Of a stretch of 52,496 nucleotides of DNA, positions 1 to 52,496 are shown in pieces. How positions within the stretch are numbered: the first letter of the stretch is position 1; each line of letters opens with the position of its first letter. Origin of the DNA: Methyloversatilis discipulorum (GTDB lineage: Bacteria; Pseudomonadota; Gammaproteobacteria; Burkholderiales; Rhodocyclaceae). The notes beneath the pieces were generated by a model. It saw only the letters and a list, made by a program, of their open reading frames with translations. It was not told the DNA's origin and made no database searches. The DNA lies in contig NZ_JADMJL010000019.1 in the NCBI RefSeq assembly GCF_018780585.1, forward strand, positions 180,880 through 233,375, in the 5' to 3' direction. A program made the position numbers and the translations under genes.

Positions 1-1
1 C

Positions 2-49
2 CGTCGCCGCTCGTCGGCCAAGCCTGCGACAGGCGGCGGAGAGGCCTGA
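2..49 (+). CDS. C-terminal tail of an upstream gene (possibly rluB)
   Basis: A short open frame enters from the left edge and reads RRRSSAKPATGGGEA before a TGA at 47-49. A basic, glycine-rich tail is compatible with the end of the 23S pseudouridine synthase RluB, which commonly precedes rimP in betaproteobacteria, but no catalytic region is visible. It could be chance; the identification rests mainly on neighbourhood. Confidence 0.3.
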   Translation, partial: RRRSSAKPATGGGEA

Positions 50-89
50 CGACATACCACCGTTGGGCGGGGCCGTCCATCCTTGCAGC

Positions 90-118
90 TTGAGGGGATG
101 GATGGCCTCTGTTACACT
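90..118 (+). promoter_or_regulatory. Sigma70-type promoter of the rimP-nusA-infB operon
   Basis: TTGAGG (90-95) and TACACT (113-118) are separated by 17 bp. The predicted start near 125 would give a leader of about 80 nt before rimP. The call rests on motif match and position only. Confidence 0.55.
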
Positions 119-155
119 CCTCGGCTTGTTGCGCTGGCCCGGCCGGCGTTTTTCG

Positions 156-177
156 ATGGGCGGTCAGCCCATTTTTT
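156..177 (+). terminator. Terminator-like hairpin in the rimP leader (possible attenuator)
   Basis: ATGGGC (156-161) pairs with GCCCAT (167-172) around a GGTCA loop, and a run of six T follows at 172-177. This is a canonical intrinsic-terminator shape. It lies between the predicted promoter and the rimP start, so it could end transcripts from upstream or attenuate the operon that encodes NusA. Confidence 0.6.
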
Positions 178-206
178 ATTTGTACATCCGGAAGTGTGTT
201 GCTGGG

Positions 207-659
207 ATGAGTGTTGCGGAACTGATCGAGCAGGCGGTAACTGGGCTCGGCTACGAATTCGTCGATCTTGAAACCTCGCCAAGAGGCCGTCTGCTGCGTG
301 TCTTCATTGACACCGACAAGGGCATCATGGTGGATGACTGCGTGACGGTGAGCAATCACCTGACCCGCCTTTTCATGGTCGAAAACGTCGATTACGACCG
401 TCTTGAAGTGTCCTCCCCGGGGCTTGATCGCCCGCTGCGCAAGACCGCCGACTTCGTTCGCTTCACCGGGCAGGAGGCGCAGCTGCGCCTGCGCGTGCCG
501 GTGGGCAATCAACGCAATTTCACCGGTCGACTGGCCGGCGTGGCCAACGACCGGCTCACCCTCGAGATCAAGGGCGAAGCCCACGAGTTCGAACTGTCGC
601 AGATCGAACGTGCCCGCCTGGTGCCGGACTTTGAACGCAAGCAGGAGTTGAAACGATGA
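207..659 (+). CDS. rimP: Ribosome maturation factor RimP
   Basis: RimP assists late maturation of the 30S subunit in the cytoplasm. The 150-residue product has the family N-terminal domain ([20 protein letters not shown], then [17 protein letters not shown]) and the characteristic [10 protein letters not shown] motif, followed by a small SH3-like C-terminal domain. The ATG at 207 matches the family start. The frame is open back to 63, but that extension would translate across the promoter and leader hairpin. The stop overlaps the nusA start (ATGA, 656-659), so the two are probably translationally coupled. Length and gene order are typical. Confidence 0.95.
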
Positions 660-2128
660 GTCGCGAGATTCTGTTGCTGGTCGATGCACTGGCACGCGAA
701 AAGAATGTGTCCCGCGAAGTGGTTTTCGGCGCTCTCGAAACCGCACTGGCTTCGGCCACCAAGAAGCGCACCCATGACGACGCCGACGTGCGCGTGTCGA
801 TCGACCGCGAAACCGGCGAGTACGAAGCCTTCCGTCGCTGGCACGTGCTGCCGGACGAACTGGTCGAGAACGACGAGGCCGAGATCGGCCTGATCGACGC
901 CCGCGAGCAGATCGCCGACATCCAGGTCGACGACTACATCGAAGAAGCCCTGGAGCCGGTCGATTTCGGCCGCATCGGTGCGCAGGCCGCCAAGCAGGTC
1001 ATCCTGCAGCGCATCCGTGATGCCGAGCGCGAACAGATCCTGAACGACTTCCTTGAGCGCAAGGACCATCTGGTCACCGGCACCATCAAGCGCATCGAGC
1101 GCGGCAATGCCATCGTCGAAGTGGGCCGCCTGGAGGCGCTGCTGCCGCGCGAACACATCATTGCCCGCGAGAACCTGCGTGTCGGCGACCGCGTCAAGGC
1201 AGTGCTGCTGCGTGTCGATCGGCAGGCGCGTGGCCCGCAGATCATCCTGTCGCGTACCGCGCCCGAGTTCATCATGAAGCTGTTCGAGCTCGAAGTGCCG
1301 GAGATCGAAGACGGCCTCATCGAGATCAAGGGCGCCGCCCGTGACCCGGGCATCCGCGCCAAGATCGCTGTCAAGTCGAACGATCCGCGCGTCGATCCGC
1401 AAGGCACCTGCATCGGCATGCGTGGTTCGCGCGTGCAGGCGGTGACCAACGAACTGGGCGGCGAGCGCGTCGACATCATCCTGTGGTCGCCTGATCCGGC
1501 GCAGTTCGTCATCGGCGCGCTGGCGCCGGCCGAAGTCGCCTCCATCGTGGTGGATGAGGACGCACACAGCATGGACGTGGTGGTCAGCGAAGACAACCTC
1601 GCGATTGCCATCGGTCGCAGCGGCCAGAACGTGCGCCTCGCGTCCGAGCTGACCGGCTGGAAGATCAACCTGATGACGGTCGAGCAGTCGGCCGCCAAGT
1701 CCGACGCCGAGAACGCCGCCATCCGCCTGCTGTTCATGGCCAAGCTGGACGTGGATGAGGAAGTGGCGGACATCCTGATCGAGGAAGGCTTCTCGACGCT
1801 GGAGGAAGTGGCTTACGTGCCGCTGGCCGAAATGCTCGAGATCGAGGCGTTCGACGAAGATACGGTGAACGAACTGCGTACCCGCGCACGTAACGTGCTG
1901 CTGACCGAAGCCATCGTCGACGAAGAGCAGCTGGAGCAGGTCGATGATGCCCTGCTGGCGCTGGACGGCATGGACAAGCAGCTGGCGGCGCAGCTGGCGC
2001 GTGCCAATGTGCGCACGCGCGATGATCTGGCTGATCTCGCTGTTGATGAACTGGTCGAGATCGCCGGCATCGATGCTGCGCGCGCGACATCGCTGATCAC
2101 CACTGCGCGCGCGCACTGGTTTGAATAA
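656..2128 (+). CDS. nusA: Transcription termination/antitermination factor NusA
   Basis: NusA binds RNA polymerase and modulates pausing, termination and antitermination. The 490-residue product shows the N-terminal polymerase-binding domain ([20 protein letters not shown]), an S1 domain around residues 135-200 ([19 protein letters not shown]), two KH domains ([25 protein letters not shown]) and two C-terminal helix-hairpin-helix acidic repeats (about 365-425 and 440-490), as in E. coli. It starts within the last codons of rimP and is followed 11 bp later by infB. In E. coli NusA regulates its own operon, which is relevant to the hairpin in the rimP leader here. Confidence 0.97.
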
Positions 2129-2139
2129 TTGAGGATGGT

Positions 2140-4902
<2,763 letters not shown>

Positions 4903-4920
4903 GCCTGACGCCCACACGCA

Positions 4921-5292
4921 ATGGCCGAACGTTATGCACGCAGTGACCGAGTGTCGGAAGCGATCCGCCGAGAACTGGCTCAGCTGATCGCGACCGAACT
5001 GAAGGACCCGCGCGTCGGCATGGTGTCGCTGACCGCGGTTGAACTGACGCCGGACTATGCGCACGCCAAGATCTACTACAGCACGCTGGCCGAAGGCGAT
5101 GCGCAGAAGCTGATACACGAAGGTCTTGTGCGCGCGTCCGGCTTCCTGCGCCGGGAGATCGGTCGCCGCGTGCGCATACACACCACGCCGCAGCTGCACT
5201 TCGTGCATGATCAGACGATGGAACGTGCCGACCAGCTGTCTCGCCTGATCGACAAGGCCCTGCATTCCGGCCCCTCCACCGGCGAGGATTGA
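4921..5292 (+). CDS. rbfA: 30S ribosome-binding factor RbfA
   Basis: RbfA is a small KH-fold protein that binds immature 30S subunits near the 5' end of 16S rRNA and helps late processing and cold adaptation. The 123-residue product begins MAERYARSDRVSEAIRREL and contains the conserved ELKDPRVG and AKIYYSTL segments. It lies 18 bp after infB and one base before truB, inside the same operon. Length and order are typical of betaproteobacteria. Confidence 0.95.
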   Translation: MAERYARSDRVSEAIRRELAQLIATELKDPRVGMVSLTAVELTPDYAHAKIYYSTLAEGDAQKLIHEGLVRASGFLRREIGRRVRIHTTPQLHFVHDQTMERADQLSRLIDKALHSGPSTGED

Positions 5293-5293
5293 G

Positions 5294-6223
5294 TTGCAGC
5301 CACGCTCGCGCTGGAAGGCGATCAACGGTGTGCTGTTGCTCGACAAACCCATAGGTCTCAGTTCAAACGACGCGCTGCAGAAGGCGCGTCGTCTGTTTCA
5401 GGCCGCCCGTGCCGGGCACACCGGTACGCTCGATCCGCTGGCCAGTGGTCTGCTGCCGGTCTGCTTCGGCGAGGCGACCCGCTTTGCCGGGCTGATGCTG
5501 GATGCCGACAAGGAGTATGTCGCCCAGGTACGGCTCGGTGTGCGGACGACGACCGGGGACGCCGAAGGCGAGGTACTCGAAACCCGCACAGTCGAGATCG
5601 ACGAAGCTGCGCTGCGCCGCGCCGTCGATGCGCATACCGGCGACATCGAGCAGATTCCGCCGATGCACTCTGCGCTCAAGCACGCCGGCAAGCCGCTCTA
5701 CGAATACGCCCGCGCAGGCGAGACCATCGAGCGGGCGGTGCGCCATGTACGCATACACGAGATCGAACTGCTGGATGTCGCGCTGCCGTCATTCTCGATG
5801 CGCGTGCTGTGCAGCAAAGGTACCTACATCCGTATGCTGGCCGAAGACATCGGTGCGATGCTGGGCTGTGGTGCGCATCTGACCGGACTGCGCCGCACGC
5901 GCACCGGGCCCCTGCGGCTCGATCGTGCGGTGACGCTTGAGCAGATCGCCGCGCTCGACGAGGACGCGCGCGCGTCGCTGTTGTATCCCGCCGACATCCT
6001 GTTGCAGGACATGCCGCTCTGCCGGATTGCCGACGCGGATGCGCAGCGCCTGATCAACGGTCAGTCGGTGCCGCTTTCAGCGGTCGACACGGACATTGCG
6101 TTGCAAGAAGAAGGCGTGTTGCGCGCCTATGCCGGACCGGTTTTTCTCGGTCTGGTCGTTGTACGCGGCGCCCGCTTGCGGGTGAAGCGTCTGTTGCCAC
6201 AGGAAAGTGCGCAAAAGCCTTGA
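5294..6223 (+). CDS. truB: tRNA pseudouridine(55) synthase TruB
   Basis: TruB isomerises U55 in the T-loop of most tRNAs to pseudouridine. The 309-residue product has the catalytic motif GHTGTLDPLASGLLPVC with the nucleophilic Asp47. The RNA-binding segments PMHSALKHAGKPLYEYAR and CSKGTYIRMLAEDIG are also present, as is a C-terminal PUA-like region. The start is a TTG at 5294, one base after the rbfA stop; no in-frame ATG lies early enough to include the conserved INGVLLLDKPIGLSSN segment. This is the last gene before the separate rpsO promoter. Confidence 0.95.
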   Translation: MQPRSRWKAINGVLLLDKPIGLSSNDALQKARRLFQAARAGHTGTLDPLASGLLPVCFGEATRFAGLMLDADKEYVAQVRLGVRTTTGDAEGEVLETRTVEIDEAALRRAVDAHTGDIEQIPPMHSALKHAGKPLYEYARAGETIERAVRHVRIHEIELLDVALPSFSMRVLCSKGTYIRMLAEDIGAMLGCGAHLTGLRRTRTGPLRLDRAVTLEQIAALDEDARASLLYPADILLQDMPLCRIADADAQRLINGQSVPLSAVDTDIALQEEGVLRAYAGPVFLGLVVVRGARLRVKRLLPQESAQKP

Positions 6224-6230
6224 AATGGGC

Positions 6231-6258
6231 TTGAGATTGCGCAACTGTGGCGTATAAT
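6231..6258 (+). promoter_or_regulatory. Sigma70 promoter of rpsO
   Basis: TTGAGA (6231-6236), a 16-bp spacer and a perfect TATAAT (6253-6258) lie just after truB, 33 bp before the rpsO start. An unusual AT-rich island in this GC-rich sequence supports a real promoter. Confidence 0.8.
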
Positions 6259-6290
6259 TTTGGGTTTTCCAAACGAGAGAGTTTAGATCA

Positions 6291-6560
6291 ATGGCTATCG
6301 TTTCCGCCGACAAAGCCCGCATCGTGGCCGACTTCCAGCGCGCGGCCGGCGATACGGGGTCGCCCGAAGTTCAAGTCGCCCTGCTGACCGCACGCATCAA
6401 CGACCTGACCGGTCACTTCAAGGAACACGTCAAGGACCACCACTCGCGTCGTGGTCTGCTCAAGATGGTGAGCCAGCGTCGCAAGCTGCTCGACTACCTG
6501 AAGCGCACCAACGCCGACAGCTATCGTTCGCTGATCGGTCGCCTCGGTCTGCGCAAGTAA
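6291..6560 (+). CDS. rpsO: 30S ribosomal protein S15
   Basis: S15 is a primary 16S rRNA-binding protein at the central-domain junction and contributes to bridge B4 with the 50S subunit. The 89-residue product is the standard length and carries the family signatures [26 protein letters not shown]-like ([29 protein letters not shown]) and [12 protein letters not shown]. It has its own near-consensus promoter and is followed by a probable terminator before pnp, the usual rpsO-pnp pairing. In E. coli S15 represses its own translation through a leader structure; the leader here is only about 25 nt, and such a structure was not evident. Confidence 0.97.
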
Positions 6561-6623
6561 TTGCATCCGCAGGCAATGTCCAGGCCTCCTGAGGCTTGAC
6601 ACCACATACCGGCGTGAGTCCTT

Positions 6624-6647
6624 GGCGGCTCCGCCGGTTTGTTTTTT
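6624..6647 (+). terminator. Probable terminator after rpsO
   Basis: A GC stem (GGCG-GCTC-CGCC, 6624-6635) is followed by a T-rich run (6638-6647), between the rpsO stop and the pnp start. Read-through to pnp is likely, as in other rpsO-pnp operons; no separate pnp promoter was obvious. Confidence 0.5.
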
Positions 6648-6695
6648 CTGGCGGGCGGACGATGCCCGTCACTTATCGAATCGAAAGGAATCGAC

Positions 6696-8810
6696 TTGCT
6701 TAACGCTACCCGCAAGGAATTCATGTTCGGCACCCAGAAAGTGGTGCTGGAAACCGGCGAGATCGCGCGTCAATCGAGCGGCGCCGTCATCGTAAACGTC
6801 GAAGAAACCGTCGTGCTGGCGACCGTCGTGGCCCAGAAGTCGGCAAAGGCCGGCCAGGATTTCTTCCCGCTCACCGTTGATTACGCAGAAAAGTTCTATG
6901 CCGCCGGCCGTATCCCCGGTGGTTTCTTCAAGCGCGAAGGCCGCCCGACCGAGAAGGAAACGCTGACCTCGCGCCTGATCGATCGCCCGATCCGCCCGCT
7001 GTTTCCCGAAGGCTTCTACAACGAAGTCCAAGTCATCGTTCAGGTGCTGTCGCTGAATCCGGAAGTCGATGCCGACATCCCGGCCATGATCGGTGCATCC
7101 GCCGCACTGGCGATCTCCGGCATCCCGTTCAGCGGTCCGATCGGCGCCGCTCGCGTGGGCTATATCGACGGTCAGTACATCGTGAACCCGACTGCCTCGC
7201 AGCTGAAGGACAGCAAGCTGAATCTGGTCGTCGCCGGCACCGAAGCAGCCGTGCTGATGGTCGAGTCGGAAGCGATGGAGCTGTCGGAAGAAGTCATGCT
7301 GGGCGCTGTGGTCTATGGCCACGAGCAGATGCAGGCCGCGATCAATGCGATCAATGAACTGGTCGAAGTCGCCGGCAAGCCGGAGTGGGACTGGCAGGCG
7401 CCGGCCCGCGACGAAGCGCTGTGGAACCGCATTTCCGAGCTGGCCGAAGCCAAGCTGCAGGATGCCTACCGCATCACCCAGAAGCAGGTGCGCAGCCAGA
7501 GCGTGAACGCCCTGCGCGACGAAGTGATCGCCGCTCTGACTGCCGACGCTGCGACGGCGCCGGACGTGAACACGATCAAGAACTACTTCTTCGACATGGA
7601 AGCGCGCATCGTGCGCAGCCGCATCCTGAACGGCGAGCCGCGCATCGACGGTCGCGACACGCGCACCGTGCGTCCGATCGCCATCCGCAACAGCGTGATG
7701 CCGCGCACCCACGGTTCGGCGCTGTTCACGCGCGGCGAAACGCAGGCGCTGGTCATCGCCACGCTGGGCACGGGTCGTGACGAGCAGATCATCGACGCGC
7801 TGGGCGGCGAGTACCGCGACCGCTTCATGCTTCACTACAACATGCCGCCGTTCGCCACCGGCGAAACCGGCCGTTTCGGCGCACCGAAGCGTCGCGAGAT
7901 CGGCCACGGCCGTCTGGCCAAGCGCGCGCTGCTCGCCGTGCTGCCGTCGCCGGAAGAGTTCAGCTACTCGATGCGCGTGGTGTCGGAAATTACCGAATCG
8001 AACGGTTCGTCGTCGATGGCTTCGGTGTGCGGCGGTTCGCTCGCACTGATGGACGCCGGCGTGCCGCTGAAGGCTCATGTCGCCGGCATCGCGATGGGCC
8101 TGATCAAGGACGGCAACCGTTTTGCCGTGCTGACCGACATCCTCGGCGACGAAGATCACCTCGGCGACATGGACTTCAAGGTGGCCGGTACCGACAGCGG
8201 CATCACCGCGCTGCAGATGGACATCAAGATCCAGGGCATCACCAAGGAAATCATGCAGGTTGCGCTGGCCCAGGCCCACGAAGCGCGCAAGCACATTCTC
8301 GGCATCATGCAGCAGTCGATGTCGGGCGCCCGTGAGGGCGTGTCGACCTACGCACCGCGCCTGTTGACGATGAAGATCAATCCGGAAAAGATCCGCGACG
8401 TGATCGGCAAAGGTGGTGCAGTGATCCGCGCGCTGACCGAAGAGACCGGTGCAACGATCGACATCGGCGACGACGGCACCATCACCATCGCATCGGTGAA
8501 TTCGGAAGCGGCCGAGCACGCCAAGCGCCGCATCGAGGCCATCACGGCCGAAGTGGAAGTGGGCAAGGTCTATGACGGCACGGTGCTGCGTCTGCTGGAC
8601 TTCGGTGCCATCGTCAGCGTGCTGCCGGGCAAGGATGGTCTGCTGCACATTTCGCAGATCGCCAACGAGCGCATCGCCAACGTTGCCGATCACCTGAAGG
8701 AAGGTCAGCAGGTGAAGGTGAAGGTGCTCGAGACCGACGAGAAGGGCCGCATCCGCCTGTCGATGAAGGCACTGCTGGCTGCGCCGGAGGCAAACGGCGA
8801 GCAGGGCTGA
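6696..8810 (+). CDS. pnp: Polyribonucleotide nucleotidyltransferase (PNPase)
   Basis: PNPase is a phosphorolytic 3'-5' exoribonuclease and degradosome component. The product shows two RNase PH-type domains (about 1-225 and 305-540), including [22 protein letters not shown] and [17 protein letters not shown]-like active-site segments. A KH domain ([20 protein letters not shown]) and an S1 domain ([21 protein letters not shown]) follow at the C terminus. I chose the TTG at 6696 (704 residues) because [21 protein letters not shown] aligns with the family N terminus and a GAAAGGAA ribosome site lies just upstream. The frame is open back to 6639, but that segment is the rpsO terminator. Confidence 0.95.
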
Positions 8811-8871
8811 TGTACTGCGGGGCGTCCGGCGAATTTCTTTGAAGATATTTCGCTGAAACGCTCTGCAGGCA

Positions 8872-8900
8872 TTGACCGCACCCCGGTCGGCCGGTAATAT
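8872..8900 (+). promoter_or_regulatory. Promoter of the tRNA Pro-Arg-His cluster
   Basis: TTGACC (8872-8877), a 17-bp spacer and TAATAT (8895-8900) stand 10 bp before the first tRNA. All three tRNAs lie on the same strand within 240 bp and are probably co-transcribed. Confidence 0.75.
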
Positions 8901-8910
8901 CTCGGCCTCT

Positions 8911-8987
8911 CGGGGTGTAGCGCAGCCCGGTAGCGCGCTTGCTTTGGGAGCAAGATGTCGGGGGTTCGAATCCCTCCACCCCGACCA
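8911..8987 (+). tRNA. tRNA-Pro (anticodon TGG)
   Basis: A 77-nt cloverleaf with encoded CCA. The acceptor CGGGGTG pairs with CACCCCG, the anticodon stem CTTGC/GCAAG encloses TTTGGGA with anticodon TGG at 8945-8947, and the T arm contains GGTTCGAATCC. Confidence 0.97.
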
Positions 8988-9016
8988 TAATCGGTCCGCA
9001 ACACCGTTCTTAGTAC

Positions 9017-9093
9017 CTGCCCGTAGCTCAACTGGATAGAGCAACGGCCTTCTAAGCCGTAGGTTGCGGGTTCGATTCCTGCCGGGCAGGCCA
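9017..9093 (+). tRNA. tRNA-Arg (anticodon TCT)
   Basis: A 77-nt cloverleaf with encoded CCA. The acceptor CTGCCCG pairs with CGGGCAG, the anticodon stem ACGGC/GCCGT encloses CTTCTAA with anticodon TCT at 9051-9053, and the T loop is TTCGATT. It reads AGA (and AGG by wobble), which are rare in this GC-rich genome. Confidence 0.97.
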
Positions 9094-9145
9094 GCAAAGG
9101 CCTGAGAGAGTTTCAAAGCGGTTGCCGTTTGGCAGTCGTCCCAGT

Positions 9146-9222
9146 GGTGGCTGTAGCTCAGTTGGTAGAGTCCTGGATTGTGATTCCAGTTGTCGTGGGT
9201 TCGAGTCCCATCAGCCACCCCA
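9146..9222 (+). tRNA. tRNA-His (anticodon GTG)
   Basis: A 77-nt tRNA including the extra 5' G(-1) characteristic of tRNA-His (9146) opposite the C discriminator, with encoded CCA. The anticodon stem CTGGA/TCCAG encloses TTGTGAT with anticodon GTG at 9180-9182. It is nearly identical to E. coli tRNA-His. Confidence 0.97.
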
Positions 9223-9320
9223 CCAAATTCCCCTGTTGTTGATTGTGCGAGTCCTTCGCGCCGGCATTCGCCGCGCGCGAGGCGCTCGTCGTCATGGCAT
9301 GTGCGGAGGCATCGCATCGT

Positions 9321-9357
9321 GCGGCGATGGCGGAGCGCACTCCCCGGCCATCGCCGC
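9321..9357 (-). terminator. Strong hairpin downstream of bacterioferritin
   Basis: A perfect 11-bp inverted repeat (GCGGCGATGGC, 9321-9331, and GCCATCGCCGC, 9347-9357) has a 15-nt loop that can itself pair GGAG/CTCC. It begins 10 bp beyond the bfr stop. There is no T-run on either side, so it may be a 3'-end stabiliser or a rho-assisted terminator. Confidence 0.5.
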
Positions 9358-9366
9358 CGTCGGCGT

Positions 9367-9834
9367 TCAGCCCGCAGCGCTCTGCAGGTAGTTCTGTTCA
9401 CCCATCAGCTTGATCAGGCGCAACTGCTGTTCCAGCCAGTGCGCGTGGTCCTCTTCGGTGTCCTTCAGCATCGGCAGCAGCAGATCGCGGGTGACGTAGT
9501 CCTGCTCCTTCTCGGTCAGCGCCATCACTTCGCGCAGGTGCTTCACGACGGAGATCTCGACCGCCAGATCGTTCTCGAAAATGCTGACGACGTCGTGTCC
9601 GACGTTCAGCGGGGCGGGCTTCATGTCGGGCGTACCGCTCAGCATCAGGATGCGGCGTATCAGCGCGTCGGCGTGGCCGGTCTCGTCATCCATTTCATGC
9701 GCGATACGCGCGGCGGCCTTACCGAAGCCCCACTCGTCGAGCATGCGCGAATGAATGAAGTACTGGTCGCGTGCCGCCAGTTCGTAGACCAAGAGCGCGT
9801 TCAGCGCGTCGAGGATGACCTGCTTTCCTTGCAT
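9367..9834 (-). CDS. bfr: Bacterioferritin, heme-ligand Met replaced
   Basis: A 24-mer-forming ferritin that oxidises and stores iron in the cytoplasm. The 155-residue product keeps the di-iron ferroxidase ligands: Glu18 (LLVYE), Glu51 and His54 (DDETGH), Glu93 (DLAVE) and the EEDH motif for the last Glu/His pair. In E. coli Bfr the residue after Glu51 is Met52, the axial heme ligand at the subunit interface. Here position 52 is Thr, so this subunit should not bind heme by itself. That pattern is known for alpha-type Bfr subunits that pair with a heme-binding partner, as in Neisseria. No partner is in the window. The start has a GTGAG-type ribosome site and lies 158 bp from the rdgC end. Confidence 0.93.
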   Translation of the reverse strand: MQGKQVILDALNALLVYELAARDQYFIHSRMLDEWGFGKAAARIAHEMDDETGHADALIRRILMLSGTPDMKPAPLNVGHDVVSIFENDLAVEISVVKHLREVMALTEKEQDYVTRDLLLPMLKDTEEDHAHWLEQQLRLIKLMGEQNYLQSAAG

Positions 9835-9992
9835 GGCTTATCTCACTTCCCGGATGTCCGGCGCATACGAAGATTGTTCGATGATGCGCCCATTCTGGCT
9901 TCTGTGCTGGGTTTGATGGCAACCGGCGAAATCGTGGCGCAAACCGTTTCCATTCGCAGTCGCCATGTCGGTCGTGCTTCGCGGCGGTGCAC

Positions 9993-10889
9993 TCAGTTCG
10001 ACGCGACGCCGCCCAGCGCTTCTTCGAGGTGATCGATCAGGCGGCTGACTTCGCCGGTCATCAGCGCGAAATCGGTGTCGAAACGCTCCGCTTCGTCGCC
10101 GCTGCCGTCGTCGTTCTCGGTCAGCACGTCCAGCGGCGTGACCCGTTTTACCGCGAGGTTCTCGGTCAGCGTGAATGAAACACGGTCCATCCAGCTCAGC
10201 GCTAGACGGGTGCACTGCTTGCCGGCTTCGATGTGACGGCGCAGGTCGTCCGCTTCGAGCGCGTGACGCACATAACGCACGGTGGCCTTGGATTGGGTGC
10301 TGGAGCGCAGTTCGGTGTCCTGGTCGATGCTGAAGCCGGCAGGCGCTTCGTCGGCGGCCAGCCACGAGGTCATCGCCGACACCGGTGACAGTGCGGTCTG
10401 CAGCGGGCGGGCCCCCAGTTGTTCGACGCACTCGTTCAGCAGCTGCATCACCTCGTCGCCCTTGGCGCTGGCGGCCGCGTCGACGACGATGCGGCCCTTG
10501 ACGGGATCGATCCACACCTGGGTGTCGCGCCAGATGGCGAAGGCGCGCGGCAGCAGTTCGTTGGTCACGCTGTCCTTCAGTTCGCGCATTTCCTTGCGGC
10601 CGGGCTTGTAGCCCTGCTTTTCCTCGATTTCCTGGGCACGGGCCTTGGCCACCTGATTGATGACGGTGGCCGGCAGCAGCTTCTTTTCGGTGCGCAGCGT
10701 GATCAGCATCTGGCCGCCGACCGCGTGCACCAGCGTGCCGTTGTCGCGCGGCGACATCCAGCCCATGCGCTGCATTTCCACGCTGCTGCCCGGCTGGAAA
10801 GCCTTGGCTGCGAGCTTTTCGTCGAGTTGCTCAGGGGCGAGTGCGAAGGGGGCGGTGAGACGGTAGATCTGCAGGTTCTTGAACCACAT
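9993..10889 (-). CDS. rdgC: Recombination-associated protein RdgC
   Basis: RdgC is a ring-shaped, non-specific double-strand DNA-binding protein that restrains RecA and influences recombination at stalled forks. The product of 298 residues begins [11 protein letters not shown], the family N terminus, and contains [22 protein letters not shown] and the central [25 protein letters not shown] segment. I chose the ATG at 10889; a TTG four codons upstream (10901) is also open. It is divergent from parE with about 160 bp between them. Confidence 0.93.
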
Positions 10890-11052
10890 GGCGTCGGGCA
10901 AAAAGGGACGCAGTGTATATGAGTGGCTCAGGGCGGCAGGCGCTGCCGCGTCGGCGGGTGCATGTCAATATCGACGGCCGCGGCCCTCTCCGTGCACACT
11001 AGCGGCCTTCCGCGCGGCGCGTGCCGCGCTCCCGTTCCGCTGATTCACTCCG

Positions 11053-12984
11053 ATGACGACTCCCAGCTACAACGCCGCTGAAATCCAGGTGCTCGAGGGC
11101 ATCGCGCCGATCCAGAAGCGGCCGGACATGTACACCCGGACCGAAAGTCCGAACCACATCATCCAGGAAATGATCGACAACGCCTGCGACGAGGCGCAGG
11201 GCGGCTTCGCCGACGGCATCCGCGTCGTGATGCACGGCGACGGCTCGGTGTCGGTCGAGGACAACGGTCGTGGCATTCCGGTCGATATCCACCCGACCAA
11301 GAAGGTGCCGGCGATCGAGGTCATCTTTACCATCCCGCACTCGGGCGGCAAGTTCGAGGGCAAGGCCTACAAGATCGCAGGCGGCCTGCACGGCGTAGGG
11401 GTGACGGTGACCAATGCGCTGTCGACGCGACTGGAGGCGACGGTCAAGCGCGGCGGCAAGGAGCATTCGATCACCTTCGATCACGGCATTTCGCAGGGGC
11501 TGACCGAGGTCGGCAGCTGCCCGAAGTCGCACACGGGTACCCGCGTGCGCGCCTGGCCGGACCCGAAGTACTTCGCCAGTTCGAAGGTGAAGCGTGCTGA
11601 CATCGAGCATCTGCTGCGCGCGCGCAGCGCCATGCTGCCCGGCGTGCGCATCCGCTTCGAGGACGAGGAGAGCGGTGCCGTGCAGGAGTGGCAGTACGCC
11701 AACGGTCTCGAAGGCTATCTGCGCGAGGAGATCGGCGACGCCAAATGCGAGCTGTTCTGCGGTGCGCGTACGGCCATCGCCGGTTACGACGAAGGCGAGG
11801 GCGCCGAATGGGCGATCGCCTTCCCGGAAGGCGTGTCGGTGCGCGAATCCTTCGTGAACCTTATTCCGACGCCGGGCGGCGGCATGCACGAATCGGGCAT
11901 GCGGCAGGCGCTGTTCGAATCGGTGAAGGACTACGCCACCCACCACGGCCTGATGCCGGCCAAGCTCGCGCTGCAGTCTGAAGACGTGTCGCAGCATGCG
12001 AGCTATGTGCTCAGCGCCAAGGTGCTTGAGCCGCGCTTCCAGGGTCAGACCAAGGACAAGCTGAACAACCGAGAGGCGGTGAAGCTGGTGTACGAGGCGA
12101 TCAAGGACACGCTGGACCGCTGGCTCAATGATCACGCAACCGAAGCGCAGCGCATCGCTGGCCTGGCGATCAAGAGCGCGCAGACGCGCGCGCGCGCCGG
12201 CAAGGTGGTGGAGAAGCGCGCCGGCTCCGGCGTCACGCTGCTGCCGGGCAAGCTCACCGACGCCACCGGCACCTCGCCGGAGCAGAACGAGATTTTCCTG
12301 GTCGAGGGCGACTCGGCCGGCGGCAGCGCCAAGCAGGCGCGCGACCGGCAGTTCCAGGCGGTACTGCCGCTGCGCGGCAAGGTGCTGAACACCTTCGAAA
12401 TCGACTCGTCGGAAATCTTCGCCAACAACGAAGTGCACGACATCGCGGTGGCGCTGGGCATAGACCCGCACAAACCGGATGCGCCGGGCGCGGTGCTGGA
12501 CGGCCTGCGCTACCACAAGATCATCATCCTGTCGGACGCCGACGTCGATGGTGCGCACATCCAGACGCTGCAGCTCACGCTCTTCCTGCGTCACTTCCCG
12601 AAGCTGATCGAGCGTGGCCACGTGTTCATCGGTCAACCGCCGCTTTACTGCGTGAAGATCGCGCCGACCAAGACGCGACCGGCGCGCCGCCTTTACGCAC
12701 TGGACGAGGCCGAGCGCGACACCATACTGGCCAACCTGATCGCCGACGGCATCAGTGAGAGCGCGCTGACGGTGAGCCGCTTCAAGGGCCTGGGCGAAAT
12801 GAACCCGGACGAGCTGAAGGAAACCGCGATGAACCCGGAAACGCGGCGGCTCATCCGCATCACCCAGGGTGCCGACCCCGATCTGGTGCTGAACACCTTC
12901 ACCATGCTGATGGGCAAGAAAGAAGCCGAACGCCGCCGCCGCTGGATGGAACTGGAAGGCGACAAGGTCGTGCCGGATGCGTGA
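11053..12984 (+). CDS. parE: DNA topoisomerase IV subunit B (ParE)
   Basis: ParE is the ATPase subunit of topoisomerase IV, which decatenates daughter chromosomes. The 643-residue product has the GHKL ATPase motifs DNACDEA, DNGRGIPVD and GGLHGVGVTVTNAL, a transducer domain, and the TOPRIM domain with EGDSAGGSAKQARDRQFQA and the metal-binding DADVDGAHI. Length and the early KRPDMYT motif point to ParE rather than GyrB, which is about 160 residues longer in proteobacteria. parC follows on the same strand after a 178-bp repeat-filled gap. Confidence 0.95.
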   Translation: MTTPSYNAAEIQVLEGIAPIQKRPDMYTRTESPNHIIQEMIDNACDEAQGGFADGIRVVMHGDGSVSVEDNGRGIPVDIHPTKKVPAIEVIFTIPHSGGKFEGKAYKIAGGLHGVGVTVTNALSTRLEATVKRGGKEHSITFDHGISQGLTEVGSCPKSHTGTRVRAWPDPKYFASSKVKRADIEHLLRARSAMLPGVRIRFEDEESGAVQEWQYANGLEGYLREEIGDAKCELFCGARTAIAGYDEGEGAEWAIAFPEGVSVRESFVNLIPTPGGGMHESGMRQALFESVKDYATHHGLMPAKLALQSEDVSQHASYVLSAKVLEPRFQGQTKDKLNNREAVKLVYEAIKDTLDRWLNDHATEAQRIAGLAIKSAQTRARAGKVVEKRAGSGVTLLPGKLTDATGTSPEQNEIFLVEGDSAGGSAKQARDRQFQAVLPLRGKVLNTFEIDSSEIFANNEVHDIAVALGIDPHKPDAPGAVLDGLRYHKIIILSDADVDGAHIQTLQLTLFLRHFPKLIERGHVFIGQPPLYCVKIAPTKTRPARRLYALDEAERDTILANLIADGISESALTVSRFKGLGEMNPDELKETAMNPETRRLIRITQGADPDLVLNTFTMLMGKKEAERRRRWMELEGDKVVPDA

Positions 12985-13130
12985 GGAGGGCAGGGGCTAG
13001 GGACTAGGGGCGAGGGGCTGGAGCGCCGCGCGGTGTTGCGTTCATCCCGTGTGGCGAAGCCACACCTCTTCCCTAGTCTCTAGCCCCTCATCCCCAGCCC
13101 CTGGTCTCTGACCCCTAGCCCCTCCGCACC
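12985..13130 (+). repeat. G-rich/C-rich inverted CTAG repeat between parE and parC
   Basis: The left arm (12985-13020) contains four G-tracts at 12993-12996, 13000-13002, 13007-13010 and 13014-13017, separated by CTA, ACTA and CGA. The right arm (about 13071-13130) is the C-rich counterpart with repeated AGCCCCT units. Between them is a perfect hairpin, GTGTGGC (13049-13055) GAA GCCACAC (13059-13065). The arms could pair as one long cruciform or fold as G-quadruplexes on either strand. Confidence 0.75.
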
Positions 13131-13162
13131 ACCACAAACAACGAAACCCCCGGAGCACTCCG

Positions 13163-15415
13163 TTGACTGACAACCTGTTCGAACCCGACATCGCCGACAT
13201 TCCGGTCGATGCGCACGCGGCGCAGGCCTATCTGACCTATGCGATGTCGGTGGTGACCTCGCGCGCGCTGCCGGGGCTGGAAGACGGCATGAAGCCGGTG
13301 CAGCGTCGCATCCTTTACGCGATGGACGGTTTTGCCCGGCCGGATGCCGCGCACAAGAAATCCGCACGCGTGGTCGGCGACGTGATCGGCAAGTACCACC
13401 CGCACGGCGATTCGTCGGTGTACGAAGCCATGGTGCGACTGGCCCAGCCCTTCACGCTGCGCTATCCGCTGATCGACGGTCAGGGCAATTTCGGCTCGAT
13501 GGACGGCGACAACGCGGCGGCCATGCGTTACACCGAATGCCGGCTGACCCCCTTCGCGCGGCACGTGCTGCTGTCCGAACTGAACGCCGGCGTGATCGAG
13601 TTCCAGCCGAACTACGACGGCACGCAGCAGGAGCCATCGCTGCTGCCGGCAAGGCTGCCGGTGGTACTGGCCAATGGCGCCTCCGGCATCGCGGTCGGCA
13701 TGGCCTGCGAAATCCCGCCGCACAACCTGCGCGAGATCGGCGACGCCACCTGCAAGCTGCTGATCGATCCGCGCATGCCGGACGACGACGTGATCGACTG
13801 CTTCCAGGGGCCGGACTTCCCGAACGGCGCCACGCTCATTTCGTCGCGCGAGAGCATCGTCGCGGCCTACAAGGAAGGGCGCGGCTCATTCCGCATGCGG
13901 GCCAATTACGAGGTCGAGGCGCTGGCGCGCGGCCAGTGGCAGATCGTGGTCACCGCACTGCCGCCCGGCGTGAGTACCGGTGCCGTGATGAGCCGCATCG
14001 ACGACCTCGCCAATCCCAAGCCCAAGGGCGACAAGAAGAAGATCAGCGACGACCAGGCGCGCACCAAGACGCTGGCCACCTCGCTGATCGATTCGGTGCG
14101 CGACGAATCGGACGCGCGCCATCCGGTGCGCCTGGTGATCGAGCCGAAGTCGCGCGCGGTGAGCCAGGAAGACCTGCTGGCCTTCCTGTTCGCCTATACC
14201 GACCTCGAGTGCAACGCGAGCCTGAACCTGACGCTGCTCGACACCCACCGCCGCCCGGGTCAGATCGGCCTGCCGGCGGTGCTGCGTCAGTGGTGTGACT
14301 ACCGCCTCGCGGCGGTGTCGCGACGGCTCACGCAGCGCATTGCCGACATCGACGAGCGCATGCACATCCTCGATGGCCGGCTGGCCATCCTGCTCGACAT
14401 CGACCGCGCGATCGCCATCATCCGCGCCGCCGACGATCCGAAGGCCGATCTCATGGCCGGCTTCGGCATCACCGAGCGTCAGGCCGAGGACGTACTGGAA
14501 ATCCGGCTGCGCCAGCTGGCGAAGCTGGAGGCCATCAAGCTGCAGGGCGAGCGCGATGCGCTGGATGCGGAGCGCACCGGGCTGCTCACCATCCTCGGCA
14601 GCGATGCCGCACTGCGCACCTTCGTGCGCGACGAAGTGCGCGCCGACGTCGAGCGTTTCGGCGACGAGCGCCGCACGCTGATCAATGCCGATGCGCAGGC
14701 GACCCGCACGCGCGAAGTGCCGCAGATCGACGAGGCGGTCACCGTCATCGTGTCGCGCGGCGGTTTCGGCCGGCTGCGCTCCGGCCATGACGTCGACGAG
14801 GCCGCGCTGACCTGGAAAGCCGGCGACGGTCCGCTCGCGGTGCTGAAGTGCCGCACCGTGTGGCCGGTCGTGCTGATCGACGGCGACGGCCGCAGCTACA
14901 CCATCAAGCCGACTGATCTGCCCAGCGGCAAGGGCGACGGCGTGCCAGTGTCCTCGCTGGCCGATCTGGCCGGCAAGAAGCTGGTGGCGGTGCTGACCGG
15001 CGAGCCGGGCAGCCGTTTCCTGGTGGCGTCCGACGGTGGCTACGGCTTCGTCTGCGCGATCGAGGACATGGTGAGCCGCCAGCGCGCTGGCAAGGCCTTC
15101 CTCAACACCGACGGCAGCACTGCGCTGCCGCCGGTGAAACTGCGACCGGGCGACAAGTGGGTGGTCGCGCTGGGCGGCGACCGCCTGCTCGCCTTCCCGC
15201 TAGAGGAGATGAAGGAGCTGTCGGGCGGCAAGGGCGTCAAGATCATGACCTTGCCCGACGGCGAGTTGCTACAACTGCTCGACGTGTTCCGCGAACGTCT
15301 GGCGCTCACCGTACCCGGCTCGCGCGGCCGGCCGAAAACGCTGAACATCGACGAAGCGTCGCTGATGAACTGGCGCGGCGTGCGGGCGACCAAGGGCAGG
15401 AAGCTCGAAGGCTGA
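13163..15415 (+). CDS. parC: DNA topoisomerase IV subunit A (ParC)
   Basis: ParC is the DNA-breaking subunit that partners ParE. The 750-residue product has the winged-helix segment [24 protein letters not shown] and the active-site Tyr123 in AAMRYTE. A C-terminal six-blade-type domain (about residues 490-740) follows. The quinolone-determining positions equivalent to E. coli Ser80 and Glu84 are Ser84 and Glu88, the susceptible form. The start is a TTG at 13163; the frame has no better ATG upstream of the conserved AYLTYAMSV segment. An alternative as GyrA is unlikely given length and the neighbouring parE. Confidence 0.95.
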
Positions 15416-15440
15416 ACGGCACGCAGCGTCTGCAGGCTCC

Positions 15441-15467
15441 CGTGGGAGCGAGCTTGCTCGCGATTGC
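15441..15467 (+). repeat. REP-like palindrome, GCGAGC type
   Basis: A GTGGGAG head (15442-15448) runs into the palindrome GCGAGC-TT-GCTCGC and then GATT. The same element appears inverted, with small differences, near 42277-42303. It lies 25 bp past the parC stop, a common position for REP elements. Confidence 0.65.
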
Positions 15468-15520
15468 AGCGGTTGATGAAGGGGGGCGCTCTGTAGATGC
15501 AGCATCGCTGGCGGCGTCAG

Positions 15521-16897
15521 TCACCCGCGCGGCGCTGACCCCGCACGCGGCACCGTGACGGTGAACGCGCTGCCGTGACCGGGGCGTGAGCGCACCTCGA
15601 GTGCGTGGCCGAGTGCGTCGGCTTGACCGCGCGCCAGCGCCAGTCCGAGGCCCTGTCCTTCGTCGTGACGGGCGCTGCGGTCGTCGAAGCGGCGGTAGGG
15701 AACGAAGATGAGCGGCAGATGTTCGGCGGCGATTCCGGGCCCGGTGTCCCATACCTGCAGTTCGACGTCGTTGCCGCGTGGCCGGGCGGCGACCAGGACG
15801 CGGCCGCGCTCGGTATAGCGCACCGCGTTCGACACCAGGTTGTCGAGAATGGACTGCAGCATCATCGCGTCGCTGTCCACCACCCGCGCCGTCGGACGGA
15901 AGCGCAGGTCCAGCCCCTTTTCCTGCGCCAACGGCACGAACTGCGCGGCGCAGGCTGCCCACACCTCGGACAGTGGCACTGCCCGCCGCAGCACACGGGC
16001 CTCGCCCGCTTCCAGGCGCGACAGTTCGAGCAAGCGCGTGAGCTGTCTGCTCATGGCACGCACCGCGGCGTCCATGCCGCCGCAGACTTCGTCCAGCACA
16101 TCGCGGCTGAGACCGGTGGGGTCCTGCGAGCGCAGGTAGCGCACATGCAGCCCGACCGCATGGACCGGCTGGCGCAGGTCGTGCGTGACGCCGGCCAGAA
16201 AGAGGTTCTTGGCGCGCATCGCCGCCTGCACGGCGTCGCGTTCCTGTCGCAGATCGTCGGCCAGCCGGGCATTCTGGCGCGTCAGCATCAGCGCGTTGCG
16301 CATCGTTGCGTGCGCGTTGCGGCCGAAGGACACCAGTACCAGCAGGTAGAACAGGAAGGTGAGGCCGCCGCCGATGTTGATCAGCCCGCCCATCAGCCAC
16401 GACTTGACGATGAAGGGCAGTAGCGCGCACACGAGGTAGAGGTTGAGCGCGCGCGGCAGGGCGGTGGTGGCGGTGACCGCGCCGCCGGCCATGCCGGCCA
16501 GCATGGCGACGCTGAAGAAGTCCATGAAAGGGTCGCGCCCCTCGTAGCCGAGCCAGGGCAGCAATCCCCAAGCCAGACCGGTGAGCCCGGCGACGGCGGT
16601 GTAGGCCGTCTCGGCGCGGTCGAGGCCGTCGCCCTGCAGCGTGGGCAGCTGCGGCCGCGACTGGCGCACCAGCGCGTAGCGCAGGCCGACCAGCAGCCAG
16701 ATCGCGGCCAGCCAGAGCCAGACGATGCCATGACCCTGGGCGCTGACCAGTACCGCGGACGCGGTCAGCGACACCGCCAGATTGCCGGCGACGATGGTGG
16801 GCGTGTGACCGAAGAGCACGCCCAGCAGGTCGCGCCGGACGGCGTCCGAATCGCCGGGCGACGTGGCGTCGTCGAGCGTGGCGGATGTTCCGGTCAT
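15521..16897 (-). CDS. Membrane sensor histidine kinase
   Basis: A two-component kinase of 458 residues. Hydrophobic segments between about residues 30 and 190 (six likely transmembrane helices, e.g. IVWLWLAAIWLLVGL and FLFYLLVLVSF) form a membrane sensor with no periplasmic domain of size. A short coiled linker follows. The HisKA motif FLAGVTHDLRQPVHAVGL carries the phosphorylated His239, and the HATPase domain has the N box (ILDNLVSNAVRYTERG), VWDTGPGI and GQGLGLALARGQ. The HDLRQP variant is typical of kinases that pair with LuxR-type regulators. The ATG at 16897 gives a start at the hydrophilic N terminus; the frame is open much further upstream through the regulator gene. It is divergent from that regulator with only 16 bp between the starts. 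The signal is unknown. Confidence 0.88.
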   Translation of the reverse strand: MTGTSATLDDATSPGDSDAVRRDLLGVLFGHTPTIVAGNLAVSLTASAVLVSAQGHGIVWLWLAAIWLLVGLRYALVRQSRPQLPTLQGDGLDRAETAYTAVAGLTGLAWGLLPWLGYEGRDPFMDFFSVAMLAGMAGGAVTATTALPRALNLYLVCALLPFIVKSWLMGGLINIGGGLTFLFYLLVLVSFGRNAHATMRNALMLTRQNARLADDLRQERDAVQAAMRAKNLFLAGVTHDLRQPVHAVGLHVRYLRSQDPTGLSRDVLDEVCGGMDAAVRAMSRQLTRLLELSRLEAGEARVLRRAVPLSEVWAACAAQFVPLAQEKGLDLRFRPTARVVDSDAMMLQSILDNLVSNAVRYTERGRVLVAARPRGNDVELQVWDTGPGIAAEHLPLIFVPYRRFDDRSARHDEGQGLGLALARGQADALGHALEVRSRPGHGSAFTVTVPRAGSAPRG

Positions 16898-16913
16898 GGT
16901 AGTTTCCGCAGTC

Positions 16914-17546
16914 ATGGACGCCCGCGAGATTAGCATCGTCGTTGCCGAAGACCACGCGCTGGTGCGCCAGGGCTTGCGTCTGATGCTGTCGGCCGAACCG
17001 CGCGTGCGCTGGCTGGGCGACTGCGGCGACGGCGAGCGGGCGCTCGAGCTGGTGCGCAATCTGTCGCCCGACGTGCTGCTGCTCGATCTCGGCCTGCCCG
17101 GTCTGGACGGCCTTGGCGTAATGCAGGCCATCGCCGCCGCGGGTCTGGCGACGCGGGTGCTGGTGGTGACCGCGCGCCAGGACGCCGCCTCTTTCCAGGC
17201 CGCCCTGGCCTTCGGCGCCCAGGGCTACATGCTGAAGACGGACGACGCCGACGCGCTGGTCGCTGCAATGATGACGGTGTCCGAGGGCGGCTATTACGTG
17301 AGCCCGGAACTGGCGACCCTGTTCGGCCACGGCATGGACGCCGCGCACGAGGGACTGACCTCGCGCGAAATGGACATTGCCGGGCGTGTCGGGCGCGGTC
17401 TGTCGAGCAAGCAGATCGGCGTCGAACTGGGCATTTCGGAACACACCGTGCGCAAGCACCGCGAAAACATCGCGCGCAAGCTCGGACTGCGCAATGCAGC
17501 CGAACTGGTGGCCTGGGCCGTGCGACACCGGCTGCCCGAAGCGTGA
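16914..17546 (+). CDS. LuxR/NarL-family response regulator
   Basis: A 210-residue DNA-binding response regulator. The receiver domain has the acidic pair Glu12-Asp13 (VVAEDHALVRQGLRLML), the phospho-acceptor Asp58 in DVLLLDLGLPG, and the conserved Lys in MLKTDDADAL. The C-terminal GerE helix-turn-helix (about residues 142-205) reads LTSREMDIAGRVGRGLSSKQ then ISEHTVRKHRENIARKLGL. It is the probable partner of the divergent kinase. The ATG at 16914 gives a standard receiver N terminus; starts further upstream would overlap the kinase. The downstream neighbour is a PEP-CTERM protein, but a regulatory link is not shown. Confidence 0.9.
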   Translation: MDAREISIVVAEDHALVRQGLRLMLSAEPRVRWLGDCGDGERALELVRNLSPDVLLLDLGLPGLDGLGVMQAIAAAGLATRVLVVTARQDAASFQAALAFGAQGYMLKTDDADALVAAMMTVSEGGYYVSPELATLFGHGMDAAHEGLTSREMDIAGRVGRGLSSKQIGVELGISEHTVRKHRENIARKLGLRNAAELVAWAVRHRLPEA

Positions 17547-17775
17547 GCAATTCCCTGCCTGCCCGCTGATTGCCGGCGCGCTACGCGCTTGTGCGTATTT
17601 ACCCCCGCCGGGTGGGCGCGCTCCAATGCGGTATGGATTTTCCGGGCACCCGGGGCATTCCTCATTCCGCATCCTCCCGTCGGCGCCGGACGCCGCTGCG
17701 GACGCGCAGCGCGACGGCGGCAACGGCGGGGTCTGCGTCCGGGCCACGTACAAGACCAATACAAGGGGGTTTCAG

Positions 17776-18384
17776 ATGACCAACCGTTTCCCGGCGGCAG
17801 CGGCGCTCGCCTTCGGCCTGTGCGCCGGCGCCGCGCAGGCGGCGCCGATCAGCTTCAGCACCACCGGTTCCCCGGTGCATACCTATTTCCAGTCCGTCCC
17901 TGCCGTCTCCGCCACCGTGCAGTTCGTCGGCCTGAGCGCGGCGCTTGACCTGACGCCGGACGTCGGCCAGCAGACCCGGTTCTTCACCTTCTTCGCCGGG
18001 ACCGGGCCGGCAGACCCCGGAATGACCGGCATCGAGTACCAGCCGTACTCGCTCGGCCTCACGGTGCTGGGCATCACGAAGTACTTCGAATTCGATCTGG
18101 GCGTGCAGGAGATCGCCAACGACCAGTATCAGATCCACGCCTTCGACATGCCGTCGCTCACCTTCGACCTCGGCGCCACCGGCACGCTGACGGTGACGCC
18201 GAATGCGTTCTACACCCAGGCGGTGCAATTGCGTGCCGATACGCCGGCCTACCACCTGCGCGATCTGTACGCGACCTTCCTGCTCACCAGCGCCACGGTG
18301 ACGCCGGTGCCAGAGCCGGACGCTCTGGCACTGACGATGCTGGCCGTCGGTGCGCTGTGGTTGAGCCGACGTCGCCGCGGCTGA
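17776..18384 (+). CDS. PEP-CTERM sorting domain protein
   Basis: A 202-residue exported protein of unknown function. It has a signal peptide (MTNRFPAAAALAFGLCAGAAQA), a beta-rich body with no family I recognise, and a C-terminal sorting signal. That signal consists of VPEPDAL, a hydrophobic segment (ALTMLAVGALWL) and the basic end SRRRRG. Proteins of this type are processed by exosortase in exopolysaccharide-producing bacteria; no exosortase gene lies in this window. The ATG at 17776 follows AAGGGGGTTTCAG, a reasonable ribosome site. The adhesin gene begins 180 bp downstream. Confidence 0.88.
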   Translation: MTNRFPAAAALAFGLCAGAAQAAPISFSTTGSPVHTYFQSVPAVSATVQFVGLSAALDLTPDVGQQTRFFTFFAGTGPADPGMTGIEYQPYSLGLTVLGITKYFEFDLGVQEIANDQYQIHAFDMPSLTFDLGATGTLTVTPNAFYTQAVQLRADTPAYHLRDLYATFLLTSATVTPVPEPDALALTMLAVGALWLSRRRRG

Positions 18385-18414
18385 CCTCACGACCGTGACG
18401 GATGGCTCGGAATG

Positions 18415-18428
18415 TTGACGAAAGTCAA
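18415..18428. promoter_or_regulatory. FNR/CRP-type palindrome upstream of the adhesin
   Basis: TTGAC-GAAA-GTCAA is a perfect 5-4-5 palindrome in the pattern bound by FNR/Dnr/FixK regulators (TTGAY-N4-RTCAA). It lies 136 bp before the adhesin ATG and 31 bp after the PEP-CTERM gene stop. Function is inferred from the motif only. Confidence 0.35.
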
Positions 18429-18490
18429 AGAAAACAAGTGGGTCGGAGGGGCGATGGCGGACGCAATGCACATCATTCCGGTCACATCGG

Positions 18491-18506
18491 CTTACACTTA
18501 TGTAAG
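18491..18506. promoter_or_regulatory. AT-rich palindrome in the adhesin leader
   Basis: CTTACA-CTTA-TGTAAG is a perfect 6-bp inverted repeat in an AT-rich island about 58 bp upstream of the adhesin start. It could be an operator or overlap a -10 region. Confidence 0.35.
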
Positions 18507-18563
18507 AAATATTCCTACACGCGGACAGCAACCGCGGGCGCTGCAGCATTCAGGAGTCAGGTC

Positions 18564-21500
18564 ATGAAAGCCACACAACGTCGCCGCAGCCAGCCTCGGT
18601 TGCGCACCTTGGTTGCCAACCTGCGCAACGGGTATGGACTCATGGTCGGGGTGGCAAGCCTGCCACTGCTGATGTCGCCATCGGCCTGGGCGCAGGCGAT
18701 CAAGGCCGATGGCCAGACCTTGACCACGGTGACGACGGCGGGCGCGGTGACCGATATCCGCACCGGAACGGTGTCCGGCAACACCGGCTTCAACTCGTTC
18801 AAGAGCTTCAGCGTCAACGCCGGCCACACGGCCAACCTGCACGTGCCGGGCGGGGCGCTGAACCTGGTCAACATCGTGCGCGACACGCGCACCGACATCC
18901 ACGGCACGCTGAACGCGATCCGCGACGGGCGCATCGGCGGCAACGTCTATTTCGCCAATCCGCATGGCTTTGTCGTCGGTGCCGGCGGCATCGTGAACGT
19001 CGGCGCGCTGTCGGTGAGCACGCCCACCCAGGGCTTCGTCGATCGCTTCTTCACCGCGCCGGGCGTGGTCGATGCCGGCGCGCTGGGCCAGCTGCTGAAC
19101 GGCACGGCGCCGCTGTCGTCGGCAGCCATCCGCATCGACGGGCGCATCAACGCGATCGACGCGGTCGAACTCGCGGCCGGCACGGTGAGCGTCAAGGGCG
19201 CCGTGCTGACCGGCGCCCGCTTCGAAGGCCAGGCGCCCGATTTCACTGACGTCGTCAATGCACAGGGCCTGGCCATCGGCAGCCGGGTGGTCGAGCGCGC
19301 CGGCCGTATATATATAGCGGCAGCCGAGGACATCGAGATCGCCGGCACGCTGGATGCGCGCGGCGGCAGCGGTACCGACGGCGGCGATATCCGGCTGCGC
19401 GCCGGCCGCGACATCGTGGCCGACATCGACGCCATGGTGACGGCGGCCGGTGACGGCGAGGACTCGGACGGCGGCCGCATCGATTCGCTGGCGCAGCGCA
19501 ATGCGGTCATCCGCAGCGGTGCGGTGATGGACGCCAGTGCGGGCACGCGCGGCGACGGCGGCTTCGTCGAGTTTTCGGCGAAAGACACGGTCGAGCTGGC
19601 CGGCGGGCAGTTCTATGCCGACGGACGTGGTGGCGGCGCGGCCGGCCTGGTGCTGATCGACCCGCTGAACATCTTGCTCAGCCAGAACCTGCTGCGCGGC
19701 GCCTCTGCCTACAGCGGCGTGCCAGGGGGCGCGGACAGCGGCGTCACCGTCAATGGGGCGAACCTGCTGCTGCAGGCGACCCACAGCATCACCGTCAACG
19801 ACAACATCGTCGTATCCAGCCGCCTGGTCGGCAGCGACCACGTGAATGGGGTGTCGACCGGCCACTCGGGCAACATCACCTTCGAGGCACCCAATATCCT
19901 GCTCAAGTCGGGCAGCAAGGTGCTGGCGCACGGCGGCGGCATCTTCGACGGCGGTGACGTCACCTTCACCGCGCACAAGGTGTCGTCGGTGAGCATCCTG
20001 GGCTACCGCGAAGCCAGCGCGTCGATCGAGCTGGACAACGCGACGGTGAAGGGCCGCAACGTGTCGATGACCGCGTCGACCGACGTGCAGAACCGCTGGG
20101 TCTTCGATGAAGGAAGTTTCGAGCAGAACGCCGCCAACTTCGCCACCGAGGGGGCCACCGGCCTGCTGGGCATCGGCGCCACGCTGCTCGGCCTGAACAT
20201 CGTGCATTCGCAGGCGGTCGGCACGTCGACCATCACGCTGAAGGCCGGCTCGGTGGTCGAGGCCACGCAGGATCTGACGCTGCTCGCCGACAACCTCACC
20301 TCGGCAGGCGCTGCGCCGGACACCGGCATCAGTGGCCCGGGTACCCAGGTGAACACGCCGCTGGGTCTGGGCGCGCTGTATGCGCGCAACAGTTCGACCG
20401 CCACCGTGGACGTGAAATCGGGTGCCACCGTGCGCGCCGCCAATCTCAACGTGCGCGCCAACAACGACGCCACGCTGGAAGCGTCTGTCGAAGCGGCCGA
20501 CCCGGGCGAGGACGCCAGCTCGCAGATGAGCTTTGCGCTCGGCCTGACCTTTGCCGACGTGCGCGCAAACGCGACGGTCGAAGCCGGCGCCACCGTGCAG
20601 GTGTCGGGCGACGTGACGGTGGCAGCGACCAACCGCAACACCTTCGCCAATTCGGTCACCGCCTCGCTCGGAAACGAAGGCAAGGCGGCCGCCGCGATCG
20701 CGGTCAGCCAGTTGTCGTCGGAAGCGAATGCGTCGCTGAACGCCAACGTGGCCGACGCGACCAAGGTGCAGGTGCTGGCGATCAATGACAACACCTCGAA
20801 CGCCACCACGGCCGAGGCCAAGGTCGGCACCTCGCTGAACGACGCCATCCTCGACGCGGCGAAGGAGAAAGCCAAGCCGATCACCGACACCGGCGGCTTC
20901 ATCGAGGAAAAGCTGTGGGAGAAGCTGCTCGCCGGTGCCGAAACCGACCAGAAGGCGCAGAAGCCGCAATCGACCTCGCTGCGCGTCGGTGGCGCCATCG
21001 CCTGGGTGGACAGCGACGCCTCGGCCTCCGCCAGCATCGGCCCGAACGCCAATGTGCATGCGAGCGACCGCGCGGTCGTGGCGGCACGCACGCTGGGTTC
21101 GGACATCCAGGTGATGGCCGAGGCCTCTGCCATTTCGCAATCGAAGGACCGTGCCACCGGCAACACCGCCCGCAACACCTTCTCCGCCGGCATCGCCATC
21201 GGCAACTTCAGTCACGACGCGCTGGCCTCCATAGGCCGCAGCGCCACTGTCACCGCGCCGCGTATCGCGGTGGCGTCCGACGTGATCATCCCGGTGCGGG
21301 AGTCGCAGATCACCGGCGGCAGCTTCACGCGCTGGGACGGCCTGTCCACGGTGAAGGACTGGTTCAACGACCTCACCGGCATCCTCGACGTGTTCAACGG
21401 CGCTTCGGCCGCCAAGTCGACGTCGGACAACTCGAACAACGCGATCTCGCTGTCGGGCTCGTTCAGCCTGCTGCAATTCGACCACGCGGCGAAGACCGAG

Positions 21501-24500
21501 GTGCAGGAATCGGCGAAGCTGAATCTAACCGGCAACGCCAGCGGCGCCTGGACCGCAAGTTACGAAACCGTGGCCGACGACAGTTCGACCTCGGAAGACG
21601 AACAGGTACTGCAGGACTGGTCCTTCGGTGCGCCAGCCGACATCAGTGCGAAGCGCGACGTGACGCTGCTGTTCCACGGCGGCCACTTCCTGCCCGGCGG
21701 CACCGGTGGTGGCAGTGGCAGCAAGGGCCTGGGCATGGCCTACACGCAGGAAATCCTGAATGGCGACAGCCTCGTGTTCGTGCGCGAAGGCGCCGCCATT
21801 CAGGGCGTAACAGAAAGCGTCAGCGGCAGTACCACCGGCCAGCGCAGCTACACCGTCACCGGCACGCGCGCGACCGACGAAGTGAACATTGCTGCCGAGG
21901 GCAAGGACCTGGTCATTTCGCTGGCGACGATCGCCGGCTACGGATCGAGCTTCGGCATCAATGGCTCGGTGTCCATCGTCGAAGTGACGAACAACACGCG
22001 GGCGCTGGTCGACGATGAAGCCACGCTGCGCGCCGGCACGCTGTCGATCACCGCGCTCGACGAACCGGTGCTGTGGTCCATCGCCGGCGGCTTCAACAAA
22101 TCGGAATCGGCCGGCGTCGGCCTCGGCATCGCCTATAACGGCGTCACCGGCACCACCGAGGCGCTCGTTGGCGACAACGACAGCGAGGCGCTGAACGAAG
22201 GCGACACGCGCAGCAGTCAGCGCAGCATCACGAATGCCGTCATCCAGTCCGGCGACGTGACGGTGGAGGCGCGCGCCAGCGGTCGCATGGAGGCGATCGC
22301 GGTGACCGGCGCGGTGGCGGTCAGCGGCAGCAGCAGCGAGAGCAGTTCCCAGGGCGGCTTCTTCGGCAGCATCAAGAGCAAGTACGAAGAGGTGCAGACC
22401 AAGATCGCCGGCATGGTCGAACTGAAGCCGACCTCGACTTCGAAGCAGGGCAATACCAGCAGCCAGGGCACGCAGTCCAAGCCCAGCTTCGGCCTGTCGG
22501 CAGCCGGCAGCGCGGCGGTCAATGACGTGACGCTGGTGACCCGCGCCAAGCTCGCCGGCGTGACGGTCGATCAGGCGGATGGCGGTACGGCGGCGACGCT
22601 GACCGTGCTTGGCGTGTCTGACCTCGACATCGTCACCGCCTCCGGTGCGGCCGCCTTCACCCGCGCCAACAACCCGAGCCAGAACAAGTCGGCAGCGGTC
22701 ACCGGCAGCGTGTCGGTGAACCTGATCGACAACACGGTCGAAGGCCTGGTCGAGAACGCTGACCTGAACAACACGCAGGACGTGACGGTGCAGGCGCTGG
22801 CCGGCGGCGAGCAGCTGTCGATCGCCATCGGTGTTGCCGCCAATGCGAGCAGCAACCAGAACCAGAGTTCGTACTCGCTGACCGGTTCGTTGTCGCTGTC
22901 CATCATCGACAACACGATACGTGCGGCGCTGAATTCGACCGATCTGACCGGCGCGGCCGGCAGCGGTCGCGCGCTCGACGTGACCGCCTACAACCGCATG
23001 TTCATCGGCACTGGCGGCGGCACGCTGGCGCTTGGCGGCAAGACCGGCGCTGGCGGCGCGGTCACCTATTCCGACGTGGCCAACGTCGTCACCGCCGAGA
23101 TCGCCGGCGGCTCGGCGGTGAGCGGCGTCGACAGCGCGGCCGTGCGCGCCTTCAACGCGACCGAGATCGGCGCCGGTGCGGCGCACGGCCAGGCGTCGGC
23201 GTCGAACAACGCGAATTCGATCGGCGGCGCGGTCGTCATCACCGAGATCGACAACGACACGACGGCGCAGATCGTCGGCCTGTCCTCGGTCACGGCCACT
23301 GGCGCGGTCGACGTGCTGGCGCAGGACCGCGGCGCCGATGCCGCGCTCGAAGACACGATAGAGCCGGGCAACCAGCGCGAGAACACAGCCAAGGGCCTGG
23401 ATTACTGCGGTCGCAGTGGCGCTGGCGCCACGCCCAGTGGCAACTGCATCACCTCGGTGGCCGGCATCCTGCAGGTCAACATCGGCAGCAACAGCAATGC
23501 GGTCGGCGCTTCGTTCAACTGGAGTTCGATCGACAACGACCTGACGGCCAAGGTCGAGGACTCGAAGGTCGATGTCACCGGCTCGGCTGGCCGGCTGAAC
23601 GTGAAGGCGGAATCCGACGTGCTGATCACCTCGATCGCGGTCGGCGTCGGCGCGTCGAGCAAGGTGTCGGGTGTGGGCTCGGTGTCGGTCAATTTCATCG
23701 ACAACGATCTGCTGGCCAACGTCAGCGCGCCGCAGGGCAACACCGCCTTCGACGACGTGTCGGCCGCCAGCGTCACGATAGAGGCGAAGGACCGCTCGCG
23801 CATCGATACGCTGGCCGGCGGTTTTTCGGCCAGCATGAACAGCGTGGCCATCGGCGCCTCGGTCGCCTACTCGGAAATCTTCAACACGGTGCAGGCGCAG
23901 ATCGACCGCGCCCATGTCGACGCCGCGGGCACGCTGAGCCTGACCTCGCTGTCGGATGCGCGCATCCGCAGCCTGTCGGTGGCCGGCGGGCTGGCGCTGG
24001 GCAGTTCGCCAGCGGTCAGCGCATCGATCTCGGTGAATTTCATCGGCAACCGGACCGAATCGACGGTCGATGACGCGCTGCTGGAAGACAGCGGCGACGG
24101 CAACACGGTCACCGTGAGCGCGACCGACAGTTCGCGTCTGCAGTCGCTGGCCGGTGCCGTCGCTGTCGGCATCGGCGGCAGCGCGGTCGGCGGTGCCTTC
24201 GGCTACAACAAGATCGGCAACACGACGCTGGCCTCGATCGATGAAGCGACCGTGCGCAACGCGTCGGCGCTGAGCCTGACCGCACTGGAAACGGCCACCA
24301 TCGAAACGCTGGCGCTGGCCGCTGGCGGCGCGCAGAGCGTGGCGCTGTCCGGTTCGATCACGCTCAACCACATCGGCATGTATTCCGGCGACACCAATGC
24401 CGGTGGCGAAGGCGGCAACGTCACCACCGCCGAAATCGTCGGCAGCACGCTGGAGAACGTCGACAACGACTCGGCCATCACGCTGCAGGCATCCGACACA

Positions 24501-27500
24501 TCGACCATCAAGTCGCTGGCCGGTGCGGCCGCCTTCTCGGGCAATGCAGCGGTGGGCGGAGCGGTCGGCGACAACTGGGTGCGCAACACGGCGAAGGCGC
24601 GCGTTCATGACAGCACCATCGGTGGCGCGGCGTCGCTGACGCTGACCGGCAGCAACACGGCGCTGATCGAGTCCGGATCGGTCGCTGGCGCTGGCGCGGC
24701 CACGGGTGCCTTTGCCGGCTCGGCATCGAGCAACCGCACCGACAACAAGACGGTCGCCGAGGTCACCGGCTCCGACATCAGTGGCGGCACCGCTGCGGTG
24801 TCGGTCAACGCGGTCGACAGCGCACGCATCAATGCGCTGGCCGGCGCGGTCGGCATCAGCGGCTCGGCCGGCGTCGGCGCCGCCATCGCCGTGAACAAGA
24901 TCGCCAATTCGACGCACGCCACGGTGTCCGGCCTGAAGAGCAGCGGCTTCGACGTGACCAACCTGATCCTCAGCGCCGATTCGCTGGCGACGATCAAGAC
25001 CGCGGCAGTCGGTATCGGCGGTGGCGTCGATGTCGGCGTCGGCGGATCGGTGGCGGTCAACCTGATCAACTCCGACACCCGTGCGGTGATCAAGGAAGGC
25101 GCCGACATCGAGGCGCGTGACAACGTCGCGGTGCTGGCCGAGTCGGACGACAGGATCACGGTGCTGGCCGGCGCGGCCGGCATCGGCATCACCGCCGCCG
25201 GCGTCGGCGCGTCGGCCACGGTGAACGAGATCGGCGGCGCGACCGAGGCAGCGATCCGCGACAGTTCGGTGGCGGCGCGCGCGCAGCAGGGCAGCGGCGT
25301 CAGCGTGAACACCGGCGAGATCGGCGGCGTGAACCTGCGCGCCAGCATCGACCGGATGAACCAGAGCGGCGGCGGCTATTCCTCGTCCAACCCCTTCGTC
25401 GCGCCCGACCTCGTCGCGTCGCGTACGCGCGAGAACGTGCGCGGCATCGCGGTCAATGCGACCGCCACGCACCAGACCACGACGGCGGTCGCCAACGTTG
25501 CCGGCGGCAGTTTCGCCGGTGTCGCGGCCACCGTGAGCATGAACATCATCGGCGGCGAAACCACCGCCACGGTGACCGACTCGGTACTCAACGGCGGCGA
25601 CAACAGCACGGCCAGCAACGCGCAGGCGGTCAGCATCAAGGCGGCGGACCATGCCTACGGCAACACCTTCATCGGTTCGATTGCAGTCGGTCTCGCCGGC
25701 GTCGGCGCGTCGGCCGACGTGAACGTGTTCGATCGCGATACGCGCGCCGGCGTCAGCGGCAGCACCAGTTCGGTCACCGCCAAGGGCGCGGCGACGGTGA
25801 AGGCGCGCTCCAGCCAGGGCGTGTCGTCCATCGTCGTCGGCGCCGCCGGCGGTGCGGTGGCGGTGGTCGGCAGCGGCTCGGTGGCCAAGTTCACGAGCAC
25901 CACCGAAGCCTATTCGGACGACGCCGTCTGGCGGGTCGGCGCACTCGACATCCGCGCCGACCACGACTCCGTTTTCCTGGTGGCCGGTGGCGGTCTGGCG
26001 GCCGGCGGCGTGGCCGGTTCGGGCACCTTCGCGGTGGGCCTCGATACCAGCACGACCGAAGCGCGCGTCGACGGCGGCAGTATCGATGCCGACGGTCAGG
26101 TCAACGTGATGGCCGACAGTTCGACCGAAATGCGTACCTGGGCCATCGGCGGCGCAGGTGGCGGTGCGGCTGGCATTGCCGGCGCAGTGGCGGTCGGCAT
26201 CATCGACAGCACGACCAGCGCCGAGGTGGTCGACAGCCGGGTCGGCAGCGCAGCGGACCGCAGCGGCGGACTGGCGGTGCAGGCGACCGACAGCGTGGTG
26301 ACCGAAAGTCGCGCCGGCGTGGCCGCGGTCGGCGGCATCGGTGGCGCGGGTGCGGGTGCCTCGGTGACCAAGGTGGACAACACGACGACGGCCACCATCC
26401 AGGACAGCAATGTCCACGTCGACAACGACATCGCGGTTACCGCGCGTGCCGAGCGCAATCTGTCGAATGCGGCGGTCGCCGCGGCGGCCGGCGGCACCGT
26501 CGGCATCGGCGGTGCGGTCGCGGTCACGGTGATGAATGCCGGCCTGAGCGGCGACGCATCGGGCGAGGCGGACAAGGACAACAACGGCACGCTGAGCAAG
26601 GCCAACGCCTTCTCCAGCGGTGACCAGCTCAAGACCGGCGATGACGACGGGAACATCAGCACCGGCAGCAATTTCTCGCAGTCGGACATCACGCGCATCA
26701 ACGCCAGCGGCAAGGTCGCGGCCAAGGCCGACGTCAATGCCGCGCCGGATGGCTCGACCCGTGCGACGGTGGTCGATACGGCGAACACCGCAGCAAACAC
26801 GCTGCGCGCCGGCGGCAATATCCGCATCACGGCGTCCGAGAAGGACAAGGTGGACGTGCTGGTCGGTGGCGGGGCGCTGGGCGGCATCGCCGGCGTCGGT
26901 GCAGCGGTCGGCGTGCTGAATGTGCGCCACGACGTGCGCGCGACCACCGACGGCGCGATCACGCTGCGTGCCGATACGGGCGACATCGAACTCGACGCCA
27001 GCACCGGACGGCTGGAGGCCGGCACGGCGGCCGTGAACGTGAAGAGCTATCAGGCGGCAGGCGGTCTGGTCGGCGTCGGCGCTGCGGTGGCGACGGCCGA
27101 TCTGGCCAATACCGTCGTCGCCAAGCTGGGTGACGGCACCCAGGCGACCGTCGGCAGCGCGGCCGGCGACGTGCGCGTGCTCGCCGGTGATGCGATGGAC
27201 GCGAGTGCGCACGCCGAGGGCTACGCGGTGGGCGTGGTCGCCGCCGGCATCGTCATCGCGCGCGCCGACAAGGCTGGCAGCAGTACGGCGCAGATCGGCG
27301 AAGCCGATACCACCACTCAGGCGGCTGCGACTTCGGTCACCCTGGGCGGTGGCGCGCTGGCCGTCGAGTCGACGCGCAGCGACGCCGTCAGCGCCAGTTC
27401 GAAAGCGGGCTCCGGCGGCGTTGCGGCCGGTTCGGGATCGGAAGCGACGGCCAGCGCCACCGGTGCCGCACGGGCGGCCATCGCCGACCGGGTGACGGTC

Positions 27501-30500
27501 AATGCGCCGGGTTCGGCGATTTCGGTCGCGGCGCGCAGCACGCCGAAAGTCAGTGCGGTCTCGCGCGGCTATAACGGCTCTCTGGCCGTGTCGATCGGCG
27601 TGTCGCTGGCGGAAGCAACGGCGGCCACACAGTCCTACGCGACGATGGGGCGCAACAACAGCATCACCGCCGGCAGCCTGTCGCTGAACGCCGCGACGCT
27701 GCTGCCGACGCTGGGCGAAACGGCCTACTCGTACGCGAACGCCACCGGCGGCTCGCTGCTGGTCGGTGCCAACGGCAGCGATTCCTGGGCTGGCAGCACG
27801 GCGCTGGTGAACGCGACAGTGGGCGGCAACAACAGCTTCGCCATCAGCGGCAGCACCAGCCTGAACGCGTCGAACCAGACGCGTCAGACGGCGGAAACCA
27901 GCGGCGTCACGATAGGCGGTCTGCTGGCCATCGGCGCCAATCTCGCGTCGGCCAACGCGGGCTCGGTCACGCTGGCATCGATCGACAACGGCAACACCGG
28001 CAGCGTCGGTACGGCGCTGTCGGTGGTGGCGACCGGCCATGACCAGACCTATGCCGACGCCGAAGCCGGCTCCGGCGGTGTCATCGCCGGTGCCGTGGCG
28101 GTGGCGTCGACGCGCAACCTGTCCAGTACGCAGGCGCTGCTCGGTGGCGGCACGTCGACGTCGGCGCTGAGTACGGCGACCGACGGCCGCATGGAAGTGC
28201 GTGCCGATCACATCGCCACCTTCAATTCGCGCGTCGACTCGCTGTCGGCCGGTGTCGTCGGCGCCAGCGGCGCGCAGGCGCGCAACGACATCGATGCACG
28301 CGTGGTGGCCGGCATCAAGGCCGGTGCCAACCTGCGCACCTGGGATCTGGACGTGCTTGCGCTGAACCAGACGCGCAAGCCCTGGCTCGCCGAATTCAAC
28401 GTGTTCGCCGGCGCCGGCGGCCTCGCTGGCGGCGCGGCCGGTTCGAGCGAAACGACGGTGGACAACATCACGCTGGTCGAGGTGGGCGACGGTGCGCGCG
28501 TGCGCGTGCTCGGCGACGAGGACGACCCCGGCCGCACCAACTTCAACGCGGTGTCCGACGTGATGCTGCGCGACCGCGCCAAGCTGGAGGCGGGCGGCGC
28601 GATCAGCGCCGCCGACGCCGAGGCCAAGGCCTGGCTCAACGCCACGCCGCTGACGCCATCGGCGGACAACATCGGCAGGACCGAAGCGCGCGTCGGCAAC
28701 AACGTGGTGATCGACACCGTGGGCGACTTCAACCTGGCGGCGCGCGATGTGGCCGACGTCGAGGTGCGCGCCAATTCCAAGACCTGGGGTCTGGCTGCCT
28801 ACGCCGACGGCTACTCGCTGTCCGACCTGCGTGTCCGTTCGCGGGCCTCTGTCGGCAGCGGCAGCGACATCCGCGCGGATGGCTTCATCAACGTCGGTGC
28901 CGGGCGTGATGCCAATGGCGCGCGCAACACTTTTTCCACCGTTGCGACCGCCGACCTCTACAACAACGCGGCGGTACCGATCTCCAGTTCGGACTGGGGT
29001 GCCGACGCACTGCTGAATCAGGACAACCAGATCACCATCGCCGGTACGCTGCGCAGCGTGAAGGACGTGAACCTGAGCGCCGACAAGGGCTTCGGTCACC
29101 GCGTCGACGGTCAGGGCGTGGCGCGCGACCTGTACAGCCAGGCCGCCAGTGCGATCGCCAGCGGGGTGAGCAATCTGTTCGGCGGCGGCGACGTGTCGAT
29201 CGAACAGAACAGCGGCCGCAGCATCGAACAGTCGCGTGCCGGCGTGTCGGTGAGCGGTCTGGTCGATGCCGGCATCCAGAACCAGCAGCTGATGACGATC
29301 AACGAAAGCGGCAGTGGTTCGCCGACGCTGACGCTCAGCGTGCAGGTGCCGCGCGAGGGGCAGGGGGCGGAGTGCCGTACTCCGGGCACCGCCGGCTGCA
29401 CCTATGACACGGTGACCAAGCAGTACTGGATCACCCGCTCGGACGGCATGGAGCTGCCGACGCTGAGCGTGGAGAACCTGCAGGACAACCTGCGCACGCG
29501 CATCAACGCGCTGAAGGAGATCCGCGGCAACTACCAGGGCACGACCAGCACCGGCGGCGATGCCAGCAACCCGGAAACGGTGGCTGCACTGACCGCGGAA
29601 ATCAATTTCCTCGAACAGCAGATGGCCGACCTGTTCCCGGCCGGTGGCGCCAACGCATCGATCGCCAACGCGGCCTTCATCGTGATGCCCGAGGTCGACG
29701 CGCGTGGCGGCAACATCAACGTGATCGGCGACAACCTCGCCGGCAACGGTCGCCTCAATGCGCGCGGCGAAGCGAAGATCGAAATCATCAACAACAGTTC
29801 GGCCTTCCTGCGGACCGATGAACTGATCATCCCGGAGGACGCGACCGGCCGCCTCACGCTGAACGGCGTCGCCATCCTGAACACGCCGGGGAGCAACCCG
29901 ACCACCGGACAGATCAACGCCGCGCTGAACGATCGCAACCAGGGCGGCACGGCCGCCTTCGCCAGCGTCGGCATCGCACCGAACTCGCCGGCGCCGTCGA
30001 TCACGGTGCGCAACACCTACGTTCCGGCCGATGGCGATACGCGTGCGCCGGACATCGAGGTGGTTGGCAATATCAGCAACCTGCTCGGATCGGTGACGCT
30101 GGAGAGCGAGCGCGGCAGCGTGCTGGTGCAGCCGAAGGACCCGCTGAACCCGCTGACCGCACCCAATATCCAGGCGGCAGACATCAACATCACCGCCGGT
30201 CGCGACTTCGTGTTCAGCTCGCCGTCGGCCTTCTATCACACCGCAGGCAATCCGCGCGACATGTGGGGCGGTACGCGCACGCCGAGCGGCAACAGTGGTG
30301 GTCTGGCCAACAACTACGAGGACGGCACCGCGTCGTCCGGCTCCAGTACGGAAGCACGCAATGGCACCGGCGGCCCGACCATCGCCGGCAACAACATCTT
30401 CATCAGCGCGCGCTACCTGAACATCAACGGGCTGCTGCAGAGCGGGCTGCCGGACCGCAACATCGTCATCGGCGACAACGCGCGGGTGAATCTGAACATC

Positions 30501-33500
30501 GGTCCGTACAAGACGGCCACGACGCTGGCGGAGGCAAAATCCAACTACGACGCGCTGGTGGCGGCGGGGATGAAACCGTCCGATCCGCGCTTCCGCATCA
30601 GCAACACCGAAGGCAACATCGTGGCCTTCTTCAATGCGGAACTGAACCGCGTCGAGCTGGAACCGGTGAAGGTCGAGGGGGGCAAGCTTGAGCTGCTGGG
30701 CGAGATCCTGAACACCGGCGGTGGCCGCATCGCGGCGATGGACGGCTACGGCCGCTTCAACATCGACAACCGCAGCGGCTACGACATCGTGATCACCGGC
30801 CTCGATACCGGCAACGACATCGAAGGCAAGGTGCGCATCACCGATTACCTGCGGCGCTGGGATCCGCTGGCCAACGGCGGCCAGGGCGCCATCGTCACCA
30901 ACGCATCGCAATCCAGCACACAGACCGTCGCCTACTACAACAGCCTGACGCCGGTGACGCGCGAAGTCACCCGTCTGGGCAACGCCGTCAAGACACGCGA
31001 CCTCATCACCACCACCGATGCGCAGAACAAGGTGAAGGAAGTCGAGGTCGAGCACTACGACGACGTGGCCGGTCGCAGCACGGGATACGCACCGGTGACC
31101 GGACAGACCTATACCTGGGTCACCGGTCAGCGCAACACGACCAACACCTATTCGCGGTACGAGAAGGAAACCAAGTTCTGGTTCTTCCCCGGCAGCTGGT
31201 CGCTGGCCGATCGCACCGCCTACCGCACCTGGGACGATCCGACGCCGCTGTCCGAGGGCGAGTATACGAAGATCGACACCGGCATGGGCAACACGACCTA
31301 CCGCTACCAGCGACGCGACGTGACCACCGCGTTCCGCTCCTGGGATCGCGAGGATTCCGAGTGCTCGGCCTTCCTCTGCATCTGGAAGTGGCATACCTAC
31401 GAGGTGTGGACCGAAACCGGCTCCAAGCGCTACAACACGCACACGGTGAAGGCCGACCACTCGATCCCGATCAACTTCATCGGTTACGACAGCGGCCAGG
31501 TCGACATCCGCAGTCGCGCCGACATCATCTTCGCCGGCAGCCTGACCAACCGCACCGGCACGACGACGGTGGACGCCACCGCCGGCAACGGCCTGCCGGG
31601 GGGCGCCATCACGGCGGAAAGCGTGCGCGGCGTCATCACCGCGCAGAACCTGACCCTGCGTGCCGCCGACGGCATCGGCAACACGCTGACGCCGCTGCAG
31701 ATCGACATGCTGGGCACCGGCGCGGTGACGGCCATCAGCGCGCACGGCGACATCGGCCTGCGTGAAATGAGTGGCGACATGCGGGTGAGCGAAGTGCGTA
31801 CCGACAACAGCGGCCGCGTGTTCCTGCAGGCGGACCGCGACATCGTTGCGGCCGGTAGCGGCAACGCGGTACGCGTGCAGGGTGGCGGCGTGGAGCTGGT
31901 GTCCAGCTCGGGCCAGATCGGCACCGACGCGCAGGCGCTTGTGGTGCAGACCCAGGCCACCGCGCAGGGCGGTCTGAGTGCGACCGCCAGCGGCGACATC
32001 CATCTGATGCAGCCGGACGGCGACATGCAGCTGGACAAGATCGAATCGCAGTCGGGCGACGTGACGCTGACCGCGCTCGGCGGTCGCATCACCGACGGCA
32101 ACCGTAACGAAACGCGCGATACCCGCGCCGAAGCCGAACTCGACGCGCTGTGGAACGACCTGCGCCTGCGCGAATCGGATGGCGCGGCCGACAGTCTGGC
32201 CGACGCGCTGAAGGGCCACCGCTCGCAGATCAGCCGCGAGTACCAGGAGTACTGGTCGCTGCGCAACGTCGAACTGATCGAGGATCCGCAGAACGCCGGC
32301 AGCTTCGTCTATCGCGCCGACAGCTACAACGCGGCTACCGCGTCGACGCGGCTGCGTACGCTGCACGACAAGCTGAGCGGACTTGGCATCTCGCTCGGCA
32401 GCACCGGTGCCAGCTACGACAGCAGCTTCAGCTACGTCGGCTCGGCCGCGACCGACACCGTCATCGCCGGCATGTCCGACGGCACCCATGTGTGGACCGA
32501 CAACCAGGTGCGTTACGGCGTCAGCGCGGCGATCTACAACAAGTCGACGTCGGACACCGAAACGCGCGTCGAACAGCCCAATGTGGTCGGTCGCCACATC
32601 GTGCTGAACGCCAACAGCGCCAATGGCGGCGTCGGCCGCGACGAGGGCCAGTTCACCGTCAGCATCGCCAGCCTGACCGCGCTCACGCCGGATCAGCGCC
32701 GCGCGCTGTCGGCGGCCGAGGCTGACGACGTGGCGATCGACACGGTGGCCAAGACCGCGACCGTGCTCAAGCGCGACGACGTCGACATCGCCACCACGGC
32801 GGGAGGCTCGGTCACGGTCAATGCACGCGGCCACGTCTTCCTCGGGGCTGACGATTACGACCGCAACGGCACCGTGCTGCCGGGCGACATCAATCTGGTG
32901 TCGCTGGACGCCACCGGCGGCGGCGTCGACTTCAGCAAGACGATCCGGCTCAAGGTGTCTGGCGGCATCGTCGATGCCAGCACGACGAACGCGCCGAACC
33001 TGCGTGGCGGCAGCACCATCATCGAAGCGGGCAGCGGCAGCATAGGCAGTGCAGCCAGGCCGATCACCCTCGATCTGGGCGAGGCGGCGACGCTGACCGC
33101 GCGCGCGTCGACCGGCATCTGGCTGAACGAGATGAGCGGTTCGATGCGGGTGGCCGAAATGTTCGCCGGCAGCGGCGGCATCCATCTGACGAGTGCCGGC
33201 AGCATCGTTGATGCCAGCGGCGCCCAGCGTGCGGTGGCCATGCAGACGGCCGCTGGCGACATCGACCTGGTGGCGCTCGGCGGCAGCATCGGTGCCGACG
33301 GCCAGCCGCTGCTGATCGCGCAGGGTGCGGGCGGGCTGGTCAATGCGCAGGCCAGCGGCGACGTGCATCTGTCCGGTACGCGAGCGGTCGAACCGGGTCT
33401 GTCGCCGGCGCTGACGATCGGTACTGTCAGTACCGGTGGTTCGATGTCCCTCGCCGCACCGGTCGGCGATCTGCGTCAGACCGGCGACGCCGAGGCAGTG

Positions 33501-34823
33501 GGTGATATCGCGGTGCAGGCAGGGCGTTACCTGATGGACGACGGCACTGTGCTGCGCGCCGACAGCGGCACCATCGCGATCGACGCCACCGGCGACGTCG
33601 TGGTCGGCCGTATCGAGGCGACGAACAACGCCACCGCCGACGCCATCCGCATCACGACCGGCAGTCGAATTCTTGATGGTGGCGACATCGGCACCTGGGA
33701 TCTGGTCGCGGCCACGCCCGGTGCCGGCGTCACGCTGGATGCCGCCGGCGGCGTCGGCAACGCAAGCTGGAACAACGGTTCGCCGCGCGCGATCGCCGAT
33801 GCGCTGGAAACCGATATCGCGAAGATCGACGCCATCAGCACCGCCGGCGGCGTGCACATCGACGAGCGCGACGACATCGAGATCGGCCGCATCGAAGTCC
33901 GCGACGACGCCTGGGTACGTGCCGCCGGCGACATCGAGAACGGCACGGTGTACGCGTCGCGCGGCAATATCGACCTGCTGTCCGGCGGCAAGGTGACGGT
34001 GGTCGACGCGACGGCGGACCTGGGCAGCACGACGGTGATCGCCGAGGACGACATCCTGATGGACGCGGTTACTGCAGGTAACGGCGTGACGCTGGAGTCG
34101 AACAACGGCAGCGTCAGCGTGTCGCGCATCACCGGCGACATCCTGTCGCTGTCGGCGAAGAACGATCTGAACCTCGGCACGCTGAGCGTCGGTCGCTCGC
34201 TGTTCTTCAATTCGCAGTCGGTCACTGCCCGCATCCTGCACACCCGCAACGACGCACCGCTGGCGATGCGCGCGGTCGGTCGTGGCGGCGTGCCGGCGCG
34301 CTGGGTCGATCTGACGATCAACAGCGAGGTCGGCGTGCGCTTCGACCGCTTCAGCGCGCTCGACGCCGAGGTCACGATGGAGCGCGGCTTCCTGCGCATT
34401 GACCAGGGCCGCATCGAGAACCGCGCGCGCTTCATCAACCCGGTCAGCAATGTCTACATGGACAACCTGACCACGGTGGTCGAACCGGCCGACGTGCAAC
34501 TGCATCACCCGGGCAAGGTGTTCGGCAACATGCTGCTCGACGAGTGGCTGCTGGTGACCGACCCCTACGTCGTGATGCGCGATCCGCTGCACGAAGTGGT
34601 GATGAACACTGTGCTCGATTACAGCGGCCGCGAGCAGTCGCGAGAACTCATCGTCACCCGCGTCAATACGCCGGACAAGCAGTCGGCAGCGGGTCAGGTG
34701 CCGCAGATCGCGTCGGTATCGATCAACGTGCCGCTCGACATTCCGGCCGTGAATTCCGGTGAGGAAGAGAGCGAAGAAGAGGCCGAGGCTCGTCGTCGGG
34801 CCGAAGAGGAGGTTGTCGAGTGA
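18564..34823 (+). CDS. Giant filamentous adhesin, TpsA of a two-partner secretion system (LktA/FHA type)
   Basis: A 5,419-residue surface protein. The ATG at 18564 follows AGGAG and gives a long basic signal peptide ending near AWAQA (residue 45). Residues 46 to about 300 form a TPS secretion domain (NVYFANPHGFVVGAGGIVNVG). Next come long beta-helix tracts. Between about residues 1350 and 2900 a module of roughly 70 residues recurs (LAGA..GI.GSAAVG, N.I.N.T.A.I, L.L.A...A.I), resembling leukotoxin-LktA-family adhesins. An Asp/Asn calcium-loop-like DKDNNGTLS begins at residue 2670. Residues 4120-4300 are a Tyr/Trp/Arg-rich insertion. The end is a Glu-rich tail from about 5398. The only six cysteines lie in three close pairs (1615/1628, 3604/3612, 4267/4272). 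The stop overlaps the transporter start. Expected role: adhesion or biofilm; the ligand is unknown. Confidence 0.9.
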   Translation: MKATQRRRSQPRLRTLVANLRNGYGLMVGVASLPLLMSPSAWAQAIKADGQTLTTVTTAGAVTDIRTGTVSGNTGFNSFKSFSVNAGHTANLHVPGGALNLVNIVRDTRTDIHGTLNAIRDGRIGGNVYFANPHGFVVGAGGIVNVGALSVSTPTQGFVDRFFTAPGVVDAGALGQLLNGTAPLSSAAIRIDGRINAIDAVELAAGTVSVKGAVLTGARFEGQAPDFTDVVNAQGLAIGSRVVERAGRIYIAAAEDIEIAGTLDARGGSGTDGGDIRLRAGRDIVADIDAMVTAAGDGEDSDGGRIDSLAQRNAVIRSGAVMDASAGTRGDGGFVEFSAKDTVELAGGQFYADGRGGGAAGLVLIDPLNILLSQNLLRGASAYSGVPGGADSGVTVNGANLLLQATHSITVNDNIVVSSRLVGSDHVNGVSTGHSGNITFEAPNILLKSGSKVLAHGGGIFDGGDVTFTAHKVSSVSILGYREASASIELDNATVKGRNVSMTASTDVQNRWVFDEGSFEQNAANFATEGATGLLGIGATLLGLNIVHSQAVGTSTITLKAGSVVEATQDLTLLADNLTSAGAAPDTGISGPGTQVNTPLGLGALYARNSSTATVDVKSGATVRAANLNVRANNDATLEASVEAADPGEDASSQMSFALGLTFADVRANATVEAGATVQVSGDVTVAATNRNTFANSVTASLGNEGKAAAAIAVSQLSSEANASLNANVADATKVQVLAINDNTSNATTAEAKVGTSLNDAILDAAKEKAKPITDTGGFIEEKLWEKLLAGAETDQKAQKPQSTSLRVGGAIAWVDSDASASASIGPNANVHASDRAVVAARTLGSDIQVMAEASAISQSKDRATGNTARNTFSAGIAIGNFSHDALASIGRSATVTAPRIAVASDVIIPVRESQITGGSFTRWDGLSTVKDWFNDLTGILDVFNGASAAKSTSDNSNNAISLSGSFSLLQFDHAAKTEVQESAKLNLTGNASGAWTASYETVADDSSTSEDEQVLQDWSFGAPADISAKRDVTLLFHGGHFLPGGTGGGSGSKGLGMAYTQEILNGDSLVFVREGAAIQGVTESVSGSTTGQRSYTVTGTRATDEVNIAAEGKDLVISLATIAGYGSSFGINGSVSIVEVTNNTRALVDDEATLRAGTLSITALDEPVLWSIAGGFNKSESAGVGLGIAYNGVTGTTEALVGDNDSEALNEGDTRSSQRSITNAVIQSGDVTVEARASGRMEAIAVTGAVAVSGSSSESSSQGGFFGSIKSKYEEVQTKIAGMVELKPTSTSKQGNTSSQGTQSKPSFGLSAAGSAAVNDVTLVTRAKLAGVTVDQADGGTAATLTVLGVSDLDIVTASGAAAFTRANNPSQNKSAAVTGSVSVNLIDNTVEGLVENADLNNTQDVTVQALAGGEQLSIAIGVAANASSNQNQSSYSLTGSLSLSIIDNTIRAALNSTDLTGAAGSGRALDVTAYNRMFIGTGGGTLALGGKTGAGGAVTYSDVANVVTAEIAGGSAVSGVDSAAVRAFNATEIGAGAAHGQASASNNANSIGGAVVITEIDNDTTAQIVGLSSVTATGAVDVLAQDRGADAALEDTIEPGNQRENTAKGLDYCGRSGAGATPSGNCITSVAGILQVNIGSNSNAVGASFNWSSIDNDLTAKVEDSKVDVTGSAGRLNVKAESDVLITSIAVGVGASSKVSGVGSVSVNFIDNDLLANVSAPQGNTAFDDVSAASVTIEAKDRSRIDTLAGGFSASMNSVAIGASVAYSEIFNTVQAQIDRAHVDAAGTLSLTSLSDARIRSLSVAGGLALGSSPAVSASISVNFIGNRTESTVDDALLEDSGDGNTVTVSATDSSRLQSLAGAVAVGIGGSAVGGAFGYNKIGNTTLASIDEATVRNASALSLTALETATIETLALAAGGAQSVALSGSITLNHIGMYSGDTNAGGEGGNVTTAEIVGSTLENVDNDSAITLQASDTSTIKSLAGAAAFSGNAAVGGAVGDNWVRNTAKARVHDSTIGGAASLTLTGSNTALIESGSVAGAGAATGAFAGSASSNRTDNKTVAEVTGSDISGGTAAVSVNAVDSARINALAGAVGISGSAGVGAAIAVNKIANSTHATVSGLKSSGFDVTNLILSADSLATIKTAAVGIGGGVDVGVGGSVAVNLINSDTRAVIKEGADIEARDNVAVLAESDDRITVLAGAAGIGITAAGVGASATVNEIGGATEAAIRDSSVAARAQQGSGVSVNTGEIGGVNLRASIDRMNQSGGGYSSSNPFVAPDLVASRTRENVRGIAVNATATHQTTTAVANVAGGSFAGVAATVSMNIIGGETTATVTDSVLNGGDNSTASNAQAVSIKAADHAYGNTFIGSIAVGLAGVGASADVNVFDRDTRAGVSGSTSSVTAKGAATVKARSSQGVSSIVVGAAGGAVAVVGSGSVAKFTSTTEAYSDDAVWRVGALDIRADHDSVFLVAGGGLAAGGVAGSGTFAVGLDTSTTEARVDGGSIDADGQVNVMADSSTEMRTWAIGGAGGGAAGIAGAVAVGIIDSTTSAEVVDSRVGSAADRSGGLAVQATDSVVTESRAGVAAVGGIGGAGAGASVTKVDNTTTATIQDSNVHVDNDIAVTARAERNLSNAAVAAAAGGTVGIGGAVAVTVMNAGLSGDASGEADKDNNGTLSKANAFSSGDQLKTGDDDGNISTGSNFSQSDITRINASGKVAAKADVNAAPDGSTRATVVDTANTAANTLRAGGNIRITASEKDKVDVLVGGGALGGIAGVGAAVGVLNVRHDVRATTDGAITLRADTGDIELDASTGRLEAGTAAVNVKSYQAAGGLVGVGAAVATADLANTVVAKLGDGTQATVGSAAGDVRVLAGDAMDASAHAEGYAVGVVAAGIVIARADKAGSSTAQIGEADTTTQAAATSVTLGGGALAVESTRSDAVSASSKAGSGGVAAGSGSEATASATGAARAAIADRVTVNAPGSAISVAARSTPKVSAVSRGYNGSLAVSIGVSLAEATAATQSYATMGRNNSITAGSLSLNAATLLPTLGETAYSYANATGGSLLVGANGSDSWAGSTALVNATVGGNNSFAISGSTSLNASNQTRQTAETSGVTIGGLLAIGANLASANAGSVTLASIDNGNTGSVGTALSVVATGHDQTYADAEAGSGGVIAGAVAVASTRNLSSTQALLGGGTSTSALSTATDGRMEVRADHIATFNSRVDSLSAGVVGASGAQARNDIDARVVAGIKAGANLRTWDLDVLALNQTRKPWLAEFNVFAGAGGLAGGAAGSSETTVDNITLVEVGDGARVRVLGDEDDPGRTNFNAVSDVMLRDRAKLEAGGAISAADAEAKAWLNATPLTPSADNIGRTEARVGNNVVIDTVGDFNLAARDVADVEVRANSKTWGLAAYADGYSLSDLRVRSRASVGSGSDIRADGFINVGAGRDANGARNTFSTVATADLYNNAAVPISSSDWGADALLNQDNQITIAGTLRSVKDVNLSADKGFGHRVDGQGVARDLYSQAASAIASGVSNLFGGGDVSIEQNSGRSIEQSRAGVSVSGLVDAGIQNQQLMTINESGSGSPTLTLSVQVPREGQGAECRTPGTAGCTYDTVTKQYWITRSDGMELPTLSVENLQDNLRTRINALKEIRGNYQGTTSTGGDASNPETVAALTAEINFLEQQMADLFPAGGANASIANAAFIVMPEVDARGGNINVIGDNLAGNGRLNARGEAKIEIINNSSAFLRTDELIIPEDATGRLTLNGVAILNTPGSNPTTGQINAALNDRNQGGTAAFASVGIAPNSPAPSITVRNTYVPADGDTRAPDIEVVGNISNLLGSVTLESERGSVLVQPKDPLNPLTAPNIQAADINITAGRDFVFSSPSAFYHTAGNPRDMWGGTRTPSGNSGGLANNYEDGTASSGSSTEARNGTGGPTIAGNNIFISARYLNINGLLQSGLPDRNIVIGDNARVNLNIGPYKTATTLAEAKSNYDALVAAGMKPSDPRFRISNTEGNIVAFFNAELNRVELEPVKVEGGKLELLGEILNTGGGRIAAMDGYGRFNIDNRSGYDIVITGLDTGNDIEGKVRITDYLRRWDPLANGGQGAIVTNASQSSTQTVAYYNSLTPVTREVTRLGNAVKTRDLITTTDAQNKVKEVEVEHYDDVAGRSTGYAPVTGQTYTWVTGQRNTTNTYSRYEKETKFWFFPGSWSLADRTAYRTWDDPTPLSEGEYTKIDTGMGNTTYRYQRRDVTTAFRSWDREDSECSAFLCIWKWHTYEVWTETGSKRYNTHTVKADHSIPINFIGYDSGQVDIRSRADIIFAGSLTNRTGTTTVDATAGNGLPGGAITAESVRGVITAQNLTLRAADGIGNTLTPLQIDMLGTGAVTAISAHGDIGLREMSGDMRVSEVRTDNSGRVFLQADRDIVAAGSGNAVRVQGGGVELVSSSGQIGTDAQALVVQTQATAQGGLSATASGDIHLMQPDGDMQLDKIESQSGDVTLTALGGRITDGNRNETRDTRAEAELDALWNDLRLRESDGAADSLADALKGHRSQISREYQEYWSLRNVELIEDPQNAGSFVYRADSYNAATASTRLRTLHDKLSGLGISLGSTGASYDSSFSYVGSAATDTVIAGMSDGTHVWTDNQVRYGVSAAIYNKSTSDTETRVEQPNVVGRHIVLNANSANGGVGRDEGQFTVSIASLTALTPDQRRALSAAEADDVAIDTVAKTATVLKRDDVDIATTAGGSVTVNARGHVFLGADDYDRNGTVLPGDINLVSLDATGGGVDFSKTIRLKVSGGIVDASTTNAPNLRGGSTIIEAGSGSIGSAARPITLDLGEAATLTARASTGIWLNEMSGSMRVAEMFAGSGGIHLTSAGSIVDASGAQRAVAMQTAAGDIDLVALGGSIGADGQPLLIAQGAGGLVNAQASGDVHLSGTRAVEPGLSPALTIGTVSTGGSMSLAAPVGDLRQTGDAEAVGDIAVQAGRYLMDDGTVLRADSGTIAIDATGDVVVGRIEATNNATADAIRITTGSRILDGGDIGTWDLVAATPGAGVTLDAAGGVGNASWNNGSPRAIADALETDIAKIDAISTAGGVHIDERDDIEIGRIEVRDDAWVRAAGDIENGTVYASRGNIDLLSGGKVTVVDATADLGSTTVIAEDDILMDAVTAGNGVTLESNNGSVSVSRITGDILSLSAKNDLNLGTLSVGRSLFFNSQSVTARILHTRNDAPLAMRAVGRGGVPARWVDLTINSEVGVRFDRFSALDAEVTMERGFLRIDQGRIENRARFINPVSNVYMDNLTTVVEPADVQLHHPGKVFGNMLLDEWLLVTDPYVVMRDPLHEVVMNTVLDYSGREQSRELIVTRVNTPDKQSAAGQVPQIASVSINVPLDIPAVNSGEEESEEEAEARRRAEEEVVE

Positions 34824-36517
34824 GTCTTGCTCAGCGTCGGACGAAGGTGGGACAGGGCGCTGCGTGCGCACTGGTTTCGGCATTAAGCCTGCTGCTGCCG
34901 CTGCAGGTGGATGCGCAGGCGGTGCCGCAGATTCCGGCGGCCGCCGATCCGGGCGTGATCCAGGAACGTTCGCGTGACATCGAGCGGCGACTGCGCGAGG
35001 AGCGGGAGCGGCGTCCTGATGACACGCCCACCATCGACGACGACGCGCTGAAGCCGGCGCCGGTCAAACCGGCGGCCGGTGCGCGTTTCATGCTCCGGCG
35101 CATCGATTTCACCCGCTCGGAACTGCTGGAGGAGGCGACACTGCGCGGCCTGGCGGCCGGCCTCGAAGGGCGCGAGGTCACGCTGGGCGAGGTGCAGGAA
35201 CTGGTTGATCGCATCAACGCGCTGTATCGCGACCAGGGCGTGCCGACCGCGCAGGCGGTACTGCCGGCACAGGAAGTGGCCGATGGCGCGATCACCATCA
35301 AGCTGGTCGAAGGCCGCGTCGGCAAGGTGGTGATGAGCGGCAACGACAGCACTTCGGAGGCCTTCATCCGCGAGCGGCTCGGCCAGAGGCCGGGCGAACT
35401 GGCCGACGTGGCCGCGCTCGAGCGCAGCATGATGCGCTTCAACCGCACCCAGGACGTGCAGTTGCGGGCCGAGCTGAAGCCGGGCGCGAAGTTCGGCGAA
35501 ACCGATTTCGCGCTGTCGGTGAAGGAACCGCCAAAGCATGAAATGCGGCTGTTCGCTGACAGCAGTGGCAGCCAGGCGACTGGCGTCTACCGTGTCGGCG
35601 CCTTCTACCAGAACCGCAGCCTGCTTGGTTTCCGCGATGCGCTGGGCGTCACGTTGGTGGGCGCCGATGGGCACGAGGGCAGGGCGATCTCGTACAGCTT
35701 TCCGCTCGGCACACTGGGCACGCGGCTCACGCTGTCCTGGTTCAACGACCACACGCGCATCATCGACGGCCCCTTCCGGCCGCTGCGCATCCGCGGCGAA
35801 TCGACGGCGTGGACTGCGCTGCTGCGGCATCCGGTGCTGATTGGTGGCAATTACCAGCTCGATCTGCTCGGCGGCGCGAAGAAGCGCAAGACCGAGAGCT
35901 GGATTTCCGGGCGGCTGTTCCAATCGACCGACATCGACGATCTGTCGCTCGGCGTCGATGGCCAGTGGTGGGAGAAGGACCGCATCTGGACCGGCTCGCT
36001 GACCTACTCGAACGGCAAGGCCGACCCGATCGACGACATCGTCAGCACATCGTTCTCGATCTGGCGTGGCTCGCTGCGCCGCGTGCAGGATCTGTCGGAC
36101 GGCTGGTCGGTGCAGAGCAACCTTGCCTTCCAGTACACGCGCGACGAGAACCTCACGTCGAGCGAGCAGTTCCTGATCGGTGGCGACAACAGCGTACGCG
36201 GCTACCAGACCGGCCTCTTCAGCGGCGACAAGGGTCTCGCCGCGTCGATCGAACTGCACCACCCGCTGCCGCAGCCGCCGGTGGCGCCGGTGCGCACGGC
36301 CGGCTTCCTGTTCCTCGACTACGGCGCAACCCAGCCTTTCCGTCCGGTCGGTTCGACGCGCGGCACCGACACGCTGGCCAGCTACGGCTGGGGCGTGAAT
36401 GCCAATATCAACGACCGCGTGTCAGCCCGCTTCACGCTGGGCCTGCCCATCCGCGACCGCGTGCAGGATCCGCGCAACTACTACGTCCACTTCCAGATCG
36501 TCGCGCAGCTGTTCTGA
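34820..36517 (+). CDS. TpsB outer-membrane transporter (ShlB/FhaC/HecB family)
   Basis: A 565-residue Omp85-superfamily pore that exports the adjacent adhesin. A signal peptide ends near VDAQA. A proline/charged linker follows. The POTRA domains (about residues 85-235: FMLRRIDFTRSEL, then RDQGVPTAQAVLPAQEVADG and VVMSGNDSTSEAFIRERLG) recognise the TPS domain. The 16-strand barrel contains the loop-6 motif NSVRGYQTG (near nt 36190) and ends in QIVAQLF with a terminal Phe. The start is GTG at 34820, inside the adhesin stop (GTGA), so translation is probably coupled. Confidence 0.93.
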   Translation: MSLAQRRTKVGQGAACALVSALSLLLPLQVDAQAVPQIPAAADPGVIQERSRDIERRLREERERRPDDTPTIDDDALKPAPVKPAAGARFMLRRIDFTRSELLEEATLRGLAAGLEGREVTLGEVQELVDRINALYRDQGVPTAQAVLPAQEVADGAITIKLVEGRVGKVVMSGNDSTSEAFIRERLGQRPGELADVAALERSMMRFNRTQDVQLRAELKPGAKFGETDFALSVKEPPKHEMRLFADSSGSQATGVYRVGAFYQNRSLLGFRDALGVTLVGADGHEGRAISYSFPLGTLGTRLTLSWFNDHTRIIDGPFRPLRIRGESTAWTALLRHPVLIGGNYQLDLLGGAKKRKTESWISGRLFQSTDIDDLSLGVDGQWWEKDRIWTGSLTYSNGKADPIDDIVSTSFSIWRGSLRRVQDLSDGWSVQSNLAFQYTRDENLTSSEQFLIGGDNSVRGYQTGLFSGDKGLAASIELHHPLPQPPVAPVRTAGFLFLDYGATQPFRPVGSTRGTDTLASYGWGVNANINDRVSARFTLGLPIRDRVQDPRNYYVHFQIVAQLF

Positions 36518-36580
36518 GCAACGGCGCAGGCGCTCTCCGGATGGTGCGCCCGCCCCGTCGCTGGAGCCCGCACCGGGGTT

Positions 36581-36792
36581 CTGTGGGAGGGGTCCTCCGA
36601 CCCCGACAGCGGCCTGGCCCGAAGCCCACAGGGGCTTGTCGCGGCCAAGGCCGCTCCCACAGGCGGTGCACGAGATCCGCGACCTGAGCCTGGGCCGGGG
36701 TTCTGTGGGAGGGGTCTTCTGACCCCGACTGCAGTCTGAATCGAGGCCGGCAGACCGCAGCTGCCGCGTCGCGGCCGAGGCCACTCCCACAG
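36581..36792. repeat. Two REP-like inverted-repeat units
   Basis: Two units (36581-36662 and 36703-36792) fill the gap between tpsB and the cupin gene. Each begins CTGTGGGAG, contains a GGGGTC/GACCCC hairpin, then a GCGGCC/GGCCGC-type hairpin, and ends CTCCCACAG (the second unit has a variant GGCCGAGGCC). The ends are terminal inverted repeats. Similar palindromes recur at 42154-42486. No transposase lies nearby. Confidence 0.8.
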
Positions 36793-36810
36793 AAGATGCG
36801 CCGGAGCGAC

Positions 36811-37146
36811 TCAGACCGCGACGAAGTCCAGTGTTTTAGACAGCATGAACATGACGGTGCAGCCGGTGTCCGTCTCGTGCGGTCCGTGCACGGTGCCGGC
36901 CGGCGCGGCGAACACGGCGCCTGGCCCGTAGCGGCGGCCGTTCTCGATGAACTCGCCGTCGAGCACGTAAGCCACTTCGTCGGCCTCGGTGTGCAGGTGG
37001 TTCTGCACCGCCGATCCGGGATCGAAGCGATAGACAACGACTGAAGCGCCTTCGGCGGGGTTGCCGTCGAGCACCTTGTAATGCACGCCTTCGATGCCGC
37101 TGGCCTGCCAGCTCAGATCGTCGGCGTGGAACTGGGTGGTATACAT
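36811..37146 (-). CDS. Small cupin-domain protein
   Basis: A 111-residue single-domain cupin. Motif 1 supplies His50, His52 and Glu57 (HLHTEADEV), and motif 2 supplies His87 (PAGTVH), so the metal site looks complete. The product could be a small-molecule-binding or dioxygenase-like enzyme, or an anti-sigma-type sensor; nothing decides this. The ATG at 37146 follows CCGGAG. A candidate sigma54 promoter and enhancer elements shared with the acetone carboxylase and CoA-transferase promoters lie upstream, so the gene may belong to the same regulon. Confidence 0.8.
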   Translation of the reverse strand: MYTTQFHADDLSWQASGIEGVHYKVLDGNPAEGASVVVYRFDPGSAVQNHLHTEADEVAYVLDGEFIENGRRYGPGAVFAAPAGTVHGPHETDTGCTVMFMLSKTLDFVAV

Positions 37147-37192
37147 TCGGGGCTCCGGAATGGCCGGGTCGGATTGACCCGCACGACGCTGC

Positions 37193-37207
37193 GCACGGAC
37201 CATGCCA
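37193..37207 (-). promoter_or_regulatory. Candidate sigma54 promoter of the cupin gene (weak)
   Basis: Reading on the minus strand, TGGCAT-N5-GTGCG has the GG (37206-37205) and GC (37194-37193) dinucleotides exactly 10 bp apart. The -24 box is good; the -12 box has G in place of the first conserved T. It lies 46 bp upstream of the cupin ATG. Confidence 0.4.
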
Positions 37208-37285
37208 TCCGTCCCGTCGGCCACACCCGAGCGACGTGCCCCCGCACGATGGCGTCGACACGCCGTTTGCTGCGCATCGACGCCA

Positions 37286-37382
37286 TCCGGACATACCTCC
37301 GAACGCCGCGGTCAGCCGTTCCTCAGACTGAAAGTCGAACCGCCCGCCGTCGGGCGGACGAATTCCGGACTGTGCCGATCGC
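37286..37382. promoter_or_regulatory. Putative enhancer cluster upstream of the cupin gene
   Basis: TCCGGACA (37286-37293), CTGAAAGTCGAACCGCCCG (37328-37346) and TTCCGGACTGTGCCGATC (37363-37380) lie 80-175 bp upstream of the candidate promoter. The last element matches the acxA upstream region at 42652-42670 with a one-base insertion and one substitution. A 7-bp hairpin inside (37340-37346/37351-37357) could also terminate the CHRD gene on the minus strand. Confidence 0.5.
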
Positions 37383-37397
37383 TCGCCGGCAGCGTGT

Positions 37398-37937
37398 TCA
37401 GACGCGCCGGCGTGCGACCAGCGTGACCAGACCCAGGCCCGCGGCCAGCATGGCCCAGGTGCCAGGCTCCGGTACCGCCGTCACCTGCAGCAACTGGCCG
37501 CGGATCTCGCCGCCGGGAAAGACCGCGTTGTGGATGTTCACGTAATACCCCCCCGCCAGCAGATCGGTCAGATCGAGCGCGCCCGGCCCACTCCGGCTGA
37601 ATGCGGCGGCCGTCCAGCTGCCGTCGTCCTGCATCGCCTGCAGGATGTCGTCAGCGAAATCGAACACCACCGGTCCGTTGCTGCCGGCTGGACCTTCGTG
37701 AATATGGGCACCCGTCACCGACGCGGCCAGACCGCCAGCGCCGAAGATGAGCTGGGTGATGCTGTTCGTGCTGTCGTCGAACGTGAGGTAGGCGCTGCCG
37801 GACGCCATCGAGGCGTTGGCGGGCACCTGGCTTGCGCCCGACAGGTTGGCGACGAACTGGAAGGTGGCGGCCTGTGCGGTCGAGGCGGCCAGGGCGAGGG
37901 CGGCAATGACGACTTTGCAGGCTTTCAGACGGGTCAT
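37398..37937 (-). CDS. CHRD-domain PEP-CTERM protein
   Basis: A 179-residue exported protein. The signal peptide (MTRLKACKVVIAALALAASTAQA) is followed by a CHRD domain (TFQFVANLSGASQVPANASM, SVTGAHIHEGPAG, ALDLTDLLAGGYYVNIHN, FPGGEIRGQL), a fold named from chordin whose bacterial role is unclear. The C terminus is a PEP-CTERM signal (VPEPGTWAMLAAGLGLVTLVARRRV region) for exosortase sorting. The ATG at 37937 follows ACGGAG. It lies between the divergent cupin and scoA genes and is flanked by two similar copies of the putative enhancer, as if inserted between them. Confidence 0.88.
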   Translation of the reverse strand: MTRLKACKVVIAALALAASTAQAATFQFVANLSGASQVPANASMASGSAYLTFDDSTNSITQLIFGAGGLAASVTGAHIHEGPAGSNGPVVFDFADDILQAMQDDGSWTAAAFSRSGPGALDLTDLLAGGYYVNIHNAVFPGGEIRGQLLQVTAVPEPGTWAMLAAGLGLVTLVARRRV

Positions 37938-38047
37938 GACGAAATCTCCGTAACGGTTGTCGGGAATGTTCGGGCCGGACACGGGATGCATCCGCGGCGG
38001 TACCCCTCGTGCTACACGGCAGGTGCCGTTCCGGATGCAGGCATCGC

Positions 38048-38208
38048 CTGAAAGTCGGACCGCCCGGTCGACGGGCTGCGGCCGATTTTCGGACTTCCCG
38101 TGTGGTGCGCCGCAACGTTTCCCGATAAGCAGTCACTTCATCCCCCTCCGGACTGTCGTTTCCGGCGATGGTGCGACGCACACGACGCGCGCCGGCACAG
38201 GCTTTGCT
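38048..38208 (+). promoter_or_regulatory. Sigma54 promoter and upstream elements of the scoAB operon
   Basis: CGGCAC-N5-TTTGCT (38193-38208) has GG (38194-38195) and GC (38206-38207) 10 bp apart and departs from the -24/-12 consensus only at the first base. It lies 63 bp before scoA. Upstream elements are CTGAAAGTCGGACCGCCCG (38048-38066), TCGGACT (38089-38095) and TCCGGACTGT (38147-38156), within 150 bp of the promoter, as expected for an enhancer-binding activator. Confidence 0.7.
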
Positions 38209-38270
38209 GAATCTCCTCCGGGCAATTCGCGGCGACGTCGCGAAACACCGATGCAACAAGGAGGAGGCAG

Positions 38271-38969
38271 ATGAAAAAGCTCTACCCGGACGCCAAGAGC
38301 GCGCTCAAGGGTTTGCTCAAGGACGGACAGACGCTGGCGGTCGGCGGCTTCGGGCTGTGCGGCATTCCCGAGCAGCTGATCGACGCGGTGGCCGACAGCG
38401 GCACGCACGACCTCACGGTGATCAGCAACAACGCCGGCGTCGATGGCATCGGCCTCGGCAAGCTGCTGGCCAATCGTCAGGTGCGCCGGATGATCGCGTC
38501 CTACGTCGGCGAGAACGAGGAGTTCGAGCGCCAGCTGCTGTCGGGCGAACTGGAGGTCGAACTGACGCCGCAGGGCACGCTGGCGGAAAAGCTGCGCGCT
38601 GGCGGGGCCGGCATCCCGGCGTTCTACACGCGCACCGGCGTCGGCACGCCAGTCGCCGACGGCAAGGAAACGCGCGATTTCGGCGGCCACCGCTATCTGC
38701 TCGAACATGCGCTGCTGGCCGATGTCGCGCTGGTCAAGGCGTGGAAGGCCGACGGTGCGGGCAATCTGGTCTTCCGCAAGACCGCGCGCAACTTCAATCC
38801 GATGATCGCGACTGCCGGGCGCACGACGATCGCCGAGGTCGAGGAGATCGTGCCGACCGGCCAGCTCGACCCGGACCAGATCCATACGCCGGGCATTTTC
38901 GTGCAGCGCGTGATCGTCAATCGCACCCCTTCGAAGCACATCGAAAAACGCACGACGAGGACCGCCTGA
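38271..38969 (+). CDS. scoA: 3-oxoacid CoA-transferase subunit A (SCOT type)
   Basis: Alpha subunit of the enzyme that moves CoA from succinyl-CoA to acetoacetate. The 232-residue product has the family signature [28 protein letters not shown] and [12 protein letters not shown], matching ScoA/LpsI. The start follows GGAGGAGG. scoB follows with one base between. In this context it would convert acetoacetate made by acetone carboxylase into acetoacetyl-CoA, though the same family also includes 3-oxoadipate and acetate CoA-transferases. Confidence 0.9.
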
Positions 38970-38970
38970 C

Positions 38971-39618
38971 ATGGCCTGGACACGAGACGACATGGCGCGC
39001 CGCGCGGCGCGCGAACTGCGCGACGGCTACTACGTGAACCTCGGCATCGGCATGCCGACGCTGGTGGCCAACCACATTCCGGAAGGCATGGACGTGTGGC
39101 TGCAGTCGGAGAACGGCCTGCTGGGCATCGGCCCCTTTCCGACCGAGGACGAGGTCGACGCCGACCTCATCAACGCCGGCAAGCAGACGGTGAGCACGCT
39201 GCCGGGCAGCAGCTTCTTCAGCAGCGCCGACTCGTTCGCGATGATCCGCGGCGGCCATATCGACCTCGCCATCCTCGGCGCGATGCAGGTGAGCGAACGC
39301 GGCGATCTGGCGAACTGGATGATTCCGGGCAAGCTGGTCAAGGGCATGGGCGGCGCGATGGATCTGGTGGCCGGTGTGCGCCGTGTCATCGTCATGATGG
39401 AGCACTGCAGCCGCAGCGGCGAACACAAGATACTGAAGCAGTGCGACCTGCCGCTGACCGGGGTCGGCGTGGTGAGCCTCATCGTCACCGACCTGTGCGT
39501 GCTGGCGGTGACGCCGGACGGTCTGGAGCTGCGCGAACTGGCGCCTGGCGTGAGCATCGACGAGGTGCTCGAAAAGACCGGTGCGCCGGTGCTCACTGCG
39601 CCGGTGGTGCTGTGCTGA
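38971..39618 (+). CDS. scoB: 3-oxoacid CoA-transferase subunit B (SCOT type)
   Basis: Beta subunit of the CoA-transferase, 215 residues. It carries the catalytic glutamate (Glu47) in the [12 protein letters not shown] motif that forms the covalent glutamyl-CoA intermediate, and the family segments [15 protein letters not shown] and [23 protein letters not shown]. It is encoded directly after scoA, and its 3' end overlaps the likely start of the next gene, indicating one operon. Confidence 0.92.
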
Positions 39619-40052
39619 CGCCGGGCGGTGCGGCGCCTGCCGCCGCCGCGCGTCGCAGCGCGCGCGCCAACGTGATCACGCTGCAGCAGCTGGTGCAGGG
39701 TTACGGCATTCCGCTGGCCCGGATTTCCGCCTTCGAGGAACTCGGCATCATCGATGCGGCCGGTGCCGACCGTTACAGCTGCGAGGACGACGACCGACTC
39801 ATCATCGCCGCGGCCGCCGTGCAGCTCGGTTTCACGCTGCGCGAACTGCGCGAGCTGATGGACCTGTACGACGAAGCGTCGCCGGCCCGCCGCGCCCTGC
39901 CCAACTTCATGAAGCTGCTCGCCAGCTACCAGCGCCTGATGGCCTGGCGCCAGCCCGAGGGCTACGACCCGCCGCCGGCCGGACGTCAGCGCAAGCCTTT
40001 CCGCGCCCGGCACTTCCGCCCGGAAATCGTCTCTTCAAAGGAATCGACATGA
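39612..40052 (+). CDS. MerR-like HTH protein in the sco operon
   Basis: A 146-residue protein with a MerR-type winged helix (about residues 22-90): [40 protein letters not shown], then [20 protein letters not shown]. The C terminus is basic and lacks a cysteine metal or redox site. The start is uncertain; GTG at 39612 overlaps the scoB stop and is the simplest choice. The stop overlaps the peroxiredoxin start (ATGA, 40049-40052). It may regulate the operon or the redox genes after it. Confidence 0.65.
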
Positions 40053-40645
40053 GCATCCTGGTTGGCCAGACGGCGCCGGACTTCACCGAGAACGCGGTGT
40101 GGGGCGACAACGAGTTCCGCCCCTACACGCTGTCGGACGGTCGCGGGCGCTACACCGTGCTGTTCTTCTATCCGCTGGATTTCACCTTCGTCTGTCCGTC
40201 GGAACTGATCGCCTTCGAGCGGCGCATGCCCGAGTTCGCCCGCCGCAACGTCGATGTCGTCGGCTGTTCCATCGACTCGGCCTACACGCACCTCGCATGG
40301 AAGAAGACCTCGTATGCAGAGGGAGGCGTCGGTCCGCTCAGCTATCCGCTGATCTCCGACATGACGCACGCCGTGTCGCGCGCCTACGGCGTCGAAGGGC
40401 CGATGGGCATTTCGCTGCGCGGCACCTTCCTGATCGATCGCTCCGGCGTGGTGCAACACCAGATCGTGAACAACCTCGCGCTGGGCCGCGACATCGACGA
40501 GCTGCTGCGCGTGATCGATGCGCTTCAGCATACGGAACTGCACGGCGAGGTCTGCCCCGCCGGATGGCAGAAGGGCAAGGCCGGCATGACGCCGACCGAT
40601 CGTGGTGTGGCGAGCTACCTCGCCGAGCATTCGGACATGTTGTGA
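40049..40645 (+). CDS. Typical 2-Cys peroxiredoxin (AhpC/Prx1 family)
   Basis: A 198-residue thiol peroxidase that reduces hydrogen peroxide and organic peroxides. The peroxidatic Cys49 lies in DFTFVCPSE, and the resolving Cys169 in EVCPAGW. An extra Cys73 is present. The C terminus ends YLAEHSDML without the YF tail of sensitive eukaryotic enzymes. The ATG at 40049 overlaps the previous stop and follows AAAGGAATCGAC. Two glutathione-transferase-like genes follow, suggesting a redox or detoxification role tied to ketone metabolism. Confidence 0.92.
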   Translation: MSILVGQTAPDFTENAVWGDNEFRPYTLSDGRGRYTVLFFYPLDFTFVCPSELIAFERRMPEFARRNVDVVGCSIDSAYTHLAWKKTSYAEGGVGPLSYPLISDMTHAVSRAYGVEGPMGISLRGTFLIDRSGVVQHQIVNNLALGRDIDELLRVIDALQHTELHGEVCPAGWQKGKAGMTPTDRGVASYLAEHSDML

Positions 40646-40668
40646 TGGCACCCTGGGAGAGCGGACAC

Positions 40669-41298
40669 ATGAAACTGTACGACTGGCACGCAGCCCCGAA
40701 CCCGAAGCGGGTTCGCATGTTTCTCGTCGAGAAGGACCTGGACCTGAACATCGTCGAGGTGTCGGGTGAGAACCTGCGCCTGCGGGCCGACTACATCGAG
40801 AAGTTTCCGCAGGCCATGGTGCCCATGCTGGAACTGCCGGACGGCCGCCAGATCGGCGAATCGATGGCGATCTGCCGTTACCTCGAAGAACTGCATCCTG
40901 CGCCGCCGCTGCTCGGTCGCAACGCCTACGAGCGCGCCATCGTCGACATGTGGGAAAGGCGAGCCTTCGACGAAGGCATGATGGCAGCCGGCGAGGTGTT
41001 CCGGAATACCGCCGACGCCTTCCGCGACCGCGGTCTGCCGGGCTTCGCGTCGCCGGTGGCGCAGATTCCTGCCCTGGTCGAACGCGGCCGCGAGCGGCTC
41101 GGTCACTTCTTCCGCAAGTTCGACCAGCAACTGGGCAAGCATCGCTACGTTGCCGGCGAGACCTTCTCGGTGGCCGACTGCACCACCTACTGCAGCATCG
41201 AGTTCGCCGGCTGGTCGGACATCGGCATTCCGGCCGACTGCAGCAATCTGCTGCGCTGGCACAAGGACGTGAGCGCGCGCCCGAGCGCGCGCGCCTGA
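40669..41298 (+). CDS. Glutathione S-transferase-like protein
   Basis: A 209-residue protein with a thioredoxin-fold N-terminal domain (MKLYDWHAAPNPKRVRMFLV, FPQAMVPMLELPDGRQIGES with the cis-Pro and the Glu/Ser glutathione-binding pair) and an all-helical C-terminal domain (RYVAGETFSVADCTTYC). No active-site Cys at the usual position was seen; a Ser/Asn chemistry is possible. The ATG at 40669 follows GGGAGAGCGGACAC; an alternative ATG at 40645 overlaps the peroxiredoxin stop. It is probably part of the sco operon. Confidence 0.87.
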   Translation: MKLYDWHAAPNPKRVRMFLVEKDLDLNIVEVSGENLRLRADYIEKFPQAMVPMLELPDGRQIGESMAICRYLEELHPAPPLLGRNAYERAIVDMWERRAFDEGMMAAGEVFRNTADAFRDRGLPGFASPVAQIPALVERGRERLGHFFRKFDQQLGKHRYVAGETFSVADCTTYCSIEFAGWSDIGIPADCSNLLRWHKDVSARPSARA

Positions 41299-41407
41299 GG
41301 ATCGCCGACATGCGATGCCGGATATGGGGCGACACGCTGCAGGGCAGGGCGGCGCGCGCATCCGGATCGCATCGAGGCCACTGAGCACTGCATCGGGGGA
41401 TGCGCGA

Positions 41408-42034
41408 ATGATCGACCTTTACTCTGCACCGACACCTGATGGCTGGAAGGTTTCGATTGCGCTCGAAGAGCTGCGCATCCCCTATGCCGTGCACCCGATG
41501 GAAGCCTGCAGCGGCGAACGCCTGGCGCCGGACTTCCTGCGCGTCAGCGCCTGCGCCTGTTCGCCCACCATCGTCGATCACGACGCAGCGGGTTTCTCGG
41601 TCAGCGATGCCGGTCCCGTTCTGGTCTATCTCGCCGAACGCAGCGGCCAGCTGATGCCGAGCGACGCCATGGGTCGCTCGCGTGTGATGCAGTGGCTCAT
41701 GCTGCCGGTCGACGCCGCCGACGCGGCGAAGACGGGTGATGCGAAGGCAGCACGGGCGGAGATGTTGCGTCTGTTCGCGCTGTTCGACCACCACCTACAG
41801 GGCGCCGACTACCTTGCTGGCGCGTTCAGCATTGCGGACATCGCACACTGGGCCTGGATGCGCATGCATGCGTGGTCCGACGTGGATATGCATCGCTTCA
41901 ACGCGCTGGCGCGCTGGCTTCAGCGTGTCGCGGCGCGCGACGCCACGCTGCGCGGCCTGCGTGCGCTGCCGTCACCGTCGCTCGAACGGCCGGCCGAGCA
42001 TGTGTGGAAAGTGAAATCCATCCTGCTGCGTTGA
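41408..42034 (+). CDS. Glutathione S-transferase-like protein (YfcG/Nu-like)
   Basis: A 208-residue GST-like protein. The N terminus (MIDLYSAPTPDGWKVSIALE) resembles the YfcG/YghU group, whose members act as disulfide-bond reductases or peroxidases. The C-terminal domain includes YLAGAFSIADIAHWAWMRMH. It follows the first GST by 109 bp and is the last gene before the repeat-rich acxA upstream region. Whether it shares the sco transcript is unknown. Confidence 0.83.
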   Translation: MIDLYSAPTPDGWKVSIALEELRIPYAVHPMEACSGERLAPDFLRVSACACSPTIVDHDAAGFSVSDAGPVLVYLAERSGQLMPSDAMGRSRVMQWLMLPVDAADAAKTGDAKAARAEMLRLFALFDHHLQGADYLAGAFSIADIAHWAWMRMHAWSDVDMHRFNALARWLQRVAARDATLRGLRALPSPSLERPAEHVWKVKSILLR

Positions 42035-42047
42035 GCGCGCGAGCTCG

Positions 42048-42539
42048 GCTCTCGCACGCTTCGCTCGAGGAACCGAACGAGAGCGCTCTGTGCGATGCAG
42101 TCATGACTGCCGCCTGGGCCTGAACCGGGCGCCGCGCAATGCCCGCCGTTGCTGTCGGGGTCAGAAGACCCCTCCCACAAAAAGCCCAAACTTCGGCCGA
42201 GGTTCCGCGCATTCCCTGTGGGAGCGGCCTTGGCCGCGACGCCGCTTTTGCCGGCCGCCGGCTTCGGTCAAGGCCGCAATCGCGAGCAAGCGCGCTCTCC
42301 CACGCTTCGCTCGAGGAACCGAACGAGGGTGCTCTGCGGGATGCAGTCATGACTGCCGCCTGGGCCTGAATCAGGCGCCGCGCACTACCCACGGTCGCTG
42401 TCGGGGTCGGAAGACCCCTCCCACAAAAAAACCAAACGACGACCGAGGGTCGCTCGCATTCCCTGTGGGAGCGGCCTTGGCCGCGATGCGGCTTTGGCTG
42501 GCCGCCGGCCTCGATCAAGGCCGCAATCTCTTGAGCAAA
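42048..42539. repeat. 246-bp tandem duplication carrying REP-like palindromes
   Basis: Two copies (about 42048-42293 and 42294-42539) share long identical stretches, including CACGCTTCGCTCGAGGAACC (42055 and 42301) and ATGCAGTCATGACTGCCGCC. Each contains a GGGGTC/GACCCC hairpin ending CTCCCACA (42154-42179; 42400-42425) and a GCGGCC/GGCCGC hairpin beginning CTGTGGGAG (42216-42240; 42463-42486). The boundaries are approximate. No coding frame in it looks real. Confidence 0.8.
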
Positions 42540-42623
42540 CCGGCCCACACCGATGCTCAGCCACGCCGCGCGAGCCACGGTGTTGACGCCGTCCGGAAGT
42601 TGTTGCGACGCAGCATATCAAAA

Positions 42624-42715
42624 CCGTCCGAAACGACCGTCCGACGCGGGTTTCCGGACAGTCCGATCGCACTACGGTCGCTTCATACGATGCCGTCCGA
42701 ATTCCATCCGTCCGA
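42624..42715. promoter_or_regulatory. Putative enhancer cluster upstream of acxA
   Basis: CCGTCCGA occurs at 42624-42631, 42637-42644, 42693-42700 and 42708-42715, and the near-palindrome CCGGACAGTCCGA at 42654-42666. They form two closely spaced pairs flanking the palindrome, 93-184 bp before the -24 box, the usual place for activator binding at sigma54 promoters. Confidence 0.6.
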
Positions 42716-42807
42716 TGCCCGTCGGCATGTTGTCACCCGACAGGCGAAGAAAATTATCCATATATAAATCAATCGCTTGAGAGATTGCCGTGTGCCGGAA
42801 TCCGCAC

Positions 42808-42823
42808 TGGCACCGTCCTTGCA
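42808..42823 (+). promoter_or_regulatory. Sigma54 promoter of the acetone carboxylase operon
   Basis: TGGCAC-N5-TTGCA is a near-perfect -24/-12 promoter, with GG (42809-42810) and GC (42821-42822) 10 bp apart. The expected start near 42834 gives a leader of about 90 nt. Acetone carboxylase operons studied in Xanthobacter are also sigma54-dependent. Confidence 0.88.
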
Positions 42824-42923
42824 CCTAGAGGCTTGTTCGATCGCGGCCAGATCGATCAGGAAACACCGGCCCACGGGGGTCGGAGGCGAAGAGCAGTTGG
42901 ACTATTCAAATGGAGACGTGGAG

Positions 42924-45071
42924 ATGACGATCGATAACTCGTCGGTTCAGGTGCTGGGGATTGATGCAGGCGGCACCATGACCGACACCTTCTTTGTCCG
43001 TGCGGACGGCCGCTTCGTGGTCGGCAAGGCACAGAGCAATCCCGGGGACGAATCCCTGGCGATCTACAACTCGTCGGTCGATGCACTGGCGCACTGGGGC
43101 CGTGAGGTCGACGACGTGTACCCGGAGCTGGTGACCTGCGTGTACTCCGGTACCGCGATGCTGAACCGCGTTCTGATGCGCAAGGGCCTCGACGTCGGCC
43201 TCATCTGCAACCGCGGTTTCGAGCAGGTGCATTCGATGGGCCGCGCGCTGCAGAGCTATCTGGGTTACGCGCTGGAGGACCGCATCCACCTGAACACGCA
43301 CCGCTATGACGAGCCGCTGGTTCCGGTGTCGCGTACCCGTGGCGTGACCGAGCGTACCGACGTGCAGGGCAAGGTCGTCATTCCGCTGCGTGAAGCCGAA
43401 GTGCGCACCGCGGTGAAGGAGCTGGTCGAAGCCGGTTCCCAGGCCATCGTCATCTGCTTCCTGCAGTCGCACAAGAACGGCACCAGCGAACAGCGCGCCC
43501 GCGACATCGTCAAGGAAGAACTGAAGAAGCTCGGCTCCAGCATCCCGGTCTTTGCCTCGGTGGATTACTACCCGCAGCGCAAGGAAAGCCACCGCATGAA
43601 CACCACCATTCTCGAAGCCTATGGCGCGGAACCGTCGCGCGAGACGCTGAAGAAGGTGAGCGACCGCTTCAAGAAGCACGGCGGCAAGTTCGATCTGCGC
43701 GTGATGGCCACGCACGGCGGCACCATCAGCTGGAAGGCCAAGGAACTGGCCCGCACCATCGTGTCCGGCCCGATCGGCGGCGTGATCGGCTCCAAGCTGC
43801 TGGGCGAGGCGCTCGGTGACGAGAACATTGCCTGCTCTGACATCGGCGGTACCTCGTTCGACGTGGCCCTGATCACCAAGGGTTCGTTCGCCATCAAGTC
43901 CGATCCGGACATGGCCCGTCTGGTGCTGTCGCTGCCGCTGGTGGCGATGGACTCGGTCGGTGCCGGTGCCGGTTCCTTCGTGCGCCTGGATCCGTACTCG
44001 AAGTCGCTGAAGCTGGGCCCGGACAGCGCTGGCTACCGCGTCGGCACCTGCTGGCCGGAAAGTGGCCTGGACACCGTGTCGGTGTCGGACTGCCACGTCG
44101 TACTCGGTTACCTGAACCCGAACAACTTCCTCGGCGGCGCGATCAAGCTCGACGTGCAGCGTGCGCGTGACCACATCAAGGCGCAGATCGCCGACCCGCT
44201 GGGCCTGTCGGTCGAAGACGCGGCCGCTGGCGTGATCGAGCTGCTCGATCTGACGCTGTCCGAGTACCTGCGCGCCAACATCAGCGCCAAGGGTTACAAC
44301 CCGGCTGAATTCACCTGCTTCTCCTACGGCGGTGCCGGCCCGGTTCACACCTACGGCTACACCGAAGGCGTCGGCTTCAAGGACGTCGTCGTACCCGCCT
44401 GGGCGGCCGGCTTCTCCGCCTTCGGCTGCGCCTGCGCCGACTTCGAATATCGCTACGACAAGTCGGTCGACCTCGGTGTCGCCCAGCTGGCCAGCGACGC
44501 CGACAAGGCGGCCGCATGCCAGACCCTGCAGGCGGCCTGGACGGAGCTGGCGGGCAAGGTGATCGAGGAGTTCGTCATCAACGGCTTCAAGCCGGAAGAC
44601 GTGATGCTGATCCCCGGCTACAAGATGCAGTACATGGGTCAGCTGAACGACCTGGAAATCATCTCGCCGGTGTCGACCGCTGCGACCGCGTCCGACTGGG
44701 ACAAGATCGTCGAAGCCTTCGAGAACACCTACGGCCGCGTCTATGCGAGCTCCGCACGTTCGCCCGAACTGGGCTTCTCGGCCACCGGCGCAATCATGCG
44801 CGGCACCGTGGTGACGCAGAAGCCGGTGCTGCCGGAAGACCCGGACTGCGGCCCGACGCCGCCGCCGGAAGCGCGCATCGGTACCCGTCCGTTCTATCGC
44901 CACAAGAAGTGGGTCGATGCGGTGATCTGGAAGATGGAAGCGCTGAAGTCGGGCAACCACATCGTCGGCCCGGCCATCATCGAATCCGATGCCACCACCT
45001 TCGTCGTGCCGGACGGTTTCGAGACCTTCGTCGACAAGCACCGCCTGTTCCACCTGAAGGAAGTCAAGTAA
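42924..45071 (+). CDS. acxA: Acetone carboxylase beta subunit (hydantoinase A/oxoprolinase family)
   Basis: The nucleotide-binding subunit of acetone carboxylase, which uses ATP to activate bicarbonate and acetone on the way to acetoacetate. The 715-residue product has the two ASKHA phosphate motifs, VLGIDAGGTMTDTFFV at the N terminus and CSDIGGTSFDVALI in the middle. Length matches Xanthobacter AcxA (about 717). The ATG at 42924 follows GGAGACGTGGAG; the frame is open to 42777, but that would include the sigma54 promoter. The gene order beta-alpha-gamma and the small third subunit distinguish this from acetophenone carboxylase and hydantoinases. Confidence 0.95.
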   Translation: MTIDNSSVQVLGIDAGGTMTDTFFVRADGRFVVGKAQSNPGDESLAIYNSSVDALAHWGREVDDVYPELVTCVYSGTAMLNRVLMRKGLDVGLICNRGFEQVHSMGRALQSYLGYALEDRIHLNTHRYDEPLVPVSRTRGVTERTDVQGKVVIPLREAEVRTAVKELVEAGSQAIVICFLQSHKNGTSEQRARDIVKEELKKLGSSIPVFASVDYYPQRKESHRMNTTILEAYGAEPSRETLKKVSDRFKKHGGKFDLRVMATHGGTISWKAKELARTIVSGPIGGVIGSKLLGEALGDENIACSDIGGTSFDVALITKGSFAIKSDPDMARLVLSLPLVAMDSVGAGAGSFVRLDPYSKSLKLGPDSAGYRVGTCWPESGLDTVSVSDCHVVLGYLNPNNFLGGAIKLDVQRARDHIKAQIADPLGLSVEDAAAGVIELLDLTLSEYLRANISAKGYNPAEFTCFSYGGAGPVHTYGYTEGVGFKDVVVPAWAAGFSAFGCACADFEYRYDKSVDLGVAQLASDADKAAACQTLQAAWTELAGKVIEEFVINGFKPEDVMLIPGYKMQYMGQLNDLEIISPVSTAATASDWDKIVEAFENTYGRVYASSARSPELGFSATGAIMRGTVVTQKPVLPEDPDCGPTPPPEARIGTRPFYRHKKWVDAVIWKMEALKSGNHIVGPAIIESDATTFVVPDGFETFVDKHRLFHLKEVK

Positions 45072-45154
45072 GCGCCGGCGTCCTGAAGGGCTGTCGGCGC
45101 CCACCCGGGCCCGGCAGCGCAGCGATCCGGAAAAAACTCCAAAGGAGAGACTGA

Positions 45155-47479
45155 ATGAACATGATGAGCAACAACGAGACCGGCTTCGCCGATCTCCTGA
45201 AGAACGGCCAGACGCTGAAGCAGTTCCGCGACGGCATCATCGAGCGCACCAAGGCCAGCGGCCACTACAACGGCCTGGAGAAGCTCGAACTGCGCGACGC
45301 CGACCCGATCGGCTACGAGAAGCTGTTCTCCAAGCTGCGCGGCGGCCTGGTGCATGCCCGCGAAACCGCGAAGAAGATCGCCGCCAGCCCGATCGTCGAG
45401 CAGGAAGGCGAACTGTGCTTCACGCTGTACAACGCGGTCGGCGACTGCGTGCTCACCTCGACCGGCATCATCATCCACGTCGGCACGATGGGCGCGGCGA
45501 TCAAGTACATGATCGAGAACAACTGGGAAGCCAACCCCGGCATCAATCCCGGTGACATGTTCACCAACAACGACTGCTCGATCGGCAACGTGCACCCGTG
45601 CGACATCGCCACCATCGTCCCGATCTTCTGGGAAGGCCGTCTGATCGGCTGGGTGGGTGGTGTGACGCACGTGATCGACACCGGCGCGGTGACCCCGGGT
45701 TCGATGTCGACCGGCCAGGTGCAGCGCTTCGGCGACGGCTACATGATCACCTGCCGCAAGACCGGTGTGAATGACACGCCGCTGCGTGACTGGCTGCACG
45801 AGTCGCAGCGTTCGGTGCGTACGCCGAAGTACTGGATTCTCGACGAGAAGACCCGTATCGCCGGCTGCCACATGATCCGCGAACTGGTCGAGGAAGTGAT
45901 CCGTGCCGACGGCATCGAGGCCTACGAGAAGTTCGCCTACGAGGTCATCGAGGAAGGCCGTCGCGGCCTGATGAGCCGCATCAAGGCGATGACGCTGCCG
46001 GGCAAGTACCGCAAGGTGTCCTTCGTCGATGTGCCGTACAAGCACGAAGACGTGCAGGTGTCCTCCGCCTTCGCCAAGCTCGATTCGATCATGCACTCGC
46101 CGTGCGAAATGACGATCAAGCCGGACGGCAAGTGGCGCCTCGACTTCGAAGGTGCGAGCCGCTGGGGCTGGCATACCTTCAACGCCCACCAGGTGGCCTT
46201 CACCTCGGGTATCTGGGTGATGATGTGCCAGACGCTGGTGCCGACGCAGCGCATCAACGACGGCGCCTACTTCGCCACCGAGTTCCACCTGCCCAAGGGC
46301 ACCTGGTGCAACCCGGATGACCGTCGCACCGGCCACGCCTACGCATGGCACTTCCTGGTGTCCGGCTGGGCGGCGCTGTGGCGCGGTCTGTCGCAGTCCT
46401 ACTTCAGCCGCGGCTACCTCGAAGAGGTGAACGCCGGTAACGCCAACACCTCGAACTGGCTGCAGGGTGGGGGTATCAACCAGGACGGCGAGATCCACGC
46501 GGTGAACAGCTTCGAGGCCTCGTCTTGCGGTACCGGTGCCTGCGCCGTCAAGGACGGCCTGAACCACGCCGCCGCCATCTGGAATCCGGAAGGCGACATG
46601 GGCGACATCGAAATCTGGGAAATGGCCGAACCGCTGCTCTACATGGGCCGCAACGTGAAGGCCAACTCCGGCGGCTACGGCAAGTACCGTGGCGGCTGCG
46701 GTTTCGAGACGCTGCGCATGGTGTGGAACGCCCAGGACTGGACGATGTTCTTCATGGGCAACGGCTTCATGAACAGTGACTGGGGCATGATGGGTGGTTA
46801 CCCGGCTGCCACCGGCTACCGCTTCGAAGCGCACAAGACCGGCCTGGAGCGTCGCATCGCCAACGGCGAAAGCCTGCCGCTGGGTGGCGACATCGATCCG
46901 ACCTCGCCGACCTACGAGCACAACATCGACGCCACGGCACGGATCAAGCGCGACAAGCAGTGCATGACCACCGAGGACTGCTACGACAACCACGATCTGT
47001 ACCTGAACTACCTGCGTGGCGGCCCCGGCTTCGGCGACCCGATCGACCGCGAGCCGAAGGCGATCGAGAAGGATCTGAACGAGAAGTTCCTGCTGCCCGA
47101 GTACGCCCAGAAGGTGTATGGCGCCGTCTTCACCCAGAACGCCAAGGGTGCGTACGTCATCGACGTGGCCAAGACCCAGGCCCGTCGCGCCGAGATGCGC
47201 AAGGAACGTCTGGCCCGTGCGGTGCCGGTGCGCGAATGGATGAAGGAAGAGCGCGAACGCATCATCAACAAGCACGCGTCGCAGGCCGTCCAGCACATGT
47301 TCGCCACCAGCTTCGCGCTGTCCGAGAAGTTCACCAAGCACTTCAAGGACTTCTGGAGCCTGCCGGCCGACTGGCAACTGCTGGAGACCGAACTGGGCGT
47401 TCCGTCCTACGGTTCCAAGCACCGCATGGACCTGTCGCTGATGCCTGACGTCACCACCGTCGTCCAGGTCGAAGAGTGA
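45155..47479 (+). CDS. acxB: Acetone carboxylase alpha subunit (hydantoinase B family)
   Basis: The manganese-containing catalytic subunit that joins activated acetone and carbon dioxide to make acetoacetate. The 774-residue product is the family length. His147, Asp150 (NVHPCD) and His172 (GGVTHV) match by spacing the His/Asp/His manganese ligands reported for the Xanthobacter enzyme. It follows acxA by 83 bp and has an AAAGGAG ribosome site. A GCGCCG/CGGCGC hairpin in the gap (45072-45100) might adjust relative expression. Confidence 0.95.
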   Translation: MNMMSNNETGFADLLKNGQTLKQFRDGIIERTKASGHYNGLEKLELRDADPIGYEKLFSKLRGGLVHARETAKKIAASPIVEQEGELCFTLYNAVGDCVLTSTGIIIHVGTMGAAIKYMIENNWEANPGINPGDMFTNNDCSIGNVHPCDIATIVPIFWEGRLIGWVGGVTHVIDTGAVTPGSMSTGQVQRFGDGYMITCRKTGVNDTPLRDWLHESQRSVRTPKYWILDEKTRIAGCHMIRELVEEVIRADGIEAYEKFAYEVIEEGRRGLMSRIKAMTLPGKYRKVSFVDVPYKHEDVQVSSAFAKLDSIMHSPCEMTIKPDGKWRLDFEGASRWGWHTFNAHQVAFTSGIWVMMCQTLVPTQRINDGAYFATEFHLPKGTWCNPDDRRTGHAYAWHFLVSGWAALWRGLSQSYFSRGYLEEVNAGNANTSNWLQGGGINQDGEIHAVNSFEASSCGTGACAVKDGLNHAAAIWNPEGDMGDIEIWEMAEPLLYMGRNVKANSGGYGKYRGGCGFETLRMVWNAQDWTMFFMGNGFMNSDWGMMGGYPAATGYRFEAHKTGLERRIANGESLPLGGDIDPTSPTYEHNIDATARIKRDKQCMTTEDCYDNHDLYLNYLRGGPGFGDPIDREPKAIEKDLNEKFLLPEYAQKVYGAVFTQNAKGAYVIDVAKTQARRAEMRKERLARAVPVREWMKEERERIINKHASQAVQHMFATSFALSEKFTKHFKDFWSLPADWQLLETELGVPSYGSKHRMDLSLMPDVTTVVQVEE

Positions 47480-47517
47480 CCTCCAACAGACCGATCACGC
47501 GAATCAAGGAGCAATAA

Positions 47518-48021
47518 ATGTCGACTTACACCAACGAGCAGGTCGCTCACCTGGCCGAGGGCACGCTGGACTGGGAAACCACTTTCCGCATGCTGTCGAT
47601 GCCGAAGGACAACAGCCGCTTCAAGCAGTACGTCGAGGCGCTGCAGAAGAAGGTGACCTTCAAGGACAAGATCGTGCTGCCGCTGGCCCCGCACATGTAC
47701 ATCGTGCAGACCGCGAAGAAGCAGTGGGTCATCAAGTGCGATTGTGGTCACGAGTTCTGCGACTACACCGACAACTGGAAGATGCACGCGCACATCTACG
47801 TGCGTGACACGGAAGAGGCGATGACCGAGGTCTATCCGAAGCTGATGGCGCCGGATACCAACTGGCAGGTGTACCGCGAGTACTACTGCCCGACCTGCGG
47901 CACGCTGCACGACGTCGAGGCACCGACCCCGTGGTACCCGGTGATCCACGACTTCGAGCCGGACATCGAAGCCTTCTACAAGGAGTGGGTCGGCCTTCCG
48001 GTGCCCGAACGGGCGTCGTGA
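47518..48021 (+). CDS. acxC: Acetone carboxylase gamma subunit
   Basis: The small subunit of the heterohexameric enzyme, 167 residues, close to the 168 of Xanthobacter AcxC. Cys74, Cys76 and Cys81 with His78 (KCDCGHEFC) and Cys124/Cys127 (YYCPTCG) form a likely zinc site. The start follows AAGGAGCAATAA, 38 bp after acxB. Its presence identifies the cluster as a true acetone carboxylase. Two strong hairpins follow the stop. Confidence 0.94.
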   Translation: MSTYTNEQVAHLAEGTLDWETTFRMLSMPKDNSRFKQYVEALQKKVTFKDKIVLPLAPHMYIVQTAKKQWVIKCDCGHEFCDYTDNWKMHAHIYVRDTEEAMTEVYPKLMAPDTNWQVYREYYCPTCGTLHDVEAPTPWYPVIHDFEPDIEAFYKEWVGLPVPERAS

Positions 48022-48028
48022 TGGATAG

Positions 48029-48080
48029 CCGGGGCGCCCACAAGGTGCCCCGGCGCGACCGGCCGGGGGAGGCCGGTCGC
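48029..48080 (+). terminator. Tandem hairpins after acxC
   Basis: Hairpin 1 pairs 48029-48038 with 48044-48053 (10 bp including one G-U in RNA, loop CACAA). Hairpin 2 is a perfect 10-bp stem, 48055-48064 with 48071-48080. There is no T-run. Either or both could stop transcription or protect the acx mRNA end. Confidence 0.55.
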
Positions 48081-48257
48081 AGCGACAGCGGCCGGTTCCG
48101 GCCGGCCGCCTTCCTCCAAACACCCTGACGCGGAATCGGCAGTACCCGTATGCGGCCTTTGGCGGCTGCAGGGGGCCCCTCACGCCGAAATGTCCGTCCA
48201 GGTCATGAAAAGCGTCGTGCGCCCAGCGCACGGAACGGCGCCAGAAGGAGACAGAAG

Positions 48258-49268
48258 ATGCTTCACCAGCTCAAGCGGTTCGGCAGCGGCGCACGTGCCG
48301 CGGTCAATGTCGTCACCTCGACGCTTCCCATCGCCATCATCGGTGGTCTGCTGTACGCGGGCTTCTTCGTGAAGGCCGAAGCCGTCATCAACAAGGTCGA
48401 GCCCAAGGCAGTCGAGCGGCGCGACAACTTCTTCAGTGTCACCGCACCGAGCGAGCAGATCGCCTGGGCTGCCGGTACCGGCGGCAAGATCGTTCGCAGC
48501 GACGACGGCGGAAAGACCTGGCACCGCCAGGTGGCCCCCACCTACGAGAACCTGCAGGGCATCGCCGCCTGGGATGCGCAGCACGCGGTGGTCGCGGGCA
48601 ATCACGGCGTCATTCTCTACACCGCCGACGGCGGCAGCTCCTGGAAGGCCGGGCAGGTGCCGAAGTCGGACAACCCCAACAAGCTGTTCCGCGTGCACAT
48701 CTTCGACGGCGTGGCCTGGGCGGTCGGCGAATTCGGTTCGCTGCTGCGCTCGGAAGACAAGGGCGTGACCTGGACGCGCGCGATGGAAGAAAAGGACCGC
48801 GCCTGGAACGACATCTACTTCCGCGGCCAGAACGGCTGGCTGGTCGGCGAATTCGGCACCGTCATGCGCACCACCGACGGCGGCGCGACCTGGACCGAGA
48901 ACGAACTCGAAAACAAGGTGAGCCTGATGGGCGTCGATTTCCGCGACGACCAGAACGGCGTTGCCGTGGGCCTGACCGGGACTCTGCTGGTGACCAGCGA
49001 TGGTGGCGCCAGCTGGCGCGAAGTGCCGCGCCTGACCCGCGAACACCTGCTCGACATCGCATGGGACGAGAACCGCTGGGTCGCCGTCGGCGACAAGGGC
49101 GTGATGGTCACGTCGGACGCCGCAGCCTCCGAATGGAAGCTCGGTCGCATCTCCGAGGGTGACGTCTCCTGGCGCACGCAGATCGCGCGTGCCGGCAATC
49201 GCTACTACGTATCGGGCGCCAATCTGGGCGTGCTCGAGGGCGGCAAGCTGACCATCGTCGGTCGATAA
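48258..49268 (+). CDS. YCF48-like beta-propeller protein
   Basis: A 336-residue protein with one N-terminal membrane anchor (about residues 15-38, VVTSTLPIAIIGGLLYAGFF) and a beta-propeller built of YCF48/BNR-type repeats. These carry the repeated signature SDDGGKTWHRQ, TADGGSSWKAG, TTDGGATWTEN and TSDGGASWREV. YCF48 (Hcf136) assembles photosystem II in phototrophs, but heterotrophs carry such proteins beside RND transporters and DUF1302 proteins, as here, where an accessory transport or assembly role is inferred. The ATG at 48258 follows AAGGAG. It has no recognisable photosynthesis partners. Confidence 0.85.
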   Translation: MLHQLKRFGSGARAAVNVVTSTLPIAIIGGLLYAGFFVKAEAVINKVEPKAVERRDNFFSVTAPSEQIAWAAGTGGKIVRSDDGGKTWHRQVAPTYENLQGIAAWDAQHAVVAGNHGVILYTADGGSSWKAGQVPKSDNPNKLFRVHIFDGVAWAVGEFGSLLRSEDKGVTWTRAMEEKDRAWNDIYFRGQNGWLVGEFGTVMRTTDGGATWTENELENKVSLMGVDFRDDQNGVAVGLTGTLLVTSDGGASWREVPRLTREHLLDIAWDENRWVAVGDKGVMVTSDAAASEWKLGRISEGDVSWRTQIARAGNRYYVSGANLGVLEGGKLTIVGR

Positions 49269-49289
49269 GAAGCGCAGGGGGAGAATGCT

Positions 49290-51668
49290 GTGAAAAACGA
49301 AACTTTCAGCAAGGTCGAACACGCGTTCGCGACGCTGATCCGTCATCGCACCTGGGTGGTGCTGGCGGTGGCGCTGCTGACCGCCGTCATGGGGTATCTC
49401 GCGAGCCACGTCGAAGTGAAGACGGTGTTCAGCGACTTGCTGCCGAAGAACCACCCGTACGTCGCGGTGAACCAGCAGTTCAAGTCCACCTTCGGTGGTT
49501 CGAACATGGTCAGCATCATGATCGAGGTGAAGGAGGGCGACATCTTCAAGCCCTCGGTGCTGGCCAAGGTGCAGAAGATCACCGTCGGTCTGCAGCAGGT
49601 CGACAGTGTCGACACCTACCAGATCATCTCGATCGCATCGAAGAAGATCAAGGAGGTGCGCGCCTCGACCGAGGGCGTCGAGTCGCGGCCCATCATGTGG
49701 CCGGAGCTGCCCAAGGGGCCGGCCGAGATGGCGGTGCTGAAGGAGGCGGTGCTCAACAATCCGCTGATCTACGGCCCCTATGTGTCGATGGATCTGAAGG
49801 CCACGCTGATCACCGCCGACTTCCTCGACGGTGACATCAATTACAGCAAGGCCTTCGAACAGATCATGGGTCTGGTCAAGGAGGCCGATGGCGACGGCGT
49901 GATGGTGCGCGTGGTCGGCGAGCCGGTGCTCTACGGCTGGGTCAATTACTACCTCGACGAAACCATACAGATCTTCTTCGCCGCCATCGCCTCGCTGGTC
50001 ATCATCCTGATGCTGATCACGCGCACCTGGCACGGCACGGTGCTGCCGCTGCTGGCCGGTGTCATCAGCGCGATCTGGGCACTGGGCGCAGCCAAGCTGA
50101 TGGGCTTCCACCTCGATCCGCTGGTGATCGTGGTGGCCTTCCTCATTACGGCGCAGGCAATCTCCAACTCAGTACAGCTGATTTCGCGCTACGACGACGA
50201 GATCGCGCACGGCGCGACGACGTCGGCCGCGGCCGCGGTGGCGAGCGCGAAGAACCTGTTCAAGCCTTCGATGCTGGCCATCGTCGCCGACGCGGGCTGC
50301 GTGCTGGTGGTGGCGCTGACCCCGATTCCGATGCTGGAAAAGATTTCCTACATCGGCACGGTGTGGATCTTCTCGATCTTCGTCAGCGCGCTGATCATGA
50401 CCCCGGTCATGCTGTCCTTCTTCAAGCCGGGACAGGGGTTCGTGCATCCGCTGAACATCCGCCCGGTGCTCGAAACCATCCTGCGTGCCTGTGCAGGTGT
50501 CGTCACCACGCGCCTGCGCTACGTCGTGCTGGCCATCACCGGCGTCGTGTTCGTGGTGTCCGGCTGGTATGCCTTCAACCTGAAGGTGGGTGACGCCAAC
50601 CCGGGTTCTCCCATCCTGTGGCCGGACTCGTCGTACAACCAGGATGCGTCCGACATCAACCGCCAGTTCCAGGGTTCCGACCGCATGTTCGTCGTGGTCG
50701 CCGGCAAGGAGAAGGGCGCGCTGCGCGAGCCGGAAGTGCTGCAGAGCATGGCCAACTTCCAGCGCTACATGGAAGCCCAGCCCGAGGTCGGCGGCAGCAT
50801 TTCGCTGGCCGACATCCTGCCGCAGGTGCGCCGCGTGCTGCGCGAAGGCAATCCGATGTACGCCGAACTGGGCAACGACGCCGGCGAGAACTCGGAGCTG
50901 ACCTATATGTTCGTCTCCGGTTCCGATCCGGGCGACATGGACCGCTACGCCGATGCCGACGCGAAGAACGGCGCGGTCACGCTGTTCTTCCGCGACCACC
51001 AGGGTGAAACCATCCGTACCGCGGTGGCCCGCGTGCAGGACTACGTGGCGCAGAACCCGATCGAGAAGGCGGACTACCTGCTGGCCGGCGGCCTGGTCGG
51101 CGTGCTGGCCGCGGTCAACGAGGTCATCCTCGCCGGCCAGATCGAGGCGATCGCGCTGGCGCTGCTGGTGCTGGTCGTGTGCTGCACGGTGACCTACCGC
51201 TCCACGGTGGCCGGGGTGTTCTTCATGATCCCGGTGATGCTGTCCAACACCATCACCTTCAGCTACATGGCATGGCAGGGCATCGGCATGAACATCAACA
51301 CGCTGCCGGTGGTCGCCCTGGGCATCGGTCTGGGGGTGGATTACACCTTCTACATCGTCGATGGCATCCGCGAGGAACTGCACCACAACCCCAATGTGGA
51401 GCGCGCCATCGTCAAGGCGCTGTCCAGCGCCGGCCGCGGCGTGCTGGTGACCGCACTGACGCTGATCACCAGCGTCGGTCTGTGGAGCTTCTCGTCACTG
51501 CGCCTGCAGGCCGACATGGGTCTGCTGATCGCCCTGTGGCTCTTCATCTCGGCCTTCAGCGCGCTCTTCATCATGCCGGCCATCGTCTATGTGTTCCGCC
51601 CCGCGTTCATCGTGGGCAGCAAACAGCGCCCGATCGAGCGCGCCGAAGAACCTGCAGTCGTTGTGTGA
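49290..51668 (+). CDS. RND/MMPL-superfamily transporter
   Basis: A 792-residue inner-membrane transporter with about twelve transmembrane helices in two repeats: one near the N terminus, a first block at about 225-385, then one at about 410, and a second block at about 615-775. Two large periplasmic loops lie between them. The MMPL-type segment LGIGLGVDYTFYIVDGIREEL is conserved. The start is GTG at 49290 preceded by GGGGGAG. The gene lies 21 bp after the YCF48-like gene and 91 bp before a DUF1302 gene, the usual order for this module. The substrate is probably hydrophobic, such as a sterol, terpenoid, lipid or hydrocarbon; the sequence does not define it. Confidence 0.88.
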   Translation: MKNETFSKVEHAFATLIRHRTWVVLAVALLTAVMGYLASHVEVKTVFSDLLPKNHPYVAVNQQFKSTFGGSNMVSIMIEVKEGDIFKPSVLAKVQKITVGLQQVDSVDTYQIISIASKKIKEVRASTEGVESRPIMWPELPKGPAEMAVLKEAVLNNPLIYGPYVSMDLKATLITADFLDGDINYSKAFEQIMGLVKEADGDGVMVRVVGEPVLYGWVNYYLDETIQIFFAAIASLVIILMLITRTWHGTVLPLLAGVISAIWALGAAKLMGFHLDPLVIVVAFLITAQAISNSVQLISRYDDEIAHGATTSAAAAVASAKNLFKPSMLAIVADAGCVLVVALTPIPMLEKISYIGTVWIFSIFVSALIMTPVMLSFFKPGQGFVHPLNIRPVLETILRACAGVVTTRLRYVVLAITGVVFVVSGWYAFNLKVGDANPGSPILWPDSSYNQDASDINRQFQGSDRMFVVVAGKEKGALREPEVLQSMANFQRYMEAQPEVGGSISLADILPQVRRVLREGNPMYAELGNDAGENSELTYMFVSGSDPGDMDRYADADAKNGAVTLFFRDHQGETIRTAVARVQDYVAQNPIEKADYLLAGGLVGVLAAVNEVILAGQIEAIALALLVLVVCCTVTYRSTVAGVFFMIPVMLSNTITFSYMAWQGIGMNINTLPVVALGIGLGVDYTFYIVDGIREELHHNPNVERAIVKALSSAGRGVLVTALTLITSVGLWSFSSLRLQADMGLLIALWLFISAFSALFIMPAIVYVFRPAFIVGSKQRPIERAEEPAVVV

Positions 51669-51673
51669 GGGCA

Positions 51674-51712
51674 GCCCGTCGCGCCCGTCGGTGTCAGCCG
51701 ACGGCGACGGGC
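51674..51712 (+). terminator. Long hairpin between the transporter and DUF1302 genes
   Basis: GCCCGTCG (51674-51681) pairs with CGACGGGC (51705-51712) and CCGTCGG (51685-51691) with CCGACGG (51698-51704) around loop TGTCAG, with a 3-nt bulge. No T-run follows. It could act as a partial terminator or as a mRNA stability element. Confidence 0.5.
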
Positions 51713-51759
51713 GTGTGCAGGCGGCTCATGGGTAGTCCCAAACAGGAGGGAGTGGAGAC

Positions 51760-52496
51760 ATGAGAAGAAGCAGAACCTTCAGGCGGACCGGCACCGGTCT
51801 GGCGGTGGCGGCGGCACTGGCGATGATGGGCATGCCCGTCGCGCAGGGCGCCGAGGAGGCGGCGAAGGAGGGCGGCAACTGGGCGGGTACGGACGATTTC
51901 AGTTTCCAGCTGTCGGGTTACGCGCGTGCCTGGGCCTCGTTCAATCTCGAGGATCAACCGGAACTGAGCGCAGTCGGCAAGGACAGCGCCGGCAAGCTGT
52001 CGATGTTGCGCGGCTCCGTGCTGCTCGACGCCGACGCGAAGACCGGCCCGGTCAAGTGGAAGGTGATCGGTCGCCTCGACCGCGAGTACAAGACCAACTA
52101 CCTCGAAGATCTCGAAGACCTGCGTGTCGCCAACGGCACGGCCGGCGGCAAGAGCATCACCGAAAACTACAACAACGGCGACATCCGCGAGTTCTGGGCG
52201 GAGATTCCCATTGGTGACCGCATCACGGTCAAGGCTGGCAAGCAGCAGCTGGTGTGGGGCGAGTCGGACTTCTTCCAGGCGATGGATCTGGTGCACGGTT
52301 ACGACTACAGCTGGCGCCTGTTCTTCGAGGGCGAGAACGAGGAATGGCGCAAGCCGCTGATCATGGTGTCGACCAAGATCCGCATTCCCGAAGCCAAGGG
52401 CATGATCGCCGCCTTCGTACGTCCGGGCTGGGACCGCTGCGAGGACATCGGCAACACCTACGATATCCGCGGCGGCCGCTGGTTCTTCCAGCCCTA
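51760..52496 (+). CDS. DUF1302 family protein (partial, runs off the right edge)
   Basis: The first 245 codons are present. The start ATG at 51760 follows AGGAGGGAGTGGAGAC. A signal peptide (about residues 1-31, ending near VAQGA) precedes a body rich in aromatic-alternating beta strands: FSFQLSGYARAWASFNLE, then REFWAEIPIGDRITVKAGKQ, then WGESDFFQAMDLVHGYDYSW. These fit DUF1302, a family of predicted outer-membrane barrel or periplasmic proteins. It commonly accompanies an MMPL transporter, a YCF48-like protein and DUF1329; a DUF1329 gene would be expected beyond the window. Confidence 0.85.
   Translation, partial: MRRSRTFRRTGTGLAVAAALAMMGMPVAQGAEEAAKEGGNWAGTDDFSFQLSGYARAWASFNLEDQPELSAVGKDSAGKLSMLRGSVLLDADAKTGPVKWKVIGRLDREYKTNYLEDLEDLRVANGTAGGKSITENYNNGDIREFWAEIPIGDRITVKAGKQQLVWGESDFFQAMDLVHGYDYSWRLFFEGENEEWRKPLIMVSTKIRIPEAKGMIAAFVRPGWDRCEDIGNTYDIRGGRWFFQP

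Follow-up and report, generated by a model that had tools for sequence, protein, structure and literature searches.

Which regulator, acting through which operator, might join acetone carboxylation to acetoacetate activation and a cupin gene? In the 52.5-kb stretch of Methyloversatilis discipulorum DNA that we analysed (the window), acxA (42924–45071, plus strand), encoding an acetone carboxylase subunit, opens acxABC (42924–48021); scoA and scoB (38271–39618, plus strand) encode the subunits of a 3-oxoacid CoA-transferase (TIGR02429 and TIGR02428, above cut-off); and the minus strand carries a gene for a small single-domain cupin of 111 amino acids (36811–37146; Pfam Cupin_7, Cupin_2 and Cupin_1 above cut-off), whose nearest solved chain is ChrR (3o14, E 9e-10). 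The acxA product was found in 80 loci at 85–99% identity, always across 708 or more of the 715 residues; the NCBIfam acetophenone carboxylase models match below their cut-offs, and the name acx follows what is known of the family. Downstream (48150–52494, plus strand) the cluster encodes a YCF48-like protein, an RND-type transporter (named from its sequence, not from a domain scan) and the start of a DUF1302 protein. It continues on contig C76 with genes for a DUF1329 protein, an acyl-CoA synthetase, a thiolase and an AcxR-like activator, and this gene order is unbroken in one relative (G001; loci L146 and L147). The lack of acxA in two other genus genomes (G004, G005) was not taken as loss, because the contigs that carry their acxR break off or start inside the cluster or close to it.

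Sigma-54 promoter elements

The sigma-54 consensus is GG-N10-GC within a TGGCAC/TTGC context, and by direct reading all three window promoters fit it, as the preliminary description had proposed: TGGCACCGTCCTTGCA before acxABC (42808–42823, plus strand), CGGCACAGGCTTTGCT before scoAB (38193–38208, plus strand) and TGGCATGGTCCGTGCG before the cupin gene (37192–37207, minus strand). Within 600 bp upstream of acxA, or less where the sequence was shorter, the best GG-N10-GC element stood 54–168 bp before the gene with a score of at least 12 in all 91 acx loci (at least 13 in 89), several of these loci being one genome from two collections. The scoA element scored 13–14.5 in 11 of 11 genus loci. 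The cupin element is, as already suspected, the weakest of the three (12.5 of 15.5), yet it was found at the same place in all seven loci examined, with scores of 12.5–14.5. On sequence grounds we regard the three elements as genuine and as conserved across the genus. The genome holds two rpoN-type genes (PF04552, on C65 and C61).

A palindrome upstream of the three promoters

The enhancer motif that the preliminary description saw at the three promoters proved to be a common element, but the conserved unit is a palindrome, about cGTCCGGAwTCCGGACg. Of 74 acx loci outside the genus, three (L084, L117 and L123) were set aside on length or promoter score, and similarity reduction of the other 71 left 55 upstream regions, in which GTCCGGA/TCCGGAC was the most enriched 7-mer (38 of 55, where 200 first-order Markov resamplings averaged 1.9). 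We then scanned the window with a matrix trained solely on these 55 non-redundant acxA upstream regions, and its top four matches fell in the cupin, scoA and acxA promoter regions and inside acxB (46573). None of 500 column-permuted matrices matched all three regions, and two matched two; matrices from random half-sets of the training loci recovered all three in 17 of 20 trials and two in the remaining three. Recovery also held without five training loci that have similar promoters, the acxB match then ranking first. Three of four EM seeds led to the palindrome and the fourth to a low-information matrix (10.2 bits); a direct-repeat reading, with GTCCGA every 13–15 bp, was kept only as half-sites.

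The acxA palindrome CGTCCGAATTCCATCCG (42694–42710, plus strand; 12.9 bits, fourth-best match in the window), whose 23-bp matrix window starts 117 bp upstream of the -24 element, belongs to a region conserved in Methyloversatilis and is surrounded by a half-site cluster (42591–42715, plus strand) of GTCCGGA, five copies of GTCCGA, and TCCGGAC. The clusters of GTCCGA/TCCGGAC elements described earlier were confirmed: in the window, GTCCGA/TCGGAC/TCCGGA elements are most crowded from 42592 onwards, where seven fall within 200 bp, and outside this cluster the scoA upstream region, with four from 38030, ranks first. The scoA palindrome CGGCCGATTTTCGGACT (38079–38095, plus strand; 13.2 bits, second match) sits 117 bp upstream of its -24 element, and in relatives it scores 9.1–13.4 bits at 116–117 bp in 10 of 11 loci, with a distance of 138 bp in L153. 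The best match of all, the cupin palindrome AGTCCGGAATTCGTCCG (37355–37371, minus strand; 13.6 bits), is 167 bp upstream of its -24 element and recurs in seven loci at 9.6–14.7 bits and 102–167 bp. Sigma-54 element and palindrome occur together at 11 of 11 scoA loci and seven of seven cupin loci. In other genera the palindromes are mostly paired at 29–31 bp (35 of 50 site pairs), roughly 90–170 bp upstream; the window sites are half-degenerate. The longer string TTCCGGACWGT(n)CCGATC, said to be nearly identical before acxA and the cupin gene, was only partly upheld: its TTCCGGAC half is meaningful, but the CCGATC at its end is not conserved in the cupin promoters of four relatives (L146, L153, L148 and L160), and we rejected the whole string as a functional unit and regard it as partly coincidental.

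Between enhancer and promoter of acxA, an IHF-like site, AATCAATCGCTTG (42767–42779, plus strand), fits the IHF consensus WATCAANNNNTTR, and such sites occur in the last 110 bp of 12 of the 55 outside-genus acx promoters (mean of 0.14 in resamplings). Searches at the scoA, cupin, thiolase (thl) and PQQ alcohol dehydrogenase promoters found none, so with acxA the only one of five own promoters to carry the site, IHF was rejected as a general part of the regulon.

The AcxR-like gene and further sites

The likely activator gene, which the preliminary description had placed outside the window, is missing from it because the contig ends, and a search for an acxR homologue located it just past that end (L127:5843–8023, on C76). 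It encodes GAF, Sigma54_activat and HTH_8 (Fis-type helix) domains and has counterparts in 13 of 13 genus genomes; in eight of the 11 acx-bearing ones it is on the acxA contig, about 15 kb downstream, and in G000, G006 and G009 on a separate contig. The protein shares 43–53% identity over ~650 amino acids with seven AcxR-like queries, the next best own regulator by score reaching 33–37%, and two further activators from acx loci (L050, L062 first) are closer to other regulators of this genome. The GAFTGA loop is the contact with sigma-54, and here it reads GSFTGA, a one-residue variant. The recognition-helix residues I(A/S)(K/R)STLY are common to this protein and to acx-linked activators elsewhere. 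The AcxR-like protein is most likely the binder of the shared palindrome.

Upstream of the thiolase–acxR pair stand two palindromes (20.4 and 16.9 bits) and a sigma-54 element, TGGCCCGTTAATTGCA; in the genus the palindrome is found in nine of nine such loci and a clear sigma-54 element in four of nine. This arrangement suggests that acxR may activate itself. The DNA around 80 acx loci, 1.15 Mb in all, was searched for a sigma-54 element (at least 13) together with a palindrome (at least 11 bits). Of the 111 joint cases, 81 precede acxA and are mostly training DNA, 18 carry the label acxR, four are at scoA, one is at the cupin gene and seven are elsewhere. Ten of the 18 acxR cases fall 5.2–7.4 kb downstream of acxA and are therefore not training DNA, and nine of these ten have two palindromes 31–33 bp apart. 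At looser cut-offs (palindrome 9, sigma-54 12.5), 380 kb of control DNA held 11 joint cases, one at 12.8 bits or more.

The exact consensus, GTCCGGAWTCCGGAC, has a single match in the genome, which lies 165 bp upstream of a sigma-54 element belonging to a gene for a PQQ alcohol dehydrogenase (C37). This copy has a palindrome of at least 13 bits in 10 of 11 loci, whereas its paralogue has none in 13 of 13 (best 5.4 bits). Lanthanide-type PQQ alcohol dehydrogenases carry an additional Asp two positions beyond the catalytic one; WDYD appears in all 24 loci of the two copies, aligned with WDFD (6zcv), WDYD (4mae) and WDFS (1flg), and the C37 enzyme conforms to the lanthanide-type rule. Together with the thiolase–acxR site, this site suggests a regulon larger than three promoters.

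High-scoring sites are few, four reaching 12.8 bits across 380 kb of this genome. A genome-wide motif search, as had been proposed, was uninformative for defining a regulon when run with a loose pattern (60 + 69 sites versus 62 + 62 in the reversed control). At up to three mismatches the palindrome showed no genome-wide excess over the reversed control (222 versus 247), and three relatives were similar; weak single sites therefore prove nothing. With at most one mismatch there were 11 places, counting a pair on C67 as two: a sigma-54 element of at least 13 was in place at three (C37, scoA and C76), only weak ones (12.5) at C77:421897, C57 and C67, and none at C9, C19, C61 and C71. At the C67 double site, a strong sigma-54-like element lies about 150 bp further upstream.

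One activator or several

We consider it highly probable that the acxA, scoA and cupin promoters form one sigma-54 regulon under an AcxR-like enhancer-binding protein. The coordination of the three groups by one such activator, as first proposed, is supported as the best reading because a matrix built outside the genus finds all three sites, because sigma-54 element and palindrome co-occur before scoA and the cupin gene, and because the AcxR-like gene, behind a site-bearing thiolase gene, ends the same cluster. The genome has 24 strong Sigma54_activat genes, and some sites could be bound by another of their products. That scoA and the cupin gene have real sigma-54 promoters driven by a different protein with an AcxR-like site we nevertheless judge unlikely: a second AcxR-like gene does exist in G007–G010 (57–59% identity), and upstream of both scoA and the cupin gene stands an additional element, TGAAAGTCGRACC, with a core, TGAAAGTCG, that neither strand of the 424 bp before acxA contains, but the matrix trained on acxA promoters only scores the cupin and scoA sites higher than the acxA site of the window, the recognition helix is different in four other own regulators, and scoAB accompanies acx in all 11 acx-bearing genus genomes. 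It is very improbable that the palindromes, rather than being enhancers, match by chance or serve as operators for a different type of regulator, such as an IclR-type repressor. The TGTCCG...CGGACA sites on C57, which precede an IclR-like gene, and the missing genome-wide excess would fit such an origin; against it stand the position with a -24/-12 partner conserved across genera, the 29–31-bp pairing, the recovery of three promoters by an outside-genus matrix, and the contrast between the two PQQ dehydrogenase copies.

Under a single AcxR-like activator, AcxR would use its GAF-containing N-terminus to sense acetone, 2-propanol or a product; it would bind the palindromes as dimers and loop to sigma-54 RNA polymerase, aided by IHF at acxA, and so turn on acxABC, scoAB, thiolase–acxR (self-amplification), the cupin gene and the PQQ alcohol dehydrogenase gene. 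The encoded route would run from 2-propanol through acetone, acetoacetate and acetoacetyl-CoA to acetyl-CoA; given the thiolase–acxR and PQQ dehydrogenase sites, one activator probably covers 2-propanol and acetone use from alcohol to acetyl-CoA. We give even chances to the fullest form of this model: a self-amplifying, whole-pathway C3 regulon under AcxR with one operator, cGTCCGGAwTCCGGACg, paired at ~30 bp, across Beta- and Alphaproteobacteria. In Methyloversatilis its members would be a lanthanide-type PQQ alcohol dehydrogenase (2-propanol to acetone), acetone carboxylase, CoA transferase, thiolase, acxR and the cupin, so that a methylotroph's alcohol dehydrogenase would be wired to ketone and not C1 use.

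Control of acx by sigma-54 and AcxR was proposed long before. The AcxR/acxABC system of Xanthobacter autotrophicus Py2 was reportedly described by Sluis and colleagues in 2002. For Cupriavidus metallidurans CH34, the relevant passages place a sigma-54 promoter, TGGCATGNNNNTTGC, in the acxRA intergenic region and give no operator (PMC2864759). As these accounts have it for Py2 and CH34, a sigma-54-type activator gene stands beside acxABC, with a sigma-54 promoter in the acxRA intergenic region; here a thiolase gene precedes acxR, which is about 15 kb downstream, and the regulon appears to take in scoAB, the cupin gene and a gene for a PQQ alcohol dehydrogenase as well. Paraburkholderia phymatum likewise has its sigma-54 regulator gene downstream of acxABC, and the operon and regulator Bphy_6153 are both up in nifA-mutant nodules, a joint rise that fits self-activation; the passages concerned mention no motif and no scoA, cupin or alcohol dehydrogenase link (PMC8305402). 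BmoR/PBMO of Thauera butanivorans also combines a sigma-54 activator, here alcohol-responsive, with an inverted repeat upstream, and looping aided by IHF has been proposed for it, but its genes and inducer are other ones; GTCC and CGGAC are absent from the main text on BmoR (PMC8899819). The literature searched, with most subscription papers outside its reach, held no description of an AcxR operator. A defined palindrome would let AcxR regulons be predicted from genomes and would supply parts for acetone and 2-propanol sensors; it would also direct attention to members that were not expected, namely the cupin and the alcohol dehydrogenase of lanthanide type.

Sigma-54 promoters and a palindromic upstream element

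The preliminary description had assigned sigma-54 promoters to the acetone carboxylase gene acxA, the 3-oxoacid CoA-transferase gene scoA and a small cupin gene (36811-37146, minus strand); this assignment was upheld, as all three contain GG-N10-GC and their elements recur in the loci of relatives. On a simple -24/-12 scoring scheme devised for this analysis (maximum 15.5), the elements of acxA (42808-42823, plus strand), scoA (38193-38208, plus) and cupin (37192-37207, minus) score 15, 14 and 12.5, respectively. We compared 91 acx loci, of which 11 came from a search of the genus and 80 were the best of 157 in a wider contig search (several represent one genome from two collections). In these, the top element in the 600 bp upstream of acxA always sits 54-168 bp before the gene, and it scores at least 13 in 89. 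Elements also precede scoA in 11/11 genus loci and cupin in all seven loci examined, and a partial eighth cupin locus has both the element and the palindrome described below; we did not find the cupin gene within the stretches read of two other Methyloversatilis genomes (G011 and G012).

To define the upstream element we used acx loci from outside the genus, of which 74 were reduced to 71 by length and promoter filters and to 55 by removal of near-duplicates. The 7-mer GTCCGGA/TCCGGAC showed the strongest enrichment in the 220 bp preceding the -24 element: 38 of the 55 sequences contain it, against an average of 1.87 over 200 first-order Markov resamplings. Expectation-maximisation on the same sequences yielded the palindrome cGTCCGGAwTCCGGACg (3 of 4 seeds agreeing), the predicted operator of AcxR, a putative sigma-54 enhancer-binding activator. 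When the whole window was scanned with this matrix, the top four matches were at 37352 (upstream of cupin, 13.6 bits), 38076 (upstream of scoA, 13.2 bits), 46573 (within acxB, 13.2 bits) and 42691 (upstream of acxA, 12.9 bits), all imperfect matches to the consensus, and the fifth reached only 10.4 bits. The shared GTCCGA/TCCGGAC element proposed earlier holds for all three promoter regions, and is better described as a palindrome. Among the top four matches of each of 500 column-permuted palindromic matrices, none found all three promoter regions and two matrices found two. Training without the five loci with Methyloversatilis-like promoters left the same four matches in the lead, the acxB match now first, and of 20 random half-sets of training loci, 17 recovered all three regions and 3 recovered two.

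Of the 50 palindrome pairs in the outside-genus promoters (55 in all), 35 are spaced by 29-31 bp, or about three helical turns. The best site in the window lies 117 bp from the -24 element at acxA and scoA and 167 bp at cupin. The IHF consensus is matched between enhancer and promoter at acxA (42767-42779); IHF-like sites occur in 12 of the 55 other acx promoters (resampled mean 0.14), and none was found at the scoA, cupin, thiolase or PQQ dehydrogenase promoters.

Several neighbouring features were also recorded. Within 18402-36517, a very large open frame (5473 aa), adhesin-like by eye, is followed by a 565-aa frame resembling a two-partner-secretion transporter. The scoAB-to-acx region is flanked by two intergenic stretches of similar GTGGGAGCGGCCTTGGCCGCGAC type (36560-36800 and 42140-42520), which by eye look REP-like. 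Between cupin and scoA lies a gene for a CHRD-domain PEP-CTERM protein (37398-37937, minus); G003, G007, G008 and G010 have a second DUF1329 gene at this place. A small MerR-like gene (39615-40052, plus; below the Pfam cut-off), between scoB and a peroxiredoxin-like gene, is a possible second regulator of the operon.

Predicted further members and the genomic background

Elsewhere in the genome, on contig C76, the gap between an acyl-CoA synthetase gene and a thiolase gene contains two palindromes spaced 31 bp apart, one of 20.4 bits at 122 bp and one of 16.9 bits at 91 bp before the sigma-54 element TGGCCCGTTAATTGCA; the thiolase frame opens with GTG at 4552 (L127), and acxR comes next. A palindrome (15.9-22.5 bits) precedes thiolase-acxR in 9/9 genus loci and a clear sigma-54 element in 4/9, and outside the genus acxR is often preceded by a sigma-54 element and palindromes of its own (e.g., L078, L092 and L106). 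From these upstream elements, AcxR is predicted to activate its own expression.

The exact sequence GTCCGGAWTCCGGAC occurs once in the genome, on contig C37, 165 bp before the sigma-54 element TGGTACGCGCCTTGCG of a PQQ alcohol dehydrogenase gene. Copies of this type, found in 11 of 13 genus genomes, have sigma-54 elements (at least 12.5) in all 11 loci and a palindrome of at least 13 bits, at 165-251 bp, in 10. The other PQQ dehydrogenase copy, with sigma-54 elements and palindromes of at most 5.4 bits in 13/13 cases, is a useful internal control for the palindrome. Among solved chains 6zcv/6zcw are closest to the C37 enzyme, and both copies contain WDYD, which we take to be the lanthanide signature of PQQ alcohol dehydrogenases. 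We infer that the C37 enzyme oxidises 2-propanol; Mdh2 of M. universalis FAM5 (PMC5023235) is a candidate relative.

Over 380 kb of control DNA from this genome, the matrix matched four sites at 12.8 bits or more, one of which has a weak sigma-54-like element (12.5) 60-320 bp downstream; looser cut-offs (palindrome 9 bits, sigma-54 12.5) gave 11 joint cases. The palindrome is not in genome-wide excess at up to three mismatches (222 places versus 247 for the reversed control). With at most one mismatch it occurs at 11 places, three of which (C37, scoA and thiolase-acxR) have a sigma-54 element of at least 13 in place. Around acx loci we counted 111 joint cases, 81 of them before acxA and mostly in training DNA; of the 18 labelled acxR, at least two fall within genes (L062 at 2674, and L117).

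Two other sites were seen. Contig C67 carries two near-perfect palindromes at 125912-125947 (L170 1480-1515, also L169), spaced by 21 bp, with the strong -24/-12 element TGGCACTGGCCTTGCA about 150 bp upstream of them, an arrangement also present in G001. On contig C57 (8630; L238), an IclR-like gene and a divergent gene are separated by a stretch that contains TGTCCGCATATCGGACA and TGTCCGATGAACGGACA, perhaps an IclR operator.

The putative activator gene acxR

The genome has 27 Sigma54_activat matches, 24 of them strong, and two rpoN-type genes (C65:23322 and C61:113056). Its closest match to seven AcxR-like activators adjoining acx in other genera is the C76 regulator (L127:5843-8026), at 43-53% identity over about 650 aa versus 33-37% for the next best by score; two other activators of acx loci resemble other regulators of this genome more than this one. 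The C76 regulator has GAF, Sigma54_activat and HTH_8 domains and a variant loop, GSFTGA. It shares the helix residues I(A/S)(K/R)STLY with those acx-linked activators whose C-terminus is in the sequence, and these residues were not seen in four other regulators of this genome; three entries of this comparison were truncated. A second AcxR-like regulator (57-59% identity) occurs in four genus genomes (G007-G010; L142-L145).

The preliminary description had predicted one AcxR-like activator for the three promoters, with its gene absent from the window, and indeed acxR sits on a different contig, C76. Genes acxR and acxA share a contig, about 15 kb apart, in 8 of 11 acx-bearing genus genomes, and are on separate contigs in the source genome (G000), in G006 and in G009. 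The cluster of G001 runs acxABC, YCF48-like, RND, DUF1302, DUF1329, acyl-CoA synthetase, thiolase, acxR. The window, 180880-233375 of contig C46, is the very end of that contig (233,375 bases), and because the break cuts the DUF1302 gene, upstream of acxR in the G001 order, the absence of acxR is an accident of assembly. The window AcxA shares 99% identity with the protein of Methyloversatilis universalis EHg5, which places the source genome in Methyloversatilis or very close to it.

Control of acx by sigma-54 and AcxR has reportedly been proposed in Xanthobacter. The same proposal has been made for Cupriavidus metallidurans CH34, and in Paraburkholderia phymatum nodules acx and its regulator rose together. 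A description of the AcxR/acx operator was not found in the mostly open-access literature searched on AcxR, acetone carboxylase and sigma-54. The operator is newly defined and the predicted regulon members are new, within an overall type, the enhancer-binding-protein regulon, that is already known.
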